Below are positions 1-64,000 of a DNA stretch of 64,000 nucleotides, in pieces. This DNA is from Sphingomonas nostoxanthinifaciens. GTDB taxonomy: Bacteria > Pseudomonadota > Alphaproteobacteria > Sphingomonadales > Sphingomonadaceae. The position numbers and the translations under genes are program-made. Where the stretch lies: contig NZ_CP082839.1 in the NCBI RefSeq assembly GCF_019930585.1, positions 3,344,001 to 3,408,000 of the forward strand, read 5' to 3'. Numbering within the stretch: the stretch's first letter is position 1; every line of letters begins with the position of its first letter. The notes beneath the pieces are model-generated. The model had not been told where the DNA came from, searched no databases, and saw nothing but the letters and a program-made list of their open reading frames with translations.

Positions 1-1203
1 GACGCGCAGGCAGGTGAGGACAGCGGCGCGCAGGCCAAGTTCGCGCGCCTGAAGCAGGACCACCATATCGTCGACGAGATCGCCGATGACCTGGCTTATG
101 GCTTCGGCGGTGGCGATCGGTTCGAGCAAGCGGCGTTCGACGCGCGGTTCCTCGAACGGCACGACGGGGACGATCGGTTCGGCTACGGCCCCTCGCGCCT
201 GATCCAGCCGCGTCACGGTCGCCGTGCCGAGCCGGCGCGCGAGCGGCCCGCGCGCGATCGGGTAGAGATCGGCGACGCGCTCCAGTCCGAACCGCGCGGC
301 GGAGGTCAGTGCCTCGGCCGTCAGGCGCAGCGCCGCTAGCGGCAGTTCGGCGATCGCCCGGGTTTCCTGGCCGGGAGGGAGGATGGTGATGGGATCGCCG
401 CCATAGCGCGCCAGTGCGTGCGCGGCGCCGGGCGTGCCGGCGATGGCGATGCTGGCGGTGAAGCCGAGACGGTGAAGGAAGCGGAGCAACCGCCGGCAGA
501 AGCGCGCCTCGCCGCCGAACAGGTGGGTCGTGCCGGTGAGATCGAGCCAGAGGCCATCCGGGCCGGCGACGCTCGCGGTCGGCGTCCAGCGCCCGACCGC
601 GTGCAGCGCAAGCCGGTCGAGCAGTGCGCGATCCTGGTCCTGTTCGGCGTCGCGGACGTCGAGATCGGTGACGAGCGCGCGGGCATGGGCCGCCGCCATG
701 CCTGGACGCAGGCCCAACTCCAGGGCTACCGGACAGACGGCGGTGACGACATCGCGCTGTCCCATGCGCTCGATCAGGATCGTCGGTCGCGCCCAGGTTG
801 CGATCAGCGGCAGCTGGATGGCAGGCGCGTAGCCGGGAGCGCCTTCGTCAGGCGGCATCGCCTTGAAGGGATTGTCGGCGGCTTCGCTCCGCCGGCCCAT
901 CTCGCGCATGGTCGGGCGCTGGTGCGCGGGCAGCGCGTCGATTTCGCTCTGGGTCGGCTTTCCACCGCTCGCACCGCCCTGCGGCCACGCCGCGGCGCCA
1001 TGATCGGCGAGCGCCCAACGTGCGCCCGGCCGCCATCCGCCGCCACGCGGCACCGAGCAGGCGCCGGGATCGTCGTCAATCGGCGTCGAGAATCTCGATT
1101 GTGCGAGGGCCGGCGGCGCCTCAGGCGGCTTGGCTGGCCGCTCCGACCTGCGCAATCGCTCTATGGCGAGGTGCGGCAGGTAGAGCGAGGCGACCCTGGT
1201 CAT
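1..1203 (-). CDS. imuB: ImuB, Y-family DNA polymerase-like protein (partial, 3' end outside window)
   Basis: A continuous frame of 401 codons opens at an ATG at 1203 and runs off the left edge without a stop. It begins MTRVASLYLPHLAIERLRR, the usual start of alphaproteobacterial ImuB, and continues with the family's palm and little-finger-like regions (for example WLDLTGTTHLFGG). ImuB is a catalytically inactive Y-family protein that links ImuA and DnaE2 to the sliding clamp in SOS mutagenesis; that role comes from the family. The gene overlaps the end of imuA by 83 bases, consistent with co-transcription from the LexA-controlled promoter. dnaE2 would be expected just beyond the left edge. 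Confidence 0.9.
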   Translation of the reverse strand, partial: MTRVASLYLPHLAIERLRRSERPAKPPEAPPALAQSRFSTPIDDDPGACSVPRGGGWRPGARWALADHGAAAWPQGGASGGKPTQSEIDALPAHQRPTMREMGRRSEAADNPFKAMPPDEGAPGYAPAIQLPLIATWARPTILIERMGQRDVVTAVCPVALELGLRPGMAAAHARALVTDLDVRDAEQDQDRALLDRLALHAVGRWTPTASVAGPDGLWLDLTGTTHLFGGEARFCRRLLRFLHRLGFTASIAIAGTPGAAHALARYGGDPITILPPGQETRAIAELPLAALRLTAEALTSAARFGLERVADLYPIARGPLARRLGTATVTRLDQARGAVAEPIVPVVPFEEPRVERRLLEPIATAEAISQVIGDLVDDMVVLLQARELGLRAAVLTCLRV

Positions 1204-1897
1204 CACATGCGTCAAGTTCGAGGGAGAAGGGATTGCCGTTGCGCTGGCGGACCAGCTCGACCGACCAGCGAGCCCGGCCGACACCGGGATAACCCAGCCG
1301 CTCGGAGGAGACGCAGCCGATCCGCCAACGGGTCATGGCCGAGGACGGCTGCTCGAGTGGGCAGCGGTCACGCGATCGATGGCGTCGATAGAGCAGCATC
1401 GGCGTCCTGCCGTCGGATGCCGCGAGCTGGAGTCGCCGTGTCGCGGTCTGGTCCGCCGCTTTCACCTCGGCGATGACGCAGGCGACCGAGCCATCGCGCA
1501 GCGCGTCTTCGGCCATCGCCAGCACGTCGGCGTCCTTGCGGCCCTGCGCGTAGAGGATACGGTCGGGACCCAGACCGATTTGTTCGAGGCCAGGCGCGTA
1601 AAGATCGAACCGGGTCAGCGCCCACAAGACGGTGAAACCCGGCTGGTTGGCGAATCGCGCTGCGATGCCGGCGGCGAACAACGTCGCGGCCGCATCGGCG
1701 CTCAGCGCGGCGGTGGCCGCCGCGATCTCGTGCAGGCCGGCCCCGTCTAGTCCGTGATCGGCAAGCCGATCATCGAGCGCCGCGAGTCCGAACGCCAGCG
1801 CGGGCCCGCGCTGGCTCTGGGCCTGCGCGAGCTGTGCGCGAAGCGCAGCGAGCTGATCGGCGCAAGGCCGATCGATGGGCGACGGTTGGGCGGACAT
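1121..1897 (-). CDS. imuA: ImuA, RecA-like SOS mutagenesis protein
   Basis: A protein of about 258 residues that starts MSAQPSPIDRPCADQLAALR and ends in the family-typical GRLALPAAPRHRAIAQ region. It carries the degenerate RecA-like core of ImuA (FAAGIAARFANQPGFTVLWAL). I chose the ATG at 1897 because an in-frame GTG at 1915 would put the start codon three bases from the LexA operator. In the ImuA-ImuB-DnaE2 mutasome this protein supports translesion synthesis after damage. It is the first gene of the cassette and imuB follows with an 83-base overlap. Confidence 0.88.
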   Translation of the reverse strand: MSAQPSPIDRPCADQLAALRAQLAQAQSQRGPALAFGLAALDDRLADHGLDGAGLHEIAAATAALSADAAATLFAAGIAARFANQPGFTVLWALTRFDLYAPGLEQIGLGPDRILYAQGRKDADVLAMAEDALRDGSVACVIAEVKAADQTATRRLQLAASDGRTPMLLYRRHRSRDRCPLEQPSSAMTRWRIGCVSSERLGYPGVGRARWSVELVRQRNGNPFSLELDACDDQGRLALPAAPRHRAIAQVGAASQAA

Positions 1898-1917
1898 CGG
1901 ACAACATCGACTCACTT

Positions 1918-1932
1918 GTTCGCCATATGTTC
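1918..1932 (-). promoter_or_regulatory. LexA (SOS) box upstream of imuA
   Basis: The sequence GTTCGCCATATGTTC is a perfect match to the alphaproteobacterial LexA operator GTTC-N7-GTTC. It lies 21 bases upstream of the chosen imuA start, where repressor binding would block transcription. This fits the known SOS control of imuAB-dnaE2 cassettes. Confidence 0.88.
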
Positions 1933-1987
1933 CGACTCATCGGAGGTTTCGTCAAGCGGCGTGAATCCGAGGCTCAGGATCGACCGT

Positions 1988-2395
1988 CTATGTGTCCTGA
2001 TTAAGTGGATCTGGTTTTTTGTCGTCGGGAAGCTTGTGGCGGAGATGGTCGCGCACGATGTCCGCGCTGAACGGCTTGCTGAGAAAGGTCGCCTTGTCCG
2101 GCATGTCGCCATCCGCCGGCGCGATCCTGCCGCTGGCGATTATGATCTCGATCTCGGGCCACCGCTCGGCGACGTAGCGCGCCAGCTCGAACCCATTGGT
2201 CGAGCCGGGCATCTCGACATCGGTGAACAGCAGGATCGTGCCTTCGGAGTGTCGCTCGATCACGTCTTTCGCGTCGTCGCCGGACGACGCTTCGAGCGTG
2301 TGAAAGCCCGCGTCAGCGAGAATGTCGCTGGCGAGCATGAGGATCAGCGCGTCGTCATCGACGACGACCGCGAAGCGTTCGGTTGACGGGGACAT
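1988..2395 (-). CDS. Single-domain CheY-like response regulator
   Basis: A 135-residue stand-alone receiver domain. Visible are the acidic cluster VVDDDALI, the phospho-acceptor Asp in LFTDVEMPGSTNGF, the switch Ser in IIIASGR and the Lys of LSKPFS. There is no output domain, so it probably acts by protein contact or as a phosphate sink. It ends with LPDDKKPDPL, a tail shared almost exactly with the receiver protein at 34288-34695, so the two are paralogues. The ATG at 2395 is preferred over a TTG one codon upstream. No kinase is adjacent. Confidence 0.85.
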   Translation of the reverse strand: MSPSTERFAVVVDDDALILMLASDILADAGFHTLEASSGDDAKDVIERHSEGTILLFTDVEMPGSTNGFELARYVAERWPEIEIIIASGRIAPADGDMPDKATFLSKPFSADIVRDHLRHKLPDDKKPDPLNQDT

Positions 2396-2470
2396 CAAGC
2401 TTTAACCCGCCAGAAGCAAAGGCGGCGCCAAGTATTTGAAAAATACTGTCCGATTTACTTTCGGAGCCTC

Positions 2471-2494
2471 GAACCGAACTGTCCGCTGCGCGTT
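2471..2494 (+). promoter_or_regulatory. Possible EcfG-type (general stress sigma) promoter
   Basis: GAAC at 2471-2474 is followed after 16 bases by CGTT at 2491-2494, close to the alphaproteobacterial EcfG consensus GGAAC-N16/17-CGTT (first G is C here). It sits 26 bases before the start codon at 2520, a sensible promoter distance. The match is from sequence; function is inferred. Confidence 0.45.
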
Positions 2495-2519
2495 GTTGCA
2501 GTGCAGCATGGAGGTTCGC

Positions 2520-2963
2520 ATGGCCACGGCAATCGATAATGGAATGGCGCTCTGGATGTGGCCGCTGACGATGGCCAAGCTGTCGAGCGACTGGATGGAG
2601 ACGATGACGAGCGCGGCGCATGTCGTCGATACCCGGATGCCGATGATCGCCGCCGCCTGGCTGAGCCCGCTCACCGCCAATCACACCGAACTTTCGCGGA
2701 TGGTCAGCGAGAAGACCGACGCCTTCGGTAGGTCGGGTCGATCGATCACGACCGCGCAGGGCAGCATCCGGCGCGCTTCCGAGGCCAACGCGCGCGCGCT
2801 GGGTAAGCTGTCGGGCGGTCAATTCCTCGGGTTTTCCGAGTGGACCGGCATCTTCGAACGCAATCTGGAGATCGCCGCCACGCTCCTCGCCATGCCGACC
2901 AACGCGCTGGCGCCCGTCCACGGCCGCGCCACCGCCAATTCCCGTCGGCTCGGCCGAAGCTGA
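2520..2963 (+). CDS. Phasin-like hypothetical protein
   Basis: A 147-residue protein. The start at 2520 is chosen because a GGAGG Shine-Dalgarno lies 6 to 10 bases upstream; longer starts at 2436 and 2508 are possible. The sequence is Met-rich and probably helical at the start (MALWMWPLTMAKLSSDWMETM), resembling small phasin-like proteins of polyhydroxyalkanoate granules, but there is no decisive motif. It stands alone on the plus strand downstream of a possible EcfG promoter, which suggests stress induction. The function is not established. Confidence 0.6.
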   Translation: MATAIDNGMALWMWPLTMAKLSSDWMETMTSAAHVVDTRMPMIAAAWLSPLTANHTELSRMVSEKTDAFGRSGRSITTAQGSIRRASEANARALGKLSGGQFLGFSEWTGIFERNLEIAATLLAMPTNALAPVHGRATANSRRLGRS

Positions 2964-3005
2964 CAAAATCGGGTCAGACGGTCAGCGCCGCGCGGTCTGC
3001 GTCGC

Positions 3006-3182
3006 TCAGTTTGCCCGAGAGCCCGGCACCTCATCAAGCTGTCGCAGCGCGGTGAAACCGCCGCGCTCCTCACGGTAGCGCACGATCTCGAACCCATGTC
3101 CGCACAGCGCAGCGACCGAGTCCAATTCCTCGGCAGTCGCTTCATTGACGTTGATGGCGTCCGTCAATTGCTGGTCCGTCAC
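3006..3182 (-). CDS. Small helix-hairpin-helix-like protein
   Basis: A 58-residue protein starting at GTG 3182 with sequence VTDQQLTDAINVNEATAEEL and containing GHGFEIVRYREERGGF and TALRQLDEVPG. The pattern (INVNEAT, EELD, IVRYREERGGF, LDEVPG) resembles the ComEA/PsbU-type helix-hairpin-helix DNA-binding motif. Its GTG overlaps the TGA of the upstream gene at 3179-3382, so translation is probably coupled. It likely binds DNA non-specifically or is a small stress protein. Confidence 0.65.
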   Translation of the reverse strand: MTDQQLTDAINVNEATAEELDSVAALCGHGFEIVRYREERGGFTALRQLDEVPGSRAN

Positions 3183-3382
3183 TTCTTGATGACCGCGTCA
3201 GCCTTCTTGTCGATCTTGGCCTCTTCGGCCTTCGACATGCGCCCGGCCTTAACCGCCTGGCTCGCGCGCGCCTTCGCGTTCTTAGCGTGGGCCTCGTTCT
3301 CGATCGGGTAGGCACGCTTTTCAGGCTCGGCGAATTTGCTCTTCGGAAGAGCATCGCGATCGGATTTGGACAGCTTGGCCAT
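3179..3382 (-). CDS. Small basic stress-type protein (DUF6582-like)
   Basis: A 67-residue, Lys/Ala-rich protein starting MAKLSKSDRDALPKSKFAEP, with the recurring element AYPIENEAHAKNAKARAS. Proteins with this LPKSxFAxPEKRxYPI signature are widespread, short and uncharacterised. The start is fixed by an AAAGGAG ribosome binding site 7 bases upstream. A possible EcfG promoter lies 23 bases before the start, and the next gene overlaps by four bases. Role unknown; stress association is inferred from the promoter. Confidence 0.75.
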   Translation of the reverse strand: MAKLSKSDRDALPKSKFAEPEKRAYPIENEAHAKNAKARASQAVKAGRMSKAEEAKIDKKADAVIKK

Positions 3383-3404
3383 GACACGCTCCTTTGGAGC
3401 GTAA

Positions 3405-3429
3405 AACGCGACAGCAGGATTTAAGTTCT
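3405..3429 (-). promoter_or_regulatory. Possible EcfG-type promoter for the 3382 gene
   Basis: Read on the minus strand the sequence is AGAAC, 16 bases, CGTT, one mismatch from the EcfG consensus GGAAC-N16-CGTT. The CGTT element ends 22 bases before the start codon at 3382, leaving room for the AAAGGAG site. Together with the site at 2471 this gives two such elements within one kilobase. Confidence 0.5.
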
Positions 3430-3477
3430 CGCGGACCAAGTGGTCATGGCGATGGAAAGCAAGCCTCCATAAAACAA

Positions 3478-3912
3478 TCAGGCCGCCTCGTCGTCGCCGA
3501 TGAGTGAAAGCGTCAGCGCATCGCGCTCGCCACCGAACCAGCGATCGAGCGCGGCGGCGAACAGGGCCTGAGGGCGCGCGGCCTCGAACAAGGTGAGCGA
3601 GGATCGCAGCTTCGTCGCATCGATGCCGCCAAACACCGCGACCGGATCGCTGATCGTCAGATCCTGCAGCGCTTCCACGCACTCGACATAGCGGTGCCCG
3701 AGAATCGGGTGATCGAGATAGGCGCGCGCCTCTTCGAGCGAGCGAATCGCGAAATGGCGCGCCGTGGCGCTTTGGCCAAGCCCGGCGATCTGCGGAAAGA
3801 TGAACCACATCCAATGTGAGCGCTTGGCGCCGCGGCGGATCTCGGCGAGTACCGTGGGATAGGCAAGCGTCTGCGCCTCGACGAAGCGATCGAGAGAATG
3901 GAGGTCGGGCAT
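3478..3912 (-). CDS. DUF1810 family protein
   Basis: A 144-residue protein starting MPDLHSLDRFVEAQTLAYPT, with the family core RGAKRSHWMWFIFPQIAGLG and LGHRYVECVEALQ. DUF1810 proteins are small cytoplasmic proteins, sometimes called calpastatin-like, with no established activity. The ATG overlaps the last base of the upstream SRAP stop (TGATG), so the two are probably translated together. That places it in the LexA-linked SRAP transcript. Confidence 0.85.
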   Translation of the reverse strand: MPDLHSLDRFVEAQTLAYPTVLAEIRRGAKRSHWMWFIFPQIAGLGQSATARHFAIRSLEEARAYLDHPILGHRYVECVEALQDLTISDPVAVFGGIDATKLRSSLTLFEAARPQALFAAALDRWFGGERDALTLSLIGDDEAA

Positions 3913-4529
3913 CAGACTAGCGTTCCTTGCGCTGCCTCCGGCGGGAACACCCGCGTGACCGGCAAGCTGCCTTTGGGCAGGACGCCGAGCACCTCCTGCG
4001 CCGGCACGGTGGGATCGAGCCAGTCCGCCCAGCGCTCGCGCGGCAGCGGGATGATCTGGCGATGGTGGAAGGGTGCGACATCTTCGCCGGGCTCGGTCGT
4101 CAGCATCGTGAAGGCTTGGCCGAACTTGGGGTCGGCGCGCCAGATGCCGGCGATACAGAACCAGTCGTGATCTTTCAGCGTGAATAGCCACTTAGTCTTG
4201 CGCTTCTGTCCGGGCAGCGGATCGGTGAACTCGTAGAAACCGTCTGCCAGGATCAGGCAGCGGCCGCTAGCGAACTCGCGCCCGTCCGAGCGAAAGTTGT
4301 AGACCGGCTTGCCGCCCTGGCCCGGCCAGCTCCACTTGCGATTGACCAGCTCACCTGTACCGCGCTCGCCTTCAACACCGCGTACGATCGGCGCGGTGTC
4401 GCTGATCTTGATGTCCTCCCGCGCCGCGACGTTGGGCGTCCCCTCGGGCATTTTGATCTTGATCTTCAAGTCGGAGAAGTCCTCGACGATCGAGGCGATG
4501 TCGACTTCCAGCCTATAATCGTTGCACAC
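3912..4529 (-). CDS. SOS response-associated peptidase (SRAP, YedK/HMCES family)
   Basis: A 205-residue protein beginning MCNDYRLEVD from a GTG at 4529. After Met removal the N-terminal Cys forms the thiazolidine link to abasic sites in single-stranded DNA. The other active-site positions are visible: Asn78 in VYNFRSDG, Glu100 in DGFYEF and His155/156 in APFHHRQ, with a full-length domain. The family shields abasic sites at replication forks. A LexA box lies 33 bases upstream, shared with the divergent gene at 4582. DUF1810 follows in the same transcript. Confidence 0.92.
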   Translation of the reverse strand: MCNDYRLEVDIASIVEDFSDLKIKIKMPEGTPNVAAREDIKISDTAPIVRGVEGERGTGELVNRKWSWPGQGGKPVYNFRSDGREFASGRCLILADGFYEFTDPLPGQKRKTKWLFTLKDHDWFCIAGIWRADPKFGQAFTMLTTEPGEDVAPFHHRQIIPLPRERWADWLDPTVPAQEVLGVLPKGSLPVTRVFPPEAAQGTLV

Positions 4530-4561
4530 GAGACGCTTAGCCTTCCTTGCGACTCATCGTC

Positions 4562-4576
4562 GTTCACATTATGTTC
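4562..4576. promoter_or_regulatory. LexA (SOS) box between divergent SRAP genes
   Basis: GTTCACATTATGTTC is a perfect GTTC-N7-GTTC operator. It lies 33 bases from the start of the minus-strand SRAP gene and 6 bases before the start of the plus-strand SRAP-like gene. It can therefore control both transcripts. Confidence 0.87.
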
Positions 4577-4581
4577 CAAGC

Positions 4582-5100
4582 ATGGACTCGGCCACGCCCT
4601 TCGATTCGGATGCTCCGCTCGGGAGCCGCCGCGCCATCATCCGGCGAAATCCGGACGATGCCAGCGAAATCGAAATGGTCGAAGCCACATGGGGATCAAA
4701 CCCGCGCTTCAGTGACGGCGTCGCCTATCGTTTCGTGCGGTCGGAAGGGCAGAGCTTCCCGAGTCATCGCTGCCTGATCCCGGCGAGCGAATTTCACATG
4801 ACGGTCGGCGACAAGCGCTACCGTGTGACGCTCGACGGCGGGAATCACTTCTATCTCGCTGGCGTCTGGGAGCCGGCGATGGGCGAGTGGCCGCTCTGCT
4901 ATCGTGTCGTCACCGTCGCCGCCAATCCCGAGGTCGCGCGTTATCAGGATCGGCACGGCGCGATCATCCACCGCCGCCAGGTCATGCAGTGGCTTGACCG
5001 CACCGTCCCCGAGATCGACCTGCTCGAGACGCTGCCGGCGCGCACCTTCATCGTCCAAGAGATCGGCGCGAGCGCCGTCCAGCCGATGCTCGCGCTGTGA
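4582..5100 (+). CDS. SRAP-family paralogue lacking the catalytic Cys and Asn
   Basis: A 172-residue protein recognisable as SRAP from HRCLIPASEFH, FYLAGVWEP, YRVVTVAANPEV and HGAIIHRRQ. The conserved Glu (70) and His (130) remain, but the protein does not begin Met-Cys and the NxR motif is replaced by VAYRFVR. Covalent trapping of abasic sites therefore looks impossible. The start at 4582 follows the LexA box directly; an in-frame upstream start at 4522 would span the operator. The next two genes follow closely, so it probably leads an SOS operon. It may have a structural or DNA-binding role. Confidence 0.8.
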   Translation: MDSATPFDSDAPLGSRRAIIRRNPDDASEIEMVEATWGSNPRFSDGVAYRFVRSEGQSFPSHRCLIPASEFHMTVGDKRYRVTLDGGNHFYLAGVWEPAMGEWPLCYRVVTVAANPEVARYQDRHGAIIHRRQVMQWLDRTVPEIDLLETLPARTFIVQEIGASAVQPMLAL

Positions 5101-5120
5101 GAGCCCGAGAGGAGATGACC

Positions 5121-5429
5121 ATGAGTCGCTTGTGGGACACGCCGGAATTCTGGGCGCGGAGCGAGGCCGATGAGGCATTGCGCGAGATGCCTGATGTCGA
5201 GCCGACGGCAATGGCGGATTCGCTTGAGAAGAGCGCGGCGAGCTATGACGGTGAACCGGAAATGGTCGCGTTGATCGTAGCGGACCTGCGCCGCCGCGCC
5301 GCGGCCGGCATCCGCTTCTGGCCGGGTCCGCAAGCTATCGTCTCCAGCCGGGATAATCCATCGGCCGCTGGCGGGCGGACTAGCGATGCCGAGATCGCCG
5401 ACTTGATCGACGACGAGATCCCGTGGTGA
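5121..5429 (+). CDS. Hypothetical protein in SOS operon
   Basis: A 102-residue acidic protein starting MSRLWDTPEFWARSEADEAL and ending AEIADLIDDEIPW. An AGGAG ribosome binding site 8 bases upstream supports the ATG at 5121. No known domain is recognised. It lies 20 bases after the SRAP-like gene, and its stop overlaps the start of the AlkB-like gene (GTGA), so it is translated between two DNA-repair proteins. A DNA-damage role is inferred from position only. Confidence 0.72.
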   Translation: MSRLWDTPEFWARSEADEALREMPDVEPTAMADSLEKSAASYDGEPEMVALIVADLRRRAAAGIRFWPGPQAIVSSRDNPSAAGGRTSDAEIADLIDDEIPW

Positions 5430-6013
5430 GAGCGGCGACCGCCGATCTGTTTGCCACGCCGCTTATTCCCGGCCTCGATTATCAGGAAGCGCTGCTCAGC
5501 GAGGGTGAGGAGCACGCCTTAATCGACCGGATCGATAGCGCCGAGCTGAGCCCGTTCCGATTTCAACAATGGACCGGCAAACGGCTGACCCACAGCTACG
5601 GCTGGCGCTATGATTTCGAATCCGGACGTTTCAGCCCGGCTGAGCCGCTTCCGGAATGGCTGATGCCGTACCGCGCGAAAGCCGCACACTTTGCTGGGCT
5701 CGGTCCGACCGAGTTCGTGCAGGCGCTGCTGATCCGCTACGATCCCGGCGCCGGGATCGGCTGGCATAAGGATCGGCCGGTATTCGAGCACGTCGTGGGC
5801 CTGTCGCTCGGTTCGGAAGCGACGATGCGTTTTCGGCAGCGAACGGCCAAGGGGTTCGAGCGGATCGGCGTGCCGCTGGCACCGCGGTCGATCTATCACC
5901 TCACCGGCGAGGTGCGGCATGATTGGGAGCATAGCATCGCGCCGATCGACCAGCCGCGTTGGTCGGTGACCTTTCGCAGCCTATCGACGAGGGCAATGTC
6001 GTGGCGAACGTGA
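5426..6013 (+). CDS. AlkB-like 2-oxoglutarate/Fe(II) dioxygenase
   Basis: A protein of about 195 residues with the AlkB fold signatures: substrate lid WTGKRLTHSYGWRYD, LIRYDPGAGIGWHKDRP with the iron-binding HxD, the distal iron His in WEHSI, and the 2-oxoglutarate-binding Arg in RWSVTFR. The family oxidatively removes methyl groups from damaged DNA or RNA bases. The GTG at 5426 overlaps the previous stop, and the gene closes the LexA-linked operon. It resembles the AlkB group named alkylated DNA repair protein more than methylcytosine oxidases. Confidence 0.88.
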   Translation: MRAATADLFATPLIPGLDYQEALLSEGEEHALIDRIDSAELSPFRFQQWTGKRLTHSYGWRYDFESGRFSPAEPLPEWLMPYRAKAAHFAGLGPTEFVQALLIRYDPGAGIGWHKDRPVFEHVVGLSLGSEATMRFRQRTAKGFERIGVPLAPRSIYHLTGEVRHDWEHSIAPIDQPRWSVTFRSLSTRAMSWRT

Positions 6014-6089
6014 CCAGCATCCGTGCGGTTATGATCAGGGCAGCGCCCTCGTGGTTCGTCGAAGTAGTGCTGCGGTTTTTTAGGCTCGT

Positions 6090-6105
6090 GTCGGGACGTC
6101 CTGAC
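6090..6105. promoter_or_regulatory. 16-base near-perfect palindrome before the KaiC-like gene
   Basis: GTCGGGACGTCCTGAC has arms GTCGGGAC and GTCCTGAC with one mismatch, followed by AATTTT. It lies 77 bases after the AlkB-like stop and 83 bases before the KaiC start. It could be an operator for the KaiC-kinase transcript or a weak terminator for the SOS operon; the sequence does not decide. Confidence 0.35.
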
Positions 6106-6188
6106 AATTTTGGATACGCGCTCCTAACCTTATGATAACCCGTCGTAAGGCGCGACTCCGAAGTGGTGCTTTAACCGTCGGGGGACTC

Positions 6189-7706
6189 ATGGATCGCGAT
6201 ATATCGGAAGATTTGGACGACGATGCGACGCCGATCAGCTCGGGGCTGCCCGGATTGGACGAGGTGCTCCGGGGCGGTTTCCCGTCAAGTCGTGTCCACC
6301 TGCTCGAGGGCGCGCCGGGAAGCGGCAAGACGACTCTCGCGCTGCAGTTTCTTCTGGAGGGGATCAGGAACGGCGAGAGTGCGCTTTACATCACGCTTGC
6401 CGAAACCAAGCGCGAAATCCTGGCCGTCGCGAAATCCCACGGCTGGGAACTCGGCGACCTCGACATCCTCGCGTTCACGCCGCCGGAGCTGAGCCAGGAT
6501 CCCAAGCGACTGCAAAGCGTGATTCACACGGCGGATCTGGAACAGGGCGACACGCTTCGGACAATCCTCGCTGAAATCGAACGGGTAAAGCCGGCCCGTG
6601 TCGTTCTCGATAGCCTTTCAGAAATCCGCCTCCTGACCCAAGGAGCGCTGCGTTACCGGCGACAGCTCATCGCGCTGAAGCAGGCTTTCCTGCAGCAGGA
6701 ATGCACCGTGCTGATGCTCGATGACCTGAACTATGAAGTTCACGGCCTTAACGTTCATAGTGTCGCTCACGGCGTGGTCAGCCTGGAGCAGCTTTCCAAG
6801 GAGTTTGGCGCTGAGCGGCGCCGTCTGCGCATCATCAAAATGCGTGGGGTCAAATATCGGGGCGGGTATCACGATTTCGCGATCGAGCGCGGTGGCCTCG
6901 TCGTATTCCCGAGACTTGTCGCGGCCGAGCATCCCGACGCGTTCGACAGCGAAGAAATGGTCGGCACCGGCGTGGCCGAGCTGGACACGATGATGGGTGG
7001 CGGAATCGATCGTGGCACGAACCTCCTGTTGCTTGGTCCCTCCGGTGCGGGCAAATCGACCCTTGCGGCGCGAGTCACGCTTTCGGCGCTCGATCGCGGG
7101 GAGCCCGTCGTCTTCTTCAACTTCGATGAGTCTCAGCGCGTCTTTCTAAAGCGCTGCGCCGGACTTGGCATGAACCTGGCGCCCTACCTGGAATCGGGTC
7201 AGCTGATGATGCGGCAGGTCGATCCTGCCGAGCTCAGTCCCGGCGAGCTTGCCGGCATGGTCCGCGAATCCGTCGAGGAGAAGCAGGCGAAGATGGTCGT
7301 GCTGGACAGCCTCGGCGGGTACCTTCACGCTATGCCGGAAGAACGGTTCATGCTGCTGCAGATGCATGAGCTCCTAATGTATCTCAACCAGCATGGGGTC
7401 GCCACCATACTGGTGCTCGCGCAACACGGATTGATCGGAGAGACGACAGCGCCGGTCGATATGACCTACCTTGCCGATGCGATCCTGCTGCTTCGCTTCT
7501 TCGAAGCCGGAGGACGCCTCCGCCGGGCCGTTTCGATGGTCAAGAAGCGGACCGGCGTGCATGAGATGACCATCCGGGAATATGTGATTGAGAACGGCGT
7601 GCGGATTGGTGAGCCGCTCGATCGTTTCCGGGGATTGCTCCAGGGCTCGCCGACCTACAGCGGCGAACAGGGCGCCCTCCTCGTTGAGCGGCCTGGTCAG
7701 GAGTAA
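6189..7706 (+). CDS. KaiC-like double-domain RecA-superfamily ATPase (first copy)
   Basis: A 505-residue protein with two tandem RecA/KaiC domains. Domain one has Walker A EGAPGSGKTT near residue 40, domain two GPSGAGKST near residue 280; Walker-B-like strands are RVVLDSLSEIR and MVVLDSLGGYL. The start at 6189 follows a GGGGGA site; an upstream ATG at 6132 has no ribosome binding site. No KaiA or KaiB is nearby. Its stop and the kinase start share a base (TAATG), so it most likely works with that kinase in signalling. A paralogue lies at 55481-56968 beside a similar kinase. Confidence 0.88.
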   Translation: MDRDISEDLDDDATPISSGLPGLDEVLRGGFPSSRVHLLEGAPGSGKTTLALQFLLEGIRNGESALYITLAETKREILAVAKSHGWELGDLDILAFTPPELSQDPKRLQSVIHTADLEQGDTLRTILAEIERVKPARVVLDSLSEIRLLTQGALRYRRQLIALKQAFLQQECTVLMLDDLNYEVHGLNVHSVAHGVVSLEQLSKEFGAERRRLRIIKMRGVKYRGGYHDFAIERGGLVVFPRLVAAEHPDAFDSEEMVGTGVAELDTMMGGGIDRGTNLLLLGPSGAGKSTLAARVTLSALDRGEPVVFFNFDESQRVFLKRCAGLGMNLAPYLESGQLMMRQVDPAELSPGELAGMVRESVEEKQAKMVVLDSLGGYLHAMPEERFMLLQMHELLMYLNQHGVATILVLAQHGLIGETTAPVDMTYLADAILLLRFFEAGGRLRRAVSMVKKRTGVHEMTIREYVIENGVRIGEPLDRFRGLLQGSPTYSGEQGALLVERPGQE

Positions 7707-9412
7707 TGCCGAGACCTTGTGGGCCAGTGCTGATCTGCGCTCCCGAGGGCCGCGATGCAGCCGTCATCGCGGAGATTTTGCAAAACGTTGAAATCGAAAC
7801 CGCGATCGCTAGCAACGCGGCCGAGTTCCAGGTCACGCTGGACAGCGCGGGAGTCGCCATCGTCGCGTGCGAAGTTCTCGATGAGCCCATGGCCTCGGCA
7901 GTGGAAACGTGGGTTCAGGCGCAGCCGGGCTGGTCGGACTTGCCCATCATCGTCCTGATGGATCGTCCGGAGAATGGTCTGCCGCCCGGCGACGGACCGA
8001 CCGCTTACCCGGGTTTGGGCAACGTCACGCTGATCGAGAAGCCGTGCTTCGCCCGAACTTTGATCAGCGCCGCGCGGTCCGCGCTCCGCGCGCGCCAGCG
8101 CCAGTTGCAGCTGGCAGCCGAGTTGGACGAACGACACCGGACGCAAACGGCGCTTCAAGAAAGCGAGCACCGCTTTCGAAGCGAACTGGAGGAGCTCGTG
8201 CGGTTACGCACAGCTGCTCTCGAGGCGGAGACGGCCGAACGCGAGCAGGCTCAGGAAGCTCTACGCCAATCGCAAAAGATGGAAGCCGTCGGCCAGTTGA
8301 CGGGTGGCATTGCCCACGACTTCAATAACCTTCTCGCTGGGATCAGCGGGAGCCTCGAACTTCTCGACATTCGCCTCCGCCAGGGGCGGATATCCGATAT
8401 CGAGCGCTATGTTCGAACGGCACAGGAGGCGACCCGGCGCGCCGCGTCGCTGACCCATCGGCTCCTGGCATTTTCGCGTCGGCAAACGCTCGATCCCAAG
8501 GTCGTTGATCCGAACAAGCTTATCGCCGGCCTCGAAGATTTATTGAGGCGCTCGGTCGGCCCGGACTTCGAAATCGAGGTCGTGCAGGCTGGCGGCCTGT
8601 GGCGCGCCAAGCTCGACCCGTCGCAGCTGGAAAATGCGCTTCTGAACCTTTGCATCAATGCTCGCGATGCCATGGCGCCGTCCGGCGGACGCATCACCAT
8701 CGAGACCGCTAATAGATGGCTCGATGATCGAACTGGCAAAGAGCGGGATCTCCCGGCGGGGCAGTATGTTTCGCTGTGTGTTACCGACACCGGCTCCGGG
8801 ATGAGCGCCGATATCGTCGAGAAGGTGTTCGATCCGTTCTTCACGACCAAGCCGTTGGGTCAGGGAACGGGCCTCGGCCTTTCGATGGTCTACGGGTTCG
8901 TCAGGCAATCGGGCGGGCAGGTCCGGATTTATTCGGAGGTCGGCCAAGGCACGACGGTTTGCCTTTATCTGCCCCGGTTCAGCGGCACGGAAACCGAAGA
9001 CGAAATGCCCGACGTGGCATCGATCGATGGCGGAGCCGGCGAGACCGTACTGGTTATCGATGACGAGCCCGCCATCCGTATGCTCGTGGCCGAGGTGTTG
9101 GAAGACAATGGTTATCAGGTTCTGACGGCCGAAGACGGCTCAGCTGGATTGAAGGTCCTTCAGTCCGACGTTCGCATCGACCTTCTGGTGACCGACGTCG
9201 GTTTGCCAGGCGGCCTCAATGGACGGCAGGTGGCCGATGCCGCGCGGGAGACCCGACCCGACCTGCGCGTCTTGTTCATCACCGGGTACGCGGAGAACGC
9301 CGTCGTCGGCAACGGTCACCTTGCTGAGGGGATGTCGGTGATCACCAAGCCCTTTGCGATGACCGACATGGCAAATAAGGTCCGCGAATTGATTGATTCA
9401 AATCCGTCCTGA
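7706..9412 (+). CDS. Hybrid histidine kinase with N-terminal degenerate receiver (KaiC partner, first copy)
   Basis: A 568-residue soluble protein. Residues 1-125 form a receiver-like domain without the phospho-acceptor Asp, 130-190 a coiled coil, then HisKA with His204 in GGIAHDFNN, HATPase with [10 protein letters not shown] and [12 protein letters not shown], and a C-terminal receiver with VLVIDDEP and phospho-Asp in [10 protein letters not shown]. There are no membrane segments, so it senses a cytoplasmic signal, plausibly through the coupled KaiC-like ATPase. The final receiver may retain the phosphate or pass it on. No transcription factor is adjacent. Confidence 0.9.
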
Positions 9413-9511
9413 GAAGCTCGGGTCGATGCGTCTTGCCGGGACCACGTCGGTTTGTTTTCTCTTCAATGTGATAGCCGTGAACGCTGCAATCACGCAGGGC
9501 TGGGGCCACGC

Positions 9512-10816
9512 TTATTGACCCAACACAAAGGATCTCGCGAGGCTACCAAGCTGCGTGGTTATGTTCTGCGACAAATGGCCAGCGAGCTTGAGGCTTCCGT
9601 CCGCCAGGCCCGCTAGTCGCTCCCTGATGATCGTTTGCTCCACGATCCCGCCCAACAGCGGCTCGACTCCGCGCAACATCGTGAAAGTCATGCCAGCGTT
9701 CAGCCCGGGATGGCTTGCTCCCGCCGGGCATTTTGCCAGAGCACCGGCGGCAGCAGCGAGGGCATGCATCAGCGTGAAGGACACGCCCAGCAACGCACTG
9801 CGATCATCCCGCGCGCTCGATCCGGTTCGGCCAAAGCATTGCGTGAGGGTTCGCAGAAGCAAGCCGTAGGTCGCACAGGCGAAATCGAGCAGCGGTATCG
9901 CCGCGGGATCGTCGATCAAACATGCAGCGCTCCCCTCCGGAGGGCAGCGGAGAACCGGATCGTCTACGACCGACCAAGCCGGCGCGAAGGCTGAGTCGAC
10001 CGCCATAAGCTCGTGAAGCTCTGACTTGATTGCGACAAAGGACCTGTAATGCGAGTCCTCCCGATCGGACGGGGAACCCTCGCCCTGCTCGACGACAAGA
10101 TCGATACCGCGCATCGCCGTGGCGACGTCGCCGATTACGTCTACGCCTTCCATCTCGATGTCATCCGCGCCGAGCTGGCCCGCGGTTCCGCTGAGAAAAA
10201 GCCCCTGCTCGGTGAGCGACCCAGCAAGCGCGCGGATATTCGCGCGAATGGCGTCGTAGAGGTGGCCGATGGTGGCGTAGTCTTGGGGCGCCGGCATCAG
10301 CCCCACCCTTGCCTGCGATCGGCAGTAGGCTTCCTCGACGAATGCGTCTGCATCCTCGCCTTCGACGCCCTGCGGACGCTCCAGGAAAATGAAATGGTCG
10401 AGCGTCTGCTCACAAAAACCGCTGAGGCGAACGACCACTGCCGCTGGAAAATAACCGGGGGACACGGGGAAGTTCGGTCGCGCGAAGTGTGGGCGCCCGC
10501 CGACAGCCATGGTGAGATTGGCGACGATCAGCAGGTGTCCCATTTCTTCGATCGCCACGTCCATGATCGACTTCCGCCAGCGTTCGACGGCATCCGCCTG
10601 CTCTGTAGTAAGGCCTTCATCACCACACCCCTTGAGGCTGAAGGCGGCATAGAGGTAGCTGCACATCAACGTGTGCTCGATTTCAGCGGCTTCCGCGAGC
10701 AAATGGAGTAGCTGCTCGCGTGAGCCCGTGATTATTTCCGGCTCCGCCTCAGCGTTGGACCCGCTTGGATCGCTCGTGAGTCTCAAGCCGCGCGATCCAA
10801 AGCGTAGCGACGGCAA
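9512..10816 (-). CDS. Ferritin-like domain protein (VioB/iminophenylpyruvate-synthase-type N-domain)
   Basis: A 434-residue protein with the long ferritin-like helices EIEHTLMCSYLYAAFSLK and AIEEMGHLLIVANL, which carry the ExxH metal ligands. The start is a TTG at 10816 overlapping the previous gene by 34 bases; no better in-frame start exists before the domain. Similar large ferritin-like proteins form the N-terminal part of VioB-type enzymes and also occur alone. It is probably a di-iron or structural stress protein. Neighbours (DUF2252, YciF-like, catalase) support an oxidative-stress context. Confidence 0.75.
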   Translation of the reverse strand: MPSLRFGSRGLRLTSDPSGSNAEAEPEIITGSREQLLHLLAEAAEIEHTLMCSYLYAAFSLKGCGDEGLTTEQADAVERWRKSIMDVAIEEMGHLLIVANLTMAVGGRPHFARPNFPVSPGYFPAAVVVRLSGFCEQTLDHFIFLERPQGVEGEDADAFVEEAYCRSQARVGLMPAPQDYATIGHLYDAIRANIRALAGSLTEQGLFLSGTAGQLGADDIEMEGVDVIGDVATAMRGIDLVVEQGEGSPSDREDSHYRSFVAIKSELHELMAVDSAFAPAWSVVDDPVLRCPPEGSAACLIDDPAAIPLLDFACATYGLLLRTLTQCFGRTGSSARDDRSALLGVSFTLMHALAAAAGALAKCPAGASHPGLNAGMTFTMLRGVEPLLGGIVEQTIIRERLAGLADGSLKLAGHLSQNITTQLGSLARSFVLGQ

Positions 10817-11982
10817 TGCTCAAGGTATCCAGCCTCGTGCGAACCGGACAGATCGACCACCGATTGCCACAGCCATGAGGGAGCCTCGATTCCGCTGCGG
10901 CGATGGTCGAGAAGGCTTCGGCGCCAGGCCGTGCGGGTCGCGGCGTCCATCTGGCGCGCATGGGCTTTGCCGACGACATAGGAGAGATAGCGCGCCGCCT
11001 TCACAGCCTGACCCTCGGTAAACTGGTCGACTTCGAGCTTCAGATCCTGCGGCGCGAGTTCACGGATGAACACTGATTTGCCGAGTAGCTTCGCTGCCAT
11101 CATCCGCTCGCCAAGGTAGGGCGAGAGCGCGCGAGCGCCTGTCACGACGCGCTCCGCAGGATCCCTGGGCATGTCCGCGCCGTCCGCGATTGGAGCTGCC
11201 GGTGCGGTTGCCTCCTTCAGGTCGATGAGCGCGAAATCCTCGCGCCCCTTCGCGCCACGAATGGCGATAATTCCGGCGTAGCGCAGCAGACCGAGCGAGC
11301 TGCAACCCTTCATCCAATAAGCAGCGTCGACCAGCCGCAAGTCGCGATCGAGATCCTTGCCATCCAGCGATAGGATCGATTGCTTGATCTCTGGGTCCTT
11401 GAACAGGCTTTGGAGCGCCTCGCGCTCTTCTGGATCGAGCGCCCAAAACTTCTTGCCGAGCGGGATCGTCGGTTCTGCGTCGTCAATTCGCTCGCGCGCC
11501 AGATGGCGCCAGCGCCGCCCCACGGATTGCCGCTTCACGGTTCTTACCACGTCTGGTTCGGGCCCTGGATCGCCTTCATCACGCTCAGCAAGCGCATGCT
11601 CATATCCGTCGACCATCTCTTCGATCATCCGCGCGGTCGTGACGCCGGGCAAGTCCGATCCGCGCGCGGCTGTAGCCAGGGAAAGCCCCAGGCGAATGAG
11701 GTCGTGCGCGGGATTGCCGATCACAGTCTGATCCAGATCGCGTATCTGAATCTCGACGTTGCCGTTGCCGTCGCTGAGCGGTCCCAGGTTCCCAAGATGA
11801 CAATCTCCGCAAATCCAGATTGCTGGACCTTTCGGCAGCCGCTGCGCAACGGGAGATGCTTCAAGCCATTCGTAGAATTTGACGGTGTTGCCACGCACAT
11901 AGGCGTGCGTCGAACGCGCCATTTTGAGCGTGCGTGCGGCATCAAGTTCCGCTTTGCGATTGCGAATTTGCTCGTTGGGCAC
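10783..11982 (-). CDS. DUF2252 family protein
   Basis: A protein of about 399 residues. It has the kinase-like-fold signature of DUF2252: ARSTHAYVRGNTVKFYEWL, IWICGDCHLGNLGP, IQIRDLDQTVIGNPAHDLIR and the C-terminal VVGKAHARQMD. The GTG at 11982 is chosen because GAGG lies 7 to 10 bases upstream; an in-frame start at 12063 would add a low-complexity stretch. The GDxHxxN and DxD motifs suggest a phosphotransferase-like fold, but no substrate is known. The gene overlaps the ferritin-like gene and lies 86 bases after the YciF-like gene. Confidence 0.82.
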   Translation of the reverse strand: MPNEQIRNRKAELDAARTLKMARSTHAYVRGNTVKFYEWLEASPVAQRLPKGPAIWICGDCHLGNLGPLSDGNGNVEIQIRDLDQTVIGNPAHDLIRLGLSLATAARGSDLPGVTTARMIEEMVDGYEHALAERDEGDPGPEPDVVRTVKRQSVGRRWRHLARERIDDAEPTIPLGKKFWALDPEEREALQSLFKDPEIKQSILSLDGKDLDRDLRLVDAAYWMKGCSSLGLLRYAGIIAIRGAKGREDFALIDLKEATAPAAPIADGADMPRDPAERVVTGARALSPYLGERMMAAKLLGKSVFIRELAPQDLKLEVDQFTEGQAVKAARYLSYVVGKAHARQMDAATRTAWRRSLLDHRRSGIEAPSWLWQSVVDLSGSHEAGYLEHCRRYALDRAA

Positions 11983-12068
11983 TTTAGTCCTCGGGCCGAG
12001 TAGAGAGAGCGGACGGCAAGATTTCGTAGTCGGTAGTGCCCGCCGCCATGAGGCGGCGGACAAGACGA

Positions 12069-12572
12069 TCAGGCGTCTTCCGCCTGAAGGTTAACGCTCG
12101 TTTCGGCGAGCTTCGTCATAAATTCGTCGCCACCGTAGATTTCCTTGGTGGCATCGCGGAGCTTCTTGTTGTCATCCTTGAGACCAAGAGCCTTCGCATA
12201 GGCCGCAGCGGTACCGAAGCCAGCGATGCCGTAATGCGTCATACGCTGATATTGCGCGATGATGATGACGTCGAGCAGCGGACCCTTCTTCGGTCCTTCC
12301 TCCAGAACATGCTTGGATGCCTCGGTCACGAGACCCTCCATCCCCTTGCAGTGCTCCTTGGAAACCTTCTCGTCCTGTCCGGCGATAAGCTCCTTCAGCA
12401 CATCGGTATGTCTGGCGATGCCGGCCTGCGAATTGGTGAGCATCTCCTTCAAAGCCGGATCGCTTGCCTTCGGGGTGATCTTCTTGAGCGCGCGGCTCAT
12501 CTGGTCATTCGCGGACCAAAGGTCCTTCAGCTCGTCGGTGTAGATTTCCTGCATATCTTCGGGCGTGGACAT
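12069..12572 (-). CDS. YciE/YciF-type ferroxidase-like protein (DUF892)
   Basis: A 167-residue four-helix protein starting MSTPEDMQEIYTDELKDLWS. It has the DUF892 ferritin-like pattern: ELKDLWSANDQMSRALKKI, SQAGIARHTDVLKELI, and AQYQRMTHYGIAGFGTAAAY with conserved Glu/His positions. Family members bind a di-iron or manganese centre and are induced by osmotic and general stress. The ATG at 12572 is favoured over an upstream start at 12614 because of the conserved MSTPxD beginning. It probably shares a promoter with the DUF2252 and ferritin-like genes. Confidence 0.88.
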   Translation of the reverse strand: MSTPEDMQEIYTDELKDLWSANDQMSRALKKITPKASDPALKEMLTNSQAGIARHTDVLKELIAGQDEKVSKEHCKGMEGLVTEASKHVLEEGPKKGPLLDVIIIAQYQRMTHYGIAGFGTAAAYAKALGLKDDNKKLRDATKEIYGGDEFMTKLAETSVNLQAEDA

Positions 12573-12727
12573 GGATGTTCTTTCATGAGGGCAGGACGAC
12601 ATGTTGGGGAACATCGGCCCGCTTGGGAGCGCGCAACGCTAGCGAGCCTTCATCAAACGCGCACCGAGCCGCATCGGCACATGCCGTTCAAAATAAAGCG
12701 ATCGAGCAAAGTCTGCAGATGGTTGCG

Positions 12728-12967
12728 CTACGGCAGGATCTCCACGCAATCGCCATATCGCACAATGTGCATCTGTATGCCGCTGGCATCGCAAATCTCG
12801 ATGTAGTGACTGAGGCAGATCCGGCCGACGCTCTTGATTTCGTCGCTCATGAGGTGGCGCGCGTCGATAATTCCGGACGTCACGGCTGCATCAAGATTGG
12901 CATGCTCGACGCCAACTTCGTCTTCAACCTCAATGCTATTGTGAACGTGGAAGTAAAAGTGTGGCAT
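12728..12967 (-). CDS. DUF6894-like small protein
   Basis: A 79-residue protein starting MPHFYFHVHNSIEVEDEVGV, the common beginning of a small alphaproteobacterial family (MPRYFFHVxDG...DxEG). The middle has LDAAVTSGIIDARHLMSDEI. Function is unknown; members often sit among stress genes, as here between DUF892 and catalase. No ribosome binding site is obvious. The 292 bases upstream hold no convincing gene. Confidence 0.72.
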   Translation of the reverse strand: MPHFYFHVHNSIEVEDEVGVEHANLDAAVTSGIIDARHLMSDEIKSVGRICLSHYIEICDASGIQMHIVRYGDCVEILP

Positions 12968-13259
12968 ACGTTTCGCTCCGACCTAGGCGGGAGCGCATTG
13001 TCTCTCAGGCGCGGGCAGCCGAGGGTCTGGCCAGCGATAACGGTATACCGCGCGCCGGCCGGGCACGTTCCATTTCATGAGCAATGAATGAACCGCCGCG
13101 AATTGCGTCAAGCGAGGTCGCCTGGGCTGACAACGAGCCGCGGCTTGATGCCGCAGAGAGTGCGCTAATTGAAATGCCTCTGACGCCGTAGGGCTGGCTG
13201 GCCAGCAGGCCGAAGCGATGGTGCCGACCTCACCCAACAAGAGATCAGGCACCCGCTCA

Positions 13260-15443
13260 TCAGCTCTTTTTGATGGATGCCGCGTCGAGATCGACTGTCA
13301 TCTCGCGAGGCCAGAAGCGCAGCGCGCGGCAAGCAGCGACGAAGGCCTTGGCATCCGCCGGCTTGGCTAGCGGAAGGCAGCCGTCGTCCAGTTCGGGCGG
13401 AACCCGTGCTTCATCGAACAAAGGCTTGGCATTCGCGCCGACACCGATGAACTTGCAGTGCCCAAAGGCATCCGAGACGAAATCCTTCGATGCCCCGTCC
13501 TTAACCAGCATCTGTACGCCGTCAGCCGATGGCAGCACGGCGACGGCATCGAACAGCACCGACGGGCCGCCGTCGATCTTCTGCTTGGCCGCTACCGCCA
13601 TGCCGTCGTCGAGTGTAACACCCCCGATCTTCGGCGCGACGACCTCCCAGACCGCGCCCTCGGCATCGAGCACGTCGGTCAGCGCGGTGAACAGCGCCGC
13701 TTCCGAACCGTCGGTCAGAAAGATGCCCATCTTACGGCCCTTGAAGCTGTCCGGGCCATTGCCGAGAATGCTGAGCGCCGGGGACGGTGGCAGGTCGAGC
13801 GTAGGTCTGGTTGCCTTGGCCGCATCGGGCAGCGCCATGCCGAGCCCGTCCGCGACGGTAGCCGCGAGATCGTCATGGACGTTGCGCAGGTGCGAAACGG
13901 CGCGCGCGCGGATGTCGACCCGCTCCACCTTCGACAGCTCGAACACCAGCGCATCGCCGATATGCTTCTGCTCGATCGGCTGCTGACTGACGAAAAATTG
14001 GCGTGCTTGGCTATAGTGATCGGAGAAGGTCTCCGATCGGATACGCTGCTTGTTCCCTTGCGTCTCCGCCGGGAAGCTGACGAAGCCCGCCTCGGGATTC
14101 TCGCGCGGTCCTCCCTCGGCGCCCCAGCTATTGGGCTCGTAGTTGACGCGCCCGATGGGGTTGCGCATCGCCATGTGCCCGTCCTGTTGGAAATTCATCA
14201 CCGGGCAGCGTGGTGCGTTCACGGGAATGTGCGTGAAGTTCGGCCCGCCCAGACGCTTCAGCTGCGTATCGAGGTAGGAGAAGTTCCGGCCGTGCAGCAG
14301 CGGATCGTCGGAGAAGTCGACGCCCGGCGGCACGTTCGCGGTGCAGAAGGCGACCTGCTCGGTGCTTGCAAAGAAATTGTCGACGTTGCGGTTGAGCGTC
14401 ATCGTGCCGATGATCCGAACCGGGATGTCTTCCTCAGGTATCAGCTTGGTCGCATCGAGATGATCGAAGGGCAGCTTGTCCGCAGTCTCCTGATCAAACA
14501 GCTGAACGCCCAAATCCCATTGCGGGAAATCGCCACTCTCGATCGCCTGCCACAGATCGCGGCGGTGGAAATCGGGGTCGGCGCCGTTGATCTTGACCGC
14601 CTCGTTCCACGCCACCGACTGCAGGCCCTGGCGCGGCTTCCAGTGGAATTTGACGAAGGTCGATTTGCCCTCCGCATTGACCAGACGGAAGCTATGGACG
14701 CCGAAGCCCTCGATCGTGCGGAACGAGCGCGGGATCGCGCGATCGGACATGATCCACATGATCATGTGCCACGCCTCGGGCGAGAGGCTGGCGAAGTCCC
14801 AGAAGTTATCGTGGGCGGTTTGCGCCTGGGGAAAGCCGCGATCGGGCTCATCCTTCACCGCATGGACGAGGTCTGGGAACTTGATCGCGTCCTGGATGAA
14901 GAAGACCGGGATGTTGTTGCCGACGATGTCCCAATTGCCCTGCTTGGTGTAGAGCTTCACCGAAAATCCGCGCACGTCGCGCGCAAGATCGGATGAGCCC
15001 TTGTTGCCGGCGACGGTGGAGAAGCGGACGAACACCTCGGTTTGCTGGCCGACGGTGCTCAGCACGTCGGCGCGGGTGTATTCTGCTAAGCTGTCAGTAA
15101 GTTCGAACACGCCATGCGCGCCGTAACCGCGCGCATGCACGACGCGTTCAGGGATGCGTTCATGATCGAAGTGGAATATCTTTTCGCGGAGAATGAAGTC
15201 TTCCAGCAAGGTCGGACCGCGCGGACCGGCCTTGAGGCTGTTCTGGGCATCCGCGACTGGAACGCCTTGCTGCGTCGTCATCGTCAGCGCCGCATCGGCC
15301 GTGCTCTGATGTGTTTCGCCGCCAGAACCCTGCGGTTCTGCGAAGCTTGTAGGGAGATCGCTGCCAGGCGGAAGCGGCGGCACCTTGATCGGCGACTCGC
15401 CCTTTAACTTCCCAGAATTCGCTTTAGTGCTGCTCTTCGCCAC
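13260..15443 (-). CDS. katE: Large-subunit catalase (KatE/HPII type)
   Basis: A 727-residue monofunctional haem catalase. The catalytic His is in [12 protein letters not shown] (His103), the distal Asn in [20 protein letters not shown], and the proximal haem Tyr in [17 protein letters not shown]. The C-terminal 150 residues form the flavodoxin/DJ-1-like domain typical of the large-subunit clade ([19 protein letters not shown]). It disproportionates hydrogen peroxide in the cytoplasm. The gene is alone in its transcript after an AT-rich upstream region in which I see no perfect EcfG site. It fits the neighbouring ferritin-like stress genes. Confidence 0.95.
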
Positions 15444-15898
15444 GCGTCATTCTCCATTTGCTGCAGAGATGGACGACTGAGCCAGCCACCCCCAGCGATT
15501 TATATTTTAAGGGTTACGGAACAACTAGGCGTCAGTGCTAAATGAAGAATGGAATTCGTCTTATTGATACATATCAATTTCTTTTGAGCCTATTTGCACT
15601 ATTGAGGTCTGCTGCGTATCAAGGCCTTACGTGGCACAAAGATTTTTGGCACAGCTTTACCGAGTTGCCAGCGCGCACCGGCTTTTCCCAATTTGGCGCT
15701 AGCCAACCATTTCGATGGCCGAGCGTTAGTACCCCAAGAATTCACCTGACGATCTACCACATAGGCCACCGAATTTCCGCAGGGATCCAGACCGATTGAA
15801 CTCGCCAAAACGAGCGGGAATCTTCCCGGCGAGGCAGCTCGATACTTCCACCTCCGCCTCGTGTGGCGGAAACCGTCCACTCCGCAAGGTGAAAGTCA
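15444..15898. other. AT-richer divergent intergenic region
   Basis: About 455 bases between the catalase and glycosyltransferase starts. It is lower in GC than its surroundings around 15500-15610 and must hold the divergent promoters. A frame at 15542-15799 has no family resemblance and no ribosome binding site, and I do not call it a gene. Confidence 0.5.
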
Positions 15899-16906
15899 CT
15901 GCAACAGATCGCCATTTGCGTTCCCGCTCGTAATGAAGCTGACGAGCTGCCGAACCTGTTCGGAGCTTTGGAGCTGCTCGAGACCACGCGGCACCAAAAA
16001 ATAACGATTTGCTTGCTCCTCGACGCCTGTACCGACGACAGCGTCGCACTAGCCGCAAGCTATCGGGCGCGATCCCGTCATCAAATCGACATCGCCGACG
16101 CGATCTCGGTGAACGCTAACGCCGGACGCGCGCGCCATCGTGCGATGGCAATGGGCCAGGCCGCCTTGTCGGCCCGCGATGGCTTGCTTTTGACTACCGA
16201 CTCAGACACGGCGCCCGCGAGAGATTGGTTGCGCGTAATGGTCTCGGCGCTCGCAGGGTCAGACGTCGTCGCAGGCCGCATCAAACGGCAAAGTGTGCGG
16301 CCGAGCCAGCTGCAAGATCGCCTCGAATTTTATTACGACGAGCTGTTTGCCCTGCGCCGCCGACTCGACCCGGTATCCTGGGAGGCAAATCGCACACACC
16401 ATTTCTGCGGCGGCGCCAACCTGGGGATACGTCTTCGAGCCTATGAAATGCTTGGAGGCTTCACCCCTGTGCCAAGCGGTGAAGATGCCAAGCTCGTCGA
16501 TGATGCGTCCCGCGCCGGGCTGCGCGTCCGACGCGATGCGGCCAGCGTGGTTTATACCTCGGACCGGCGTGAAGGTCGGGCGACCGGCGGACTCGCTTCG
16601 GCGCTACGCGAGCTTGATGAGGGAGCTGCGGCGAACATCGAGGTGACGCACCCAGCCGATGCGGCGTGGCAATATGCGATGCAGGCCATTGCTCGGGCGG
16701 CCTATGATGACGAGAGGCCAGCATCGCTTGAGGCTGCTCTCGGCTTCACACGAGATCATGTGCGCGGCGTGCGGCGAGATTGTCCGAATGCGGAAGCGTT
16801 CGCGATGCGCATCGTGCCGGAAGCCCCGGCTGGCATGCGCAGCGTGTCGTTGCCTACAGCCGAGGTCGAACTGGCGCGAATTATTGGATTGCGAGAAGCG
16901 GCATGA
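15899..16906 (+). CDS. Family 2 glycosyltransferase, first gene of a Nod-like operon
   Basis: A GT-A fold transferase of about 335 residues. The N-terminal strand QQIAICVPARNEADELPNLF continues with the nucleotide-sugar motif LLTTDSDTAP (DxD-like) and acceptor-region HHFCGGANLGIR and GEDAKLVDD. No ATG precedes this strand; the best start is CTG at 15899, with AAGGTG ending 7 bases upstream. A GTG in another frame at 15889 would need a one-base shift, so an N-terminal frameshift is the alternative. It overlaps the next gene by ATGA. The substrate is unknown; it probably transfers a sugar onto a cytoplasmic or membrane acceptor. Confidence 0.82.
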   Translation: MQQIAICVPARNEADELPNLFGALELLETTRHQKITICLLLDACTDDSVALAASYRARSRHQIDIADAISVNANAGRARHRAMAMGQAALSARDGLLLTTDSDTAPARDWLRVMVSALAGSDVVAGRIKRQSVRPSQLQDRLEFYYDELFALRRRLDPVSWEANRTHHFCGGANLGIRLRAYEMLGGFTPVPSGEDAKLVDDASRAGLRVRRDAASVVYTSDRREGRATGGLASALRELDEGAAANIEVTHPADAAWQYAMQAIARAAYDDERPASLEAALGFTRDHVRGVRRDCPNAEAFAMRIVPEAPAGMRSVSLPTAEVELARIIGLREAA

Positions 16907-17877
16907 TCGACTTGCGCGCTGCCATCGTCGAACGGGGCGCGCAACTTGCATCTGCGAAAGACCCGACCAGCCCCGGTGACCTGCTGTCGCTGCTCCGTCT
17001 GCTCTATGAGACGGGGCGGGAGGATCTTCCGCTTGGTAGCCTTTTTGAGGGCCACGTCGATGCAGTTCAGATCGTCACCCGTTATGGGACGCAGGCGCAG
17101 CGAAACACGCTAAGCAAAGCCCTAGCTTCGCATAGCGCGTTAGGTGTCTGGAACGCGGAGTTGTCGGGTGAACCTCTGCTGCTGAGAAATGGGCAACTGA
17201 CCGGTGGTAAGAGTTTTGCTTCCGGCGCAGGGATCCTGTCACATGCGCTCGTCACCGCTGAACACGAGGGAGGGCGCCAGCTGATCCTGCTCGATCTGGC
17301 TAAGGCCCCGCCGGTGATCGATCGCACCTTCTGGCGGGTCGTCGGTATGCAAAGATCGGAAACGCATATCGTCCGCTGGCAAGACGTTTCGGTATCGCCC
17401 GACGCTTTGATCGGGATGCCTGGCGATTATGTCCGGGAACCTTGGTTCAGTGGAGGTGCGCTCCGTTTCACGGCTGTTCAGGCCGGCGGCATCGCCGCGC
17501 TTCTTGACGGTACCCGCGATCATCTCACCGCCGTGGGTCGATCCGGGGACCCGCATCAGTCCGGTCGGCTGGCGGCGCTGTTTGCACTCGCGCAGGCCGC
17601 CTCCAGCGCAGTACGGGCAGCAGCATCGGCTTGGTTCCTGAGCGAGACAACGAGGTTGCCAATGGTCGCGGCCGCCCGCGATGCGGTCTACCAAGCCGGA
17701 GGGGAGGCGTTGCGGATCGCCCAGGAGGCGGTAGGTGCTCAAGCGCTGTTCGTCGACCACCCGCTATCGGCAACGATAGCCGATCTTTCCATGTATCTGC
17801 GCCAGCCCGCGCCCGATATGCAGCGCATGAACGTTGGGGCGGCGGTTGCCGCAGGAACGCTAAGGGCTGCTCTTTGA
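16903..17877 (+). CDS. Acyl-CoA dehydrogenase-like protein
   Basis: A 324-residue protein, shorter than classical acyl-CoA dehydrogenases (about 380). It has the middle-domain pattern LGVWNAELSGEPL, SFASGAGILSHALV and FWRVVGMQRSETHIV, and a C-terminal helical domain (FALAQAASSAVRAAASAWFL, AVYQAGGEALRIAQEAVGAQ). The usual catalytic Glu position is not clear. The start ATG overlaps the glycosyltransferase stop, and the stop overlaps the deacetylase start by TTGA. It may act on an acyl or amine group of the operon's product rather than in fatty-acid breakdown. Confidence 0.8.
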   Translation: MIDLRAAIVERGAQLASAKDPTSPGDLLSLLRLLYETGREDLPLGSLFEGHVDAVQIVTRYGTQAQRNTLSKALASHSALGVWNAELSGEPLLLRNGQLTGGKSFASGAGILSHALVTAEHEGGRQLILLDLAKAPPVIDRTFWRVVGMQRSETHIVRWQDVSVSPDALIGMPGDYVREPWFSGGALRFTAVQAGGIAALLDGTRDHLTAVGRSGDPHQSGRLAALFALAQAASSAVRAAASAWFLSETTRLPMVAAARDAVYQAGGEALRIAQEAVGAQALFVDHPLSATIADLSMYLRQPAPDMQRMNVGAAVAAGTLRAAL

Positions 17878-18524
17878 GGCTGCACATCAGCCTTACGCGG
17901 ACCCTGCTCGTGATCGCCCCTCATCCCGATGACGAGACCATCGGTGCTTTCGGTCTGATGGCGCGGATGCGTCGTCGCGGCGCGAACGTACGCGTCGTCG
18001 TAGTCTCCGACGGGGCCGGATCGCATCGAGACAGCCGGTCTTGGCCAAGCGCGAGGCTGATTAGGGAGCGTCGCCGCGAAACGCGCAATGCTGCCCGACG
18101 GATCGGCGTATATGCGCCCGCCTTGACCTTCTTGGAGCTGCCGGACGGTGGATTGGCTGAGGCGCTGAGTAACGTGACGCGGCTCGTCGGGCGCGAAGTG
18201 CGCCGTGCGCCAAAGCCTCTGCTGGTGATCTCGCCCGCGCCGACTGACGATCATCCCGATCACCGCGCGGTGGCCATGTGCGTAGCAACCCTGCGCGTGG
18301 CGGGTGTCAGGCGGCTGGCCTACCCGGTGTGGCCCGCCGGCTCCGGCCTCCGGTTTGCCCGGACGTTTATGTTGACCGCTCGCGAGCGCTTCGCCAAGCG
18401 CAGCGCCATCCGCAATTACCGCACGCAGACCGGCCGGATCGTCGACGATCCGTTGGGATTTGCGATGTCGCCCACGCAGATCGCAGCCTTCGCTCGGCCC
18501 GCCGAGACGTTCGTCGCCTTCTGA
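17874..18524 (+). CDS. PIG-L family (LmbE-like) deacetylase
   Basis: A protein of about 216 residues starting at TTG 17874, inside the previous stop. The zinc-binding signature VIAPHPDDETIGAFGLMARM and the second motif APTDDHPDHRAVA are intact, so the enzyme should be active. The family removes N-acetyl groups from GlcNAc-containing glycolipids or pseudo-disaccharides. Placed after a glycosyltransferase and before a methyltransferase, it likely exposes an amine for later modification. The methyltransferase ATG shares its last base. Confidence 0.88.
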   Translation: MRLHISLTRTLLVIAPHPDDETIGAFGLMARMRRRGANVRVVVVSDGAGSHRDSRSWPSARLIRERRRETRNAARRIGVYAPALTFLELPDGGLAEALSNVTRLVGREVRRAPKPLLVISPAPTDDHPDHRAVAMCVATLRVAGVRRLAYPVWPAGSGLRFARTFMLTARERFAKRSAIRNYRTQTGRIVDDPLGFAMSPTQIAAFARPAETFVAF

Positions 18525-19141
18525 TGCGTCCAATTACTCTCGCGGGCTTTGCGGCCAAGTTCGACGCCGACAGCGATCCTTGGCGAACTTTCGACGATCC
18601 TGACGAAGCCCTCAAGCGGCAAGCGATCCTTCATGCGATGGGACCGGGCCCTTGGGGGCGTGTTCTCGAACTTGCCGCGGGAAATGGGTCTAACAGTGCG
18701 GCGATAGCCCCGCGAGCGCTCCGCCTCGATGCAACCGAGGCCACGTCGAGCGGAACTGCTCTGGTCGCCAAAGCCATCCGGTCCCGCTCGCCCCGCGCGC
18801 GTGCCATCAGGCTCGCGGTTCCAGCCCACCTGCCACGTCAGCGTTACGACATCATCGTGGTTGCGGAACTTCTCTATTACCTGGCGCCCTTGGCGATGCG
18901 CCGAACTGCTCAGGATGCGGCGGCGGCCCTGAAGCATCGGGGCTTCCTGGTACTCGCACACCACCGCATCGACTTTCCAGATTTCGCCCAACACGCTGCG
19001 CGGATACAGCAGCGCTTTCTCAAGGCCACGGGACGCGACTGGGTTGTTCGCGAAGTCCGTCGGAATTGCCACTGGTCGGTGCTGGCTTGCAGCCCGCGCC
19101 GCCGCCGCTCCCCGCGTCCCCGACCAGGTCGGCCTTCCTGA
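18524..19141 (+). CDS. Class I SAM-dependent methyltransferase (NodS-like context)
   Basis: A 205-residue protein starting MRPITLAGFAAKFDADSDPW, with the SAM-binding loop RVLELAAGNGSNSAAIA and the strand DIIVVAELLYYL. The small size, N-terminal PW motif and position after a PIG-L deacetylase resemble NodS-type N-methyltransferases that act on a deacetylated amino sugar. That substrate is inferred. TGATG coupling to the deacetylase fixes the start. The C-terminal tail is Arg/Pro-rich (PRRRRSPRPRPGR). It is the last gene of the four-gene operon. Confidence 0.85.
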   Translation: MRPITLAGFAAKFDADSDPWRTFDDPDEALKRQAILHAMGPGPWGRVLELAAGNGSNSAAIAPRALRLDATEATSSGTALVAKAIRSRSPRARAIRLAVPAHLPRQRYDIIVVAELLYYLAPLAMRRTAQDAAAALKHRGFLVLAHHRIDFPDFAQHAARIQQRFLKATGRDWVVREVRRNCHWSVLACSPRRRRSPRPRPGRPS

Positions 19142-19159
19142 TCGGGGGGAAAAAGTCGC

Positions 19160-19759
19160 TTAGCGTCGATCCGCCGGTAGTTGAACAGTCGGCCCGAGGG
19201 TGCTGACGATCTGGCGCGCATCGAAGGCGCGGATGTTGTTCTGGGGAATCGGGCCTCGTCTCATGACGACCTGGGCAGTCGCTTCAAAACGATCGACCGT
19301 GTGAATATCGAAATCGTTGAAACCGCCGCCCCAGGCTCCCCATCCTCCCCACGCGGGACCACGTCCACCGAACCGTCCATAATAGCGCCAAGACGGGCCC
19401 CAGCCAGCACCGAGGCCACCATATCCGTAGCCGGCCCCCCCGATGCTGCCGGTGGTGTAGGTCTGCGTCTGGCGATCGGTGTCCCGATCCACCGTAACGA
19501 AGTAGTCATACCCCTTTTCGAGGGTCAACTGCGCCGCGCGAAAGAACAGGTAGCGCTCCACGGTGTCGCGGGAGGTGACGCTGTTGCCGGCGAAGTTGAC
19601 GAGATAACGATTTGGCTCGATTTGCCGTTCGCTGTAGCCGGCACGATCGAAGCCATGGCCCGTCGCGGGCCGAAAGCGGGTTTCAGTCGCACAACCGGCG
19701 AGAAGCAAGGTCGTCGTTGCGAGCCCAACCATTAGAGCCTTACGGCGAAATCTACGCAT
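19160..19759 (-). CDS. Lipoprotein with DUF4136-like domain
   Basis: A 199-residue exported protein. The signal peptide MRRFRRKALMVGLATTTLLL ends in the lipobox LAGC (Cys23). The mature part has YLVNFAGNSVTSRDTVERYL and LTLEKGYDYFVTVDRDTD, typical of the CC0125/CC1285-type envelope lipoproteins, followed by a Gly/Trp/Tyr-rich stretch (GYGYGGLGAGWG). It is probably anchored in the outer or inner membrane, with unknown function. It converges with the methyltransferase gene and leaves only 18 bases between them. Confidence 0.82.
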   Translation of the reverse strand: MRRFRRKALMVGLATTTLLLAGCATETRFRPATGHGFDRAGYSERQIEPNRYLVNFAGNSVTSRDTVERYLFFRAAQLTLEKGYDYFVTVDRDTDRQTQTYTTGSIGGAGYGYGGLGAGWGPSWRYYGRFGGRGPAWGGWGAWGGGFNDFDIHTVDRFEATAQVVMRRGPIPQNNIRAFDARQIVSTLGPTVQLPADRR

Positions 19760-19998
19760 GAATATACTCCAGCCGCCGGTGTGGCAGGGATCATGTGTAG
19801 GGCAGCTAACAAATACCTTCCGTGAACAGCGTGCTAATTCTTAAAATATTTTAATAGCTTAGCGTATCGGCGCTCGATCTTGGGGTAGCATCGAAAGGCG
19901 TTGGATTTTGGCCGGAAGGCCACTGCATGATCGCGAGCCGCTCCACGTCATCGCAGCAACTGGACGCTGGCTGGCAGATGAGATGAGCCAATAAGCTA

Positions 19999-20034
19999 GC
20001 CGGCCGGCCACCGCATAAAGCGGCACCGGCCGGC
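19999..20034. terminator. Hairpin downstream of the Hsp20 gene
   Basis: GCCGGCCGG at 19999-20007 and CCGGCCGGC at 20026-20034 form a 9-base-pair stem; the loop contains CCGC/GCGG. It lies 8 bases beyond the Hsp20 stop. No T run follows, so it is a candidate terminator or mRNA-protecting structure. Confidence 0.5.
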
Positions 20035-20041
20035 CTGACGA

Positions 20042-20515
20042 TCAGGCCGCCTCGCGGCCCTCGTCATTCGGACCCTCGAGCCGATCGTTCGCGGCGGGTG
20101 CGCCGCCGATCTCGATCTTGCGGGGCTTCATGGCTTCGGGAACCACGCGCTTCAGCGCGATCGAAAGCAGGCCGTTCTCGAAGCCGGCATCGCCGGCCTC
20201 GATGAAGTCGGCGAGCTGGAAGCGACGCTCGAAGGCGCGCGTCGCGATGCCGCGATGCAGGTAATCGCCCTGTCCATCATCATCGGCGCGCTTGCCGGTG
20301 ACGGTCAGCTGGTTCTGCTGCGCGACGATCTCGATATCGGACGGCGCGAAGCCCGCGACCGCCAGCGTGATCCGGTAGCTGTCCTCGCCTTCCTTGACGA
20401 TGTCGAAGGGCGGATAGCCGTCGTCCTCGCGAAGACCGGTTTCAAGCAGGTTGAACAGCCGGTCGAAGCCGACGGTCGAACGGCAGTACGGGGTAAAGTC
20501 GAAAGCAGTTCTCAT
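20042..20515 (-). CDS. Small heat-shock protein (Hsp20/alpha-crystallin)
   Basis: A 157-residue chaperone starting MRTAFDFTPYCRSTVGFDRL. The alpha-crystallin domain spans about residues 35-130 (YPPFDIVKEGEDSYRITLAV, QNQLTVTGKR, GLLSIALKR), followed by an acidic tail. It holds unfolded proteins for Hsp70 or Clp systems. GGAGG 9 to 13 bases upstream sets the ATG at 20515; a longer frame to 20695 is not needed. The leader contains a ROSE-like motif, so translation may be temperature-controlled. Confidence 0.93.
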   Translation of the reverse strand: MRTAFDFTPYCRSTVGFDRLFNLLETGLREDDGYPPFDIVKEGEDSYRITLAVAGFAPSDIEIVAQQNQLTVTGKRADDDGQGDYLHRGIATRAFERRFQLADFIEAGDAGFENGLLSIALKRVVPEAMKPRKIEIGGAPAANDRLEGPNDEGREAA

Positions 20516-20560
20516 TTCCAAATCCTCCATTGAAGCGATCTGGACATGCGTTGCGCCGGT
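20516..20560 (-). promoter_or_regulatory. ROSE-like RNA thermometer candidate in the hsp20 leader
   Basis: On the minus strand the leader reads TCGCT, seven bases, then AGGAT around the Shine-Dalgarno (20522-20538). TCGCT matches the ROSE element's conserved UYGCU box, which pairs with the AGGA of the ribosome site with a G-G mismatch. GC-rich arms lie further upstream. ROSE elements are common before alphaproteobacterial hsp20 genes. The fold was judged by eye only. Confidence 0.42.
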
Positions 20561-20758
20561 ACAAAAGAGCCGACGCCCTCTATGTCCCGCCGGACCCGAA
20601 CACGGCGCCCGGCGAAATTTAGATAATTTTCGCAGCAGGGCCTTCAAGAGGTTTGCGGCGCGAAAAATGTGAAGCGGGTTCAACGCTCCCGACATTTTGA
20701 ATCCGACGTTTCAGTTCCTATCTAAGCTCATGAAAACACGGCCCATACGGAGGACAGG

Positions 20759-21022
20759 ATGGCGAATGGCTGGGCGCCCGATGGCGCCGTGCAGGATCAG
20801 ATCGACGACACCGTGAAGGACGCGGTTTTGCGCGCGCGGGGCATGATGCCGGCGGGCGAAGGCAGCGATGAATGCGACGATTGCGGCGAGGATATTCCGG
20901 CCGCCCGCCGCGCCGCGCTGCCCGGTACACGAACGTGCGTGGCGTGTCAGGCCAAGCGCGATGCGACGATCCGCAGCGTCGGCATCAATCGGCGCGGCAG
21001 CAAGGACAGCCAGCTGCGCTAG
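20759..21022 (+). CDS. DksA/TraR-type C4 zinc-finger protein
   Basis: An 87-residue protein starting MANGWAPDGAVQDQIDDTVK, with the zinc finger CDDCGEDIPAARRAALPGTR and TCVACQAKRD. The finger and the C-terminal GSKDSQLR are typical of the short TraR/YbiI group, which may enter the RNA polymerase secondary channel. ACGGAGGACAGG gives a strong ribosome binding site. It is alone in its transcript and converges on the cupin gene. Confidence 0.88.
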   Translation: MANGWAPDGAVQDQIDDTVKDAVLRARGMMPAGEGSDECDDCGEDIPAARRAALPGTRTCVACQAKRDATIRSVGINRRGSKDSQLR

Positions 21023-21040
21023 GGGGCCGCGCTGTAGCTA

Positions 21041-21541
21041 TTATCTCCACAGTTCGACGAGAGGCCCGGCGAGGCCCTCGACAGGATCTGCGTCAGGGAT
21101 CGGCAAAGCAGCCATACGCTGCCGCGCCTCTTCGCTCGGTGCCTCCCGGCAGATGTCCCAGTCCTGACCCTGCGGGTAGGCACCGACCACGAGAAAATCG
21201 TCGCTTGCCCGAACGCCGCAATGCCCGGTGCCGGTCGGAAGAACGAGGGCGTCGCCCGCCTCAACGCTGATCTCGCGGCCACCCGGCCCACCAATCTTCA
21301 GCGTCGCTGAGCCGGCCGCTACGCCGAGCGCCTCATGGGCGGTCGAGTGATAGTGGTGGTAATCATACACGCCGTCGCGCCATTGCGGCGGCCAGCCATT
21401 CTCGTCGAACGACGCCTCGAATGACTTGGCCGTCTCCTCGCATGATCCGACGTGGACGGCGCCGCGATACAGGAGCACCGGCAGCCTGGGATTGTTCGGC
21501 ACCCGGTCGTGCTCGGGCAGGAGGAAGCTTTCGGTCTTCAA
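21041..21541 (-). CDS. Cupin-domain protein
   Basis: A 166-residue single cupin. Motif one is YDYHHYHSTAHEALGVAAGS with metal-type His and Glu residues; motif two is GDALVLPTGTGHCGV. The start is a TTG at 21541 overlapping the exonuclease stop by TTGA. It resembles uncharacterised YjlB-like cupins; the substrate is unknown. It is the last gene of the LigD / exonuclease III / cupin transcript. Confidence 0.8.
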   Translation of the reverse strand: MKTESFLLPEHDRVPNNPRLPVLLYRGAVHVGSCEETAKSFEASFDENGWPPQWRDGVYDYHHYHSTAHEALGVAAGSATLKIGGPGGREISVEAGDALVLPTGTGHCGVRASDDFLVVGAYPQGQDWDICREAPSEEARQRMAALPIPDADPVEGLAGPLVELWR

Positions 21542-22365
21542 AGCGGCGCTCCCGCCTGGCTTGACGCGGCCGGCTTCTGGCGGCGCTTCGGTTTGTCGGC
21601 AAGCTCGATCCACACCGGCGCGTGGTCGCTGGTTTTCTCCCAGCCCCGCACATGGCGATCGACCTGCGCATCGACGAGGCGGTCGGCCAGTGCGGGACTC
21701 AACAGAAGGTGATCGATGCGCAAGCCCGCGTTGCGGGCGTAGGCGTTCCGGAAATAGTCGAAGAAGGTGTAGATGACCTCGCCCGGATGGATCGTCCGGA
21801 GCGCGTCGGTCCATCCCTGATCCAGCAGCCTGAAATATGCCGCTTTCACCTCGGGCGCGAACAGCGCATCGTCGAGCCAGCGCTCGGGTTTGTAGACGTC
21901 GAGATCGGTCGGCATGACGTTGAAGTCGCCGGCGAGCATCACCGGCAAACCCGTTTCGAGCAAGCCGGCCGCATGCTCGATCAGCCGCTCGAACCATTTG
22001 AGCTTGTAATCGAACTTCGGGCCGGGCCGCGGATTGCCGTTGGGCAGATAGAGGCCCCCGATCAGGATGCCGTTGATCGCCGCCTCGATGTAGCGGCTAT
22101 GGCTGTCGTTCGGATCGCCCGGCAAGCCGCGACGTGTCTCATGGATTTCGCCGACCTGGCTCAGGATGGCGACGCCGTTCCCGCTTTTCTGACCATGCCA
22201 GATCGCGTCATAGCCAAGATCGCGAATCGCGGTCTCGGGAAACTTCTCCTGCGGCGCCTTCAGCTCCTGCAGGCAGACGATGTCGGGCTGCTCCTCCTCC
22301 AGCCAGCGCAGCAGCACCGGCAGGCGGCCATTCACGCCGTTCACATTGTAGGTGGCGATCTTCAC
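21538..22365 (-). CDS. xth: Exonuclease III (Xth family AP endonuclease)
   Basis: A 275-residue enzyme starting VKIATYNVNGVNGRL from a GTG at 22365 that overlaps the LigD stop. Motifs of the EEP fold are intact: Glu in CLQELKAPQEKFP, GGLYLPNGNPRPG, GDFNVMPTDLDVY and the catalytic SDHAPV. It cleaves at abasic sites and trims 3' ends in base excision repair. Coupling to LigD is frequent in bacteria with an end-joining ligase. Confidence 0.93.
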   Translation of the reverse strand: MKIATYNVNGVNGRLPVLLRWLEEEQPDIVCLQELKAPQEKFPETAIRDLGYDAIWHGQKSGNGVAILSQVGEIHETRRGLPGDPNDSHSRYIEAAINGILIGGLYLPNGNPRPGPKFDYKLKWFERLIEHAAGLLETGLPVMLAGDFNVMPTDLDVYKPERWLDDALFAPEVKAAYFRLLDQGWTDALRTIHPGEVIYTFFDYFRNAYARNAGLRIDHLLLSPALADRLVDAQVDRHVRGWEKTSDHAPVWIELADKPKRRQKPAASSQAGAPL

Positions 22366-24250
22366 AGGTCGGGCAACGTCTGGTCGGCGCGACCCCAGCC
22401 GGCGAGCGCCTTGGAGCCCGCGCGCTTCACCAGCTCGGCGGCATCGCCAACGTGCCAGTGGGCTGGCGTGTCGATCGTCTCCATTTCCTTCCACGTAATC
22501 GGCGCCGCGACTGGCGCGCCCGATCGCGCGCGGACGCTGTAAGGCATCACCGCCGTCGCGCCGCGCTGGTTGCGCAGATAATCTACGAAGATGCGGCCCT
22601 TGCGCTGTACCTTGGGCAAGGCAGCCGTGAAATTGGCGGGATCGCTTTGCGCGACGGCTTGCGCGAGTCGATGCGCGAAGCTCTTCACCTCGGGCCATTC
22701 GGCGCGCGGCACCAACGGCGCGATGACATGGATGCCCTTGCCGCCGGTGACCATCGGAAAGGTCTCCAGCCCGATCGACTGGAGATGTCGCGGAAGTGGA
22801 ACGCCGCCTTGCGCACCGCCTCGAAGTCGAGGCCCTCGTCAGGATCGAGGTCGAACACCAGCCGGTCTGCCTTTTCGACATCCTCGATGCGCGCGCCCCA
22901 GCCATGAAACTCGATCGTTCCCATCTGGACGCAGGTCAGCAGCCCCTCGGGTGTATCGACGTAGAGATAGGGCTCCGTGTGCCCGTCCTTCTCCAGAATG
23001 CCGACCTGGCGGACGGCGTCCCCGAACATGCCGGCGTCATGCTTCTGGAAGAAGCACTTCTTGGCGCGGCCCTGCGGGCAGCGCACCAGGCTGATCGGGC
23101 GGCTGCCGGCCCAAGGCAGCATGACCGCGGCGACGGCATTATAGTGGTCGGCGAGCTGGCCCTTGGTGACGCCGGTGTCGGGATCGATGATCCGGTCGGG
23201 ATTGCTGATCTTGACCGACGATGCCGCCGGCGCGGCGGCTTCCTCGACCGGCTTTTCACTTTCGAGCACCACGGCTTCGGGCTTCTTGTCCTCGCGCAGG
23301 CCAAGATAGCTCGGATGCCGGAGCGTGCCCTCGTTGGTCATCTCGGTATAGGCGATTTCGGCGACGAGCGCCGGCCGCAGCCAGTGCGCGCCGCGGACCT
23401 CGGCGCGCGGCGCCTTCACGGTCGCGACAGTCTGCTCGAGTGGCTGCATGATCTCCATCAGGCGATGCAGTTCGGCGGTGTTGAAGCCGGTCCCGACCTT
23501 TCCAGCATAGCGAAGCTCGCTCTTCTCATGGACGCCAAGGATCAGCGAACGGAATGACCGCGACTTGTCGGAGGGGGTCCAGCCCACGATCACGAATTCC
23601 TGGCGCTTGATGCATTTGGTCTTGAGCCAGCCGCCCGACCGCGAGCCGACATATTTGCCCGTGGCGAGCTTGGAGATGACGCCTTCGAGGCCGACGGCGC
23701 AGAACTGGTTTAGCAGCTTCTCGCCGTTGCCGACGATATGCTCGGAGTAGCGCATTCGGCTGCTCGCCTTGGGCAGGATGTGCTCGAGCTTCTCCTTGCG
23801 CTCGGTGAGCGGCAACTTGGTCAGGTCCTCGCCGTCGAGTTCGAGGAGGTCGAACGCGTAATAGTCGATCGTGCCAGGTGCGCCTTTGAGTGCGCCCTGC
23901 AGCGCCTGGAAGCTCGATCGGCCGTCGCCGTCGAGCACGACGGCCTCTCCGTCGATCAGCGCCGACCCGACTTTCAGTCTAGCGGCTGCCGTGACGACGT
24001 CGGCGAAGCGATCCGACCAGTCGAGGCCCGAGCGCGTATAGGCGCGCGCCTCGCCGCCGCCGACCGCGATCAGGACCCGGTAGCCATCATATTTCATTTC
24101 ATGAAGCCAGCGATCCCCGGTGGGCACCGTGTCGACGAGCGTGGCGAGCTGGACCGAGCGGAAGGGCGGCGGTTTCAGAGCGGATACGGGTGCGCGACGC
24201 CCTGGCTTGTCGCCCGTGCGGGATTTGGCGGGCGTGGCGGCGCGCGCCAC
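22362..24250 (-). pseudogene. ligD: LigD ATP-dependent DNA ligase/polymerase, disrupted by a one-base frameshift
   Basis: The N-terminal part (24250 to about 22790) is an ATP-dependent ligase with the catalytic Lys in LHEMKYDGYRVLIAV, then the start of the primase-polymerase domain (ISLVRCPQGRAKKCFFQKH, GTIEFHGWGARIEDVEKADR). The frame is lost at about 22787: minus-strand GACATCTCC should read GACCATCTCC. Homology resumes in another frame (MVTGGKGIHVIAPL, to LPDL). A single C deletion explains this, so it is a recent mutation or a sequencing error. The PE nuclease domain is absent, and no Ku gene is nearby. The ligase part could still be made. Confidence 0.85.
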
Positions 24251-24336
24251 TGGGTTAGGCGTCCTGGCTCATCCTGCATAGACTCCCGCTGGAGCGGAGT
24301 CGTTCCCGACGTCAATCTATGACAAATGGATGGCGA

Positions 24337-24519
24337 CTATTTGAGCTTGGCGGCTGCTGCGTTCAGTTTCACGCGATCATTGCCGATCTTCTTGATCAGA
24401 CCCTCGGCCTGATCCTTCGTGATGCCGTGCTTGCGGGCGAAGTAGTTCACTTCGTAGCCTTCGCCGCCGGCAACTTTACGCCTGTCGGCTCCGCCTCGTT
24501 TCGACCTGTCATCTGCCAT
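24337..24519 (-). CDS. DUF3606 small protein
   Basis: A 60-residue protein starting MADDRSKRGGADRRKVAGGE, with GYEVNYFARKHGITKDQAEG and IGNDRVKLN, the complete DUF3606 pattern. The family is small, basic and common in alphaproteobacteria, with no established function; it often lies near stress and DNA-repair genes. It lies 86 bases upstream of ligD on the same strand. An in-frame ATG three codons earlier (24528) is possible. Confidence 0.82.
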   Translation of the reverse strand: MADDRSKRGGADRRKVAGGEGYEVNYFARKHGITKDQAEGLIKKIGNDRVKLNAAAAKLK

Positions 24520-24577
24520 TTCGTGCACCTCCTACTTGGCGCAGAATCGTTCATCACAGCCAGCGGTTCCCCGCGCG

Positions 24578-25543
24578 CTACGCGGGAGGCTCGCCGCCAC
24601 CCGGTCGGCTGGCCGTCGCGATCCGGCCGGTCAGGGTCCGCCGCAGATTGACGGCGGCGGTCTTGCGGCCGTTCCAGGCCGGATCGATCTCCGCCGCTTC
24701 GCTGACCCTGCCGATCAGAACCGGGAGCAAGGCGAGCTTCGCCGAGCCGTCCGCGGTATGCGTCACGACCTGCGTCGCATCGTCGATCGCCTTGGCCCGG
24801 CGGTTCGGAAGCTCGAGTCCGCGCACCGTCACCGCGACGCCGGTGACGACGCGCGGCTGATTGGGCACGAAAACCTTGTTCTTATGCGCGCGCAGCCGGT
24901 GACGGCCAACGATTTGGCGCGCCGCCTGCTGCATCGACCGGCTGGCAAACCGACCGCTGATCGTCATGTCGTCGACATAGAGAGTGAACGCGCAACTTTT
25001 GGCCACGGCCAGTTCAGCGATCTCGTCGAACATCGGCTTGTAGGCCCAGAAGGACAGGATGCAGCTTGCATTGCCGCCGGTCGGCAGATGCCCGCCGATC
25101 GTCAGCAGCCGCGTCATCCGGCTCGCGACATCGGCGGGATACTCCATCAGCTCGTGGAAGAAGCTGTAGACGGCCGCCGCGCGCACCGATGGAAAGAACT
25201 TCTTGATGTCGAGCTTGACCGCGCTGTCCTTAGCGCCGTGCTGCGACGCGTTAGTGACATAGGATCGCTGCCGCACCCCCGAATGCAGATAGTCGGGCGT
25301 CTCAATCTGCTGGAGCAGCTTGGCCACCCGGGCATGCACCTGCTTGAGCAACGCCTTGGGCTCCTCGATCAGCCGGCCGGTCTTGCGGTCGGTGCGCACG
25401 AGGTAGTTCGCTTCCGCGTTGCGGACGAGATAGGCAAGCTGGCCCGGCGAGATGCACAGGATGTGGGCCAGCCGCGCCGGCGAGGTCAGCTTGAACAGCG
25501 CGCTGCCACGTAGGCTAACGCGCTTGGCGCACCTTCTCGCCAT
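24578..25543 (-). CDS. Retron-type reverse transcriptase
   Basis: A protein of about 321 residues. Retron-specific marks are present together: NAxxH in SYVTNASQHGAKD before KLDIKKFFPSV, the catalytic YVDDMTIS, and VTG in RVVTGVAVTVRG. LPTGGNASCILSFWAY is the central template motif, with an unusual GGNAS. The enzyme would copy part of a structured RNA into multicopy single-stranded DNA. The ATG at 25543 is preferred because AAGGGG lies 6 bases upstream; the reading frame overlaps the HTH gene. Retrons are antiphage tripartite systems, and neighbours here are defence genes. Confidence 0.9.
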   Translation of the reverse strand: MARRCAKRVSLRGSALFKLTSPARLAHILCISPGQLAYLVRNAEANYLVRTDRKTGRLIEEPKALLKQVHARVAKLLQQIETPDYLHSGVRQRSYVTNASQHGAKDSAVKLDIKKFFPSVRAAAVYSFFHELMEYPADVASRMTRLLTIGGHLPTGGNASCILSFWAYKPMFDEIAELAVAKSCAFTLYVDDMTISGRFASRSMQQAARQIVGRHRLRAHKNKVFVPNQPRVVTGVAVTVRGLELPNRRAKAIDDATQVVTHTADGSAKLALLPVLIGRVSEAAEIDPAWNGRKTAAVNLRRTLTGRIATASRPGGGEPPA

Positions 25544-25856
25544 GCCGGTCCCCTTCATCGGGATCGTCGGCTGTTACCGTCGCGATCCAATCCAACATCT
25601 TCACGACCTTGCCGGCCACCGCGGTACGAACCCGGTCAGCAGCCGGCGCCCCGTCCGCCTGCTCGGCGAAGAACATCAGCGACGACACCGGAATGTTGAA
25701 GCCGTCGGCGTATTTCTGAAGCACCTCGATGGTGACCTTCTTGTCACCCCGTTCCAGCTCCGTGATGTAAGACTTAGACAGGCCGACGCGCTCAGCGACC
25801 TGGGTCTTGTTCAGGTCGTGAAACACGCGCACCAGTCTAAGGGCTTCATTCAACAT
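25515..25856 (-). CDS. XRE-family HTH protein of the retron operon
   Basis: A 113-residue protein. Residues about 5-60 form a Cro/CI helix-turn-helix (LNKTQVAERVGLSKSYITEL, ERGDKKVTIEVLQKYADGF). A retron with a small HTH partner resembles the type VI arrangement of published retron classifications. It may repress the operon or act as effector or antitoxin. AAGGAGG lies about 12 bases before the ATG. Its 3' end overlaps the reverse transcriptase gene by 29 bases. Confidence 0.88.
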   Translation of the reverse strand: MLNEALRLVRVFHDLNKTQVAERVGLSKSYITELERGDKKVTIEVLQKYADGFNIPVSSLMFFAEQADGAPAADRVRTAVAGKVVKMLDWIATVTADDPDEGDRHGEKVRQAR

Positions 25857-25883
25857 CTGAACTTTGACCCTCCTTGATGACGC

Positions 25884-26081
25884 CTAGGAGTGACGGAACA
25901 AATCCATAATGGAGGAGATCAGTTTCACGATGGCCGAAGCCATCTTGATCACCCCCAGGAGAACAGCCCGGTTCCTTGCGATCGCTCGCAGGCCCCGCCG
26001 CACCGCTTTCGCGATCTGGCGGACCGTCTGTCGTCCGTACTCCCACAACCCGGCGTCTGGGCTCTCAGGCAAGTTTGCCAT
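25884..26081 (-). CDS. 65-residue basic/hydrophobic peptide of the retron operon
   Basis: A short gene starting MANLPESPDAGLWEYGRQTV. The first half is basic (RRGLRAIARNR) and the second a continuous hydrophobic or amphipathic helix (AVLLGVIKMASAIVKLISSI) ending MDLFRHS. GGAGG with an 8-base spacer gives an excellent ribosome binding site, which argues for a real gene. It lies 27 bases upstream of the HTH gene. The size and hydrophobic helix resemble membrane-active toxins of type I modules. No family is recognised; the toxin idea is inference. Confidence 0.68.
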   Translation of the reverse strand: MANLPESPDAGLWEYGRQTVRQIAKAVRRGLRAIARNRAVLLGVIKMASAIVKLISSIMDLFRHS

Positions 26082-26497
26082 CGTAGTGCCTCCAGACGAA
26101 CCACAAGGCCGGATTGCCTGTGGCCTGCACTGTATCCGGAGGCGGATCGGGGTCGTGGTTTATGCTCCTAGGCCTCACACTGCACACGAAGAACTTAGGT
26201 TCTCCGGCGCCTCGCGGCCCCGCCTCCGCGCGACGCCGGGGCGCCGAGCGAGAAGAGGGGTCAGGTGGTAAAGATCGGACGACCTTCACTGGCGGCGAAC
26301 CGCCCTGCCTTTAGCGCAGCTCCATTACCCAAACGCTGTGATCCTGCTAGAACGCGCGTTCGCCGGACGCAAGCACTTTTTCGCTGTTAGCGAACTTTTC
26401 TTGGGCGGTGACTATGCTGAGGTCCGACGATCAGGTCGGCGGGAGGGCGATCGGCTGCTAGGATGATCGCGATGACACGCATTGCTGGAGTCAGACC
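26082..26497 (-). ncRNA. Candidate retron msr-msd region (structured, no gene)
   Basis: This 416-base gap lies upstream of the retron genes and holds several inverted repeats: AGAAC/GTTCT at 26190-26203, GCCCCG/CGGGGC at 26217-26242, palindrome GAACGCGCGTTC at 26350-26361 and TTCGCT/AGCGAA at 26380-26394. A retron needs an msr-msd RNA near its reverse transcriptase and this is the only large structured space nearby. I could not fix the a1/a2 arms or the priming G. The divergent HEPN-like gene's promoter must also lie here. Confidence 0.4.
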
Positions 26498-27184
26498 GTG
26501 CCGGACTTCGTCTATGACCTAAACGAGGATGGATCGATCAAGGCGGTCTACAAGGATGGCGTCAAGCTCGAGACCGCGACCCGCCTCGAAATGCCGGTCG
26601 CTATCGTCCAAACCTATTTCCGCTCGGCGATCCGCGCGCTCGCCCGCATGACCGAAAGCGCCGACGACGGCGAGGACAACCGCCAATACGGGCTGCAGGC
26701 CTTCCTGATGAGCCTCGTCGGCACCGAGGCCTTCTTCAACGTCTTCTTCCATCAAGTCGGCCGCGAGAAGGGGCTCGCCAACGTCATCGACTTCGCAAAC
26801 AAGGACCGCGTACCGATCGAGCACAAGCTCAGCCACCTGCCGCGCCAGGCGTTCGGCACGCCCTTGCCCGCGCAGAAGCGGCTTAACGCCAAGATGCGCG
26901 AGCTGTACGATCTGCGCTCGAAAATCGTGCATCCGCGCTGGCAGCCTTCGTCGTTCGTGATGCCGGGGCTCGCAATCGGCGACCTCGTCGAGAACTACCA
27001 GACGCTGTTCGAGGACCGTGAATTCTGCCGCGACGCACTGCGCTGGTGCCTGCTCGTCATCGCCCGCGTCGGACTCCACGCTCAGGTCGGCCGCGGCGAC
27101 CAGTTCGTCGAGCATTGGACGACGATTGCGGACACCAACGCGACCCTGTCCGACGCGCTCGGCGTGCCGCGCGAGGGCGCGTGA
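26498..27184 (+). CDS. HEPN-like hypothetical protein
   Basis: A 228-residue helical protein starting MPDFVYDLNEDGSIKAVYKD. It contains LYDLRSKIVHPRW, in which Arg140 to His145 fits the R-x4-H active-site motif of HEPN RNases. A helical N-terminal region (TYFRSAIRALARM) precedes it. HEPN proteins often act as RNA-cutting toxins in defence. It converges on the SIR2-like gene with 27 bases between stops, and diverges from the retron operon. The HEPN call rests on one motif. Confidence 0.6.
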   Translation: MPDFVYDLNEDGSIKAVYKDGVKLETATRLEMPVAIVQTYFRSAIRALARMTESADDGEDNRQYGLQAFLMSLVGTEAFFNVFFHQVGREKGLANVIDFANKDRVPIEHKLSHLPRQAFGTPLPAQKRLNAKMRELYDLRSKIVHPRWQPSSFVMPGLAIGDLVENYQTLFEDREFCRDALRWCLLVIARVGLHAQVGRGDQFVEHWTTIADTNATLSDALGVPREGA

Positions 27185-27211
27185 GCGCCGCCGGAGCGGC
27201 GCGACCGGCGA

Positions 27212-28336
27212 TCAGCGGCGCGTCAGCCGCAGCCAGCAATTGGCCATCAGCGCCTTGCAGTCGCCGCGATCGGTAATGAACTCGGGCGGATCCGGCGCCG
27301 GATCGACATAGTCCGGCGTGTAGTCGCCGCGCCGCAGGATCTCGTAAATCTGGTCGCGCACCACCGCGACCTCACCCGCCTCCATCTTCATCGTCGTCGC
27401 AAACACCTGCCGCGCATTGGTGAGCCGCTGCCCGACCTGGAGCAGCGCCATGTTCTGCGCGAGCCAGCCGAACCCCAGGAATACCAAGGTGTCCGCCTGC
27501 GCGACCGTGTCTTTGATCTTGTCGCCGACATCGCTTTCCATCGTCTCGGTGAAGGTGCGAATGCGTCCCGCGACGTCGACGAGCTGCTGCACTTCGTGCC
27601 CGCCGAACGGGATGAATCCTTCGGCGTCGGGCGCGAACGCGCCGACCTGGCCATAAGGGTGGACGACCTGGCAGTTGCCGACGAGTGCGACCGCGCGCTT
27701 CCGGTCGATGCCGAACCGCCGCATCAGCGACACCGCGAGGAACTCCTCCAGGCAGCGATCATAGTTGAACACGATGAACGACGCGTGGGCGAACACGTCG
27801 TCGAGCGTGTCGGCGGTGTGGCCGTCGTAGAGGATCTGGCTCAGCTCGACATGCCAGCTCGCGAGCAGCTTCTTGAGCTGCTGCGCGCGCAGGTCCGCGG
27901 CATTCGCTGCCTGGACATGCCGCGGCGTGAGAGGCGAGCCCGCCTCGGCGCGGAGGATCACCGTCGCGATTGCAAGCTTGCTCAGGAACTCGATATGCTC
28001 CCGACCGCGCAGCCCGTCGATGAACGTGTCGATGCTTCGAGCGAACGGCAGGCCGGCGCGGATTGTCGCCGCAGCGCGCCGATACACCTCCAGCCGATCG
28101 GGCGACGCATTGGTGCCAGCCTCACTCACCGAACGCGTCTGCAGAATCTTTCCCATTTCGGCATCGCTGAAATTGATGCTGGCGTTCGGATCCTCAACGG
28201 CGAGGAGCTCGATTATGCGGTCGCGCAATGTGTCGCCTAGCGGGAAGCCGAGATCGAAGCTGGCGCCGGCGCCGAGGATGAAGGTGGTATCCCGTTCGAG
28301 CATCTTTTTTGGCCTGCGTTTATGTTGCGTTGTCAT
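27212..28336 (-). CDS. SIR2-like domain protein (probable NAD-consuming defence effector)
   Basis: A 374-residue protein. The N-terminal TTFILGAGASFDLGFPLG is the NAD-binding loop of the SIR2 fold; SFIVFNYDRCLEEFLA and PYGQVGAF match later SIR2 motifs (NYD in place of NxD, and the HxHG-like region). Such stand-alone SIR2 proteins deplete NAD in antiphage systems. The start may be 28336 or, more compactly, ATG 28303; the first lies inside an inverted repeat. The island location supports defence. Confidence 0.82.
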   Translation of the reverse strand: MTTQHKRRPKKMLERDTTFILGAGASFDLGFPLGDTLRDRIIELLAVEDPNASINFSDAEMGKILQTRSVSEAGTNASPDRLEVYRRAAATIRAGLPFARSIDTFIDGLRGREHIEFLSKLAIATVILRAEAGSPLTPRHVQAANAADLRAQQLKKLLASWHVELSQILYDGHTADTLDDVFAHASFIVFNYDRCLEEFLAVSLMRRFGIDRKRAVALVGNCQVVHPYGQVGAFAPDAEGFIPFGGHEVQQLVDVAGRIRTFTETMESDVGDKIKDTVAQADTLVFLGFGWLAQNMALLQVGQRLTNARQVFATTMKMEAGEVAVVRDQIYEILRRGDYTPDYVDPAPDPPEFITDRGDCKALMANCWLRLTRR

Positions 28337-28368
28337 CCATCTTACGGCGCGCGCCGTTTCAGGATGAC
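28332..28368. repeat. Nested inverted repeat upstream of the SIR2-like gene
   Basis: GTCATCC/GGATGAC arms enclose ACGGCGC/GCGCCGT, a perfect 14-base palindrome at 28344-28357. It lies between the ietS stop and the SIR2-like gene. It could terminate the ietAS transcript or be an operator for the SIR2-like gene; it overlaps that gene's longest possible start. Confidence 0.5.
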
Positions 28369-28441
28369 ATCGGTTGCAGAGCTTTTCTGCAAATCAGACG
28401 CAGCGCTCCTCAATCCATACCGACCCTAGGATACGCCGGGA

Positions 28442-31009
28442 TCAGCGCTCTCCGGACGCGGCATCAACCACCACTTCAGCCGCCACCCTCGTCTCGATCG
28501 CGGCCTCGATCTCGGCATATAGATCTACGTCCTGGTCCGGCGCGGAAATCGAAATCGCCAAGGTGTAGCGCGCCCGATCGCTGATCCGCCGCTGCCCGAC
28601 GTGCGACTTCCACCAGCCCCCGACAGGGAAAATCGCGATCTGGTCATGCGCGGCGAGATCGATGGCAGGACCGCGCCAAAGATCGCAATGGAGCGAGCCG
28701 GCCTGCATCGCCTGGGGGCCGAGGAGCCAATAATCCGCCTCACCGTCATTCTCAGTGCGCTCGCCCGGCGCATTGCTCAATCGCCGCCGGAAGTCCGCTG
28801 CGGTTTCGGTACGCTTCTTGATGGCGAACCGCAGCCCGTAGGAGCGATAGGTGTCCGGCCGCGTCGCCGCACGCCCCGTGAGGTTGGGCTCGATAAAGTA
28901 GGACAGCGTCACCTTCATCGTGACCGCCGCATTCTCCAGCGCCTCGAGGGCGGCGCGTGGCCAGGGCAGCGCGAAGAAATGGACCTCGTTGAACACTGCG
29001 CCGCGACCGTCCGCGCCAAGCGCATAGGGCTGAATCTCGCTTTCCACGAGCAAGGTCACATCATTCGATGCCGATGCCAGTGCTCGCCCAAGGTCAGGCA
29101 CGCCGTATCCGACTTCGCGCATGATCTGCTGCTTTTCGCCCTTCGATATCGTGCGCCAGCTGCGCCCGCGACCAACCAGCTTCGAACGGATCGGCTGCGG
29201 CCATTCCGCCGAATGGACGGTCAGCGCCCGGTAGGTCTCGGGCCACCGCTCCGGCAACCCGGCCTTCAACCGGCCGATGAAGTTCCCGGCGACCCCGGTC
29301 GCGGCGCTCGTTGCCCAGAACGGCACCAAAGGCTGTGCGGCAACGTCCTTGCCGGACGTGAGCAACGACACCGCCGGATGCCAGCCGCAAAAGCCGCCGG
29401 CATCCACCATCATATTGCCTGCTTCGAACAGCACTTCGGGCTTCATTGGGGTCAGGTCCACGGGGAGCAGCTTCGATCCCCGGCTGAACGGGCTCTTCTC
29501 GTTCGCCGCTACCAGCGGATTAAGGTCGGGATCGTCGGCGGAGGGCCCGATCTTGGCGGTGTAGCCGCCGACCGAAAGCGCGTTCCAGCTCTGCGACGGA
29601 TCTTCGAGCGAATGATGCTGCTCGACGTCCGCCTTCATGCCGCCCGTGATGTTGCCGGTAGCCACGAAAACGAGCCGCTTGGGATGATTCTTGGCGGCAA
29701 CCCCATCCAGCCGCTCGCCGGGCATCGCGCCGGAACAGATCTGGTCGAGCGCACCGCTCCAGCTCGACGGCCCGTCCGGGTCGAAATGATCGGAAGACGT
29801 CGCGATGCAGAAGCTGCGCGGCACATTGGGTCGCTCCACCTCGGCCACCGCGACCGCCGATTGGGTGATGATGCCATACCGGGCGGGCTCGTTCGGCGGA
29901 AAGCCCGCCGGCGGAAGGAACTTCACCGACTCAGCGGCATGGCCAAGTTGGACGCGTCGGCCATCGGCCATCGGCGTCGCGAGGTCGCCATGGAGCACGA
30001 GCCCGGCCATACCGGTGCCATGGCCGCCGCCGCCGGCATGATCGTCCGTCCCCCAGGCATCGTTGACCGACCATGCGCCCGCTAGTCCCGGCGCAACCAG
30101 CGGATGCGCCGCCGCGACGCCCGTATCGATCACGCAGACCACTGGCGCGCCGTCCGCGGGCGGATCGACCCGCGCCGCATAATCCTCGACCAGCGCTTGC
30201 TGCCCTAAGCCGTTCTCGCCGAGATCGAGAAACGGCTCGATGCTCCCCGCCGCCGGCCGGATTTCGCTGATGGCGCCGTTCAGCCGATCCACGATCCCGA
30301 CGATCTCAATTTGGCTACCATGCGCGAAAATGATCGCGGTGTCCGGAAAGGTGAGCCGCTCGGGGTGGACGTCGAAGCCGGCTCCCCGGACGGCCTCGAC
30401 GACGGCGTTCGCGATCAGATCAGGCCGCTGCGTGTCCGGCCGGCGGAGCCAGAGCTCCCACCAGCCGCGCTGATTCTGATCGTCCGGTGCAGCGGCCAGG
30501 AGAGACCGACCCGAGGCATCGCGGATCGTCTCGATGACCTCGAACTTGTCGACGTCGGGACGCGGCTGGTTCCCAAGATTCTCGGAGCCGTACGCGCTGA
30601 TACGATTCCGCAGGTAGACACGCGCATCGTCCGGCACGAACACCACTGCCGTTTCGGTGCGGTCCTCGTTCCGCTCAGACCGGAGCACGACGATTTCATG
30701 TCCCGGAAAGTCCAGGGCCGGTGTCTTGGTCGCCTTCGCCCGGGCGGTTGGCACCATCGTCTCGACCTCGACCAGCGTCCCGCGCTTGAGGCCATCGACC
30801 GCAATGCGTTGATCCTGATCGCGCGCGGGCAGGTTGCCAAGGGCACGGGTCAGCTGCTCAAGCAGCACCTCGGCGTGCTCGTGATGGTCCTCCCGCCGGT
30901 CGCGTTGATCGCGGCGCATACGCGGGTAGACATACTGTGCGCTTTCTCGCCAGCGCGTAATCTCGATATGCGGGAGCCTGCGGCCCCCGTTTCCATCCCC
31001 GTTGGGCAT
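28442..31009 (-). CDS. ietS: IetS, subtilisin-like serine protease of the IetAS defence system
   Basis: An 855-residue S8 peptidase. The catalytic triad is visible: Asp295 in PVVCVIDTGVAAAHP, His330 in GGGGHGTGMAGLVLHG and Ser568 in FWATSAATGVAGNF, with oxyanion Asn453 in ATGNITGG. A 290-residue N-terminal region and a C-terminal beta-rich region flank the protease. There is no signal peptide, so it acts in the cytoplasm. The AAA ATPase gene lies just upstream (64 bases) on the same strand, the order of the IetAS antiphage pair reported in surveys of defence islands. Confidence 0.85.
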   Translation of the reverse strand: MPNGDGNGGRRLPHIEITRWRESAQYVYPRMRRDQRDRREDHHEHAEVLLEQLTRALGNLPARDQDQRIAVDGLKRGTLVEVETMVPTARAKATKTPALDFPGHEIVVLRSERNEDRTETAVVFVPDDARVYLRNRISAYGSENLGNQPRPDVDKFEVIETIRDASGRSLLAAAPDDQNQRGWWELWLRRPDTQRPDLIANAVVEAVRGAGFDVHPERLTFPDTAIIFAHGSQIEIVGIVDRLNGAISEIRPAAGSIEPFLDLGENGLGQQALVEDYAARVDPPADGAPVVCVIDTGVAAAHPLVAPGLAGAWSVNDAWGTDDHAGGGGHGTGMAGLVLHGDLATPMADGRRVQLGHAAESVKFLPPAGFPPNEPARYGIITQSAVAVAEVERPNVPRSFCIATSSDHFDPDGPSSWSGALDQICSGAMPGERLDGVAAKNHPKRLVFVATGNITGGMKADVEQHHSLEDPSQSWNALSVGGYTAKIGPSADDPDLNPLVAANEKSPFSRGSKLLPVDLTPMKPEVLFEAGNMMVDAGGFCGWHPAVSLLTSGKDVAAQPLVPFWATSAATGVAGNFIGRLKAGLPERWPETYRALTVHSAEWPQPIRSKLVGRGRSWRTISKGEKQQIMREVGYGVPDLGRALASASNDVTLLVESEIQPYALGADGRGAVFNEVHFFALPWPRAALEALENAAVTMKVTLSYFIEPNLTGRAATRPDTYRSYGLRFAIKKRTETAADFRRRLSNAPGERTENDGEADYWLLGPQAMQAGSLHCDLWRGPAIDLAAHDQIAIFPVGGWWKSHVGQRRISDRARYTLAISISAPDQDVDLYAEIEAAIETRVAAEVVVDAASGER

Positions 31010-31073
31010 TGCCCCCTCACTTCAATCATTCGCGGTAAAAGCCGACATTCCTCGCTGTGGTTCTGATGTCTTT

Positions 31074-32066
31074 CTAGCGATGGAAGCGCCGCTGGAACGA
31101 CTGGCGATCCTGAAGCGCACGCCTCAGGCTATCCGGAGCGATGCTGGTCACACCCTCGAGAATGGCATCTTTGACGACCGAATCCGCCGCCCGCACAAGC
31201 TCGCCCTGGCTGAGACCCTCGGTCAACGGTCCGATCGACGACCATGCCTTGGCGGTCAGCCGCAGTCTGCCCATCCGGCGGGTGAGGATCTTACGTGCCG
31301 CATCCGTATCGGGCGTCGCATATTCGACGACCTCATCGAACCGCCGCGCAAGCGCCTTGTCGAGGATTTCAACATGGTTGGTGGCGGCGATGACGATGCT
31401 GTCGGTGGCGTTGGGTTCCTCCATGAAGGACAGCACCGAATTCAGCACACGGCGGATCTCGCCAACATCGTTGGGATCACCCCGTCGCGCGCCGATCGCA
31501 TCGAATTCGTCAAGAAGATAGACGCCGCGCATCTGCGCGATCTGGTCGAAAAGCAGGCGAAGCTTTCCAGCGGTCTCGCCAAAAAAACGGCTAAAAAGGG
31601 CATCCAGGCGCACGGTGAACAACGGCAGTCGCAGTTCACCGGCGATCGCCGATGCCGTCATGGTCTTGCCGGTGCCCGGCGGCCCGACCAGCAGCAGGTG
31701 TGTGGCCGGAATCTGGCCATGGTCGCGCAGCGTCGCGCGCTCCGCCTGCTCGCGCACGACCCGCTGAAGGCGCGAGAGCACCTCATCGGCGAGAACCATG
31801 TTCTCGAGCTTGATCTTCGGATAGATGCTTTCGACGAGACCCTGCAGCTCGCCGCGCGGCCGGGCGAGCGGAATTGGCGTCTGGCCCGAAGGCGCGCCGG
31901 CGGTCCGCTCGCGAGCCTTTTGCACCAGCCGCTTCAGCCGGTTGGCATCTTCTTCATTGCCCTGGCGCGCCTGTTGCGCCGCAATCTGCAGCGCAATCGA
32001 GAGAAATTGCTCCTCGTCTCCCTCGACATGGGAGTTCAGGAGCGCGACGATCTGCTTTGTAGACAT
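31074..32066 (-). CDS. ietA: IetA, AAA+ ATPase of the IetAS defence system
   Basis: A 330-residue protein starting MSTKQIVALLNSHVEGDEEQ. An N-terminal helical region precedes one AAA+ domain with Walker A LLLVGPPGTGKT (128-135), Walker B GVYLLDEFDAIGA, sensor one IVIAATNH and an arginine-finger region LDKALARRFDEV. AAAGGAG ahead of ATG 32066 sets the start; the frame extends to 32210. It probably senses infection or unfolds substrates for the IetS protease. Confidence 0.86.
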   Translation of the reverse strand: MSTKQIVALLNSHVEGDEEQFLSIALQIAAQQARQGNEEDANRLKRLVQKARERTAGAPSGQTPIPLARPRGELQGLVESIYPKIKLENMVLADEVLSRLQRVVREQAERATLRDHGQIPATHLLLVGPPGTGKTMTASAIAGELRLPLFTVRLDALFSRFFGETAGKLRLLFDQIAQMRGVYLLDEFDAIGARRGDPNDVGEIRRVLNSVLSFMEEPNATDSIVIAATNHVEILDKALARRFDEVVEYATPDTDAARKILTRRMGRLRLTAKAWSSIGPLTEGLSQGELVRAADSVVKDAILEGVTSIAPDSLRRALQDRQSFQRRFHR

Positions 32067-32245
32067 CGGCGCTCCTTTCTTGCGCGATTCAAGAGCGCGG
32101 TCCGAGCGCAAACGGACCTGTTCCCCCTCCGTCGGCTCTACCGGAAACACGTTAATCACACCACCATAGATTGCCAAAGCGCGCCACCCCGGAAGCCGCG
32201 GGATACGCATGCCTTGGCGTCGGCGTGCTCCACGGCTGGCAGCGT

Positions 32246-33532
32246 TCAGGCGGCGAGCGCCCTTTCAACATCCTCCCGGTCACCATCGCGAACGCTACTG
32301 GCACGACCGTCGAGCAGATCCGTAATCTTCGCGGCGACCTTGTCTGCCGCTTCGCGCAGGCCCTCTTCGATATGTATGTACCCCTGCGTTACTCCGCGCT
32401 TCCCGTGTCCAAGCAGCGCGGCGATGGTAAGCTCCGAATAGCCCATATCACCCGCGATGCTGCCGAAGGTGTGGCGTAGAGTGTGAGCTGTGACGCCCTC
32501 GATCCGCGCTGCGGCGCAGAGCCGGACCAGCACGTCCGGGACCTGCTTGTAATGGCTCTCCCCATAGTCCGACGGAAACACATATGGGCAGCCCTCGATC
32601 ACAGGCTGGTGTGTCAGCACAGCAAGGGCGGCCTTTCCAATCGGCCGGTCCTGCGCACCGGTTTTCGTGTCCGGGAAGTGGATCGCTTGGCTTTCGGCAT
32701 CGACCCAGGTCCGCTTAACCTGCTGCGCCTCCGACAAACGAAAGCCGCTCAACGTGATCAATCGCACGGCTGCCAGGCCGGTCGGGTTCTCATCGCGGGT
32801 AGCGGCCACCCGCATCGCCGCGCCCAGTTTGCCGAGTTCGAGCGCGCTCAAACGCCGGGTCCGCCGGTTGCTGGCCATCCGCCGCGCGCCTCGGGCAGGA
32901 TTGTTCTCAATGACACCAAGACGAACCGCATGTTCGCACATCGAATGCAACGTCGAGATAACGCGAGACGCTGCGCCCGCACCTCCCGTTGTCGACCGGC
33001 CACGGCCGCTTCCTTTGTCGGCGGCACTCTTGCCCGCCGCAATGTCGGCCTGCATGGCTTCGATGTCGGCCGGCTTGAGACCCGCCACCTTGCGATGTCC
33101 GATAAGCGGGCGAATATGCCGATCGATCCGGCTTCGCTCCATCCGCACGGTGGACGCCTTGATCGGCAGGCGGCGACGTCCGAGAAGGCGCCCGGCTTCC
33201 GCTTCCTCCAGATACCAATCGCAAACGTCGCCGATGGTCGGCGCGGCACGTTTCGCTTGCTTCGCGTCCGCCGGATCGATGCCCCGCGTCACGTCCGCGA
33301 GCATTCGAATCGCTTCCTTGCGAGCTTCGTCCACGGTGAACACCGGGAATCTCGCATAGGCCATACGGCGAAGGCGACCGTCCGGACTGCGGTATTGCAG
33401 CACGTACGACTTCACGCCGGAAAATCCGATCCGGACGCCGAAGCCCTTGAGCTCGCCATCCCAAACAAAGGACTGCCCGGCCGTGGGCACGGCGGCGGTC
33501 TCGATCATATGGGTCGTCAGTTTGCGGGGCAT
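32246..33532 (-). CDS. int: Tyrosine site-specific recombinase (integrase, DUF4102 type)
   Basis: A 428-residue integrase. The N-terminal DUF4102 arm-binding domain (FVWDGELKGFGVRIGFSGVK) and the core-binding domain lead to a catalytic domain with Arg in LSGFRLSEAQ, HTLRHTFGSIAGD, the LLGHGK box and the nucleophile Tyr in QGYIHIEEG. It faces the defence genes, and a 3' tRNA-Thr-like sequence lies 161-235 bases upstream. It therefore marks the right end of an integrated element carrying at least ietAS. Confidence 0.93.
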   Translation of the reverse strand: MPRKLTTHMIETAAVPTAGQSFVWDGELKGFGVRIGFSGVKSYVLQYRSPDGRLRRMAYARFPVFTVDEARKEAIRMLADVTRGIDPADAKQAKRAAPTIGDVCDWYLEEAEAGRLLGRRRLPIKASTVRMERSRIDRHIRPLIGHRKVAGLKPADIEAMQADIAAGKSAADKGSGRGRSTTGGAGAASRVISTLHSMCEHAVRLGVIENNPARGARRMASNRRTRRLSALELGKLGAAMRVAATRDENPTGLAAVRLITLSGFRLSEAQQVKRTWVDAESQAIHFPDTKTGAQDRPIGKAALAVLTHQPVIEGCPYVFPSDYGESHYKQVPDVLVRLCAAARIEGVTAHTLRHTFGSIAGDMGYSELTIAALLGHGKRGVTQGYIHIEEGLREAADKVAAKITDLLDGRASSVRDGDREDVERALAA

Positions 33533-33692
33533 GGTTGGTCACCTCCGAAGCCAGAAATTACGTCGATTGATGCGTGCCGCAACGTAATAATCGCGTCGGC
33601 GAACGGCCGGTTACGACCGGATATGTAAGGGTAGGTTTCGACCGAGCTAGACAGTTGATATACTGCGACAATCATAGGGAATCGTGCCATGG

Positions 33693-33767
33693 GCTGCTGT
33701 GGGTTGCACAAGCATATACCCGTTGGTAAGGCTGAGGTCGTGAGTCCAATCCTCACCGGCAGCACCA
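33693..33767 (+). other. tRNA-Thr(GGT)-like remnant, probable integrase attachment site
   Basis: From 33722 the sequence TTGGTAAGGCTGAGGTCG continues into a perfect T-arm (GTGAG/CTCAC), an acceptor strand CGGCAGC, A and encoded CCA, then a T run. This is the 3' half of a tRNA-Thr with loop GGT. The 5' acceptor GCTGCTGT at 33693 pairs with CGGCAGC, but the D-arm and 5' anticodon stem do not form, so it is not a working tRNA. A 3' tRNA copy next to an integrase is the usual attachment footprint. Confidence 0.6.
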
Positions 33768-34287
33768 GCACCTTTTTAGTCAAACGCCGCCAAATTTACG
33801 CAATTCTGAATTACGCACCGCCTCTCGAAATGACGATACGATCAAATCGTGAGATCATGCCGGCAGCTCGTCGAAGTCCAGCCGCCGCCCCCGGGCAGAG
33901 CAAGAGTGCTCACGCGGTCGCGATGACACGCGCATCATGTCGGCTTCGCCAGAAGACGCGGCGTGCGCTCCGCTGATCCGCGTTCCCCCGCCGGCGCGGC
34001 GGAGCCAGGCGCGCGAGCGATCGCCGCCCGGATGGGACAAGACGCCTGGAAGCGGCTCGGTCGCAGCGCAGCGGAGATAGAGCGCGGCCCGCCGGGGCGC
34101 GCAGTCATAATCTATCGGAATATGCAATCTAGCGGATCAGTGAGAACATAAAGCGAATTTATTAGTCATGAAATGCCATGCTTGCCCCGTCGCCATCCGT
34201 CCCGTCAGTTGCCGAACTGCCCGCGCGCATCCCCATCTACCGCTTTTCAGCACGCCCGGGGCTGCCGTTCACCCCGACCTATTGCGT
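33768..34287. other. Gene-poor stretch beyond the attachment site
   Basis: No convincing gene. A minus-strand frame at 33855-34127 has no family features or ribosome binding site. A short palindrome ACGAT-CAA-ATCGT lies near 33835-33850. The part at 34120-34180 is AT-richer and resembles an intergenic spacer. Confidence 0.5.
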
Positions 34288-34695
34288 TCACACCGCATGC
34301 TTGAGGGGCTCCGGCTTCTTTTCGTCGGGAAGGGTGTCGCGCAGATGGCCGTGCACCGTCTCCTGATTGAACGGCTTACGAATGAAGGTGGCCTTCGCCG
34401 GCATATCCGCAGGCCCGGGCTCGATGCGGCCACTGGCGATGACGATCTCTATCCACGGCCAATGCTGTGCTACGTGTCGGGCAAGCGCGAAGCCGTTCGT
34501 GGCACCGGGCATCTCGACGTCTGAAAAGAGCAGGGACACGCTGTCGGCATGATCCTCGAGCAGCGTAATTGCTTCGGCGCTGGTGCCCACCTCGTAAAAC
34601 CGGAACCCAGCCCGTTCCAGGATATCGCAGGTGTCTATAAGAATGAAGGCGTCGTCATCGACGACCAGAGCGTAGGGGCTGGTGGAGATATCCAT
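34288..34695 (-). CDS. Single-domain CheY-like response regulator, paralogue of 1988-2395
   Basis: A 135-residue receiver-only protein starting MDISTSPYALVVDDDAFILI. Phospho-Asp is in LLFSDVEMPGATNGF, the switch Ser in VIASGR and the Lys in IRKPF. It ends LPDEKKPEPLKHAV, matching the tail of the first paralogue. A HisKA_2 kinase is transcribed divergently 226 bases away, so the two may be partners. There is no output domain; the signal probably passes to another receiver or transferase. Confidence 0.87.
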   Translation of the reverse strand: MDISTSPYALVVDDDAFILIDTCDILERAGFRFYEVGTSAEAITLLEDHADSVSLLFSDVEMPGATNGFALARHVAQHWPWIEIVIASGRIEPGPADMPAKATFIRKPFNQETVHGHLRDTLPDEKKPEPLKHAV

Positions 34696-34921
34696 CGAGC
34701 GAGAACCGCTGGCGAGTGACTATGGCACCGCGGCGGTCGAAATCGATACTGATGTCGCGCCGCTTTGATCCGGTCGACGTTGCATATAGACTGAAGTTAA
34801 GGATGCCGGCTCGATACCTGCTAGGCTGCGAAACGTTCAGCATAGGCATGGTGCCGGGGCTGGGTATTGCCGGGTTTGGCTTTCGCTTCGCAAGCCGCCG
34901 GTCCCCTGAAGGGGCACCACC

Positions 34922-35944
34922 ATGGACAACCCGGCGCCCCTCCACCCTGAAGCGGCAAATAGCCTGGCATTGGCGTTGATCGCCTCATCCAACGCGCCCC
35001 TTCTGCTCCTCGACGGCGAAAGCAACGTGATATCGGCGAGTGATTCTTTCGGCCGCGCCTTTCAACTCGATACAGCGAATATCAGCGATCGTGCGCTCGC
35101 TACGCTGGGTTGTGGTGAATTGGCTGTGCCCCAGCTCGATGCACTGTTGAAGGCAACCGCCTCGGGCACTGCTCAGGCCGCCCCTTATGAGATGGATCTC
35201 AACCGCCCGGGTCGAGGGCGGCGTCAGCTCGTATTGAACGTACAAAAGCTGAGCTATGGCGGCGGTGAGGAAGTCAGAGTGCTGCTGTCGGTAGCGGACG
35301 TGACCGATGCCCGTATCGCCGAGAAGATCAAGGATGACCTGGCGCGCGATCAAGGCGTCCTGCTTCAGGAGCTTCAGCACCGGGTTGCAAACAGTCTCCA
35401 AATCATTGCCAGCGTGCTCATGCAGAGCGCGCGCAGGGTCCAATCGGACGAAACCCGCCTGCACCTCCATGATGCCCATCACCGGGTCATGTCCGTGGCT
35501 GCCGTTCAGAAACAGCTTGCCGCGTCCAGCATCGAAGATGTCGAACTGCGCGCGTATTTCACCGATCTATGCCGAAGCATCGGCGCATCGATGATCCGCG
35601 ACCACAATCAGCTCTCGCTCGACGTAAGTGCGGATGAAGCCGTCACCGGTGCGGACGTATCGGTGAGCCTGGGGCTCATCGTCACCGAACTTGTCATTAA
35701 CGCGCTGAAGCATGCGTTTCCAGATCATGCGAGCGGCAAGATCAAGGTAGGCTATCATGCCGAAGGCTCCTCATGGACCCTGTCGGTCAGTGACAATGGA
35801 GTAGGAATGCCTGCCCGATCAGACGATACCCGCTCCGGCTTGGGCACGACCATTGTCGATGCGCTAGCGAAGAAGCTGGATGCGAAGGTCGAGGTAACCG
35901 ACGCGGAACCCGGCACCACGGTTTCGGTCGTTCACGCCTTATAG
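34922..35944 (+). CDS. HisKA_2-type sensor histidine kinase
   Basis: A 340-residue soluble kinase. Residues about 10-120 form a PAS-like sensor (LLLLDGESNVISASDSFGRA), followed by HisKA_2 with the phospho-acceptor His in LLQELQHRVANSLQIIASVL and HATPase (LIVTELVINALKHAFPDHAS, SDNGVGMP, GLGTTIVDAL). This kinase class often feeds the PhyR general-stress pathway in sphingomonads; that link is inferred. AAGGGGC before ATG 34922 is a plausible ribosome site. The partner may be the divergent receiver protein. Confidence 0.9.
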   Translation: MDNPAPLHPEAANSLALALIASSNAPLLLLDGESNVISASDSFGRAFQLDTANISDRALATLGCGELAVPQLDALLKATASGTAQAAPYEMDLNRPGRGRRQLVLNVQKLSYGGGEEVRVLLSVADVTDARIAEKIKDDLARDQGVLLQELQHRVANSLQIIASVLMQSARRVQSDETRLHLHDAHHRVMSVAAVQKQLAASSIEDVELRAYFTDLCRSIGASMIRDHNQLSLDVSADEAVTGADVSVSLGLIVTELVINALKHAFPDHASGKIKVGYHAEGSSWTLSVSDNGVGMPARSDDTRSGLGTTIVDALAKKLDAKVEVTDAEPGTTVSVVHAL

Positions 35945-35965
35945 GGGCCGTTATATAAGAAGGTC

Positions 35966-36205
35966 ATGGCGCCGGCATGGCTCGAGGCGGGGCGTAAACT
36001 GTTCGCATCGGGAATGCGGGCGAGCAGCGTTGTGCGAGCGATCGACGTCTCAATCCCCACGCCCTACAGACATTTCCCTCCTCCGAACAAGAAGGCCGCG
36101 TTGCCGAGAGTCGAGGTCCGCACTGCTGCCATCACCGACTCTGCGACGTTGGGCAGCGGCAAGACAATACTATCCGCCGTTCAGCCGAGGAGACTCAGCC
36201 CATGA
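35966..36205 (+). pseudogene. Possible remnant of a serine recombinase C-terminal HTH
   Basis: The segment AGRKLFASGMRASSVVRAID followed by VSIPTPYRHFP resembles the C-terminal helix-turn-helix of resolvase/invertase proteins. The rest of the 79 residues has no relatives that I recognise, and the catalytic domain is absent. It overlaps the start of the permease gene by four bases. It may be an old recombinase fragment or chance. Confidence 0.3.
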
Positions 36206-37332
36206 CGCACTTGTTGGACCTGGTCGGCCGGGCACTGGTGATGGCAGCAGGCATGTTCTGGCAGACCGGCTGGAGCCTCGTCCTCGGCTTCACGGTCTCC
36301 GGCCTGCTCCAGGCGATCGTGCCGGCAGATCAGATGCGCCAGGCACTTGGCCGCGCCGGCCCGCGCGAGATCGCCATCGCTACGCTGGCAGGCGCGGCAA
36401 GCTCGAGCTGTTCCTATGCCTCGGCCGCGATCATGCGCACGCTGTTCAAGAAGGGCGCGTCGTTCGTCGCCAGCATCGCCTTCCTGTTCGCCTCCACCAA
36501 TCTGGTGCTCGAGCTCGGTATCATCCTGTACCTGCTGCTCGGGTGGCAGTTTATGCTCGCCGAGTGGCTCGGCGGGCTGGTGCTGATCGCCGTTCTGAGC
36601 CTGCTGGTGAAGGCGACCTTGCCCCAGGGTCTGGCGGACGAGGCGCGCCACCACGAGGAGCAAAGGAGCGGTCACGAGCATATGAGCATGACCGTCGCGG
36701 GCGGCACTTGGCGCGAACGACTGCGCAGCCGCGACACGCCGGTGCGCGTCGCTCAGAACTTCGCGATGGATTGGCGGATGCTGTGGAAGGATCTCGCTGC
36801 TGGCTTCCTGATCGGCGGCGTCCTGACCGTCTTCGTCCCCGACAGCGTCTGGCAGGGCTTGTTCCTCGTCCACGCGTCACCTTGGGTCCGGCTTCCGCTC
36901 GACGCGCTGATCGGTCCGATCGTGGCGATGCTGACCTTCGTCTGCTCGATCGGCAACGTGCCGCTGGCAGCGGTGTTGTGGGGTGGGGGGGCGAGCTTCG
37001 GCGGGGTGGTGGCGTTCCTGTTCGCTGACCTGATCGTGCTGCCGCTGCTCGACATCTACCGTCGCTATTATGGCTGGCGAATGGCGCTCTACATGGGCGG
37101 GGTGTTCTACACCGCCATGGCGGTGGCCGCCCTGATCGTCGACCTCGGCTTCACGGCGGCAGGAATCGTGCCCCACGCGACCGGCGGCATCGAGGCGCGG
37201 GTGAGCCACTTCGAGATCAACTACACTTTTTGGCTGAACCTCGCCGCGCTGGCGCTGGCAATCTGGCTGTTCGTGTTGAACCGGCGCCACCCGATGAATC
37301 ACGACCATCATGCGATGCGTGCTAGCCGATGA
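36202..37332 (+). CDS. Permease of the DUF318/YraQ (ArsP-like) family
   Basis: A 376-residue membrane protein with about eight to ten hydrophobic segments. The family signature with paired Cys/Ser is LAGAASSSCSYASAAIMRTL, and a second half-repeat has MLTFVCSIGNVPLAAVLWGG. A His-rich loop (HHEEQRSGHEHM) and tail (NHDHHAM) could bind metal. Family members export organoarsenicals or are uncharacterised. It starts a five-gene membrane operon; the next gene overlaps by ATGA. Confidence 0.85.
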   Translation: MTHLLDLVGRALVMAAGMFWQTGWSLVLGFTVSGLLQAIVPADQMRQALGRAGPREIAIATLAGAASSSCSYASAAIMRTLFKKGASFVASIAFLFASTNLVLELGIILYLLLGWQFMLAEWLGGLVLIAVLSLLVKATLPQGLADEARHHEEQRSGHEHMSMTVAGGTWRERLRSRDTPVRVAQNFAMDWRMLWKDLAAGFLIGGVLTVFVPDSVWQGLFLVHASPWVRLPLDALIGPIVAMLTFVCSIGNVPLAAVLWGGGASFGGVVAFLFADLIVLPLLDIYRRYYGWRMALYMGGVFYTAMAVAALIVDLGFTAAGIVPHATGGIEARVSHFEINYTFWLNLAALALAIWLFVLNRRHPMNHDHHAMRASR

Positions 37333-38648
37333 CCGCGCGCATTCGACAGCTTCTAAATGCCGTGGGCGAGACGTTCTGGCTCCTGCCGGCCGCGCTAGTA
37401 GTCACCGGCATCCTGCTCGCAGTTGGGCTCGTTGAGCTCGACCGCAGCGGGCTGGTTCCGCAGTGGCTGATCGAAAGCCCGTTCCTCTACAACGGCGGGG
37501 GCACCGGTGCCCGCACGCTGCTGGGTGCGGTCGCCTCGTCGACGATCGGCGTCGCCGGCACGGTGTTCTCGATCACCATCGCCTCGCTGTCGCTGGCGGC
37601 GGGTCAGATGGGGCCGCGGCTGCTACGCAATTTCGTCAAGGATCGCGGCAACCAGTTCACGCTCGGCGCCTTCCTCGGCACCTTCTCCTACGCGCTGATG
37701 GTGCTCAGGAGCGTCAGGACGCAGGAGGAGGGGCCGTTCGTGCCTCACGCGGCGCTGACCGCCGGAATCCTCCTGGCGTTCCTGTGCGTGGGCGTGCTGG
37801 TGTTCTTCGTCGGCCATATGGCGGGCCGTATCAACGTCGACACCGTCATCGAGCTGGTGAGCCGCGATGTCGGCAACGCAATTCGTCGCCTGACCAGCAC
37901 TGATGCTCCGGCACCGGTCGCTGTACCGAGCTTCACCGACGCCGTGGCCGCGGTCGCCGATCCGCGGCAAGGCTACCTACAGGAGCTCGACGCTGACCAA
38001 CTGGCCGACTGGGCGGCTGCGCATGACTGCACGATCCAGCTTCTCGTCCGGCCGGGCGACTACGTCTTTCCAGGCGCCGCGATCGCCTTGGCGGAGCCCG
38101 CGCGCGACGGCATCGATCGCGCGATCCGGCGCGCCACGGCGCTCGGCGGCCAGCGGGTTAGCCGCATCGATCTTGAATTCGCGGTGCGCCAGCTCGTCGA
38201 AATCGCGGTGCGGGCGCTGTCACCGGGGATCAACGACCCGCACACGGCGATGAGCGTGCTCGACCGGTTGGGCGCGGCGCTCTGCGCAATCGTTTCTCGC
38301 CATCTGCCGCTCGGGCAGATCGAGCGCGGCGGTCAAGTTGCGCTCGTTGTGCCCGTGGTCGACTATGATGGCCTCGTAGATGCCATGTTCCACCTGATCC
38401 GCCAGAACGCCGCCGGCAGTGTCGCGGTGCTGATCCGCATGCTGGAGGTGCTGACGGTCATCGCCGGCGTTGAGCGTCGGCCAGAGCGGCTCGCCGTGCT
38501 GCGCAGGCATGCCGATCTGGTGCTCGGCGACGGCGAACGCGACGTCTCCACGCCTGCCGACCTCGATGATCTGAAGGGTCGGCACCGGCGCTTCACAGCG
38601 ATGCAGACGATCGGTCCGATCAGCATGGCGGAGCGCGAGGCGACATGA
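37329..38648 (+). CDS. DUF2254 membrane protein
   Basis: A 439-residue protein with four N-terminal membrane helices (WLLPAALVVTGILLAVGLVE, TVFSITIASLSLAAGQMGPR, LTAGILLAFLCVGVLVFFVG) and a soluble C-terminal half. The block QMGPRLLRNFVKDRGNQFTL and ALSPGINDPHTAMSVLDRLG are DUF2254 hallmarks. No function is established. It overlaps its neighbours by four bases on both sides. Confidence 0.9.
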   Translation: MTARIRQLLNAVGETFWLLPAALVVTGILLAVGLVELDRSGLVPQWLIESPFLYNGGGTGARTLLGAVASSTIGVAGTVFSITIASLSLAAGQMGPRLLRNFVKDRGNQFTLGAFLGTFSYALMVLRSVRTQEEGPFVPHAALTAGILLAFLCVGVLVFFVGHMAGRINVDTVIELVSRDVGNAIRRLTSTDAPAPVAVPSFTDAVAAVADPRQGYLQELDADQLADWAAAHDCTIQLLVRPGDYVFPGAAIALAEPARDGIDRAIRRATALGGQRVSRIDLEFAVRQLVEIAVRALSPGINDPHTAMSVLDRLGAALCAIVSRHLPLGQIERGGQVALVVPVVDYDGLVDAMFHLIRQNAAGSVAVLIRMLEVLTVIAGVERRPERLAVLRRHADLVLGDGERDVSTPADLDDLKGRHRRFTAMQTIGPISMAEREAT

Positions 38649-39022
38649 TGGAGCTGCTCAAGCAGGCGACGCTGTGGCTGGCGGCCGGTGTCGAGGCTGC
38701 GGCCGCGCTGGTGATCGGCCTGGCGGCGATCGAGGCGTTCGTGCGCGCGCTGATCCTGTTCGTACCGCGGCAGACCACGCTCGACGAGCCCGACGCCAAG
38801 GAGGCCGTCCGCCTGAAGCTCGGACGATGGCTCGCCGTCGCGCTGGAGCTCGAACTGGGCGCCGACATCCTGCGCACGGCCGTAGCGCCCACTTGGAACG
38901 AGATCGGCCAGCTTGGCGCGATCGTGGTCCTGCGAACCGCGCTGAACTTCTTCCTGCAGAAGGAGATCGACGGCGCGCAAGCACGACGCACCGCCGCTCC
39001 TGTCGACAGCACCCGGCCCTAA
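38645..39022 (+). CDS. DUF1622 small membrane protein
   Basis: A 125-residue protein with two membrane helices (LAAGVEAAAALVIGLAAIEA, NEIGQLGAIVVLRTALNFFL) and the family's central motif LGRWLAVALELELGADILRT. The role is unknown; it often accompanies channels and transporters. It starts inside the previous gene's end (ATG at 38645 or 38648) and precedes the MscS gene by 10 bases. Confidence 0.88.
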   Translation: MMELLKQATLWLAAGVEAAAALVIGLAAIEAFVRALILFVPRQTTLDEPDAKEAVRLKLGRWLAVALELELGADILRTAVAPTWNEIGQLGAIVVLRTALNFFLQKEIDGAQARRTAAPVDSTRP

Positions 39023-39032
39023 GGACACGACC

Positions 39033-39995
39033 ATGCACTTCCTCGGCATCGACTGGGTGGGCGTCAACGCCGACAACGGGCGCAAGCTGCTGCTGTCGCT
39101 GGCGTTCATCGCCATCGTGATCATCGCGAGCCGACTGCTGCGCGGCCTCGTCAGCCTCGTGCTTCGGCGGGTCGATCATGCCACCGTCCAGACGCGCTTC
39201 TGGACGCGGCAGGCGATCAGCCTCGTCGCCGCCATCGTTCTCATCCTCGGGCTGCTGTCGATCTGGTTCAGCGATCCGACCCGGCTCGCGACCGCCGCCG
39301 GGCTCATGTCCGCCGGTCTAGCCTTCGCGCTCCAGCAGCCGGTAACCGCCATCGCGAGCTACTTCGTCATCCTGCGCGGCAACACCTTCACGGTAGGCGA
39401 CCGTATCTCGATGGGCGGGGTGCGCGGCGATGTGATGCGGTTGGGGTTCATCCAAACGACGATCATGGAGATGGGCGAGCCGCCGGCCGTACAGGGCGCC
39501 GACCCGGCGGTGTGGGTCAAGAGCCGGCAGTTCACAGGCCGGATCGTCACCGTGAGCAACGCCAAGATCTTCGCCGAGCCGGTCTACAACTATACCCGCG
39601 ACTTTCCCTTCATCTGGGAGGAGATGGCGATTCCGATCACTTACCAGGCCGATCGCGCCAAGGTGGAGGCGATCATGCTCGACGCTGCTAAGGCGCAGGC
39701 GGTCGACCCGGACTCGCTCGCGGCCGACTACAAGGCAGGCCTGCAGGCACGGTTCGGCGTCGAACCGATCGACCTTGTGCCCCGCGTTTACTACCGCATC
39801 ACCGACAACTGGCTCGAGCTGACGGTGCGCTTCATTGTCCACACCCACGGCATCCGCAGTGCCAAGGACGCGATGAGCCGCACCATCATCGCCGAACTCG
39901 ACAAGGCCGGCATCGGCATCGCGTCCGCGACCTACGACATCGTCGGCTTCCCGCCGATCCGGATACGCCCCGAAGCGGCCGCTCCAGCCTCATGA
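39033..39995 (+). CDS. Small mechanosensitive-type channel (MscS family)
   Basis: A 320-residue protein. Three N-terminal helices include LLLSLAFIAIVIIASRLL and the pore-lining GLMSAGLAFALQQPVTAIAS. The beta domain follows (GNTFTVGDRISMGGVRGDV, VTVSNAKIFAEPVYNYT) and the cytoplasmic alpha/beta cage. It should release solutes on hypo-osmotic shock. Position between DUF1622 and a Na+/H+ antiporter suggests ion and turgor control. Confidence 0.92.
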   Translation: MHFLGIDWVGVNADNGRKLLLSLAFIAIVIIASRLLRGLVSLVLRRVDHATVQTRFWTRQAISLVAAIVLILGLLSIWFSDPTRLATAAGLMSAGLAFALQQPVTAIASYFVILRGNTFTVGDRISMGGVRGDVMRLGFIQTTIMEMGEPPAVQGADPAVWVKSRQFTGRIVTVSNAKIFAEPVYNYTRDFPFIWEEMAIPITYQADRAKVEAIMLDAAKAQAVDPDSLAADYKAGLQARFGVEPIDLVPRVYYRITDNWLELTVRFIVHTHGIRSAKDAMSRTIIAELDKAGIGIASATYDIVGFPPIRIRPEAAAPAS

Positions 39996-40020
39996 GCTTG
40001 AGGAGCACCTACCCATTTCC

Positions 40021-41286
40021 ATGATCCACGGCGTCTCGATCACGCCTTTCGACGCCGCCGCGATTCTGATCGTGCTGGCGGCGACACTCGGCTTCATCAA
40101 CGTCCGCTTCCTCCATCTGCCCCAGTCGATCGGGCTGACCGTGATGGGCGCGATCGCGTCGTTGCTGGTGGTGGGCATCGACCGGCTGCTGCCCGGCGGC
40201 AACCTCAGCCACGACGTGGCGCGCTTCCTCGACGGGATCGACTTCCACCGCACGTTGATGGACGGGATGCTGTCGTTCCTGCTGTTCGCGGGCGCACTCC
40301 ACGTCGACTGGCGCGAGATGCACCGGGGGCGCTGGGCGGTCATCGTGCTCAGCACCGCCGGGGTGTCGCTGTCGACCATCGTGATCGGGTGGGGCTTCCA
40401 CCTGCTGACCAGCGTCATGGGTCACGCGGTGCCGCTCCTCTGGTCGCTGGTGTTCGGTGCGCTGATCAGCCCCACCGATCCAGTCGCCGTGCTCGACATC
40501 CTCAAGCGAACCGACGTGACGCCGACCCTGGAAGCGACGGTCGCGGGCGAGAGCCTCTTCAACGACGGCGTGGGCGTAGTGGTCTTCGCCATCCTGCTCG
40601 CGGCTGCGGCCGGGAGCGAGGCGTTCTCCCTAGCCAACGCGTCGGTGCTGTTCTTAAGAGAGGCCGGAGGCGGCGTCGTCCTCGGCCTCGTGATCGGGTG
40701 GGTTGCGGTCCAGGCGATGTCGCGGATCGACGAGTACAAGGTCGAGGTGATGATCAGCCTGGCCGTAGTGATGGGTGGCTATGCCCTCGCCAACAAGATC
40801 GGCGTCAGCGGGCCAGTCGCCATGGCGATAGCGGGACTGCTCATCGGCAACCACGGCGTCGCCCATGCGATGAGCGCCACCACCCGCGATTACCTGCTCA
40901 AGTTCTGGTCGGTCATCGACGATCTGCTGAACGCGCTGCTGTTCCTGCTGATCGGGCTGGAGGTGGTGACGATCCCGTCGGAGGTATTGCTGATCGTCAT
41001 CGGTGTTGCGGCCATTCCGCTTGTGCTGATGGCCCGGGCCGTATCCGTGCTGATCCCGCTCGTGGCGGTGAAGCCGTTGCTGTCGCTAGGCCGCATGGCG
41101 CCTGTCACGCTGATCTGGGGTGGGATGCGAGGCGGTATCTCCGTCGCACTCGCGCTCAGCCTGCCGCACGCGCCCGTGCGCGACCTTGAGCTGACCGCCA
41201 CATACATCGTCGTCTTGTTCTCGGTAATCGTCCAGGGAGGCAGCATCGAGCGTGTGCTGGCCACGGCATCTCGCCGCATCAGCTGA
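40021..41286 (+). CDS. Na+/H+ antiporter, CPA1 family
   Basis: A 421-residue transporter with about 12 membrane segments. Ion-path motifs are ALISPTDPVAVLDILKRTDV and GESLFNDGVGVVVFAILL, with the acidic ND pair used for exchange; GGMRGGISVALALSLP is the conserved Arg helix. It exchanges cytoplasmic Na+ or K+ for protons. It is the last gene of the membrane operon, 25 bases after the channel gene. Confidence 0.93.
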   Translation: MIHGVSITPFDAAAILIVLAATLGFINVRFLHLPQSIGLTVMGAIASLLVVGIDRLLPGGNLSHDVARFLDGIDFHRTLMDGMLSFLLFAGALHVDWREMHRGRWAVIVLSTAGVSLSTIVIGWGFHLLTSVMGHAVPLLWSLVFGALISPTDPVAVLDILKRTDVTPTLEATVAGESLFNDGVGVVVFAILLAAAAGSEAFSLANASVLFLREAGGGVVLGLVIGWVAVQAMSRIDEYKVEVMISLAVVMGGYALANKIGVSGPVAMAIAGLLIGNHGVAHAMSATTRDYLLKFWSVIDDLLNALLFLLIGLEVVTIPSEVLLIVIGVAAIPLVLMARAVSVLIPLVAVKPLLSLGRMAPVTLIWGGMRGGISVALALSLPHAPVRDLELTATYIVVLFSVIVQGGSIERVLATASRRIS

Positions 41287-41487
41287 TGCCGACTTGGGCA
41301 GGTTGCATTCGCATTTTCGCGTTCGCCATTAACCAGAGATAAGGGTAGTTGCTTGGTGAAGTCGTAACGATGCCTAATGCTCGGCTTCATGAGCCTCGTC
41401 GGGAAGGCCTGTCTCCGAATGAAAACGAGCGTGGCCGTCGCGGGCGAATCCGAATAGCTCGATCGTTCATCAATTCGGAGACGCGCC

Positions 41488-42339
41488 TTGACTAGCCTGC
41501 CTTTCACCTTCGGCATCAGCGAGTTCACGACGATGCCGTGGTCGTTCGACGAGGATATCGAACGCTATGCCCACCTTGGAGTCGACGCCATCGAGGTCGT
41601 CGAGGCCAAGCTCGACGATATGCGGTTCGCCGACCAGATGCAGTCCATCTCGACGGCGGGCCTCGCCATCAGCGGGGTGCAGCCGCGGGTCCGCACCTTC
41701 TTCGACAGCAGGATGATGCCAGACCCCAAGCCGCTCGACGAGCGGGTGGCGTGCCTGCGCCAGAGCATCGAGCGGCTGGGTCGATACGCGCCGGGCGTTC
41801 CCTTCATCACCAACACCGGGGCGCACCCGAAGGGTGACATGGCCGAGGCGATGAGGGTTGTGAGCCGGGAACTCAAGGAACTGGCCAAGGTCGCCGTCGA
41901 CCACGGCGTCACGCTGGCGCTCGAGCCGCTCAACCCCACCTCGGTCAACGTCGAGAGCGCCATCTGGACCGTCGACCAGGCGTTGGACGTGATCGAGGCG
42001 ACGGGCAGCGATGCGGTCGGCCTCTGCCTCGACTATTGGAACATCTGGCAGAACGACGATTTGGCTGCGGCGATCGCTCGCGCGGGCGATCGCATCTTCA
42101 CGGTTCAGGCGAGCGACTGGCGCACACCGCGATCGTTCGCCGATCGGATCGTGCCGGGCGATGGCGCCATTCCGCTCGCGGACCTGATCGCCACGACGCG
42201 GGCGACGGGCTACGCAAAGCCATGGGTGGTGGAGATCTTCTCGAACGACGTTGCCGATTCACTCTACGAGGATGACCTGGAAATGGTCATAAAACGATGC
42301 CGGGACGGAATGGCGGCTGCCTGGGGCGAGAGCGCGTGA
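41488..42339 (+). CDS. Sugar phosphate isomerase/epimerase (AP-endonuclease-2 TIM barrel)
   Basis: A 283-residue xylose-isomerase-like TIM barrel. Metal-binding Glu and His residues occur in ALEPLNPTSVNVES, GLCLDYWNIW and YAKPWVVEIFSND. Family members isomerise sugars or act on 3-keto-sugars, inositol and similar compounds. The gene opens a ten-gene operon; its stop overlaps the next start by GTGA. The substrate is unknown. Confidence 0.85.
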   Translation: MTSLPFTFGISEFTTMPWSFDEDIERYAHLGVDAIEVVEAKLDDMRFADQMQSISTAGLAISGVQPRVRTFFDSRMMPDPKPLDERVACLRQSIERLGRYAPGVPFITNTGAHPKGDMAEAMRVVSRELKELAKVAVDHGVTLALEPLNPTSVNVESAIWTVDQALDVIEATGSDAVGLCLDYWNIWQNDDLAAAIARAGDRIFTVQASDWRTPRSFADRIVPGDGAIPLADLIATTRATGYAKPWVVEIFSNDVADSLYEDDLEMVIKRCRDGMAAAWGESA

Positions 42340-43229
42340 GTCTCGGCTTCGCTGTCGATCGGATCGACGATGTCCGGCTCGACGGGCCCGAGGACCTGCT
42401 CGCCAAAAACCTGATGAGCCCGTTCGCCTGGCGCGTTGCCGGAGACGCTGGGCTGATGCTGCTGGTCCGCGCCGTGCCGCCCAACAAGGGCGATGACGAC
42501 GAGAGCGGGCGCATCTGGTATGGCCGCAGCGGCAGCGACGGGCTCACCTTCCGGATGGACGCAGCTCCAATCATCTGTCCCGGCAGCGGCGGGCATGACG
42601 CCAAAGGCTGCGAGGATCCTACAGTAGTGCAGACCGACGATGGCTATGTCGTCTTCTACACCGGCGTCGACACGGATGGGAAAGGTCATCTCCTCTACGC
42701 CACGGGCGCCGACATGCACTCGCTCGAGAAGCGCGGCATCGGCCTTCCCAACAGCAAGAGCGAGCAGAACAGCAAGGAAGCGACGCTCCTGCGCGCCGAG
42801 GATCGCTGGCAGCTACTGTACGAATATTCCCATGACGGCCACTCGCTTATCAGCTTGACCGATGGCGAGGGACCAAGCGGTCCGTGGCACGAGCAGCCGG
42901 ATCCGTTCGGGCCACGAGAGGGCAGATGGGACGGGTGGCACCTGTCCACTGGGCCGCTGCTGCGCAGCGACCCTGCGCGCCCGGTAATGTTCTACAACGG
43001 CGCTACCGAGAATGCGCATTGGGGCATCGGCTGGGTCGCGCTTTCGCCTGACTTGCGGACCGTCGTGGCACGGAGCGACGAACCGCTGATCGCGGCACCA
43101 CCCGATCCTTCCGGTCCGAGGGACATCTCCTTTGCCGCTTCCGTCGTCGACACCGAAGGGACGATCTGGCTCTATTACTCGCGCAACGATCGCGAGCTGA
43201 AGCGCGCCACCATCCGACAACTCGATTGA
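42336..43229 (+). CDS. Five-bladed beta-propeller glycosidase-like protein (GH130/GH43-like)
   Basis: A 297-residue protein starting at GTG 42336. Repeated propeller strands include CEDPTVVQTDDGYVVFYTGV, QLLYEYSHDGHSLISLTD and VMFYNGATENAHWGIGWVAL. Acidic residues sit at blade positions used by GH130 phosphorylases and hydrolases. There is no signal peptide, so it would act on cytoplasmic oligosaccharides. The start overlaps the isomerase stop, and the end overlaps the oxidase subunit start. Confidence 0.75.
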   Translation: MSLGFAVDRIDDVRLDGPEDLLAKNLMSPFAWRVAGDAGLMLLVRAVPPNKGDDDESGRIWYGRSGSDGLTFRMDAAPIICPGSGGHDAKGCEDPTVVQTDDGYVVFYTGVDTDGKGHLLYATGADMHSLEKRGIGLPNSKSEQNSKEATLLRAEDRWQLLYEYSHDGHSLISLTDGEGPSGPWHEQPDPFGPREGRWDGWHLSTGPLLRSDPARPVMFYNGATENAHWGIGWVALSPDLRTVVARSDEPLIAAPPDPSGPRDISFAASVVDTEGTIWLYYSRNDRELKRATIRQLD

Positions 43230-44095
43230 AGCGTCATCGGGCCACGGCCGACCTTGCCTGGATGAGGACAGTGACGGCGCTGGCGCTGCTCCCGCTCGGT
43301 GGCTGCGCGGCCCTGAAGCTGGGGGTCGTCAACCATGCGGGTCCGGTCGCGGCGGGCCAGTGGCACCTCTACCTGATCGTTGGCGCCGTGCTGGTGTTCG
43401 TCGCCGGGCCGGTGCTGCTGCTCGTCCCGATCGTCGCCTGGCATTACCGGCTAGCAAATAAAGACAGCGCGTTCAGCCCGAAGTGGAATTTCTCCTGGTC
43501 GCTGGAGGGGCTGATCTGGATCCCGCCCACCGGCATCGTCATCGGCCTCGGCATCTTGCTGTGGCACTACACCCACCGGCTCGACCCCTACCGGCCGATC
43601 GCGTCCGCGCAGGCGCCGCTGGAGGTGCAGGCGGTGGCGCTCGACTGGAAGTGGCTGTTCCTCTACCCGGACCAGCACATCGCGACAGTAAACGAGCTGG
43701 ACATCCCGGTCGGCCGCCCCGTCCACATCCGGCTGACCAGCGGCACGGTGATGCAGTCGTTGCTGATCCCGCAGCTCGCCGGCCAGATCTACGCGATGGC
43801 GGGGATGACGAGCCAGTTGAACCTGGAGGCCAGTCGAGCGGGCGTGTTCCGCGGCGAGAACGCACAGTTCAACGGCCAGGGCTTCCAGGCGGAGAAGTTC
43901 GACGTAATCGCCCGAACGCCCGCCGCGTTTGCGACGTGGGTCGGCCGGGTGCAAGCATCGAACCATCCCCTCGATGCTGCGGCAACCGCCACGATCTTCC
44001 GACGCTCGGTCCTCCCGCACCCGGTGGCCTTTTCCGCAGCGCCCGATGATCTTTTTCGCCGGGTGCTCGCCCGGTCTCAGGAGTCGAGACGATGA
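43226..44095 (+). CDS. cyoA: Quinol oxidase (bo3-type) subunit II
   Basis: A 289-residue lipoprotein-like subunit. The signal/lipobox region is ALALLPLGGC, followed by two membrane helices (WHLYLIVGAVLVFVAGPVLL, LIWIPPTGIVIGLGILLWHY) and a periplasmic cupredoxin domain (VQAVALDWKWLFLYPDQHIA). The CuA ligands are absent, so it serves a quinol rather than cytochrome c oxidase. The start is TTG 43226, within the previous stop. Confidence 0.92.
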   Translation: MKRHRATADLAWMRTVTALALLPLGGCAALKLGVVNHAGPVAAGQWHLYLIVGAVLVFVAGPVLLLVPIVAWHYRLANKDSAFSPKWNFSWSLEGLIWIPPTGIVIGLGILLWHYTHRLDPYRPIASAQAPLEVQAVALDWKWLFLYPDQHIATVNELDIPVGRPVHIRLTSGTVMQSLLIPQLAGQIYAMAGMTSQLNLEASRAGVFRGENAQFNGQGFQAEKFDVIARTPAAFATWVGRVQASNHPLDAAATATIFRRSVLPHPVAFSAAPDDLFRRVLARSQESRR

Positions 44096-46176
44096 CCCAG
44101 GGCCTTTGGCCAGCCCTACTCGGCCGCTTCGACTGGCAGGCGCTGCCGTTCGTGCGCGCGTGGGAAACGCCAACTGTCAGCGAGATTATTGGCGCGGGAG
44201 CCGCGTCGATCGTGATCGTCGGCGCGATCGGGCTCATGGCGCTGCTCACCTACCTGCATGCCTGGCGCTATCTATGGAAGGAGTGGCTCACCAGCCTCGA
44301 TCACAAGCGGATCGGCATCATGTACGTCGTACTCGCCTTTGTCATGCTGTCGCGCGCGCTGGTCGAGGCAGTGCTGATGCGGATGCAGCAGGCGAGCGCG
44401 ATCGACGCGCCCGGCTTCGTCGAGCCCGACCATTTCGCGCAGCTGTTCAGCACCCACGGCAGCATCATGATCTTCTTCATGGCAATGCCGTTCCTGACCG
44501 GGGTCATCAACTATGTGACCCCGCTGCAGATCGGCGCGCGCGACGTCGCCTTCCCGCTGCTCAACTCGATCAGCCTATGGCTGACCGGCGGCGCGGCGGG
44601 GCTGATGATGGTCAGCCTCGTCATCGGCCGCTTCTCGACCGGTGGGTGGAGCGGCTATCCGCCCTATACCGAACTTGCCTTCAGCCCCGACGTCGGGCCG
44701 GACTATTGGATCTGGGCGGTGACGCTGGGGTCAGTCGCTTCGACCCTGACCGGGCTCAACTTCGCGACCACGATCTACAAGATGCGCTGCCCTGGCATGA
44801 CGCTGATGCGCATGCCGCTGTTCGTGTGGACGGCGCTCTGCACTAGCATCCTGATGATCTTCGCGATGCCGCCGCTGACCGTCGCGACGGCGCTGCTCGC
44901 GCTCGACCGCTATTTAGGCGCCCACTTCTTCACGAACGACCTTGGCGGCAACATGATGATGTATGCCAACCTGTTCTGGCTGTTCGGTCATCCCGAGGTC
45001 TATATCCTGATCCTGCCGGCGTTTGGCGTTTATTCCGAGGTCGTGTCGACCTTCTCGTCCAAGGAGCTCTACGGCTACACCTCGCTGGTGCTGGCGACGA
45101 TGGCGATCGCGGTGCTGTCGTTCACCGTTTGGGTCCACCACTTCTTCACAATGGGGCAGAACGCTAATCTCAATGCGGTGTTCGGCATCGCGACGATGAC
45201 GATCGGCGTGCCCACCGGTGTCAAGATCTATGACTGGATCTGGACGATGTTCCGGGGCGAGGTACGCTTCACCGTGCCGATGCTCTATTCACTGGCGTTC
45301 ATGATGACGTTCGTGCTGGGCGGCTTCACTGGCATCCTGCTTGCTTTTCCGCCGCTCGACTATCTCGTCCACAACACGCTGTTCCTCGTCGCGCACTTCC
45401 ACAACATGCTGATCCCGGGGACGCTCTACGGTATGCTGGCGGCGTACCATTATTGGTTCCCCAAAGCGTTCGGGTTCCGGCTTAACGAGAGGTGGGGCCG
45501 CATCTCGTTCGGCTGCTGGGTCGTCGGCTTCTATACCGCCTTCATGCCGCTCTACGTGCTAGGCGCAAGTGGCGCCGCACGGCGGACGCAGGCGTTCTAC
45601 GAGCCCGCGTTCCGGCCGTGGCTGTATGTTGCCGGAGTGGGCGCGCTGATTCTGCTGGGCGCGCTCGCCTCCCTGTTCGTGCAGCTATGGATCAGCATCC
45701 GCGACCGCGACGCCAACCGCGTGTTCGCGGGCGACCCGTGGGACGGGCGCGGGCTGGAATGGTCGGTGTCGGCACCGCCGCCGGAGTTCAACTATGCGGT
45801 GCTTCCGCAGGTCGCCGCCCGCGATCCATTCTTCGATGGCAAGCGCGCGGGCGATCCCTATGCGGCCCCCGCGACCTACGAGGACATCGAGGTGCCGAGG
45901 AACAGCATGACCGGGCCGGTGATCGGCATAGTCGGCGCCGCGCTCGCGTTCGCGCTGGTGTGGCACATCTGGTGGCTGGCGATCCTCTGCGCCCTCGGCA
46001 TCGTCGCCGCTGTGATTGCCCGCAGCTTCGCGCGCGACGTGCACCGCACGGTCACCGCCGCCGAGGTCGCTAGGATCGACCGGCACTGGCGCGCCGCGGT
46101 CGCAGAAGCGAAGCCGATCCCACGCCACATCGAGACGACCTCGGCCAACCGGGGCCTCGCCGAGGTGCCGGCATGA
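44092..46176 (+). CDS. cyoB: Quinol oxidase (bo3-type) subunit I
   Basis: A 694-residue haem-copper oxidase core. Ligand motifs are GHPEVYILILPAFG, VHHFFTMG and HFHNMLIPG, with the K-channel Lys in GVPTGVKIYDWIW. In the quinol site Arg71, His98 and Gln101 equivalents are present (SRALVEAVLMR, DHFAQLF), but the Asp75 equivalent is Glu. It reduces oxygen to water and pumps protons. The start overlaps cyoA by ATGA. Confidence 0.95.
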   Translation: MTQGLWPALLGRFDWQALPFVRAWETPTVSEIIGAGAASIVIVGAIGLMALLTYLHAWRYLWKEWLTSLDHKRIGIMYVVLAFVMLSRALVEAVLMRMQQASAIDAPGFVEPDHFAQLFSTHGSIMIFFMAMPFLTGVINYVTPLQIGARDVAFPLLNSISLWLTGGAAGLMMVSLVIGRFSTGGWSGYPPYTELAFSPDVGPDYWIWAVTLGSVASTLTGLNFATTIYKMRCPGMTLMRMPLFVWTALCTSILMIFAMPPLTVATALLALDRYLGAHFFTNDLGGNMMMYANLFWLFGHPEVYILILPAFGVYSEVVSTFSSKELYGYTSLVLATMAIAVLSFTVWVHHFFTMGQNANLNAVFGIATMTIGVPTGVKIYDWIWTMFRGEVRFTVPMLYSLAFMMTFVLGGFTGILLAFPPLDYLVHNTLFLVAHFHNMLIPGTLYGMLAAYHYWFPKAFGFRLNERWGRISFGCWVVGFYTAFMPLYVLGASGAARRTQAFYEPAFRPWLYVAGVGALILLGALASLFVQLWISIRDRDANRVFAGDPWDGRGLEWSVSAPPPEFNYAVLPQVAARDPFFDGKRAGDPYAAPATYEDIEVPRNSMTGPVIGIVGAALAFALVWHIWWLAILCALGIVAAVIARSFARDVHRTVTAAEVARIDRHWRAAVAEAKPIPRHIETTSANRGLAEVPA

Positions 46177-46796
46177 GCGACGCGGTGAAGCACGCCGGCC
46201 TCAACCTGGGCGCTACCGACGAGGAGACGCACGAGCAGGCCGAAAGCGAGCTGTTCGGGTTCTGGGTGTTCCTGATGAGCGACGCGGTAATCTTTGCGCT
46301 GCTGTTCGCCACCTACGGCGTGATGCTGCCCGCCACCGTGGGCGGCCCGACGCCGGCGAGCGAATACAAGATCGCGCCGGCGTTCGTCGAAACGCTGATC
46401 CTGCTCACCAGCAGCTTCACCTACGGCATGGCCTCGATCGCGATGAAGCACGGCGAACCGCGCCGCGTGCTGCTCGGCTGGATGGGCGCGACGCTGGGGC
46501 TCGGCGTCGTGTTCCTCGGGCTGGAGCTGCATGATTTCGCGACGATGTTCGGCGACGGCGCTTGGCCGAGCCGCAGCGGCTATCTGTCGTCCTTCTTCGC
46601 GCTGGTGCCGCTGCATGGGCTGCACGTCTTGGTCGGCTGCGTGTGGCTGGTCGTGATGGCGGCGCAGGTGCTGACGTTCGGGCTCGACGCGCGGGTGAAG
46701 ATCAACCTGCTGCGGCTAGGCTTGTTCTGGCATTTCCTCGACATCGTGTGGATCGCGATCTTCTCGGTCGTCTACCTCCAGGGGTTGATCCGATGA
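46173..46796 (+). CDS. cyoC: Quinol oxidase subunit III
   Basis: A 207-residue subunit with five membrane helices, starting with a soluble segment of about 25 residues. Typical marks are ESELFGFWVFLMSDAVIFAL, SFTYGMASIAMK and PLHGLHVLVGCVWL. It stabilises subunit I. It overlaps both neighbours by four bases (ATGA). Confidence 0.93.
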   Translation: MSDAVKHAGLNLGATDEETHEQAESELFGFWVFLMSDAVIFALLFATYGVMLPATVGGPTPASEYKIAPAFVETLILLTSSFTYGMASIAMKHGEPRRVLLGWMGATLGLGVVFLGLELHDFATMFGDGAWPSRSGYLSSFFALVPLHGLHVLVGCVWLVVMAAQVLTFGLDARVKINLLRLGLFWHFLDIVWIAIFSVVYLQGLIR

Positions 46797-47107
46797 GCGG
46801 GTCGACCGACGACAAGCGGCGCGAGGTGCGTGGCTATGCGATCGGCTACGCGCTTGCGCTCGCGCTGACGGGGGCGGCATTCGCGGCCGTGCGCTGGCCG
46901 TCGTTCGCAGGCGGGACGACGCTCGCGATCGTGTTCGGACTCGCGCTCGTGCAGGTGGTGGTGCATTTCCGCTTCTTCCTGCACGTCACGCTGGCGCGGT
47001 CGGCGCGCGACGACCTGCTGCTGATCCTGTTCGCGACGCTGATCGTGATCCTGATGGTCTCGGGAACGCTCGTGATCCTCTTCAACCTGCGCCAGCGGAT
47101 GATGTAG
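46793..47107 (+). CDS. cyoD: Quinol oxidase subunit IV
   Basis: A 104-residue protein with three membrane helices (GYAIGYALALALTGAAFAAV, TTLAIVFGLALVQVVVHFRF, DLLLILFATLIVILMVSGTL), the standard subunit IV pattern. It assists assembly of the oxidase. No haem O synthase (cyoE) gene lies in the operon. The next gene begins 28 bases on. Confidence 0.9.
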   Translation: MSGSTDDKRREVRGYAIGYALALALTGAAFAAVRWPSFAGGTTLAIVFGLALVQVVVHFRFFLHVTLARSARDDLLLILFATLIVILMVSGTLVILFNLRQRMM

Positions 47108-47135
47108 GCTGAAGGCGAACGGAGAAGACGGCGGC

Positions 47136-48698
47136 ATGAGCGAGCATTACGACCTGATCGTCATCGGCAGCGGCCCGGGCGGCGCCTCGCTGGCGCAGCG
47201 GCTGGCGCCCACCGGCAAGAGCATCCTGATCCTGGAGCGCGGCGATTACCTGCCGCGCGAGGAGTCGAACTGGGATTCCAGGGCGGTGTTCGTCGATGGC
47301 CGCTACCAGGCCGACGAGACCTGGACCAACGCCGAGGGCCAGACGTTCAGCCCCGCGCTGCACTATTATGTCGGCGGCAACTCGAAGGTGTATGGCGCAG
47401 CGCTGTTCCGGCTGCGCGAGCGCGATTTCGGCGAAGTGGTGCATGCCAGCGGCATCTCGCCCGCCTGGCCGCTCGGCTACGATGCGTTCGCGCCGTACTA
47501 CGACGAGGCGGAGGCGCTGTTCCACGTCCATGGCCGCCGCGGCGAGGACCCGACCGAGCCGCCGAGCACGACGCCCTACCCGTTCGCGCCGGTCAAGCAC
47601 GAGCCCAGGGTCGCCGAGTTGTCCGACAAGCTTGAGGGCATCGGCCTCAAGCCGTTCCACCTGCCGCTCGGCATCCTGCTCGACCAGAAGGAGGACGGCA
47701 GCGCCACCCCGACCAGCACCTGCATCCGCTGCTCCTACTTCGACGGCTTCCCCTGCCTGCTTAACGGCAAGGCGGACGCGCAGGTGATCTGCATCGATCC
47801 GATGCTGGCCACGCACGACAACGTGGCGTTGCTGACCGGCGCCTATGTGTCGAAGCTCGGCACTGACCCCACCGGACGCAGGATCAACGCCGTGCACGTC
47901 ACCCGCGCCGGCCGGGAGGAGGTCTACACGGCCGACACGGTCGTGGTCGCCTGCGGCGCGCTGTCGTCGGCGCTGCTGCTGCTGCGCTCGGCGAGCGAGC
48001 GGCATCCCGAGGGCCTCGCCAACAGCTCGGGACAGGTGGGCCGCAATTACATGCGCCACGACATGAGCATCGTCGTCGCGGTGATGCGCCACGTCAACGA
48101 GACGGTGTTCCAGAAGACGCTGGCGTTCAGCGACTTCTATTTCGGTGCGGACGACTGGGAGTATCCGCTCGGCCTGATCCAGATGTGCGCGACCAGCCAC
48201 CCCGAGCAGATCAAGGGCGAGGAGCTGCCCGGCTGGCTCGAATGGCTGCCCGACATGCCGTTTGACCAGATTGCGCGCCACTCGATGGACTTCTGGCTGC
48301 AGGCGGAGGACCTGCCGCATCCCGAGAACCGCGTCTACTACAAGGATGGCAAGGTCCATCTCGACCTCGTCGAGACCAATCCAGAGGCGCTGAAGCACCT
48401 CAAGCGCAAGCTGAAGGACGTGCTGGCCAGGATCGGCTGGCCGGCGGTACTGCTCGAACGCTCGTTGTATCTCGGCAAGGACATCCCGTTGTCGGGCACC
48501 GCCCACCAAGCGGGAACCTGCCGGTTCGGGACCGATCCGGCGACGTCGGTGCTGAACCTCGACTGCCGCGCGCACGACGTCGACAACCTCTATGTCGTTG
48601 ACGCGAGCTTCTTTCCCTCGATCGGCGCGGTCAACCCGACCCTGACGATCATCGCCAACGCGCTGCGGGTGGCGGACATCCTCAAGGACCGGCTGTGA
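47136..48698 (+). CDS. GMC-family FAD-dependent oxidoreductase
   Basis: A 520-residue flavoprotein. The FAD-binding motif is YDLIVIGSGPGGASLAQRLA; the GMC C-terminal half has GTAHQAGTCRFGTDP and NLYVVDASFFPSIGAVNPTL with the active-site His and Asn. A CIRCSYFDGFPCL segment is Cys-rich. It likely oxidises a sugar or alcohol, and relatives include glucoside 3-dehydrogenases. There is no signal peptide. It directly follows cyoABCD and precedes a DoxX protein, so electrons probably enter the quinone pool. Confidence 0.88.
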   Translation: MSEHYDLIVIGSGPGGASLAQRLAPTGKSILILERGDYLPREESNWDSRAVFVDGRYQADETWTNAEGQTFSPALHYYVGGNSKVYGAALFRLRERDFGEVVHASGISPAWPLGYDAFAPYYDEAEALFHVHGRRGEDPTEPPSTTPYPFAPVKHEPRVAELSDKLEGIGLKPFHLPLGILLDQKEDGSATPTSTCIRCSYFDGFPCLLNGKADAQVICIDPMLATHDNVALLTGAYVSKLGTDPTGRRINAVHVTRAGREEVYTADTVVVACGALSSALLLLRSASERHPEGLANSSGQVGRNYMRHDMSIVVAVMRHVNETVFQKTLAFSDFYFGADDWEYPLGLIQMCATSHPEQIKGEELPGWLEWLPDMPFDQIARHSMDFWLQAEDLPHPENRVYYKDGKVHLDLVETNPEALKHLKRKLKDVLARIGWPAVLLERSLYLGKDIPLSGTAHQAGTCRFGTDPATSVLNLDCRAHDVDNLYVVDASFFPSIGAVNPTLTIIANALRVADILKDRL

Positions 48699-49159
48699 CG
48701 AGCGCCGCCATCGTCGCAGGCGTCGTCCGCTACGGGCTCGTGCTGCTGTTCCTGCCGTTCAGCGCGCTCGACAAGGTGCTGAACTTCGGCGGCGCGGTTC
48801 GCCAGGCGCAGCAGGTGTTCACGCCGCGGCCGCTGGCGACCGCCGTGCTGCTGACCGGCCTCGCCATCGAGGTCTTCTGCTCGCTCGGCGTCGTCACCGG
48901 CATCGCTGATCGCGCCGCTGCCTTTGTACTCGCCGGCTACTGCGCAGTGACGGCCGTGCTCTACAAGCGGTTCTGGGCGCCGGGCGACTTCTGGGTCGAC
49001 CCGGACGGCAAGGGGCGCACCCTGTTCTGGGACTTCCTCAAGAACCTATCGCTCGGCGCAGGCTTCCTGCTGATCGTGGTCGGCACGGACGGGCGGGGGC
49101 TTCAACCGTTTTTCGATGCGCCGTTCGCCTCCAGCCACCCCTATGGGAGTTCCTCATGA
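48695..49159 (+). CDS. DoxX-like membrane protein
   Basis: A 154-residue protein with four membrane helices, starting at GTG 48695 within the GMC stop. Family marks include LFLPFSALDKVLNFGGAV and YKRFWAPGDFWVDPDGKGRT. DoxX relatives form quinone-reducing or membrane-anchoring subunits of oxidoreductases. Here it may dock the GMC enzyme at the membrane; this is inference from position. Confidence 0.82.
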   Translation: MTSAAIVAGVVRYGLVLLFLPFSALDKVLNFGGAVRQAQQVFTPRPLATAVLLTGLAIEVFCSLGVVTGIADRAAAFVLAGYCAVTAVLYKRFWAPGDFWVDPDGKGRTLFWDFLKNLSLGAGFLLIVVGTDGRGLQPFFDAPFASSHPYGSSS

Positions 49160-49602
49160 GCGATCTCGGTCCGAAACCTGCCGTTCCCTACTGGCACCTG
49201 TACGTCGATGGCGACGGTGTCAGCCGGCAGGTACAATGCCACCTCAAGGGCTATGAGGCCAAGGGCGTCGGCCCCGCCGACCCGCAGTGGAACCTGAAGA
49301 TGGAGCGCGGCGAGGCCACGCCCGTCTTCACCGTCCAGCCGATTGGCTGGATCGGCGATTGGCACGAGAACCCCGCGCCGCAGTGGATCGTGGTACTGTC
49401 GGGCCGCTGGTTCATCGAGAGCATGGACGGCACCCGCATCGAGCAAGGTCCCGGCGAGTTCTCGTTCGGCGAGGACCAGGGTTGCACCGAAACGGGGGGT
49501 AAGAAGGGCCACAGGTCCGGCACGGTCGGCGACGTGCCGTGCTGCCTGATGACCGTGCAGCTCCACCGCGACCCGCAACGCGAGCCCTGCGGGGTCAAGT
49601 GA
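49156..49602 (+). CDS. Cupin-domain protein of the oxidase operon
   Basis: A 148-residue cupin starting MSDLGPKPAVPYWHLYVDGD. The core has WIGDWHENPAPQWIVVLSGR and IEQGPGEFSFGEDQGC. A Cys-Cys pair occurs in GDVPCCLMTVQ. The substrate is unknown; it may isomerise or bind the sugar product. It overlaps DoxX and VOC genes by four bases each. Confidence 0.8.
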   Translation: MSDLGPKPAVPYWHLYVDGDGVSRQVQCHLKGYEAKGVGPADPQWNLKMERGEATPVFTVQPIGWIGDWHENPAPQWIVVLSGRWFIESMDGTRIEQGPGEFSFGEDQGCTETGGKKGHRSGTVGDVPCCLMTVQLHRDPQREPCGVK

Positions 49603-50405
49603 CGCTCACGCGGATAACCGGCTTCCGGCTCGTAACCGGCGACCTCGACCGGCTAGAGCGCTTTTATGACGCGCTCGGCTTCGCGCTCGGTGAGCGCGGG
49701 CCGATCGGCGAGGGCGAACTGCGCCTGCTCGGCCGCAGCGGCACCGGCGAGCGTCTGACGATGCGCCTCGGCCCGTCTCGAATCGACCTCGACCGTTTCG
49801 ACCCACCAGGCCGCGCCTATCCGATCGAGGCAAACGCGGCGGACCTCGTCTTCCAGCACCTCGCGCTCGTCACCGACGATGCCGCCGCGGCCTGGGCTTG
49901 GGCCAAGGCGGCCGGCGCGATACCGATCAGCCGTGAATGCCCGGTGACGCTGCCGGCCTCGTCCGGCGGTGTCACCGCGGTCAAGTTCCGCGACCCCGAC
50001 GGGCACCCGCTCGAGTTCCTCCAGTTCCCGCCAAACACGAACCCGAACTGGGCAGGCAGCGGCATACTGGGGATCGACCACAGCGCCATCTCGGTCGCCG
50101 ATCTCGCCGCTAGTCGCCGCTTCTACGCAGATCATGGACTCAGCGCGGCAAGAGCGACGCTCAATCAGGGCCCGGCGCAGGTCGCGCTCGACGGCCTCGA
50201 CAGCGTGGTGGCAGATGTCGTGCCGATGCATCCGGCGGCGACGCCGCCGCACGTCGAGTTGCTCGCTTATCGCCACCCGCGCGGTCGCGCACAGGCACCC
50301 CCCGAAGTCGACGATATCGTCGCGACCCGCATCGTTTGGTTGGGCGACCAAACCGCGTTGCTGCGCGATCCTGACGGGCATCTGCACCAAGTCGAACGAG
50401 GGTGA
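49599..50405 (+). CDS. Double VOC (glyoxalase/dioxygenase-fold) protein
   Basis: A 268-residue protein starting at GTG 49599. Two VOC modules are visible: GFRLVTGDLDRLERFYDALG to FRDPDGHPLEFLQFP, and DHSAISVADLAASRRFYADH to LRDPDGHLHQVERG. Metal-binding His/Glu positions are present in each. It could be an epimerase, a lyase or a dioxygenase acting in the sugar pathway. It is the last gene of the operon. Confidence 0.83.
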   Translation: MTLTRITGFRLVTGDLDRLERFYDALGFALGERGPIGEGELRLLGRSGTGERLTMRLGPSRIDLDRFDPPGRAYPIEANAADLVFQHLALVTDDAAAAWAWAKAAGAIPISRECPVTLPASSGGVTAVKFRDPDGHPLEFLQFPPNTNPNWAGSGILGIDHSAISVADLAASRRFYADHGLSAARATLNQGPAQVALDGLDSVVADVVPMHPAATPPHVELLAYRHPRGRAQAPPEVDDIVATRIVWLGDQTALLRDPDGHLHQVERG

Positions 50406-50440
50406 AGCGCTCGAGCGGCTAAGCGGCGCCATCCGGATCG

Positions 50441-50797
50441 TCACCGCACGATCCGGTCCGCACGGGCGGAGAAATCCGTAAGAGCCTGCCGCTTGGCCGC
50501 CCGGTTCAGTTCGGGACGGCCGTTGATCCGCGGGCAGTAAGCGGTCACGAGATAATTGACGATCGCCGCTTTATCCACGTTCGGGTGACGGGCGCGGATG
50601 CCGGCTGCGACTCCGGCGATCTCATTCTCATTCCCATGACCCAGCTGCGCTCCGGCAGCGCTGATCTGTGCCGGCGTTTCCTGCAGCGTTCCGGCGGCCT
50701 GACCGCTTTCAGGTGCAGGACATTCGATCGAGGCGTTGCTGCTCGAGCAACTAGCGGTGGCTGTCGCCAGCAACGCGATAATCATGGGACGGATCAT
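50441..50797 (-). CDS. Small hypothetical lipoprotein
   Basis: A 118-residue exported protein. The signal MIRPMIIALLATATASC ends at a lipobox-like Cys17. The mature part contains EIAGVAAGIRARHPNVDKAA and IVNYLVTAYCPRI. No family is recognised. The ATG overlaps the SMP-30 stop by ATGA, with GGAGA upstream. It closes the SDR / SMP-30 operon. Confidence 0.75.
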   Translation of the reverse strand: MIRPMIIALLATATASCSSSNASIECPAPESGQAAGTLQETPAQISAAGAQLGHGNENEIAGVAAGIRARHPNVDKAAIVNYLVTAYCPRINGRPELNRAAKRQALTDFSARADRIVR

Positions 50798-51789
50798 TGG
50801 TTTCTCTCCGCTTCGCCCGCGCTGAGATCGATTGCGAGCAGGTATTTGGTCGCGGCGATGAACAGCCGCGGGGCGCCCGCGCTGCCGAACGCCAGGTTGG
50901 AAGCGACCATCGGCGTCGGGATGAATCCCAGCTTGCGCCGATCTGCCGACCAGACGTGGACGCCATCCGCCGCGCTGGTCCATACCCAACCGCGTGCGTC
51001 GACCTTGAACCCGTCGGGATAGCCGTGGTCGGTGTGGCAGAAGAAGCGGCGGTTCGACAGTGCGCCATCCTCGCCCACGTCGAAGGCGATGATCTCGTGC
51101 TTCGTGCCCGCCTCGAACCCCGGCACCTCGCCCAGCGACAGCGACGTATCCGACACGTAGAGCGTGCCGCCATCGGCGGTGAAGGCGAGGCCGTTGGGCT
51201 GCTCGAAGTCCGCCATGCGGGCGAGTGCGCCCGTTAGCGGATCGAAGCGGTAGACGCTGCGATGATCGAGCTCCGGCTCGGCGAGTGCGCCCTGATTGGG
51301 CATAACGATGCCGAAGATCGGATCGGTGAACCAGATGCTGCCGTCCGGCGCCACCGCCACGTCGTTGGGCGAATTGATCCGCCGGCCCTCGAAGTGGGTG
51401 ACGATCGGCTCGGGCTGCGCGCTATCGTGGCCGCTTCGGCTGATGCAGCGGCGGCCATGCTCGGCATGAACCAGCGTGCCGTCGGGCAGGACAGCGTTGC
51501 CGTTCATGAACCACGTGCCCTCGATCACCACCTCGACGCGGCCGTCGGGATACCAGCCTAGCAGACGCCGATTGGGCACGTCCGACCATACCAGCCGGCT
51601 GCGCGACGCCTGCCATGTCGGCCCCTCGCCATGTACCGTGCCCTCGTGGAGCACGAGCAGAGGCGCATCGGGGGCGAGCATCTGTGCCAGCCGCTCGTCT
51701 TCGATCTGCACGCCTCGCCAGCCGTCCATCGGCTTCGGCGGCCCCGGCCGGCGCAGCAGCCGCGTCGGCAGCAGGTCGTCCCCGTTCAC
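50794..51789 (-). CDS. SMP-30/gluconolactonase family protein
   Basis: A 331-residue six-bladed propeller starting at GTG 51789. Marks are HEGTVHGEGPTWQASRSRLV with the metal Glu, INSPNDVAVAPDGSIWFTDP, QPNGLAFTADGGTLYVSDT and HGYPDGFKVDARGWVW. It should hydrolyse a sugar lactone such as gluconolactone. Coupled translation with the SDR gene (GTGA) suggests dehydrogenase then lactonase steps. Confidence 0.9.
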   Translation of the reverse strand: MNGDDLLPTRLLRRPGPPKPMDGWRGVQIEDERLAQMLAPDAPLLVLHEGTVHGEGPTWQASRSRLVWSDVPNRRLLGWYPDGRVEVVIEGTWFMNGNAVLPDGTLVHAEHGRRCISRSGHDSAQPEPIVTHFEGRRINSPNDVAVAPDGSIWFTDPIFGIVMPNQGALAEPELDHRSVYRFDPLTGALARMADFEQPNGLAFTADGGTLYVSDTSLSLGEVPGFEAGTKHEIIAFDVGEDGALSNRRFFCHTDHGYPDGFKVDARGWVWTSAADGVHVWSADRRKLGFIPTPMVASNLAFGSAGAPRLFIAATKYLLAIDLSAGEAERNQ

Positions 51790-52592
51790 GCTCCAAGCGC
51801 CACCATTTTGGACAGGCCCCCATCGATGGTGAGGGTGGACGCAGTGATGTAGTCCCCGGCGGGTGAGGCAAGGAACACGGCGCAGTTGGCGACCTCCTCG
51901 GGCTGGCCGGGGCGGCCAAGCGGAATGAATTCGCTCTTCACCTTGCGCACCACCCACCAATCCTCCGCCGTCTGGTTCATCGGCGTCAGGATCATGCCCG
52001 GCGCGATAGCGTTGACGGTGATGCCGTCGCCCGCCACCTCGATCGCGAGCGTCTCGATGAAATGCTTCACCCCCGCTTTGGCTGCGGCGTAGACCGAGCT
52101 GCCCGATCGCACGATTTCGGCGTGGATCGAACTGATCGCGATCACTGCGCCTTTCTTCTTCTGTTCCTGCATCCTGCGCGTGCAGCTCCGCGTGGCGAGG
52201 AACGTGCCGGTCAGGTCGGTGCGCAGCATGTCCTCCCACTTGTCGAGCGTCAGCTTGGCTACTTCGATGCCATAGGTGTTGATCCCCGCCGAGGTGACCA
52301 GGATGTCGACGGTGCCGAGCTCCTGTTCGATGCGATCGAAACATTCCTCGACCGCGTGTTCGTCTCGGGCATCGCTGCGCATCGCCAGCGCGCGCCGTCC
52401 GTGAGCGCGGACCGCTTCGGCGGTCTCGGCCGCACCCTGCTCGTCATGAAGGTAGGTCACGGCCACGTCCGCGCCCGCCGCTGCGAGCGCCTTTGCGCAG
52501 GCCGCACCGATGCCCGAGTCTCCGCCTGTCACCAACGCAGTACGCCCGAGCAGGACGTTGGCGAATATCGCGGATGTAGCTTCGCTCGGCAT
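51786..52592 (-). CDS. SDR-family oxidoreductase (glucose/sugar dehydrogenase-like)
   Basis: A 268-residue short-chain dehydrogenase. The cofactor loop is ALVTGGDSGIGAACAKALAA, with catalytic Ser in ISSIH, YxxxK in VYAAAKAG, and the closing PGMILTPMNQTAED and TASTLTIDGGLSKM. The pattern is close to NAD(P)-dependent glucose 1-dehydrogenase-like SDRs. Downstream lactonase supports an aldose-to-lactone role. It starts the minus-strand operon. Confidence 0.9.
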   Translation of the reverse strand: MPSEATSAIFANVLLGRTALVTGGDSGIGAACAKALAAAGADVAVTYLHDEQGAAETAEAVRAHGRRALAMRSDARDEHAVEECFDRIEQELGTVDILVTSAGINTYGIEVAKLTLDKWEDMLRTDLTGTFLATRSCTRRMQEQKKKGAVIAISSIHAEIVRSGSSVYAAAKAGVKHFIETLAIEVAGDGITVNAIAPGMILTPMNQTAEDWWVVRKVKSEFIPLGRPGQPEEVANCAVFLASPAGDYITASTLTIDGGLSKMVALGA

Positions 52593-52905
52593 GTTTCAAT
52601 CCGTCCATATGCGTGTTGAGAGTTAGAACAGACTACCCGCCTCAATGGTCCGTCGTGCAATTTAGGACATACTGCGGACGCCGGCGCGACAATTAATGCA
52701 TGTTGTGGATTTCGCGATCGCAGGCGGTTCGCCGTCCGCAAGCGGGCGATTAACACTGCCATACTAGCCGGGGTAAGATAGACGCCGGCCACTCAGGATG
52801 ATTCCCCGTCGTCCCGTCGATTGAAGATATTCGATGGGCTTTGATCGCCGCCCGATCGCTCTCAACAAGCGATTACATATGCGCCCCGAGGTGGTATCCT
52901 GGCGA
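52593..52905. other. Intergenic region before the truncated sulfite-oxidase copy
   Basis: About 313 bases between the divergent SDR gene and the truncated copy. It holds no gene that I can support and should contain the SDR operon promoter. I see no LexA box or EcfG-like site. Confidence 0.5.
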
Positions 52906-53299
52906 ATGACCGCACGCGCCCTCGCCGAACAGAACCTTATCCTTCGCAGCCCGGACCCGCTCAACGCGGAAACGGCTCCGGACAACCTGATCGCGTCCTT
53001 CCTGACATCGCAGGCGCACTTCTACATTCGCAGCCACGGTCCAACCCCCGAGCTGGCCGACGATCATCGTGGCGCTCTACGGTCTAATCGATCGACCGCG
53101 CTCCTTCGCTGTTGCCGAACTTCAGGCTACATTTCCGACCCTGACTGTGACGGCAACGATGCAGTGCGCGGGTAATCGCCGGGCCCATCTACAGGGTGTG
53201 GAGACGACCTCGGGCGATCCGTGGGACGTTGGCGCGATCGGCAACGCGGAGTGGACTGGCGTCGCGCTCCGCGACGTCCTCGCCGCCGCCGGTATCAAT
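52906..53299 (+). pseudogene. Truncated, frameshifted copy of the sulfite-oxidase-like gene
   Basis: The segment matches the first 130 codons of the gene at 59424: LAEQNLILRSPDPLNAET, FYIRSHGPTPELADDH, then in another frame LIDRPRSFAVAELQATFP, MQCAGNRRAHLQGV and SGDPWDVGAIGNAEWTGVAL. A two-base deletion near 53067 shifts the frame, and homology stops after GI at about 53299. The C-terminal two thirds are absent. Divergence of roughly a sixth of bases in aligned stretches suggests an old duplication. Confidence 0.88.
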
Positions 53300-53327
53300 C
53301 AGATTAGGTTACGTAGCGGCTAAGTGA

Positions 53328-55478
53328 CTAACGTGCCGCGATAGTCGGCTCGCGGTCAGGCGTACTGCACGGCTGCGCTAGCATCTCCGCAATTTTGCCG
53401 GCCAGGTCATCAAGCGAGAACGGCTTCGTTATCATGGCCATGTTGGTGCCGAGAAATCCGGCGCGGATTGCGGCGTTCTCGGCATAACCAGTTACGAATA
53501 GAACCGGCAGCTCGGGACGGTGCTTGCGGGCTTCCTCGGCCAGCTGGCGCCCGTTCATGCCAGGCAGGCCCACGTCAGAAATCATCAGATCGATCTTCTG
53601 CTCGGAAGTCAGAATCGGCAGGGCGCTATCGGCCTCTTGCGCTTCGATCGCGGTGTAGGACAGCTCCTCCAGCACGTCCCGAACTAGCAGGCGGACGGAC
53701 GGATCATCCTCGACCAGAAGCACCGTCTGCCCGCGCCCTTCCGGGGTCGATCCGACCTCCATCGCCTGCTCAGGGGCCGCTGCCTCACCCGCGGCAAGGT
53801 AGATCGACACCGTCGTCCCGACGCCTGGCTGGCTATGCACGCGGACTTGTCCGCCCGACTGCCGCGCAAACCCGTATACCATCGACATGCCAAGGCCTGT
53901 GCCTTGGCCGATCGGCTTGGTCGTAAAGAAGGGATCGAACACCTTTTCCAGCACTTCAGGCGTCATGCCGACGCCGGTGTCAGACACCGCGACCACAACG
54001 TACCGGCCCGGTTTCGCCTCGGGTTTCGCGGTCGCATAGGCTTCATCCAACTCGACCGTTCTGGTCTCGATCGTCAGCTGACCGCCGTCGGGCATGGCGT
54101 CGCGCGCGTTGATCGCGAGGTTCAGGATCGCGTTCTCAAGCTGGTTTGCATCCACGATCGCCGGCGGCACGTCGTCACCCGGCACGATGCGTAGCGCGAT
54201 GTTCTCGCGGATGGTTCGCCGGAGCAGTTCCTCGAACGACAGGATCAGCGTGTTAGTGTCGGTAGGCTTGGCATCGAGGGATTGGCGCCGCGAGAAGGCG
54301 AGAAGGCGGGCGGTCAGCGCTGCGGCCCGCTGGGCCGACGTTGCTGCCGCATCCATGAACCTCGGCAGGTCGTCGGTGCGTCCCGCGGCAAGCCGTCGCT
54401 TCATGATGTCCATGGCGCCGATGACGCCGGTGAGCATGTTGTTGAAGTCGTGCGCGATGCCGCCGGTCAGCTGACCCACGGCTTCCATCTTCTGGCTCTG
54501 CCGCAGCGCCGCTTCAACCGCCGTACGGCTGGCCATCTCCGCCTCAAGCTCGGCCGTGCGCGCGATCACCTTCTGCTCAAGTGTTTGGGCAAGGCAGTCG
54601 AGTTCCTCCCGCTCGCTCTTCAGGAATCGTTCCGACGTAGCAAGCGCCAGCTCGGTGTTCTTGCGCGCTGTGATGTCGATAATCGTACCGATGAAGCGGA
54701 GTACGACACCGTTATCGAATACGCTGCGGCCTCGGGCGGCCACCCAACGTTCTTTGCCGTCTTCCAGACCGACTGTGCGATACTCGATATCATACTCCCC
54801 GCTCCCCCCTGGGTCCATTGCCTGTGTCACCGCTTCGGCGACGTCATCACGGTCGTCCGCATGCACCCCCGGGTAAAAAGTGCCGTCGAGCGTGACCGAA
54901 GCGGAGGGCGGTAGGCCGAACAGCTCTTTGCACCGATCGTCCCAGCGCAGAATGTCGGTCGCGGGATGATAGTCCCAAGTCCCAATGTTCGCGGCGCTGG
55001 TGGCGAGACGCAAACTGCCCGCGCTTTCTGCCAGTTCGGCCAGTCGATCCCGCATCTCGAACTGCTTCTGGCGCGAGCGCATCGCCGAGGCGATCGCGCT
55101 GGTCAGTGACGCTGTACCGATTGGCCGCTCTAGCACGATCGCGTTATTGACCAAGCCGACTAAAGCGGCACGTGTCGCCTCATCCCGACGTGTAGAGCCG
55201 GTCCGCTGGGCTGCCAGAACAACGAACGGGATGTCCGACCAGGCCGGCTGTGCGTCAAGGGCCGCTCGCAGGGTCGTGACGTCACCGCGCAGCGCCTCTT
55301 CGGTCACAAGCACCACGCCCGCCCGATCGTCGAAGGCAGCGGCCAAGCTCTCCTGGCCTTGATAGCTGGAAGCGTCATAGCCCTGCTCAGCTAGAACATG
55401 CCTGAGGCTTTCGGCATCGCGCCCAAAGGGCGCCGCGATCAATACCTTGTAGCCTTCCTCTGCAGTACGGTGTCCCAA
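53328..55478 (-). CDS. Hybrid histidine kinase with PAS domain (KaiC partner, second copy)
   Basis: A 716-residue protein from a TTG start two bases after the KaiC stop. Order: degenerate receiver-like domain (KVLIAAPFGRDAESLRHVL), PAS (GTWDYHPATDILRWDDRC, residues about 160-275), coiled coil, HisKA ([14 protein letters not shown]), HATPase (NLAINARDAM, GTGLGMSMVYGF) and a C-terminal receiver (LMISDVGLPGMNG). The first copy at 7706 has the same plan without PAS. No membrane segment is present, so it is a cytoplasmic sensor. Confidence 0.9.
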   Translation of the reverse strand: MGHRTAEEGYKVLIAAPFGRDAESLRHVLAEQGYDASSYQGQESLAAAFDDRAGVVLVTEEALRGDVTTLRAALDAQPAWSDIPFVVLAAQRTGSTRRDEATRAALVGLVNNAIVLERPIGTASLTSAIASAMRSRQKQFEMRDRLAELAESAGSLRLATSAANIGTWDYHPATDILRWDDRCKELFGLPPSASVTLDGTFYPGVHADDRDDVAEAVTQAMDPGGSGEYDIEYRTVGLEDGKERWVAARGRSVFDNGVVLRFIGTIIDITARKNTELALATSERFLKSEREELDCLAQTLEQKVIARTAELEAEMASRTAVEAALRQSQKMEAVGQLTGGIAHDFNNMLTGVIGAMDIMKRRLAAGRTDDLPRFMDAAATSAQRAAALTARLLAFSRRQSLDAKPTDTNTLILSFEELLRRTIRENIALRIVPGDDVPPAIVDANQLENAILNLAINARDAMPDGGQLTIETRTVELDEAYATAKPEAKPGRYVVVAVSDTGVGMTPEVLEKVFDPFFTTKPIGQGTGLGMSMVYGFARQSGGQVRVHSQPGVGTTVSIYLAAGEAAAPEQAMEVGSTPEGRGQTVLLVEDDPSVRLLVRDVLEELSYTAIEAQEADSALPILTSEQKIDLMISDVGLPGMNGRQLAEEARKHRPELPVLFVTGYAENAAIRAGFLGTNMAMITKPFSLDDLAGKIAEMLAQPCSTPDREPTIAAR

Positions 55479-55480
55479 CG

Positions 55481-56968
55481 TCAGCGATCTTCCATCAAAG
55501 GCTCACGATTACCGGTATATTCCGGTGTACCCGTCAGAACGCCCTTGAAGGCAGTTAGTGGCTCGCCGACGCGCACCCCTTTGGCGTCGATCCGGAACTC
55601 CCGGATCGCATCCTCATGCGCGCCCGCTCGGTTCTTGATGACCGAGATCGCCTTGCGGATGCGCCCGTTCGCCTCGAAAAAGCGCAGCATGATGACGGCG
55701 TCGGCGACGTAGGAGATGTTGAGGTTGCTTGCCATCGATCCCAGCAGCCCCTGCTGCGGGTTGATCAGGAAGGTCACCACGCCCTTCTGACTGAGATAGG
55801 ACAGCAGCTCATGCATCTGGAGGATGAGCTGCTGCTCCTGCGGCATGGCGGCGAGATAGCCGTTAAGGCTATCGATCACGATCATGCGCGCGCCGCGCTC
55901 CTCGACCTCGCGCCGGACGCGGGTCGCGAATTCGCCGGGGGACAGCTCGGCCGGATCAATCTGGTGAATGGTGAGACAGCCGCTGTCGATGTGCGCCTGG
56001 ATGTCGAGACCGAAGGCTTTGGCGCGCAGCGCCAGCGTGCCCACCCTTTCGTCGAACTCGTAGATCGTGGCGCGCTCGCCGCGCTCGCACGACGCATGGA
56101 CATATTGGAGTGCGATCGTGGTCTTGCCCGTGCCGGCCGGACCGGTGAGGAGCGTGCTGGTACCGCGCAGAGGCCCGCCGGTGAGGAGCGCGTCAAGCTC
56201 GGCGACGTTGCTGCCGACCGGTTCGCCGACATAAGCATCGTGATGGTCGGCCGCGACGAGCCGCGGGTAGATGTCGAGGCCGCCCTTCTGAATTGTGAAG
56301 TCGTGATAGCCGGCGATGAAGTCGACGCCGCGCAGCTTCTGCACCTGGAGGCGACGCCGTGCTGCACCAAAGTCGAGGGTCAGCCGCTCCAGGGTGATGA
56401 CGCCGTGGCACAGGCTGTGAAGGTGCGCGTCCGAGCCGTCTGCCGAGCCGGACATGTCGTCGACGAGGATGACCGTCGTGTCGCGACCCGCGAAGAACTG
56501 CTTTAGCCCGAGAATTTGGCGCCGATAGCGGAGCGAATCCTGCGCGAGCAGCCGCATCTCGGACAGGCTGTCGAATACGACGCGGGTCGGATTGATGCGC
56601 TCGACCTGTGCCTGGATGAGCTTGATGGTCTCGCCCAGTTCCATCTCCCACGGGTGCAGCACCGACTGCTGGCGGTCGTCCCCGAACACATCTTCCATCG
56701 CGCTCAGCTCGAAAACGCTGAAATCGTCAATGCTCCAATCGTGCGAGGCGGCAACGACGGCCAGCTCCTCGGCGGTTTCGGACAGCGTGATGTAGAGCGT
56801 CTTCTCGCCAGCCTGCTGGCCGGACCGCAGGAACTGGAGCGATAGCGTGGTCTTGCCAGAGCCGGGAGCGCCTTCAAGAAGGTAGAGGCGCTTCGCCGGC
56901 AGACCTCCGCGTAAAATTGCGTCCAAACCTTCATTGCCCGTGGCGATCTGCCGTGCTGCCGTCGTCAT
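55481..56968 (-). CDS. KaiC-like double-domain RecA-superfamily ATPase (second copy)
   Basis: A 495-residue protein starting MTTAARQIATGNEGLDAILR. Walker A motifs are EGAPGSGKTTLS (residues 32-43) and TGPAGTGKTTIAL (near 270); Walker B strands are RVVFDSLSEMRLL and MIVIDSLNGYLAA. It is colinear with the first copy (shared LQVQKLRGVDFIAGYHDFTI-type region). KaiA and KaiB are absent. It precedes a hybrid kinase by two bases, repeating the first locus. Confidence 0.9.
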   Translation of the reverse strand: MTTAARQIATGNEGLDAILRGGLPAKRLYLLEGAPGSGKTTLSLQFLRSGQQAGEKTLYITLSETAEELAVVAASHDWSIDDFSVFELSAMEDVFGDDRQQSVLHPWEMELGETIKLIQAQVERINPTRVVFDSLSEMRLLAQDSLRYRRQILGLKQFFAGRDTTVILVDDMSGSADGSDAHLHSLCHGVITLERLTLDFGAARRRLQVQKLRGVDFIAGYHDFTIQKGGLDIYPRLVAADHHDAYVGEPVGSNVAELDALLTGGPLRGTSTLLTGPAGTGKTTIALQYVHASCERGERATIYEFDERVGTLALRAKAFGLDIQAHIDSGCLTIHQIDPAELSPGEFATRVRREVEERGARMIVIDSLNGYLAAMPQEQQLILQMHELLSYLSQKGVVTFLINPQQGLLGSMASNLNISYVADAVIMLRFFEANGRIRKAISVIKNRAGAHEDAIREFRIDAKGVRVGEPLTAFKGVLTGTPEYTGNREPLMEDR

Positions 56969-57234
56969 TCCGCGCCTTGATCCATAGAGCTACGCCCGCC
57001 GAAGCCGACTTGTCGGATGCCTTTTAACGATGTCCCAGCTTGAGGAAAACCACCTCTGAACGGGCGCGATGCACGCATCGCTATGAAGATACTGGACAAA
57101 TTCGTGGCATCCCGCCCCTCGGACGCCCGTTCGATGCCATTCAGATACTGCCCAGCGCATTGAAAAAGCCTATGCATGGGCTGCTGGCAGCCGGCCCATC
57201 CTGGTCCTGAATCCAAGCAGGGACCGGTGAGGCG

Positions 57235-59289
57235 ATGGGCGAGCAGGACGATAACGGCGCAAGCATGGGCCTTCGCGGCCTCATGGATATGCAGGATTGG
57301 TCAAGGTCGGGGCTTGGCGATCGGGCAACGTGGCCGCGTTCGCTCGAAACCGTGATCGACCTGATGCTATCCTCGAAGTTCGCGATGTGCCTGGGTTGGG
57401 GGCCGGATCTAACGCTCCTCTACAACGACGCATATGTGCCCTTCCTGGGAGCAAAGCATCCCGCCGCCCTGGGGCAGCCTCTGCAAACCGTCTGGGCGGA
57501 AGTCTGGCCCGACATAGAGCCGTTGGTCGAGTCGGCCATGAAAGGCGTACCGGTCGGCTACGAGGATATGCCTCTCACCATGACCCGGCACGGCTATCCG
57601 GAAGAGACGTGGTGGACATTCGCCTACAGCCCGCTGCGAGATGACTACGGTGCGGTCGCAGGCTTTCTCGACATCGCCACGGAGACGACCGACAAGGTCG
57701 TTCACGAGCGCCAGCTGGCGGCACGCGAGGCAGAGCTTCGCGCGCTCAACACCGATCTGGAGGAACAAATTGTAGCTCGCGGGCGAGAGCGGGCGACAAC
57801 TTGGACGGTCACTTCGGAGCTGCTTTCCGTCATCGATCTGCAAACCAGCTGCTTCGATCGTATTAATCCGGCCTGGACGGCGACCCTTGGGTGGACGCAG
57901 CAGGAAATGGAGGGTTCTCCATTCTCAGACTTCCTACTGCCCGACGATGCGCTTGTCAGCGCCGCAGCGTTTGAAGAGGTGCGGGAGGGTAACCCGGTAA
58001 TGCGGTTCGACAACCGCTACCGGACCAAGGACGGCAAGGTTCGCTGGCTATCGTGGGTCGCGGTCCCGTTCGAGGGCAAGCTCTATTCGAGTGCGCGCGA
58101 CATCACCGACGAACGGGAACGGGCTGACAAGCTGGCGCTTGCCGAAGACACGCTGCGCCAGTCGCAGAAGATGGAGGCGGTCGGGCAACTGACAGGCGGC
58201 GTCGCGCACGACTTCAACAACCTGTTGACCGTCATCCGCGGTTCAGTCGACCTTCTCCGCCGCGCTGATCTCAGCGAGGAGCGCCGCGCTCGCTACATCG
58301 ATGCGATTGGCGAGACCGCCGATCGTGCCGCCAAGCTAACGGGTCAGCTCCTAGCCTTTGCTCGACGGCAGGCGCTCAAGCCCGAAACCTTCGATTGCGG
58401 GGCAAGCATCACGGACGTCGTGTCGATGGTCGGCACCCTCACCGGATCACGCATCGTCATCGAGACGGTCGTACCGGATGATCCCTGCTACGTGTTGGCC
58501 GACAAGGGCCAGTTCGATACGACGATCGTCAACATGAGCATCAACGCCCGCGATGCGATGGATGGCGAGGGTAAGCTCACGATCGTCGTCGGCCCCGTGT
58601 CCGGCATCCCCGAAATCCGGCTCCACCCTCCGGTCGCCGGCAACTATGTGGCGGTGACGATCAGTGACACCGGCACCGGTATCTCGCCCGAAAACATAGC
58701 ACGCATCTTCGAGCCATTCTTCACCACCAAAGGGCTGGGAAAGGGAACCGGTCTTGGTCTCAGCCAAGTGATTGGCTTCGCCAAGCAGTCGGACGGCGAC
58801 ATCCGCGTCGAAAGCGGTGAAGAGGGCGGCACGACTTTTACACTTTACCTGCCTCGAGTAGCAATGGACGGCAGCCGCCCCACGGTCGAAGAGGAGCAAC
58901 CCGTTGCGATCCCCGGCGACGGCGTTTGCGTACTCGTCGTCGAGGACAATAGCAGCGTCGGCGAGTTCGCGGTACAGGCGCTACGTGAGCTGGGCTACGA
59001 TACGATCCTGGCGCTTAACGCCGACGAGGCGCTGGCCGAGCTCGAAAAGGGGTGCGACCGCTTCCATATCGTCTTTTCGGACGTGGTGATGCCGGGCATG
59101 TCAGGGCTGGAGTTAGCGCACGAGGTGCGTCGTCGCCACCCGCGCATGCCGGTGATCCTGACCAGCGGCTACAGCCACGTACTTGCACAGAACGGTCGTC
59201 ACGGCTTCGAGCTATTGCACAAGCCCTATTCGATCGAGCAGCTGTCGCGCGTGTTCCGTAAATCGATCACGTGGCAAACCCACGGGTAA
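57235..59289 (+). CDS. Hybrid histidine kinase with two PAS domains
   Basis: A 684-residue soluble kinase divergent from the second KaiC gene. Residues about 15-150 resemble a PAS-type domain (MCLGWGPDLTLLYNDAYVPF), a second PAS lies at about 190-300 (WTATLGWTQQEMEGSPFSDF), then HisKA ([14 protein letters not shown]), HATPase (NMSINARDAM, GTGLGLSQVIGF) and a receiver (VLVVEDNSSVGEF, phospho-Asp in VFSDVVMPGMSG). It likely shares the divergent control region with the KaiC module and may work with it. Confidence 0.9.
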   Translation: MGEQDDNGASMGLRGLMDMQDWSRSGLGDRATWPRSLETVIDLMLSSKFAMCLGWGPDLTLLYNDAYVPFLGAKHPAALGQPLQTVWAEVWPDIEPLVESAMKGVPVGYEDMPLTMTRHGYPEETWWTFAYSPLRDDYGAVAGFLDIATETTDKVVHERQLAAREAELRALNTDLEEQIVARGRERATTWTVTSELLSVIDLQTSCFDRINPAWTATLGWTQQEMEGSPFSDFLLPDDALVSAAAFEEVREGNPVMRFDNRYRTKDGKVRWLSWVAVPFEGKLYSSARDITDERERADKLALAEDTLRQSQKMEAVGQLTGGVAHDFNNLLTVIRGSVDLLRRADLSEERRARYIDAIGETADRAAKLTGQLLAFARRQALKPETFDCGASITDVVSMVGTLTGSRIVIETVVPDDPCYVLADKGQFDTTIVNMSINARDAMDGEGKLTIVVGPVSGIPEIRLHPPVAGNYVAVTISDTGTGISPENIARIFEPFFTTKGLGKGTGLGLSQVIGFAKQSDGDIRVESGEEGGTTFTLYLPRVAMDGSRPTVEEEQPVAIPGDGVCVLVVEDNSSVGEFAVQALRELGYDTILALNADEALAELEKGCDRFHIVFSDVVMPGMSGLELAHEVRRRHPRMPVILTSGYSHVLAQNGRHGFELLHKPYSIEQLSRVFRKSITWQTHG

Positions 59290-59423
59290 TTGATCCGAGA
59301 TGGAAACGGTGATCAAATGAAGGCGAGCGGCCGCGAAGACTCGGTCATAGAGAAAGAGCGTGTGATGTCGCCCGATCTAGACGATCGATTACACCCTCGA
59401 ATTCCACATGGTGGGTCTATCGA

Positions 59424-60509
59424 ATGACCACACTAGCCCGCGCCGAACAGAACCTGATCCTCCGATGCTCGGATCCGCTCAACGCGGAGACACCGCCGGA
59501 CAAGCTGATCGCATCCTTCCTGACGCCGCAGGCGGATTTTTACATCCGCAGCCATGGTCCGACGCCGGAGCTGGCCGACGATCACCCCGTTACGCTGGAC
59601 GGCTTCATTGATCACCCACGTTCCTACACGGTCGCCGAACTTCAGGCAGCCTTCCAAAGCCGGACGGTGGTGGCGACGATGCAGTGCGCCGGTAATCGCC
59701 GAGCCCACCTGCAAGGCGTAGGGAAGACTTCGGGCGACCCCTGGGATGTGGGGGCGATCGGCAATGCGGAGTGGACCGGTGTCGCGCTACGCGACGTGCT
59801 CGCTGCTGCCGGCATCCAGGACGGCGCCTTATACGTAGGCACCATCGGCGCCGACGACGTCGATGTCGATGGTGAGACGGCTCCGTTCGGCGCCTCGATC
59901 CCGATCGCCAAGGCGCTCGAACCCGACGTCCTAATCGCCTGGGCCATGAACGGCAAACCACTAGCCCCCGAGCACGGCGCACCGCTGCGCCTCGTCGTGC
60001 CGGGCTATGCGGGGGTCCGCAGCGCCAAATGGCTGACCCGCATCGAAGTGAGAGACTGCCCGTCCGACGCACCGATCCAAGCCAAAGACTACAAACTCTT
60101 CCCGTCTTCGGTTACGAAGGACGAAGCGGACTGGGATCAAGGCCTGACGATCGAAGAAATGCCGCTCAACGCGTCGATCTGCTCGCCAGTAGACGGCGCG
60201 CATGTCGACGCCGGCGCGTGCGGAATCGCGGGCTATGCCGTCGCCTTCGGCCGGGCAGTTTCCCGCGTCGACGTCTCCGTCAATGGCGGCACTGACTGGG
60301 AGCAGGCGGAACTGACCGTCAACCCGGATGCACCCTGGAGCTGGACGCAATGGCGCGTTACGGCCGGCCTGTCGCCAGGTCTCCACGTCCTCGTCGTGCG
60401 CGCCGTAGACGGGGCGGGACAGATGCAGCCCGAACGGCCAGAAGCAATCTGGAACTTTGCAGGCTATCTTTCGACCGCCTGGCATCGCATCACCGTCACT
60501 GCCCGCTGA
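59424..60509 (+). CDS. Sulfite-oxidase-like molybdopterin oxidoreductase
   Basis: A 361-residue cytoplasmic molybdoenzyme (no signal peptide). The molybdenum-binding Cys is in VVATMQCAGNRRAHLQG (Cys88). The catalytic domain has GDPWDVGAIGNAEWTGVAL and PLRLVVPGYAGVRSAKWLTR, and the C-terminal dimerisation domain GIAGYAVAFGRAVSRVDVSV. It probably oxidises sulfite or a related compound. A truncated copy lies 6.5 kb upstream in the same orientation. A DUF202 pseudogene overlaps its stop. Confidence 0.88.
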   Translation: MTTLARAEQNLILRCSDPLNAETPPDKLIASFLTPQADFYIRSHGPTPELADDHPVTLDGFIDHPRSYTVAELQAAFQSRTVVATMQCAGNRRAHLQGVGKTSGDPWDVGAIGNAEWTGVALRDVLAAAGIQDGALYVGTIGADDVDVDGETAPFGASIPIAKALEPDVLIAWAMNGKPLAPEHGAPLRLVVPGYAGVRSAKWLTRIEVRDCPSDAPIQAKDYKLFPSSVTKDEADWDQGLTIEEMPLNASICSPVDGAHVDAGACGIAGYAVAFGRAVSRVDVSVNGGTDWEQAELTVNPDAPWSWTQWRVTAGLSPGLHVLVVRAVDGAGQMQPERPEAIWNFAGYLSTAWHRITVTAR

Positions 60510-60948
60510 TGAACTCGTTGCTTGACGCCGAAGAGGCCCATGCGAGGCTGGCCAAGACCGCAACCACGCTGAAGCACAGCGCCGTCGAGCAGGTCGACAG
60601 CGCCGATCGGCGCACCGTGCTTGCCGCCGACCGGAAAAATTCGCCGGCGAGCGGACCTATGCCGCCTGGATGCGGACCGCGCTCGCGGCGCTTGCCTCCG
60701 GATCGGCGCCCGTGCCCTACTGAAGGACGTCGTGTTTCCATGGTTGGCGACGGCGAAGGGGACCGTGCTTATCCTGTTCAGGGCCGTCTGCTTTGTCGCC
60801 GCGGTGTGGCGGGAGATGGGGGGCGGTAGCGCCGCCGCCACTGCCAGACACCGCGCGGCTGCCAGCGGCCTTGTTGCTGGGCATGAACGGTTTCCTGATG
60901 CTGGTGTCTTTGGCCGCGCTTCTCGGCATCTGGACGTCGCGCTCGTAG
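60509..60948 (+). pseudogene. DUF202 membrane protein, broken by frameshifts
   Basis: Pieces of one DUF202 (YidH-like) protein occur in three frames in order: MNSLLDAEEAHARLAKTATT with VLAADR, then FAGERTYAAWMRTALAALAS, then IGARALLKDVVFPWLATAKG and VLILFRAVCFVAAVWRE, and finally LLLGMNGFLMLVSLAALLGI to a stop at 60946. At least three small shifts separate them, so no working protein results. The start (60509) shares a base with the sulfite-oxidase-like stop, showing a former operon. Confidence 0.8.
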
Positions 60949-60959
60949 TGCAGGCAGCA

Positions 60960-61272
60960 CTACGCGCGCTCTGCGCCGATCACCTCCAGCAGGGCGCCCG
61001 CCGCTTTCGTGCGGTATCGCTGCTTGTTATGCAGCCCGAAGAAGGCGCGCGATCGCTCGCGCGTAAAGCGAGCCTGCCTTGATCGCAGGCGCCACGACCA
61101 GCGACGAGAGGACGGTGACGCCGGCACCGGCCTCTACCGCGGTCCGCGCGCTCTCGTTCAGCACCAGCGCGATGTCGATCTCAGGAGGGTCGACGCCGAG
61201 TGCGCGCAGGAGCCGATCGAGCGTTAAGCGCGTAGAAAACGGGACGCTGAACCGAAGACGGGCGAGCGTCTA
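60960..61272 (-). pseudogene. LysR-type regulator, C-terminal fragment with frameshift
   Basis: On the minus strand the frame RLRFSVPFSTRLTLDRLLRA, LVLNESARTAVEAGAGVTVL, SSLVVAPAIKAGSLYARAI is the effector-binding domain of a LysR regulator. A one-base shift then leads to FFGLHNKQRYRTKAAGALLE and VIGAERA with a stop at 60960. The HTH half is missing. The break coincides with the IS remnant at 61278, so the insertion probably destroyed it. Confidence 0.72.
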
Positions 61273-61277
61273 AACCC

Positions 61278-61737
61278 GGCTTTGTTGCATAAGCCGATCA
61301 GGGATCCTTGAGGGAATCGAGGTGTGTAGATGGCGCGGATGCCTACGATACGAGGAAATGTCATGCCCGCGATCGCCGAGCGTCATGCCGAGGCTGTCTT
61401 TCCGGTCCGCCGGAATGGCCCGCCATGGAAGGAAGATGGTCCGGGCGTCGACGTTCGTAACGAAGCGCTCCGCGCCATCAAGCGGCTCGGCCGGAAGCTC
61501 TGGAAGAAATAGAGTGGCTACCATCGCCGCAGCCTCGTCGAGACCAAAATGCACTGCTTCAAACTGCTCGGTCCGCGCGTCGTATCCCGCGCCCTTGACC
61601 GCCAGACGACCGAGCACAAAGTTCGCGTCAAAGTTCTCAATCGCTTTTCAAAAAATGGATCGCCGACTACGATCCGCATCGCATAGAACTCAGCAGTAGA
61701 GCATCGTTTGAACTTGCCGCAGTTTTGCAACAAAACC
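61278..61737 (+). mobile_element. IS5-family insertion sequence remnant
   Basis: The left end GGCTTTGTTGCATAAG (61278) and the inverse of the right end GGTTTTGTTGCAA (61737-61725) are imperfect terminal inverted repeats. Between them only the C-terminal part of an IS5-type transposase remains: MPAIAERHAEAVFPVRRNGP, RNEALRAIKRLGRKLWKK, then SGYHRRSLVETKMHCFKLLG and VKVLNRFSKNGSP. A stop replaces the Trp expected before SGYHRR, and frames are interrupted. It is an internally deleted, inactive copy of about 460 bases. Confidence 0.78.
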
Positions 61738-61970
61738 ATCCCAACACTGAAGAATCAACAAATTTCTATGCCGGATCTATAAATGACCGAATCAGGGGCA
61801 GTTGTCCGATCAATCGCGACATTGCCTCGATGCCCGGTACCGGCGTGCCGGTCCGCGCCGAGGCAGGCGTGGGGCACGCGTAACCTTATCGCGAAGCCTG
61901 CCAGCTTGGTGAATGGCGGTACATACACCTTGTGAGCTTAGAGCTAATTGCGGCAGGAGACCTCGCCAGC

Positions 61971-62017
61971 GCCGTGCTCCTTGTTCGCCTCGAACAGCGG
62001 CGAACAAGGAGCACGGC
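61971..62017. repeat. Perfect 19-bp inverted repeat upstream of nasT
   Basis: The arm GCCGTGCTCCTTGTTCGCC at 61971-61989 is repeated in exact inverse at 61999-62017 with a nine-base loop. It lies 63 bases before the chosen nasT start. As RNA it would form a very stable hairpin in the nasTS leader; as DNA it could be a dimer-binding operator. Confidence 0.75.
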
Positions 62018-62079
62018 AATCTCAACTGTTGACGTTCGCAGGTGCAACAACGATCCTACGCCGCACTGGAGTCGATCGA

Positions 62080-62661
62080 TTGCGAATTGTCCTCATCGAC
62101 GACAGCGGTCTGCGGGCGACGGTCCTTGAGGAGGGCCTTCTTGAGGCCGGCTACGACGACATTCACGTTGTCCTGCCCCGGGGGGGCTTTGTAGCGAAGG
62201 TCGAGCGAATGGCGCCCGATGTTGTGCTCATGGATCTCGGCAACCCGAGCCGGGATACGCTGGAGGAGATGCTCGCCGTCAGCCGGGCACTCGCGAAGCC
62301 GATCGCGATGTTCGTTGACAGCTCGGACGATACGATGATCGGCGCTGCGATCGATGCCGGTGTTTCCGCCTATGTCGTTAACGGGCTGCGCAAGGATCGG
62401 GTGCAGCCGATTCTCAATCTGGCGATCCGCCGCTTCAATGCGTTCGCGCGCATGCAAGCGGAGCTCAACGAGGCGAAGACCGCTCTTGCCGACCGCCGCA
62501 CGATCGACAAAGCCAAGGCGATCCTGATGGCGGCACGGAATCTCTCCGAGCCGGATGCGTACGGACTCTTGCGCACGACAGCCATGAATCAGGGTAGGAG
62601 GATAGTGGAGGTGGCAGACGCGCTGATTACGGCGAGCAGCCTTATCGGAGCCGGCTTGTGA
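62080..62661 (+). CDS. nasT: NasT, ANTAR-domain response regulator (nitrate antiterminator)
   Basis: A 193-residue protein from TTG 62080 (GGAG about 9 bases upstream), starting LRIVLIDDSGLRATVLEEGL. A pseudo-receiver (VVLMDLGNPSRDTLEEML) is followed by a coiled coil and the ANTAR RNA-binding domain (TALADRRTIDKAKAILMAAR, AYGLLRTTAMNQGRRIVEVA). NasT binds leader RNA hairpins to prevent termination of nitrate assimilation genes. It is coupled to nasS by GTGA. Confidence 0.92.
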   Translation: MRIVLIDDSGLRATVLEEGLLEAGYDDIHVVLPRGGFVAKVERMAPDVVLMDLGNPSRDTLEEMLAVSRALAKPIAMFVDSSDDTMIGAAIDAGVSAYVVNGLRKDRVQPILNLAIRRFNAFARMQAELNEAKTALADRRTIDKAKAILMAARNLSEPDAYGLLRTTAMNQGRRIVEVADALITASSLIGAGL

Positions 62662-63878
62662 CGCCCGTCTCGGTCGCTTTTCTGCCGCTCACCGACTCTG
62701 CTGTGCTTGTAGCAGCGCGGGAGAAGGGGTTTGCCGAAAGACAGGGTGTGGAGCTGAACCTGATCCGCGCGACCTCCTGGGCGACGGTCCGCGATCGGCT
62801 GGTGTTCGGTCAAGTACAAGCGGCGCACATACTGGCGCCGCTGGCGCTCGCAGTCACGCTCGGGTTGAGCCAGCATCCGGCGCCGATCGCAGCGCCGTTC
62901 AGATTGAACGTCAACGGCAATGCGCTTGCCATGTCACCTACCTTCGCCGCCGCCCTCGACCCGGATCCCGCCGCGCGCATCGCCGATCCCGTCGCCACCG
63001 CGCACGATTTCGCGACCGCGATCGGTCTTTACCACCGCAAGCCGGTCATCGGCATCGTTCACCGCTTTTCCAGCCACGCACTGATGCTCCGCTACTGGCT
63101 AGGCTTTGCAGGGGTAGATCCAGACCGCGACGTAATGCTGCGGGTGCTGCCGCCATCATTGATGGTCGAGGCGATGCGTGCACGAGAGCTTGATGGCTTT
63201 ATCGCTGGCGAACCGTGGAGCAGCATCGCGGTAGCTGAAGGCGAGGCAGAGATCATCGCTCTTGGCGAGCGCATTTGGCAGCGGGGGGTTGAGAAGGTCC
63301 TGGCATTTCGCAGCGAATGGCTCGATGCCAACCCAGACACTGTGGATCGGCTTCTACGCGCATTGTCCGAGGCTGCGGGCTGGTGTGACGAACCTGTCAA
63401 CCGCGAGGAACTAGCCGTCCTTCTTTCCCGCGAATCCTATCTTGATCGGCCTGCCGAGCTCATTCTACCCGCGCTTGTCGGTCGAATGGTGCTCCGCCAG
63501 GGGGACGGTCCTGCCGAGACGCCGGATGTGATGATGTTTCATCGCGAAGCAACCGGCTTTCCCTGGCGCAGTCAGGCGCTCTGGATTTACTCCCAACTCA
63601 TCCGCTGGGGTATGGTCGAGCCAAGTCCAGACCATGAACGCCAGGCGGCAGACGTATTCCGCTCGGATATTTACCGGCGGGCGCTTGGCAGCAGCGGCGT
63701 GCCGATGCCCGGAGCAAGCTTGAAGGTGGAAGGATCGTTGACCCGCCCCCTTGCGATAGGCGTAGCCCGCGGGTCGCTCACGCTCGGCCCGGACCGCTTC
63801 TTCGACGGCACGGTGTTCGATCCCAACGACGTTGCCAGCTATCTCGCACGTTTCAGGGCGAGTTCGCCGGTAGGCTGA
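62658..63878 (+). CDS. nasS: NasS, nitrate-sensing periplasmic-binding-like regulator
   Basis: A 406-residue NrtA/CmpA-like protein with no signal peptide, as expected for cytoplasmic NasS. Marks are VSVAFLPLTDSAVLVAAREK, FGQVQAAHILAPLALAVTLG, ARELDGFIAGEPWSSIAVAE and TGFPWRSQALWIYSQLIRWG. Without nitrate NasS holds NasT; nitrate binding releases it. It starts at GTG 62658 within the nasT stop. Confidence 0.92.
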   Translation: MTPVSVAFLPLTDSAVLVAAREKGFAERQGVELNLIRATSWATVRDRLVFGQVQAAHILAPLALAVTLGLSQHPAPIAAPFRLNVNGNALAMSPTFAAALDPDPAARIADPVATAHDFATAIGLYHRKPVIGIVHRFSSHALMLRYWLGFAGVDPDRDVMLRVLPPSLMVEAMRARELDGFIAGEPWSSIAVAEGEAEIIALGERIWQRGVEKVLAFRSEWLDANPDTVDRLLRALSEAAGWCDEPVNREELAVLLSRESYLDRPAELILPALVGRMVLRQGDGPAETPDVMMFHREATGFPWRSQALWIYSQLIRWGMVEPSPDHERQAADVFRSDIYRRALGSSGVPMPGASLKVEGSLTRPLAIGVARGSLTLGPDRFFDGTVFDPNDVASYLARFRASSPVG

Positions 63879-63922
63879 TTTTGCACTTGCGAATGCAGTC
63901 CGGTTGATACAGGTTCCTCGGT

Positions 63923-63977
63923 AACGCGCGATGGAGCGCGTTTAGCGGGGAACGCGCCAGCGTCGGCGGCGAGCCCC
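63923..63977 (+). promoter_or_regulatory. Tandem hairpins resembling an ANTAR (NasT) RNA target
   Basis: The first hairpin is AACGCGC, hexaloop GATGGA, GCGCGTT (63923-63942), a perfect 7-bp stem. The second is GGGG, CGCC, hexaloop AGCGTC, GGCG, CCCC (63947-63977). ANTAR targets are paired hairpins with six-base loops having A at 1 and G at 4; the second loop fits, the first does not. It lies downstream of nasS, so a nitrate assimilation operon probably begins beyond the window edge. Confidence 0.5.
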
Positions 63978-64000
63978 TCCAACAGATCAGCAGAGCCGCT

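What the first reader, a model, noticed from the sequence alone, without database searches (positions are those of the whole stretch)
15899..19141. Nod-factor-like biosynthetic logic in a compact four-gene operon
A family 2 glycosyltransferase, an acyl-CoA-dehydrogenase-like protein, a PIG-L deacetylase and a small SAM methyltransferase are joined by ATGA, TTGA and TGATG overlaps. The functional order (build sugar chain, deacetylate, N-methylate, act on an acyl or amine group) parallels NodC-NodB-NodS, but the families used are different and no nodulation genes are present. The product could be an unknown modified glycolipid or aminosugar.
Basis: partly seen in the sequence, partly recalled or inferred. 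Interest (0 to 1): 0.72.

Follow-up and report, generated by a model that had tools for sequence, protein, structure and literature searches.

The report
Conserved stress-island aminosugar operon, product unknown
Four tightly overlapping bacterial genes that travel together across several phyla, often beside catalase and other stress genes, look like a small pathway that adds a sugar, strips its acetyl group, methylates the freed amine and oxidises the product, but nobody has yet identified the molecule they make.

Summary
Window 15899-19141 carries a GT2 glycosyltransferase, an acyl-CoA-dehydrogenase-fold flavoprotein, a PIG-L deacetylase and a small SAM methyltransferase, joined by 4-nt overlaps. 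The block is a real, widely conserved unit. The host genome holds three copies. All four genes lie together in 68 of 75 loci examined (alpha-, beta-, gammaproteobacteria, Nostoc, actinomycetes; Deinococcus has three of the four), and their divergences track each other (r 0.92-0.96). A published A. baumannii transcriptome lists the four as one operon, falling together with trehalose synthesis and catalase. Catalase and DUF892 genes lie nearby far more often than expected.

The Nod-factor analogy is half right. The methyltransferase is a real NodS relative. The deacetylase's closest characterised relatives include diacetylchitobiose deacetylases, which perform a NodB-like reaction. However, the glycosyltransferase is soluble and lacks the QxxRW motif, so it should add single sugars. 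No acyltransferase is present, and the "acyl-CoA dehydrogenase" is closest to flavin monooxygenases (DszC, MsuC, nitrososynthases).

Best reading: biosynthesis of a small, soluble N-methylated, possibly N-oxygenated, aminosugar glycoside made under stress. Product and substrates are inferred, not shown. I found no paper assigning a function.

The parts
15899..16906 (+). GT: soluble family-2 (GT-A fold) glycosyltransferase, 335 aa, probable CTG start
   Evidence: Pfam PF00535 2.3e-9; nearest NCBIfam MftF and TIGR04283, far below cut-off; AF2 pLDDT 92.7; no TM segment, no QxxRW
16199..16207 (+). GT metal-binding DxD motif (DSD, residues 101-103; invariant D101/D103)
   Evidence: alignment A4
16903..17877 (+). 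AC: acyl-CoA-dehydrogenase-fold flavoprotein, 324 aa, monooxygenase-like subfamily
   Evidence: AF2 pLDDT 92.7; Foldseek/VIA-align to ACADs, DszC, KijD3; profile best hit DszC 2.8e-16
17874..18524 (+). PL: PIG-L (CE14-type) zinc N-deacetylase, 216 aa, TTG start
   Evidence: PF02585 4.3e-28; profile hits TT1542, diacetylchitobiose deacetylase, BshB, MshB
17922..17936 (+). PIG-L motif HPDDE (zinc ligands and general base)
   Evidence: H, D, D, E invariant in alignment A2
18252..18263 (+). PIG-L motif HPDH; the second His (residue 130, third zinc ligand) is invariant, the first nearly so
   Evidence: alignment A2
18524..19141 (+). MT: NodS-like class I SAM methyltransferase, 205 aa
   Evidence: NCBIfam NodS 4.6e-8 (below cut-off); PDB NodS 3ofj 8.6e-8 single sequence, 4.3e-24 with profile
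18575..18583 (+). DPW signature shared by this family and NodS
   Evidence: invariant in A3; aligned to NodS DPW
13260..15443 (-). KatE-type large catalase, divergent neighbour (context, not part of the operon)
   Evidence: PF00199; catalase near cassettes 6 observed vs 0.62 expected
12069..12614 (-). DUF892 (YciF-like) stress protein neighbour (context)
   Evidence: PF05974; DUF892 near cassettes 5 observed vs 0.25 expected

Best explanation
The block is a conserved biosynthetic operon for a small, soluble aminosugar glycoside produced as part of the stress response. Proposed steps: (1) GT adds one sugar, probably GlcNAc from UDP-GlcNAc, to an unknown acceptor; (2) PL removes the N-acetyl group; (3) MT methylates the freed amine with SAM, as NodS does; (4) AC, a flavoenzyme of ACAD fold nearest to class D monooxygenases, oxidises the product, most likely at the methylated amine. 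Shown here: gene content, overlap, conservation as a unit, predicted folds, intact catalytic motifs, and association with stress genes. From a paper: operon assignment and co-regulation in A. baumannii. Inferred: every substrate, the order of steps 3 and 4, N-oxygenation rather than another oxidation, and the protective role.
For: Unit: 42/44 relatives with identical order; 68/75 loci hold all four genes, 75/75 hold MT near AC, 71 PL, 70 GT; pairwise distance correlations 0.92-0.96; -4 overlaps conserved; three copies in the host genome. Operon: ACICU_02432-02435 = GT, SAM-MTase, LmbE (PIG-L), ACAD-related, marked as one operon, all 31- to 62-fold down together with otsA/otsB and catalase (PMC5660220). 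Chemistry: MT nearest N-methyltransferases, NodS 4.3e-24 and phosphoethanolamine N-MTs 3e-14; PL nearest GlcNAc-type deacetylases with all zinc residues; AC nearest DszC 2.8e-16, methanesulfinate monooxygenase, nitrososynthases DnmZ 1.1e-8 and KijD3 1e-7; GT soluble, top Foldseek hit the GlcNAc transferase TarS. Stress context: catalase P=5e-5, DUF892 P=6e-6; Ku/LigD beside the B. japonicum copy; catalase, PA2169-type protein and GlgE beside the Cupriavidus copy.
Against: No substrate is known; PIG-L and class I MTase families are broad. The AC link to monooxygenases is a profile match, and true ACADs also match (isobutyryl-CoA dehydrogenase 1.3e-10). GT donor and acceptor cannot be read from sequence. 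The published EcfG stress promoter motif is not generally found upstream of the block (4 of 49 loci, one of them inflated by a mis-set gene start). Distance correlations include shared species history. The A. baumannii expression data come from colistin-dependent mutants, not a direct stress test. Some loci lack PL or GT nearby.
Confidence: 0.45

Rival explanations
1. The operon decorates a lipid- or polymer-linked glycan (LPS core, exopolysaccharide or glycolipid) rather than making a free small molecule: GT adds an amino sugar to the glycan, PL and MT modify it, AC oxidises it.
For: Some copies sit with several more glycosyltransferases: the 1.283 Mb copy L015, L053, L057, L100, L104, L108. 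S. melonis Fr1 has an EcfG-dependent cluster of five glycosyltransferase/EPS genes (#3505-3509; PMC6599016), although I could not link it to this cassette.
Against: The minimal window copy and most Sphingomonas copies have only the four genes; no gene of the block has a transmembrane segment; no flippase or polymerase was seen in the block.
Confidence: 0.3
2. It makes a redox cofactor or low-molecular-weight thiol related to mycothiol or bacillithiol, with PL in the MshB/BshB role.
For: PL hits BshB1 (4.4e-16) and MshB; stress and catalase context; PIG-L plus a GT is the opening logic of both thiol pathways.
Against: The GT is GT2, not the GT4 of MshA/BshA; PL is far below the BshB/MshB cut-offs (59 vs 182.5 bits); no cysteine ligase is conserved in the block; an MTase and a flavoprotein are not part of either pathway.
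Confidence: 0.1
3. A Nod-factor-like lipochitooligosaccharide pathway: chain building, deacetylation, N-methylation, acyl attachment or modification.
For: NodS homology of MT; PL related to chitobiose deacetylases.
Against: GT is not a membrane processive synthase and lacks QxxRW; no NodB-type CE4 gene or acyltransferase in the block; NodA not found in the genome (control silent); present in Deinococcus, Nostoc, Acinetobacter and Pseudomonas-like genomes.
Confidence: 0.05
4. AC is a true acyl-CoA or acyl-carrier dehydrogenase (like ColB1 or FkbI) that supplies an unsaturated or hydroxylated acyl or aminoacyl group to the sugar.
For: Structural alignment is as good with ACADs and ColB1 as with monooxygenases (Z about 30-31 for all).
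Against: Profile comparison ranks DszC/TdsC/MsuC first; no acyltransferase, CoA ligase or carrier protein is conserved in the block; Pfam ACAD cut-offs are not reached by the window protein.
Confidence: 0.1

Closest known systems
Nod factor biosynthesis NodC-NodB-NodS (with NodA)
   Same: Deacetylate-then-N-methylate logic; MT is a NodS relative with the same DPW signature
   Different: GT soluble and without the processive motif; PIG-L instead of CE4 NodB; no NodA; extra ACAD-fold flavoprotein; stress context
Mycothiol/bacillithiol MshA-MshB and BshA-BshB
   Same: Glycosyltransferase followed by a PIG-L deacetylase freeing a glucosamine amine
   Different: GT2 not GT4; no Cys ligase; MTase and flavoprotein added; scores far below family cut-offs
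ACAD-fold flavin monooxygenases: DszC/TdsC, MsuC, amino-sugar nitrososynthases KijD3, DnmZ, ORF36
   Same: Fold and best profile matches of AC
   Different: AC of the window subfamily is shorter (324 aa), about 20% identical, and sits with PIG-L and NodS-like genes; oxygenase activity untested
A. baumannii ACICU_02432-02435, the blsA-neighbour cluster (PMC5660220, PMC6240043, PMC9948694)
   Same: Same four families in one operon
   Different: Order AC-PL-MT-GT instead of GT-AC-PL-MT; reported only as neighbours or expression entries, no function assigned

Membership tests
Nod factor (LCO) biosynthesis | NodC: membrane-embedded processive GT2 with QxxRW | tested here: not met
   No QxxRW and no TM segment in the window GT; no QxxRW in 16 relatives
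Nod factor (LCO) biosynthesis | NodB: CE4 polysaccharide deacetylase in the operon | tested here: not met
   The deacetylase of the block is PIG-L PF02585; the rest of the genome was not searched for CE4
Nod factor (LCO) biosynthesis | NodA acyltransferase in the genome | tested here: inconclusive
   PF02474: no match in the genome, but the control genomes were silent too
NodS methyltransferase (equivalog) | NF041650 score above 300 bits | tested here: not met
   33 bits; relatives in Acinetobacter and Nostoc 70-72 bits
NodS-like superfamily (Pfam PF05401) | Homology to NodS over the MTase domain | tested here: met
   13 of 16 family members hit PF05401 at E<=1e-3; a Pseudomonas-like member scores 51.8 against a cut-off of 24; profile vs NodS structure 4.3e-24. 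The window protein alone is below the cut-off (17.2)
PIG-L/LmbE zinc deacetylase | HPDDE and HxxH zinc and base residues, PF02585 above cut-off | tested here: met
   98.8 bits vs 28.2; motifs conserved, zinc residues invariant
Acyl-CoA dehydrogenase family | Pfam ACAD domains above gathering score | tested here: not met
   Window AC 16.1 and 15 bits, below 33.3 and 22.9
Acyl-CoA dehydrogenase family | ACAD fold | tested here: met
   AF2 model, VIA-align Z about 30-31, rmsd 2.6-3.2 over 303-317 residues
Class D flavin monooxygenase / nitrososynthase | Reduced flavin and O2-dependent oxygenation | not testable with these tools
   Only profile and fold similarity
Mycothiol/bacillithiol pathway | GT4 MshA/BshA and a cysteine ligase beside PIG-L | tested here: not met
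   GT is GT2; no such conserved gene in the block. Absence elsewhere in the genome not tested

The most novel reading that the evidence does not exclude
An undescribed class of stress metabolite, an N-methylated and N-oxygenated aminosugar glycoside, is made by a dedicated cassette shared by Sphingomonas, Pseudomonas-like and Burkholderia-like bacteria, Acinetobacter, Deinococcus, Nostoc and actinomycetes, and contributes to drying or oxidative tolerance much as trehalose or ergothioneine does.
Probability: 0.3. Interest if true: 0.82.

Novelty: new variant of a known kind. Interest (0 to 1): 0.6.

Why it matters
A four-enzyme set conserved across phyla and often placed among catalase, Ku/LigD, DUF892 and trehalose genes implies a shared metabolite that standard annotation hides under four generic names. 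NodS-like genes in this cassette get automated 'nodulation' terms; the context offers a more likely role. In A. baumannii the operon falls with otsAB and catalase, so it may be part of stress survival there. The block is compact enough for heterologous expression and mass spectrometry.

Tried and rejected
EcfG control: searched for GGAAC-N17-20-GTT (S. melonis motif, PMC6599016) upstream of 49 GT genes; 4 hits, two of them close relatives and one (L026) an artefact of a mis-set start; none in the window. Direct EcfG control of the window copy was therefore not claimed. The four genes as an accidental cluster: rejected. NodC-like chain synthesis: rejected. My first gene caller picked antisense shadow ORFs in this high-GC DNA, so later work used homology-selected ORFs. 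The Acinetobacter locus L117 was matched to ACICU_02432-02435 by gene families, order and the BOF/BlsA neighbours, not by accession. NodA search gave nothing but its control was silent. A motif search for the GT ribosome-binding site used the wrong spacing and says nothing.

Full report
OBSERVATION. Pfam gives Glycos_transf_2 (2.3e-9), only sub-threshold ACAD domains, PIG-L (4.3e-28) and generic methyltransferase domains plus NodS at 0.0048. The GT frame contains no ATG/GTG/TTG before its conserved IAICVPARNE start; the frame opens after TGA at 15890, and CTG 15899, 7 nt behind AAGGTG, is the likely start.

CONSERVATION. The window lies in a 4.30 Mb single-contig genome (G000) whose closest block relatives are Sphingomonas. 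This genome carries three complete copies: the window, 2.676 Mb (AC 62% identical, MT 60%) and 1.283 Mb (AC 38%, MT 25%). A scan of genome contigs with AC found 44 loci; 42 (mostly Sphingomonas, plus Salinisphaera, Sulfitobacter, Notoacmeibacter, Aurantimonas and a Caulobacteraceae MAG) have GT-AC-PL-MT in that order, mostly with -4 overlaps. A profile search of 398 Pseudomonadota genomes found AC at E<=1e-40 in 34; the remaining matches, E 1e-16 to 1e-19, are taken to be ordinary ACADs. Nearly all of those inspected have PL and MT directly beside AC. Over 75 loci: MT in 75, PL in 71, GT in 70, all four in 68; pairwise distance correlations between the four families are 0.92-0.96. The correlations include shared species history, but each of the three host copies keeps much the same nearest loci across the four families. 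Order is GT-AC-PL-MT in Sphingomonas and AC-PL-MT-GT in most beta/gamma loci and in actinomycetes. Plasmid-collection hits add Deinococcus radiodurans, Nostoc, Bradyrhizobium japonicum, Cupriavidus and Acinetobacter baumannii; Deinococcus lacks a nearby GT, and Cupriavidus keeps a PIG-L gene beside the catalase, a few kb away.

ENZYMES. GT: AF2 pLDDT 92.7, soluble GT-A fold; best Foldseek hit TarS, a GlcNAc transferase; VIA-align best WrtF fucosyltransferase Z 22.6, rmsd 2.1, 176 residues. No transmembrane segment in the window GT, and no QxxRW in it or 16 relatives, so it does not resemble NodC. PL: zinc residues invariant; solved relatives TT1542, diacetylchitobiose deacetylases, BshB, MshB. 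MT: solved relatives 4isc (1.2e-40), NodS (4.3e-24), phosphoethanolamine N-methyltransferases (3e-14), an N-methylation bias. AC: AF2 pLDDT 92.7, full ACAD fold (Z about 30-31); the profile ranks DszC (2.8e-16), TdsC and methanesulfinate monooxygenase ahead of most true ACADs, with nitrososynthases DnmZ (1.1e-8) and KijD3 (1e-7) also found. Structure alone does not separate monooxygenase from dehydrogenase.

CONTEXT. In the window the block stands beside a large catalase and a DUF892 gene, with HSP20 and LigD further on. In 37 genomes with the cassette, catalase lies within 12 kb of 6 cassettes (0.62 expected), DUF892 of 5 (0.25) and Ku of 2 (0.2). These expectations assume random placement and independent genomes, so the P values are rough. 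The B. japonicum copy is followed by Ku and LigD; the Cupriavidus copy has catalase, a PA2169-type protein and GlgE nearby; a Pseudomonas-like copy (L094) follows GlgX-type amylases. The EcfG motif is not generally present upstream.

LITERATURE. PMC5660220 Table 2 lists ACICU_02432-02435 (glycosyltransferase, SAM methyltransferase, LmbE, ACAD-related) as one operon, 31- to 62-fold down in colistin-dependent mutants together with otsA/otsB and catalase. PMC6240043 and PMC9948694 mention the same genes only as neighbours of the light sensor blsA; L117 shows that locus. PMC6599016 reports an EcfG-dependent glycosyltransferase cluster in S. melonis, which I could not tie to this block. I found no paper naming a function.

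MECHANISM. Proposed: GT adds one N-acetylaminosugar to an unknown acceptor; PL deacetylates; MT N-methylates; AC oxidises, perhaps at the methylated amine. The families and motifs are shown; substrates, order and protective role are inference. Rivals are glycan decoration (most serious), a thiol-like cofactor, acyl-CoA chemistry, and a true Nod-factor pathway (least likely).

VERDICT. A real, widely conserved, functionally unassigned biosynthetic cassette. The Nod analogy is apt for deacetylation plus N-methylation and wrong for chain building and acylation.

Noticed in passing
window 24581-25856 (- strand): A reverse transcriptase (PADLOC RT_VI, 4.4e-79) with an upstream HTH protein (HTH_VI, 1.1e-32): a type VI retron, a candidate anti-phage system. 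Its ncRNA was not sought.
   Followed up: partly
window 22365-24250 (- strand): The ligD gene is split by a frameshift within its Prim-Pol domain: 22688-24250 matches PF21686 positions 1-136 and 22365-22754 matches 140-251. Either a pseudogene or a sequencing error.
   Followed up: partly
L116 5546-7885 (Deinococcus radiodurans): The AC homolog is fused to an N-terminal stretch of about 420 aa without a Pfam hit that reads like a glycoside-hydrolase TIM barrel.
   Followed up: no
L015 (host genome 1.275-1.291 Mb), L053, L057, L100, L104, L108: An extended form of the cassette with several further glycosyltransferases, including a sucrose-phosphate-synthase/phosphatase-like protein in L053, and DUF892 and Crp-type genes in some.
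   Followed up: partly
L117 11103-12099 and L119 2598-3029: BLUF light-sensor genes near the cassette in both Acinetobacter baumannii (blsA) and Bradyrhizobium japonicum.
   Followed up: no
window 15899: The GT gene seems to start at CTG, rare in bacteria; relatives use ATG, GTG or TTG.
   Followed up: partly

What the first reader, a model, noticed from the sequence alone, without database searches (positions are those of the whole stretch)
41488..50405. A private bo3-type quinol oxidase inside a sugar-oxidation operon
Ten genes run with four-base overlaps almost throughout: isomerase/epimerase, GH130-like protein, cyoABCD, a GMC flavoprotein, DoxX, cupin and a double VOC protein. This suggests that sugar oxidation by the GMC enzyme feeds quinol through DoxX to a dedicated oxidase. 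Several families (GMC dehydrogenase, TIM-barrel isomerase, cupin) recall the 3-keto-sugar pathway of glucoside 3-dehydrogenases. The coupling of these enzymes to a complete terminal oxidase is unusual.
Basis: partly seen in the sequence, partly recalled or inferred. Interest (0 to 1): 0.7.

Follow-up and report, generated by a model that had tools for sequence, protein, structure and literature searches.

The report
Sugar-dehydrogenase operon with its own oxidase
A soil-type bacterium carries a ten-gene operon in which a sugar-oxidising flavoenzyme sits with a complete proton-pumping oxygen reductase, and the same pairing, with several unrelated oxidases, recurs in many distant bacteria, which suggests that sugar oxidation is wired straight to oxygen.

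Summary
Ten same-strand genes lie at 41488-50405; eight of nine junctions are 4-bp stop/start overlaps and one is a 28-bp gap. CyoA lacks CuA ligands, and CyoB keeps the E. coli quinol-site (except D75E), haem/CuB and proton-channel residues. The pairing is not a one-off. Orthologues of the GMC enzyme sit in a conserved module (DoxX, cupin, SMP-30 lactonase, VOC), and 12 of 80 sampled loci have a cyo-type quinol oxidase within 10 kb, against about 0.3 expected. Linkage arose several times, with at least four CyoB lineages, in both gene orders, and with cytochrome bd in two Streptomycetaceae. So GMC-oxidase coupling is well supported as a genomic pattern, but untested biochemically. "Private" is too strong: the closest CyoB (89%) has no GMC gene within 9 kb, and this genome has two more cyo operons. 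The 3-keto-sugar reading is not supported: the genome has no 3-keto-disaccharide hydrolase and no gluconate-2-dehydrogenase-3 subunit, the GMC's nearest structures are fructose and glucose dehydrogenases, and its usual neighbour is a lactonase. A sugar (probably aldose C1) dehydrogenase feeding ubiquinone is most likely. DoxX as electron relay is unproven.

The parts
41488..42339 (+). Xylose-isomerase-like TIM-barrel sugar isomerase/epimerase (TTG start)
   Evidence: PF01261 6e-33; nearest solved structure 7vpf 'Xylose isomerase' 1.8e-21
42336..43229 (+). GH130-like protein (GTG start)
   Evidence: GH130 2e-05, under cut-off; keeps G-x-EDP motif against 1,2-beta-oligomannan phosphorylase 9fj8
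43226..44095 (+). CyoA, quinol oxidase subunit II (no CuA ligands; lipobox-like Cys near N terminus)
   Evidence: TIGR01433 1.2e-69; 1fft_B alignment
44092..46176 (+). CyoB, quinol oxidase subunit I
   Evidence: TIGR02843 3.9e-274; key residues as in E. coli except D75E and I102L
46173..46796 (+). CyoC, subunit III
   Evidence: TIGR02842 8.4e-60
46793..47107 (+). CyoD, subunit IV
   Evidence: TIGR02847 3.5e-21
47136..48698 (+). GMC-family FAD sugar dehydrogenase, no signal peptide or membrane anchor seen
   Evidence: PF05199/PF00732; model closest to fructose dehydrogenase and FAD-GDH, Z about 32; invariant H457 and N500; hydropathy
48695..49159 (+). DoxX-family membrane protein with invariant charged residues
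   Evidence: PF07681 3.5e-06; conservation over 55 rows; helical bundle model pLDDT 87.6
49156..49602 (+). Cupin with invariant or nearly invariant H70, E71, Q76, H119 (putative metal site)
   Evidence: Cupin_2 4e-04, under cut-off; conservation over 70 rows
49599..50405 (+). Two-domain VOC protein with invariant H87, E139, H161, E220 (GTG start)
   Evidence: PF00903 5.1e-14; conservation over 61 rows
50797..51786 (-). SMP-30/gluconolactonase-like protein, convergent with the operon (start not fixed)
   Evidence: PF08450 8.8e-39; 65% identical homologue in the same convergent place in L076
51789..52592 (-). SDR oxidoreductase
   Evidence: PF13561 5.7e-63; homologues (48-49%) beside iso and GH130-like genes in L057 and L086

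Best explanation
The operon encodes a sugar-oxidising respiratory unit. The GMC flavoenzyme, which shows no signal peptide and so probably works at the cytoplasmic face of the membrane, takes two electrons from a sugar (most likely an aldose at C1, giving a lactone that the neighbouring SMP-30 protein hydrolyses) and reduces ubiquinone. The co-expressed bo3-type oxidase reoxidises the ubiquinol with O2 and pumps protons. Isomerase, GH130-like protein, SDR, cupin and VOC prepare the sugar or process the oxidised product. DoxX may dock GMC to the membrane or quinone, but this is a guess. Shown: gene content, residues, recurrent linkage. Inferred: substrate, quinone as acceptor, flux to this oxidase rather than to the others in the cell.
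For: Tight operon. Quinol-type CyoA/CyoB with conserved sites. Linkage enriched: 12 of 80 loci (9 if four closely related MAG loci count once) in 1.22 Mb of flank, about 0.3 expected from cyo density in seven GMC-bearing genomes. Recurrent origin: at least 6 changes on the CyoB tree and at least 13 on the GMC tree. Same-strand abutment in five loci: cyoD then GMC with gaps of 28, about 42, 10 and 49 bp (window, L076, L052, L154), and GMC-cyoA overlapping by 4 bp in reverse order in Roseomonas. In L052 the slot holds a CyoB of a different lineage. Cytochrome bd beside the GMC gene in Streptomyces and Embleya. Lactonase at 52 of 80 loci, GH15 at 10; a gluconokinase in Streptomyces. Closest structures are fructose and glucose dehydrogenases that act on sugars. 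Precedent for GMC enzymes without their own cytochrome feeding respiration: MftG (PMC11778925).
Against: No biochemistry. Most related GMC loci (68 of 80) have no cyo within 10 kb (some contigs are short), so the oxidase is optional. The closest CyoB lacks a GMC neighbour. The genome has two other cyo operons, so exclusive flux is unlikely. No substrate-defining evidence; the lactonase is on the other strand here. The GMC lacks the small and cytochrome subunits of its characterised relatives, so its electron path is unknown.
Confidence: 0.5

Rival explanations
1. Island cohabitation: GMC module and alternative cyo operon are both frequent cargo of the same accessory, often plasmid-borne stress islands and lie together without working together.
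For: The window's CyoB and its wider clade occur on plasmids without GMC, beside DUF2254, chloride channel, NhaA, MscS, FdhF/YdeP or PoxB-like genes; several linked loci are plasmid-borne; the window operon follows an ArsP-DUF2254-MscS-NhaP run.
Against: Five loci show same-strand abutment of cyo and GMC within 50 bp, one with a 4-bp overlap; cyo here is translationally interleaved with the sugar genes; several oxidase lineages and cytochrome bd recur.
Confidence: 0.25
2. 3-keto-sugar pathway: GMC oxidises glucosides or disaccharides at C3; isomerase and cupin act on the 3-keto product.
For: GMC, PF01261 protein and a cupin together; a bacterial glycoside-oxidising GMC (7qva) also matches the model.
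Against: No 3keto-disac_hyd (PF06439) and no Gluconate_2-dh3 (PF13618) in the genome, with positive controls elsewhere; the isomerase is beside the GMC only in a few sphingomonad loci; lactonase neighbours point to C1 oxidation.
Confidence: 0.12
3. The GMC protein is not a sugar dehydrogenase but oxidises another alcohol, with the glycosidases incidental.
For: GMC enzymes are diverse; substrate cannot be read from sequence; identity to characterised sugar dehydrogenases is only 21-24%.
Against: Nearest structures are sugar dehydrogenases, clearly ahead of the next group (Z about 32 against 27); GH15, GH39, GH130-like, lactonase and gluconokinase neighbours across phyla.
Confidence: 0.13

Closest known systems
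Membrane-bound FAD fructose dehydrogenase (Gluconobacter) and FAD glucose dehydrogenase (Burkholderia cepacia)
   Same: Same GMC fold and catalytic His/Asn; VIA Z about 32, 21-24% identity; sugar oxidation feeding respiration (general knowledge).
   Different: No Tat-exported small subunit (family absent from the genome) and no cytochrome c subunit in the operon; oxidase genes are in the operon instead.
E. coli cytochrome bo3 ubiquinol oxidase (cyoABCD)
   Same: Same subunit order and nearly all functional residues.
   Different: About 51% identity in CyoB; a separate accessory clade with D75E and I102L; no cyoE in the operon; embedded in sugar genes.
MftG and PhcC/PhcD (GMC enzymes linked to the respiratory chain)
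   Same: GMC dehydrogenases without their own cytochrome, proposed to pass electrons to the respiratory chain (PMC11778925).
   Different: Other substrates; no report seen of an oxidase operon beside them.
Bacterial 3-keto-glycoside pathways (glucoside 3-dehydrogenase; general knowledge)
   Same: GMC plus xylose-isomerase-like protein.
   Different: Hallmark hydrolase and small subunit absent from the genome.

Membership tests
bo3-type quinol oxidase (Cyo) | Subunit II lacks CuA ligands | tested here: met
   CyoA aligns to E. coli CyoA without Cys/His ligands; motif search on neighbours finds CuA only in caa3-type loci
bo3-type quinol oxidase (Cyo) | Haem, CuB and D/K-channel residues in subunit I | tested here: met
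   H106, H284, E286, Y288, H333, H334, K362, H419, H421, D135 all present
bo3-type quinol oxidase (Cyo) | Quinol-site residues R71, D75, H98, Q101 | tested here: inconclusive
   R71, H98 and Q101 kept; D75 is Glu in the clade members checked; effect unknown
FAD-GDH / fructose dehydrogenase-type GMC | GMC fold with catalytic His and Asn | tested here: met
   Fold match; H457 and N500 invariant
FAD-GDH / fructose dehydrogenase-type GMC | Gluconate_2-dh3 small subunit for Tat hitchhiker export | tested here: not met
   No PF13618 match in the whole genome
FAD-GDH / fructose dehydrogenase-type GMC | Cysteine-ligated Fe-S cluster | tested here: inconclusive
   C196/C199/C207 nearly invariant but spaced differently, and two are missing in L028
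3-keto-disaccharide pathway | 3-keto-disaccharide hydrolase (PF06439) | tested here: not met
   No match in the whole genome; control genomes ring
GH130 | Score over the family cut-off | tested here: not met
   24.1 bits against 26; EDP motif kept
Dedicated (private) oxidase | Oxidase clade found only with the dehydrogenase | tested here: not met
   S. paeninsulae CyoB 89% without GMC within 9 kb; 12 further related cyo loci without GMC

The most novel reading that the evidence does not exclude
GMC, DoxX and a plug-in quinol oxidase form a previously undescribed modular respiratory chain: a cytoplasmic-side, cytochrome-free sugar:quinone oxidoreductase with DoxX as its quinone-docking subunit, repeatedly paired with whichever quinol oxidase is at hand (several bo3 lineages, cytochrome bd) as a sugar-powered O2-consuming, proton-pumping unit on mobile stress islands.
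Probability: 0.25. Interest if true: 0.75.

Novelty: new variant of a known kind. Interest (0 to 1): 0.52.

Why it matters
Terminal oxidases are usually treated as shared sinks of the quinol pool. A sugar dehydrogenase module that repeatedly acquires its own quinol oxidase, of unrelated lineages, suggests selection for direct wiring or co-regulation of one dehydrogenase with one oxidase. It also gives a function to test for a widespread GMC-DoxX-cupin-SMP30-VOC gene set, found in lichen, leaf, soil and acid-habitat bacteria, and for DoxX, for which no solved structural match was found.

Tried and rejected
Chance gene packing: rejected by eight 4-bp overlaps. Misread cytochrome c oxidase: rejected (no CuA). 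Hitchhiker-exported glucose dehydrogenase: small subunit absent from the genome. 3-keto pathway: hallmark hydrolase absent. A single origin of GMC-cyo linkage followed by vertical descent: rejected by both trees, though root and long branches make exact counts uncertain. Literature: DoxX+GMC and cyoABCD+GMC searches of the open library found nothing relevant; subscription papers are not covered. DoxX fold search gave no significant match, which does not show a new fold. Promoter and terminator scan was uninformative.

Full report
Observation. Eight of nine junctions are 4-bp stop/start overlaps; cyoD to GMC is a 28-bp gap. Families: PF01261 TIM barrel; a weak GH130; four Cyo subunits; GMC; DoxX; cupin; two-domain VOC. 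The operon begins 201 bp after a Na+/H+ exchanger gene and ends against a convergent SMP-30/gluconolactonase and SDR. The genome is one 4.3-Mb contig.

The oxidase. CyoA has no CuA ligands, and CyoB keeps the haem, CuB and proton-channel residues and three of four quinol-site residues checked; D75 is Glu and I102 is Leu, shared with the clade members checked. It is therefore a quinol oxidase. The genome has two further cyo operons (49-50% identical CyoB) and an additional COX2 locus.

The GMC enzyme. It has no evident signal peptide or anchor. Sequence and fold place it nearest to the large subunits of fructose dehydrogenase and FAD glucose dehydrogenase (model pLDDT 75.9 with the active-site loops weaker). 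Those enzymes need a Gluconate_2-dh3-type small subunit and a cytochrome (general knowledge); no PF13618 gene was found in this genome. The GMC must use another electron route, most simply quinone, as proposed for MftG and PhcC/D (PMC11778925).

The conserved module. In 80 named genome loci chosen by GMC similarity alone, DoxX occurs at 57, VOC at 54, SMP-30 at 52 and cupin at 50. Other neighbours include SDRs, GH15 and glycoamylase/GH39 proteins. DoxX, cupin and VOC carry invariant polar or metal-type residues, so they look like working parts rather than passengers. The isomerase and GH130-like genes are confined to a few sphingomonad loci (L057, L086), where they form a cassette with an SDR; a similar cassette lies on a Sphingomonas paeninsulae plasmid.

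The oxidase link. Twelve of the 80 loci have cyoAB within 10 kb. The cyo density in seven GMC-bearing genomes is about 0.25 per Mb (eight matches in about 32.5 Mb; the search scored at most two candidates a genome, so this may be low). That predicts about 0.3 in 1.22 Mb; even at three times that density, 9 independent cases have probability about 5e-7. Arrangements vary: cyoABCD-GMC-DoxX-cupin-VOC in L076, cyoABCD-GMC in L052 and Lichenicola, GMC-cyoABCD in Roseomonas, cyo-SDR-GH15-GMC in Lichenicoccus. The CyoB tree needs at least six changes of linkage; the window clade contains only linked rows from Sphingomonadales, Burkholderiaceae and Acetobacteraceae, while L052, in the same family as the window, has the same order with a CyoB from the lineage of the window genome's other cyo operon. 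The closest CyoB of all (S. paeninsulae, 89%) was found after this tree was built, is not in it, and is unlinked. The GMC tree forces at least 13 changes. Streptomyces canus and Embleya have cytochrome bd beside the GMC gene. Three loci have caa3-type oxidases (CuA and haem c) within 10 kb. Acidiphilium retains a decayed cyoA just before DoxX.

Limits. The closest CyoB has no GMC gene within 9 kb, and 12 related cyo loci have none either. Many of these operons sit on plasmids among ion-channel, exchanger and stress genes, so cohabitation on accessory islands is the main rival. Same-strand abutment in five loci, one with an overlapping junction, argues against it but is not proof of electron coupling.

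Substrate. The lactonase neighbour, glycosidases, a gluconokinase in Streptomyces and the fold relatives point to a sugar, probably an aldose at C1; this is inference. The 3-keto reading loses its hallmark hydrolase and small subunit.

Verdict. The anatomy is confirmed, and a recurrent GMC-quinol oxidase pairing is a real and apparently undescribed genomic pattern (open-library searches only). Mechanism and substrate remain to be tested.

Noticed in passing
36202-41286: Same-strand run ArsP permease, DUF2254, 125-aa protein, MscS channel, NhaP-type exchanger directly upstream; DUF2254, chloride channel, MscS and exchanger genes recur near related GMC or cyo loci (L201, L205, L210, L211, L214).
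   Followed up: partly
44092-46176: The accessory CyoB clade carries D75E and I102L at the quinol site relative to E. coli; possible change in quinol affinity or type.
   Followed up: partly
L151:14800-15420: Acidiphilium pACRY01 has a frameshifted cyoA remnant (up to 75% identical to the window) immediately before DoxX, a lost oxidase in the same module.
   Followed up: partly
L209:8141-12018: Sphingomonas paeninsulae conjugative plasmid has the closest CyoB (89%), its reading frame apparently interrupted near residue 634, beside an FdhF/YdeP oxidoreductase.
   Followed up: partly
L057:4539-8162: A caa3-type oxidase (CuA and haem c motifs) lies between the GH130-like cassette and the GMC module in a relative of the window genome.
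   Followed up: partly
53331-60506: Molybdopterin oxidoreductase (sulfite-oxidase family), two PAS histidine kinases with receiver domains and a KaiC-like ATPase downstream of the operon.
   Followed up: no
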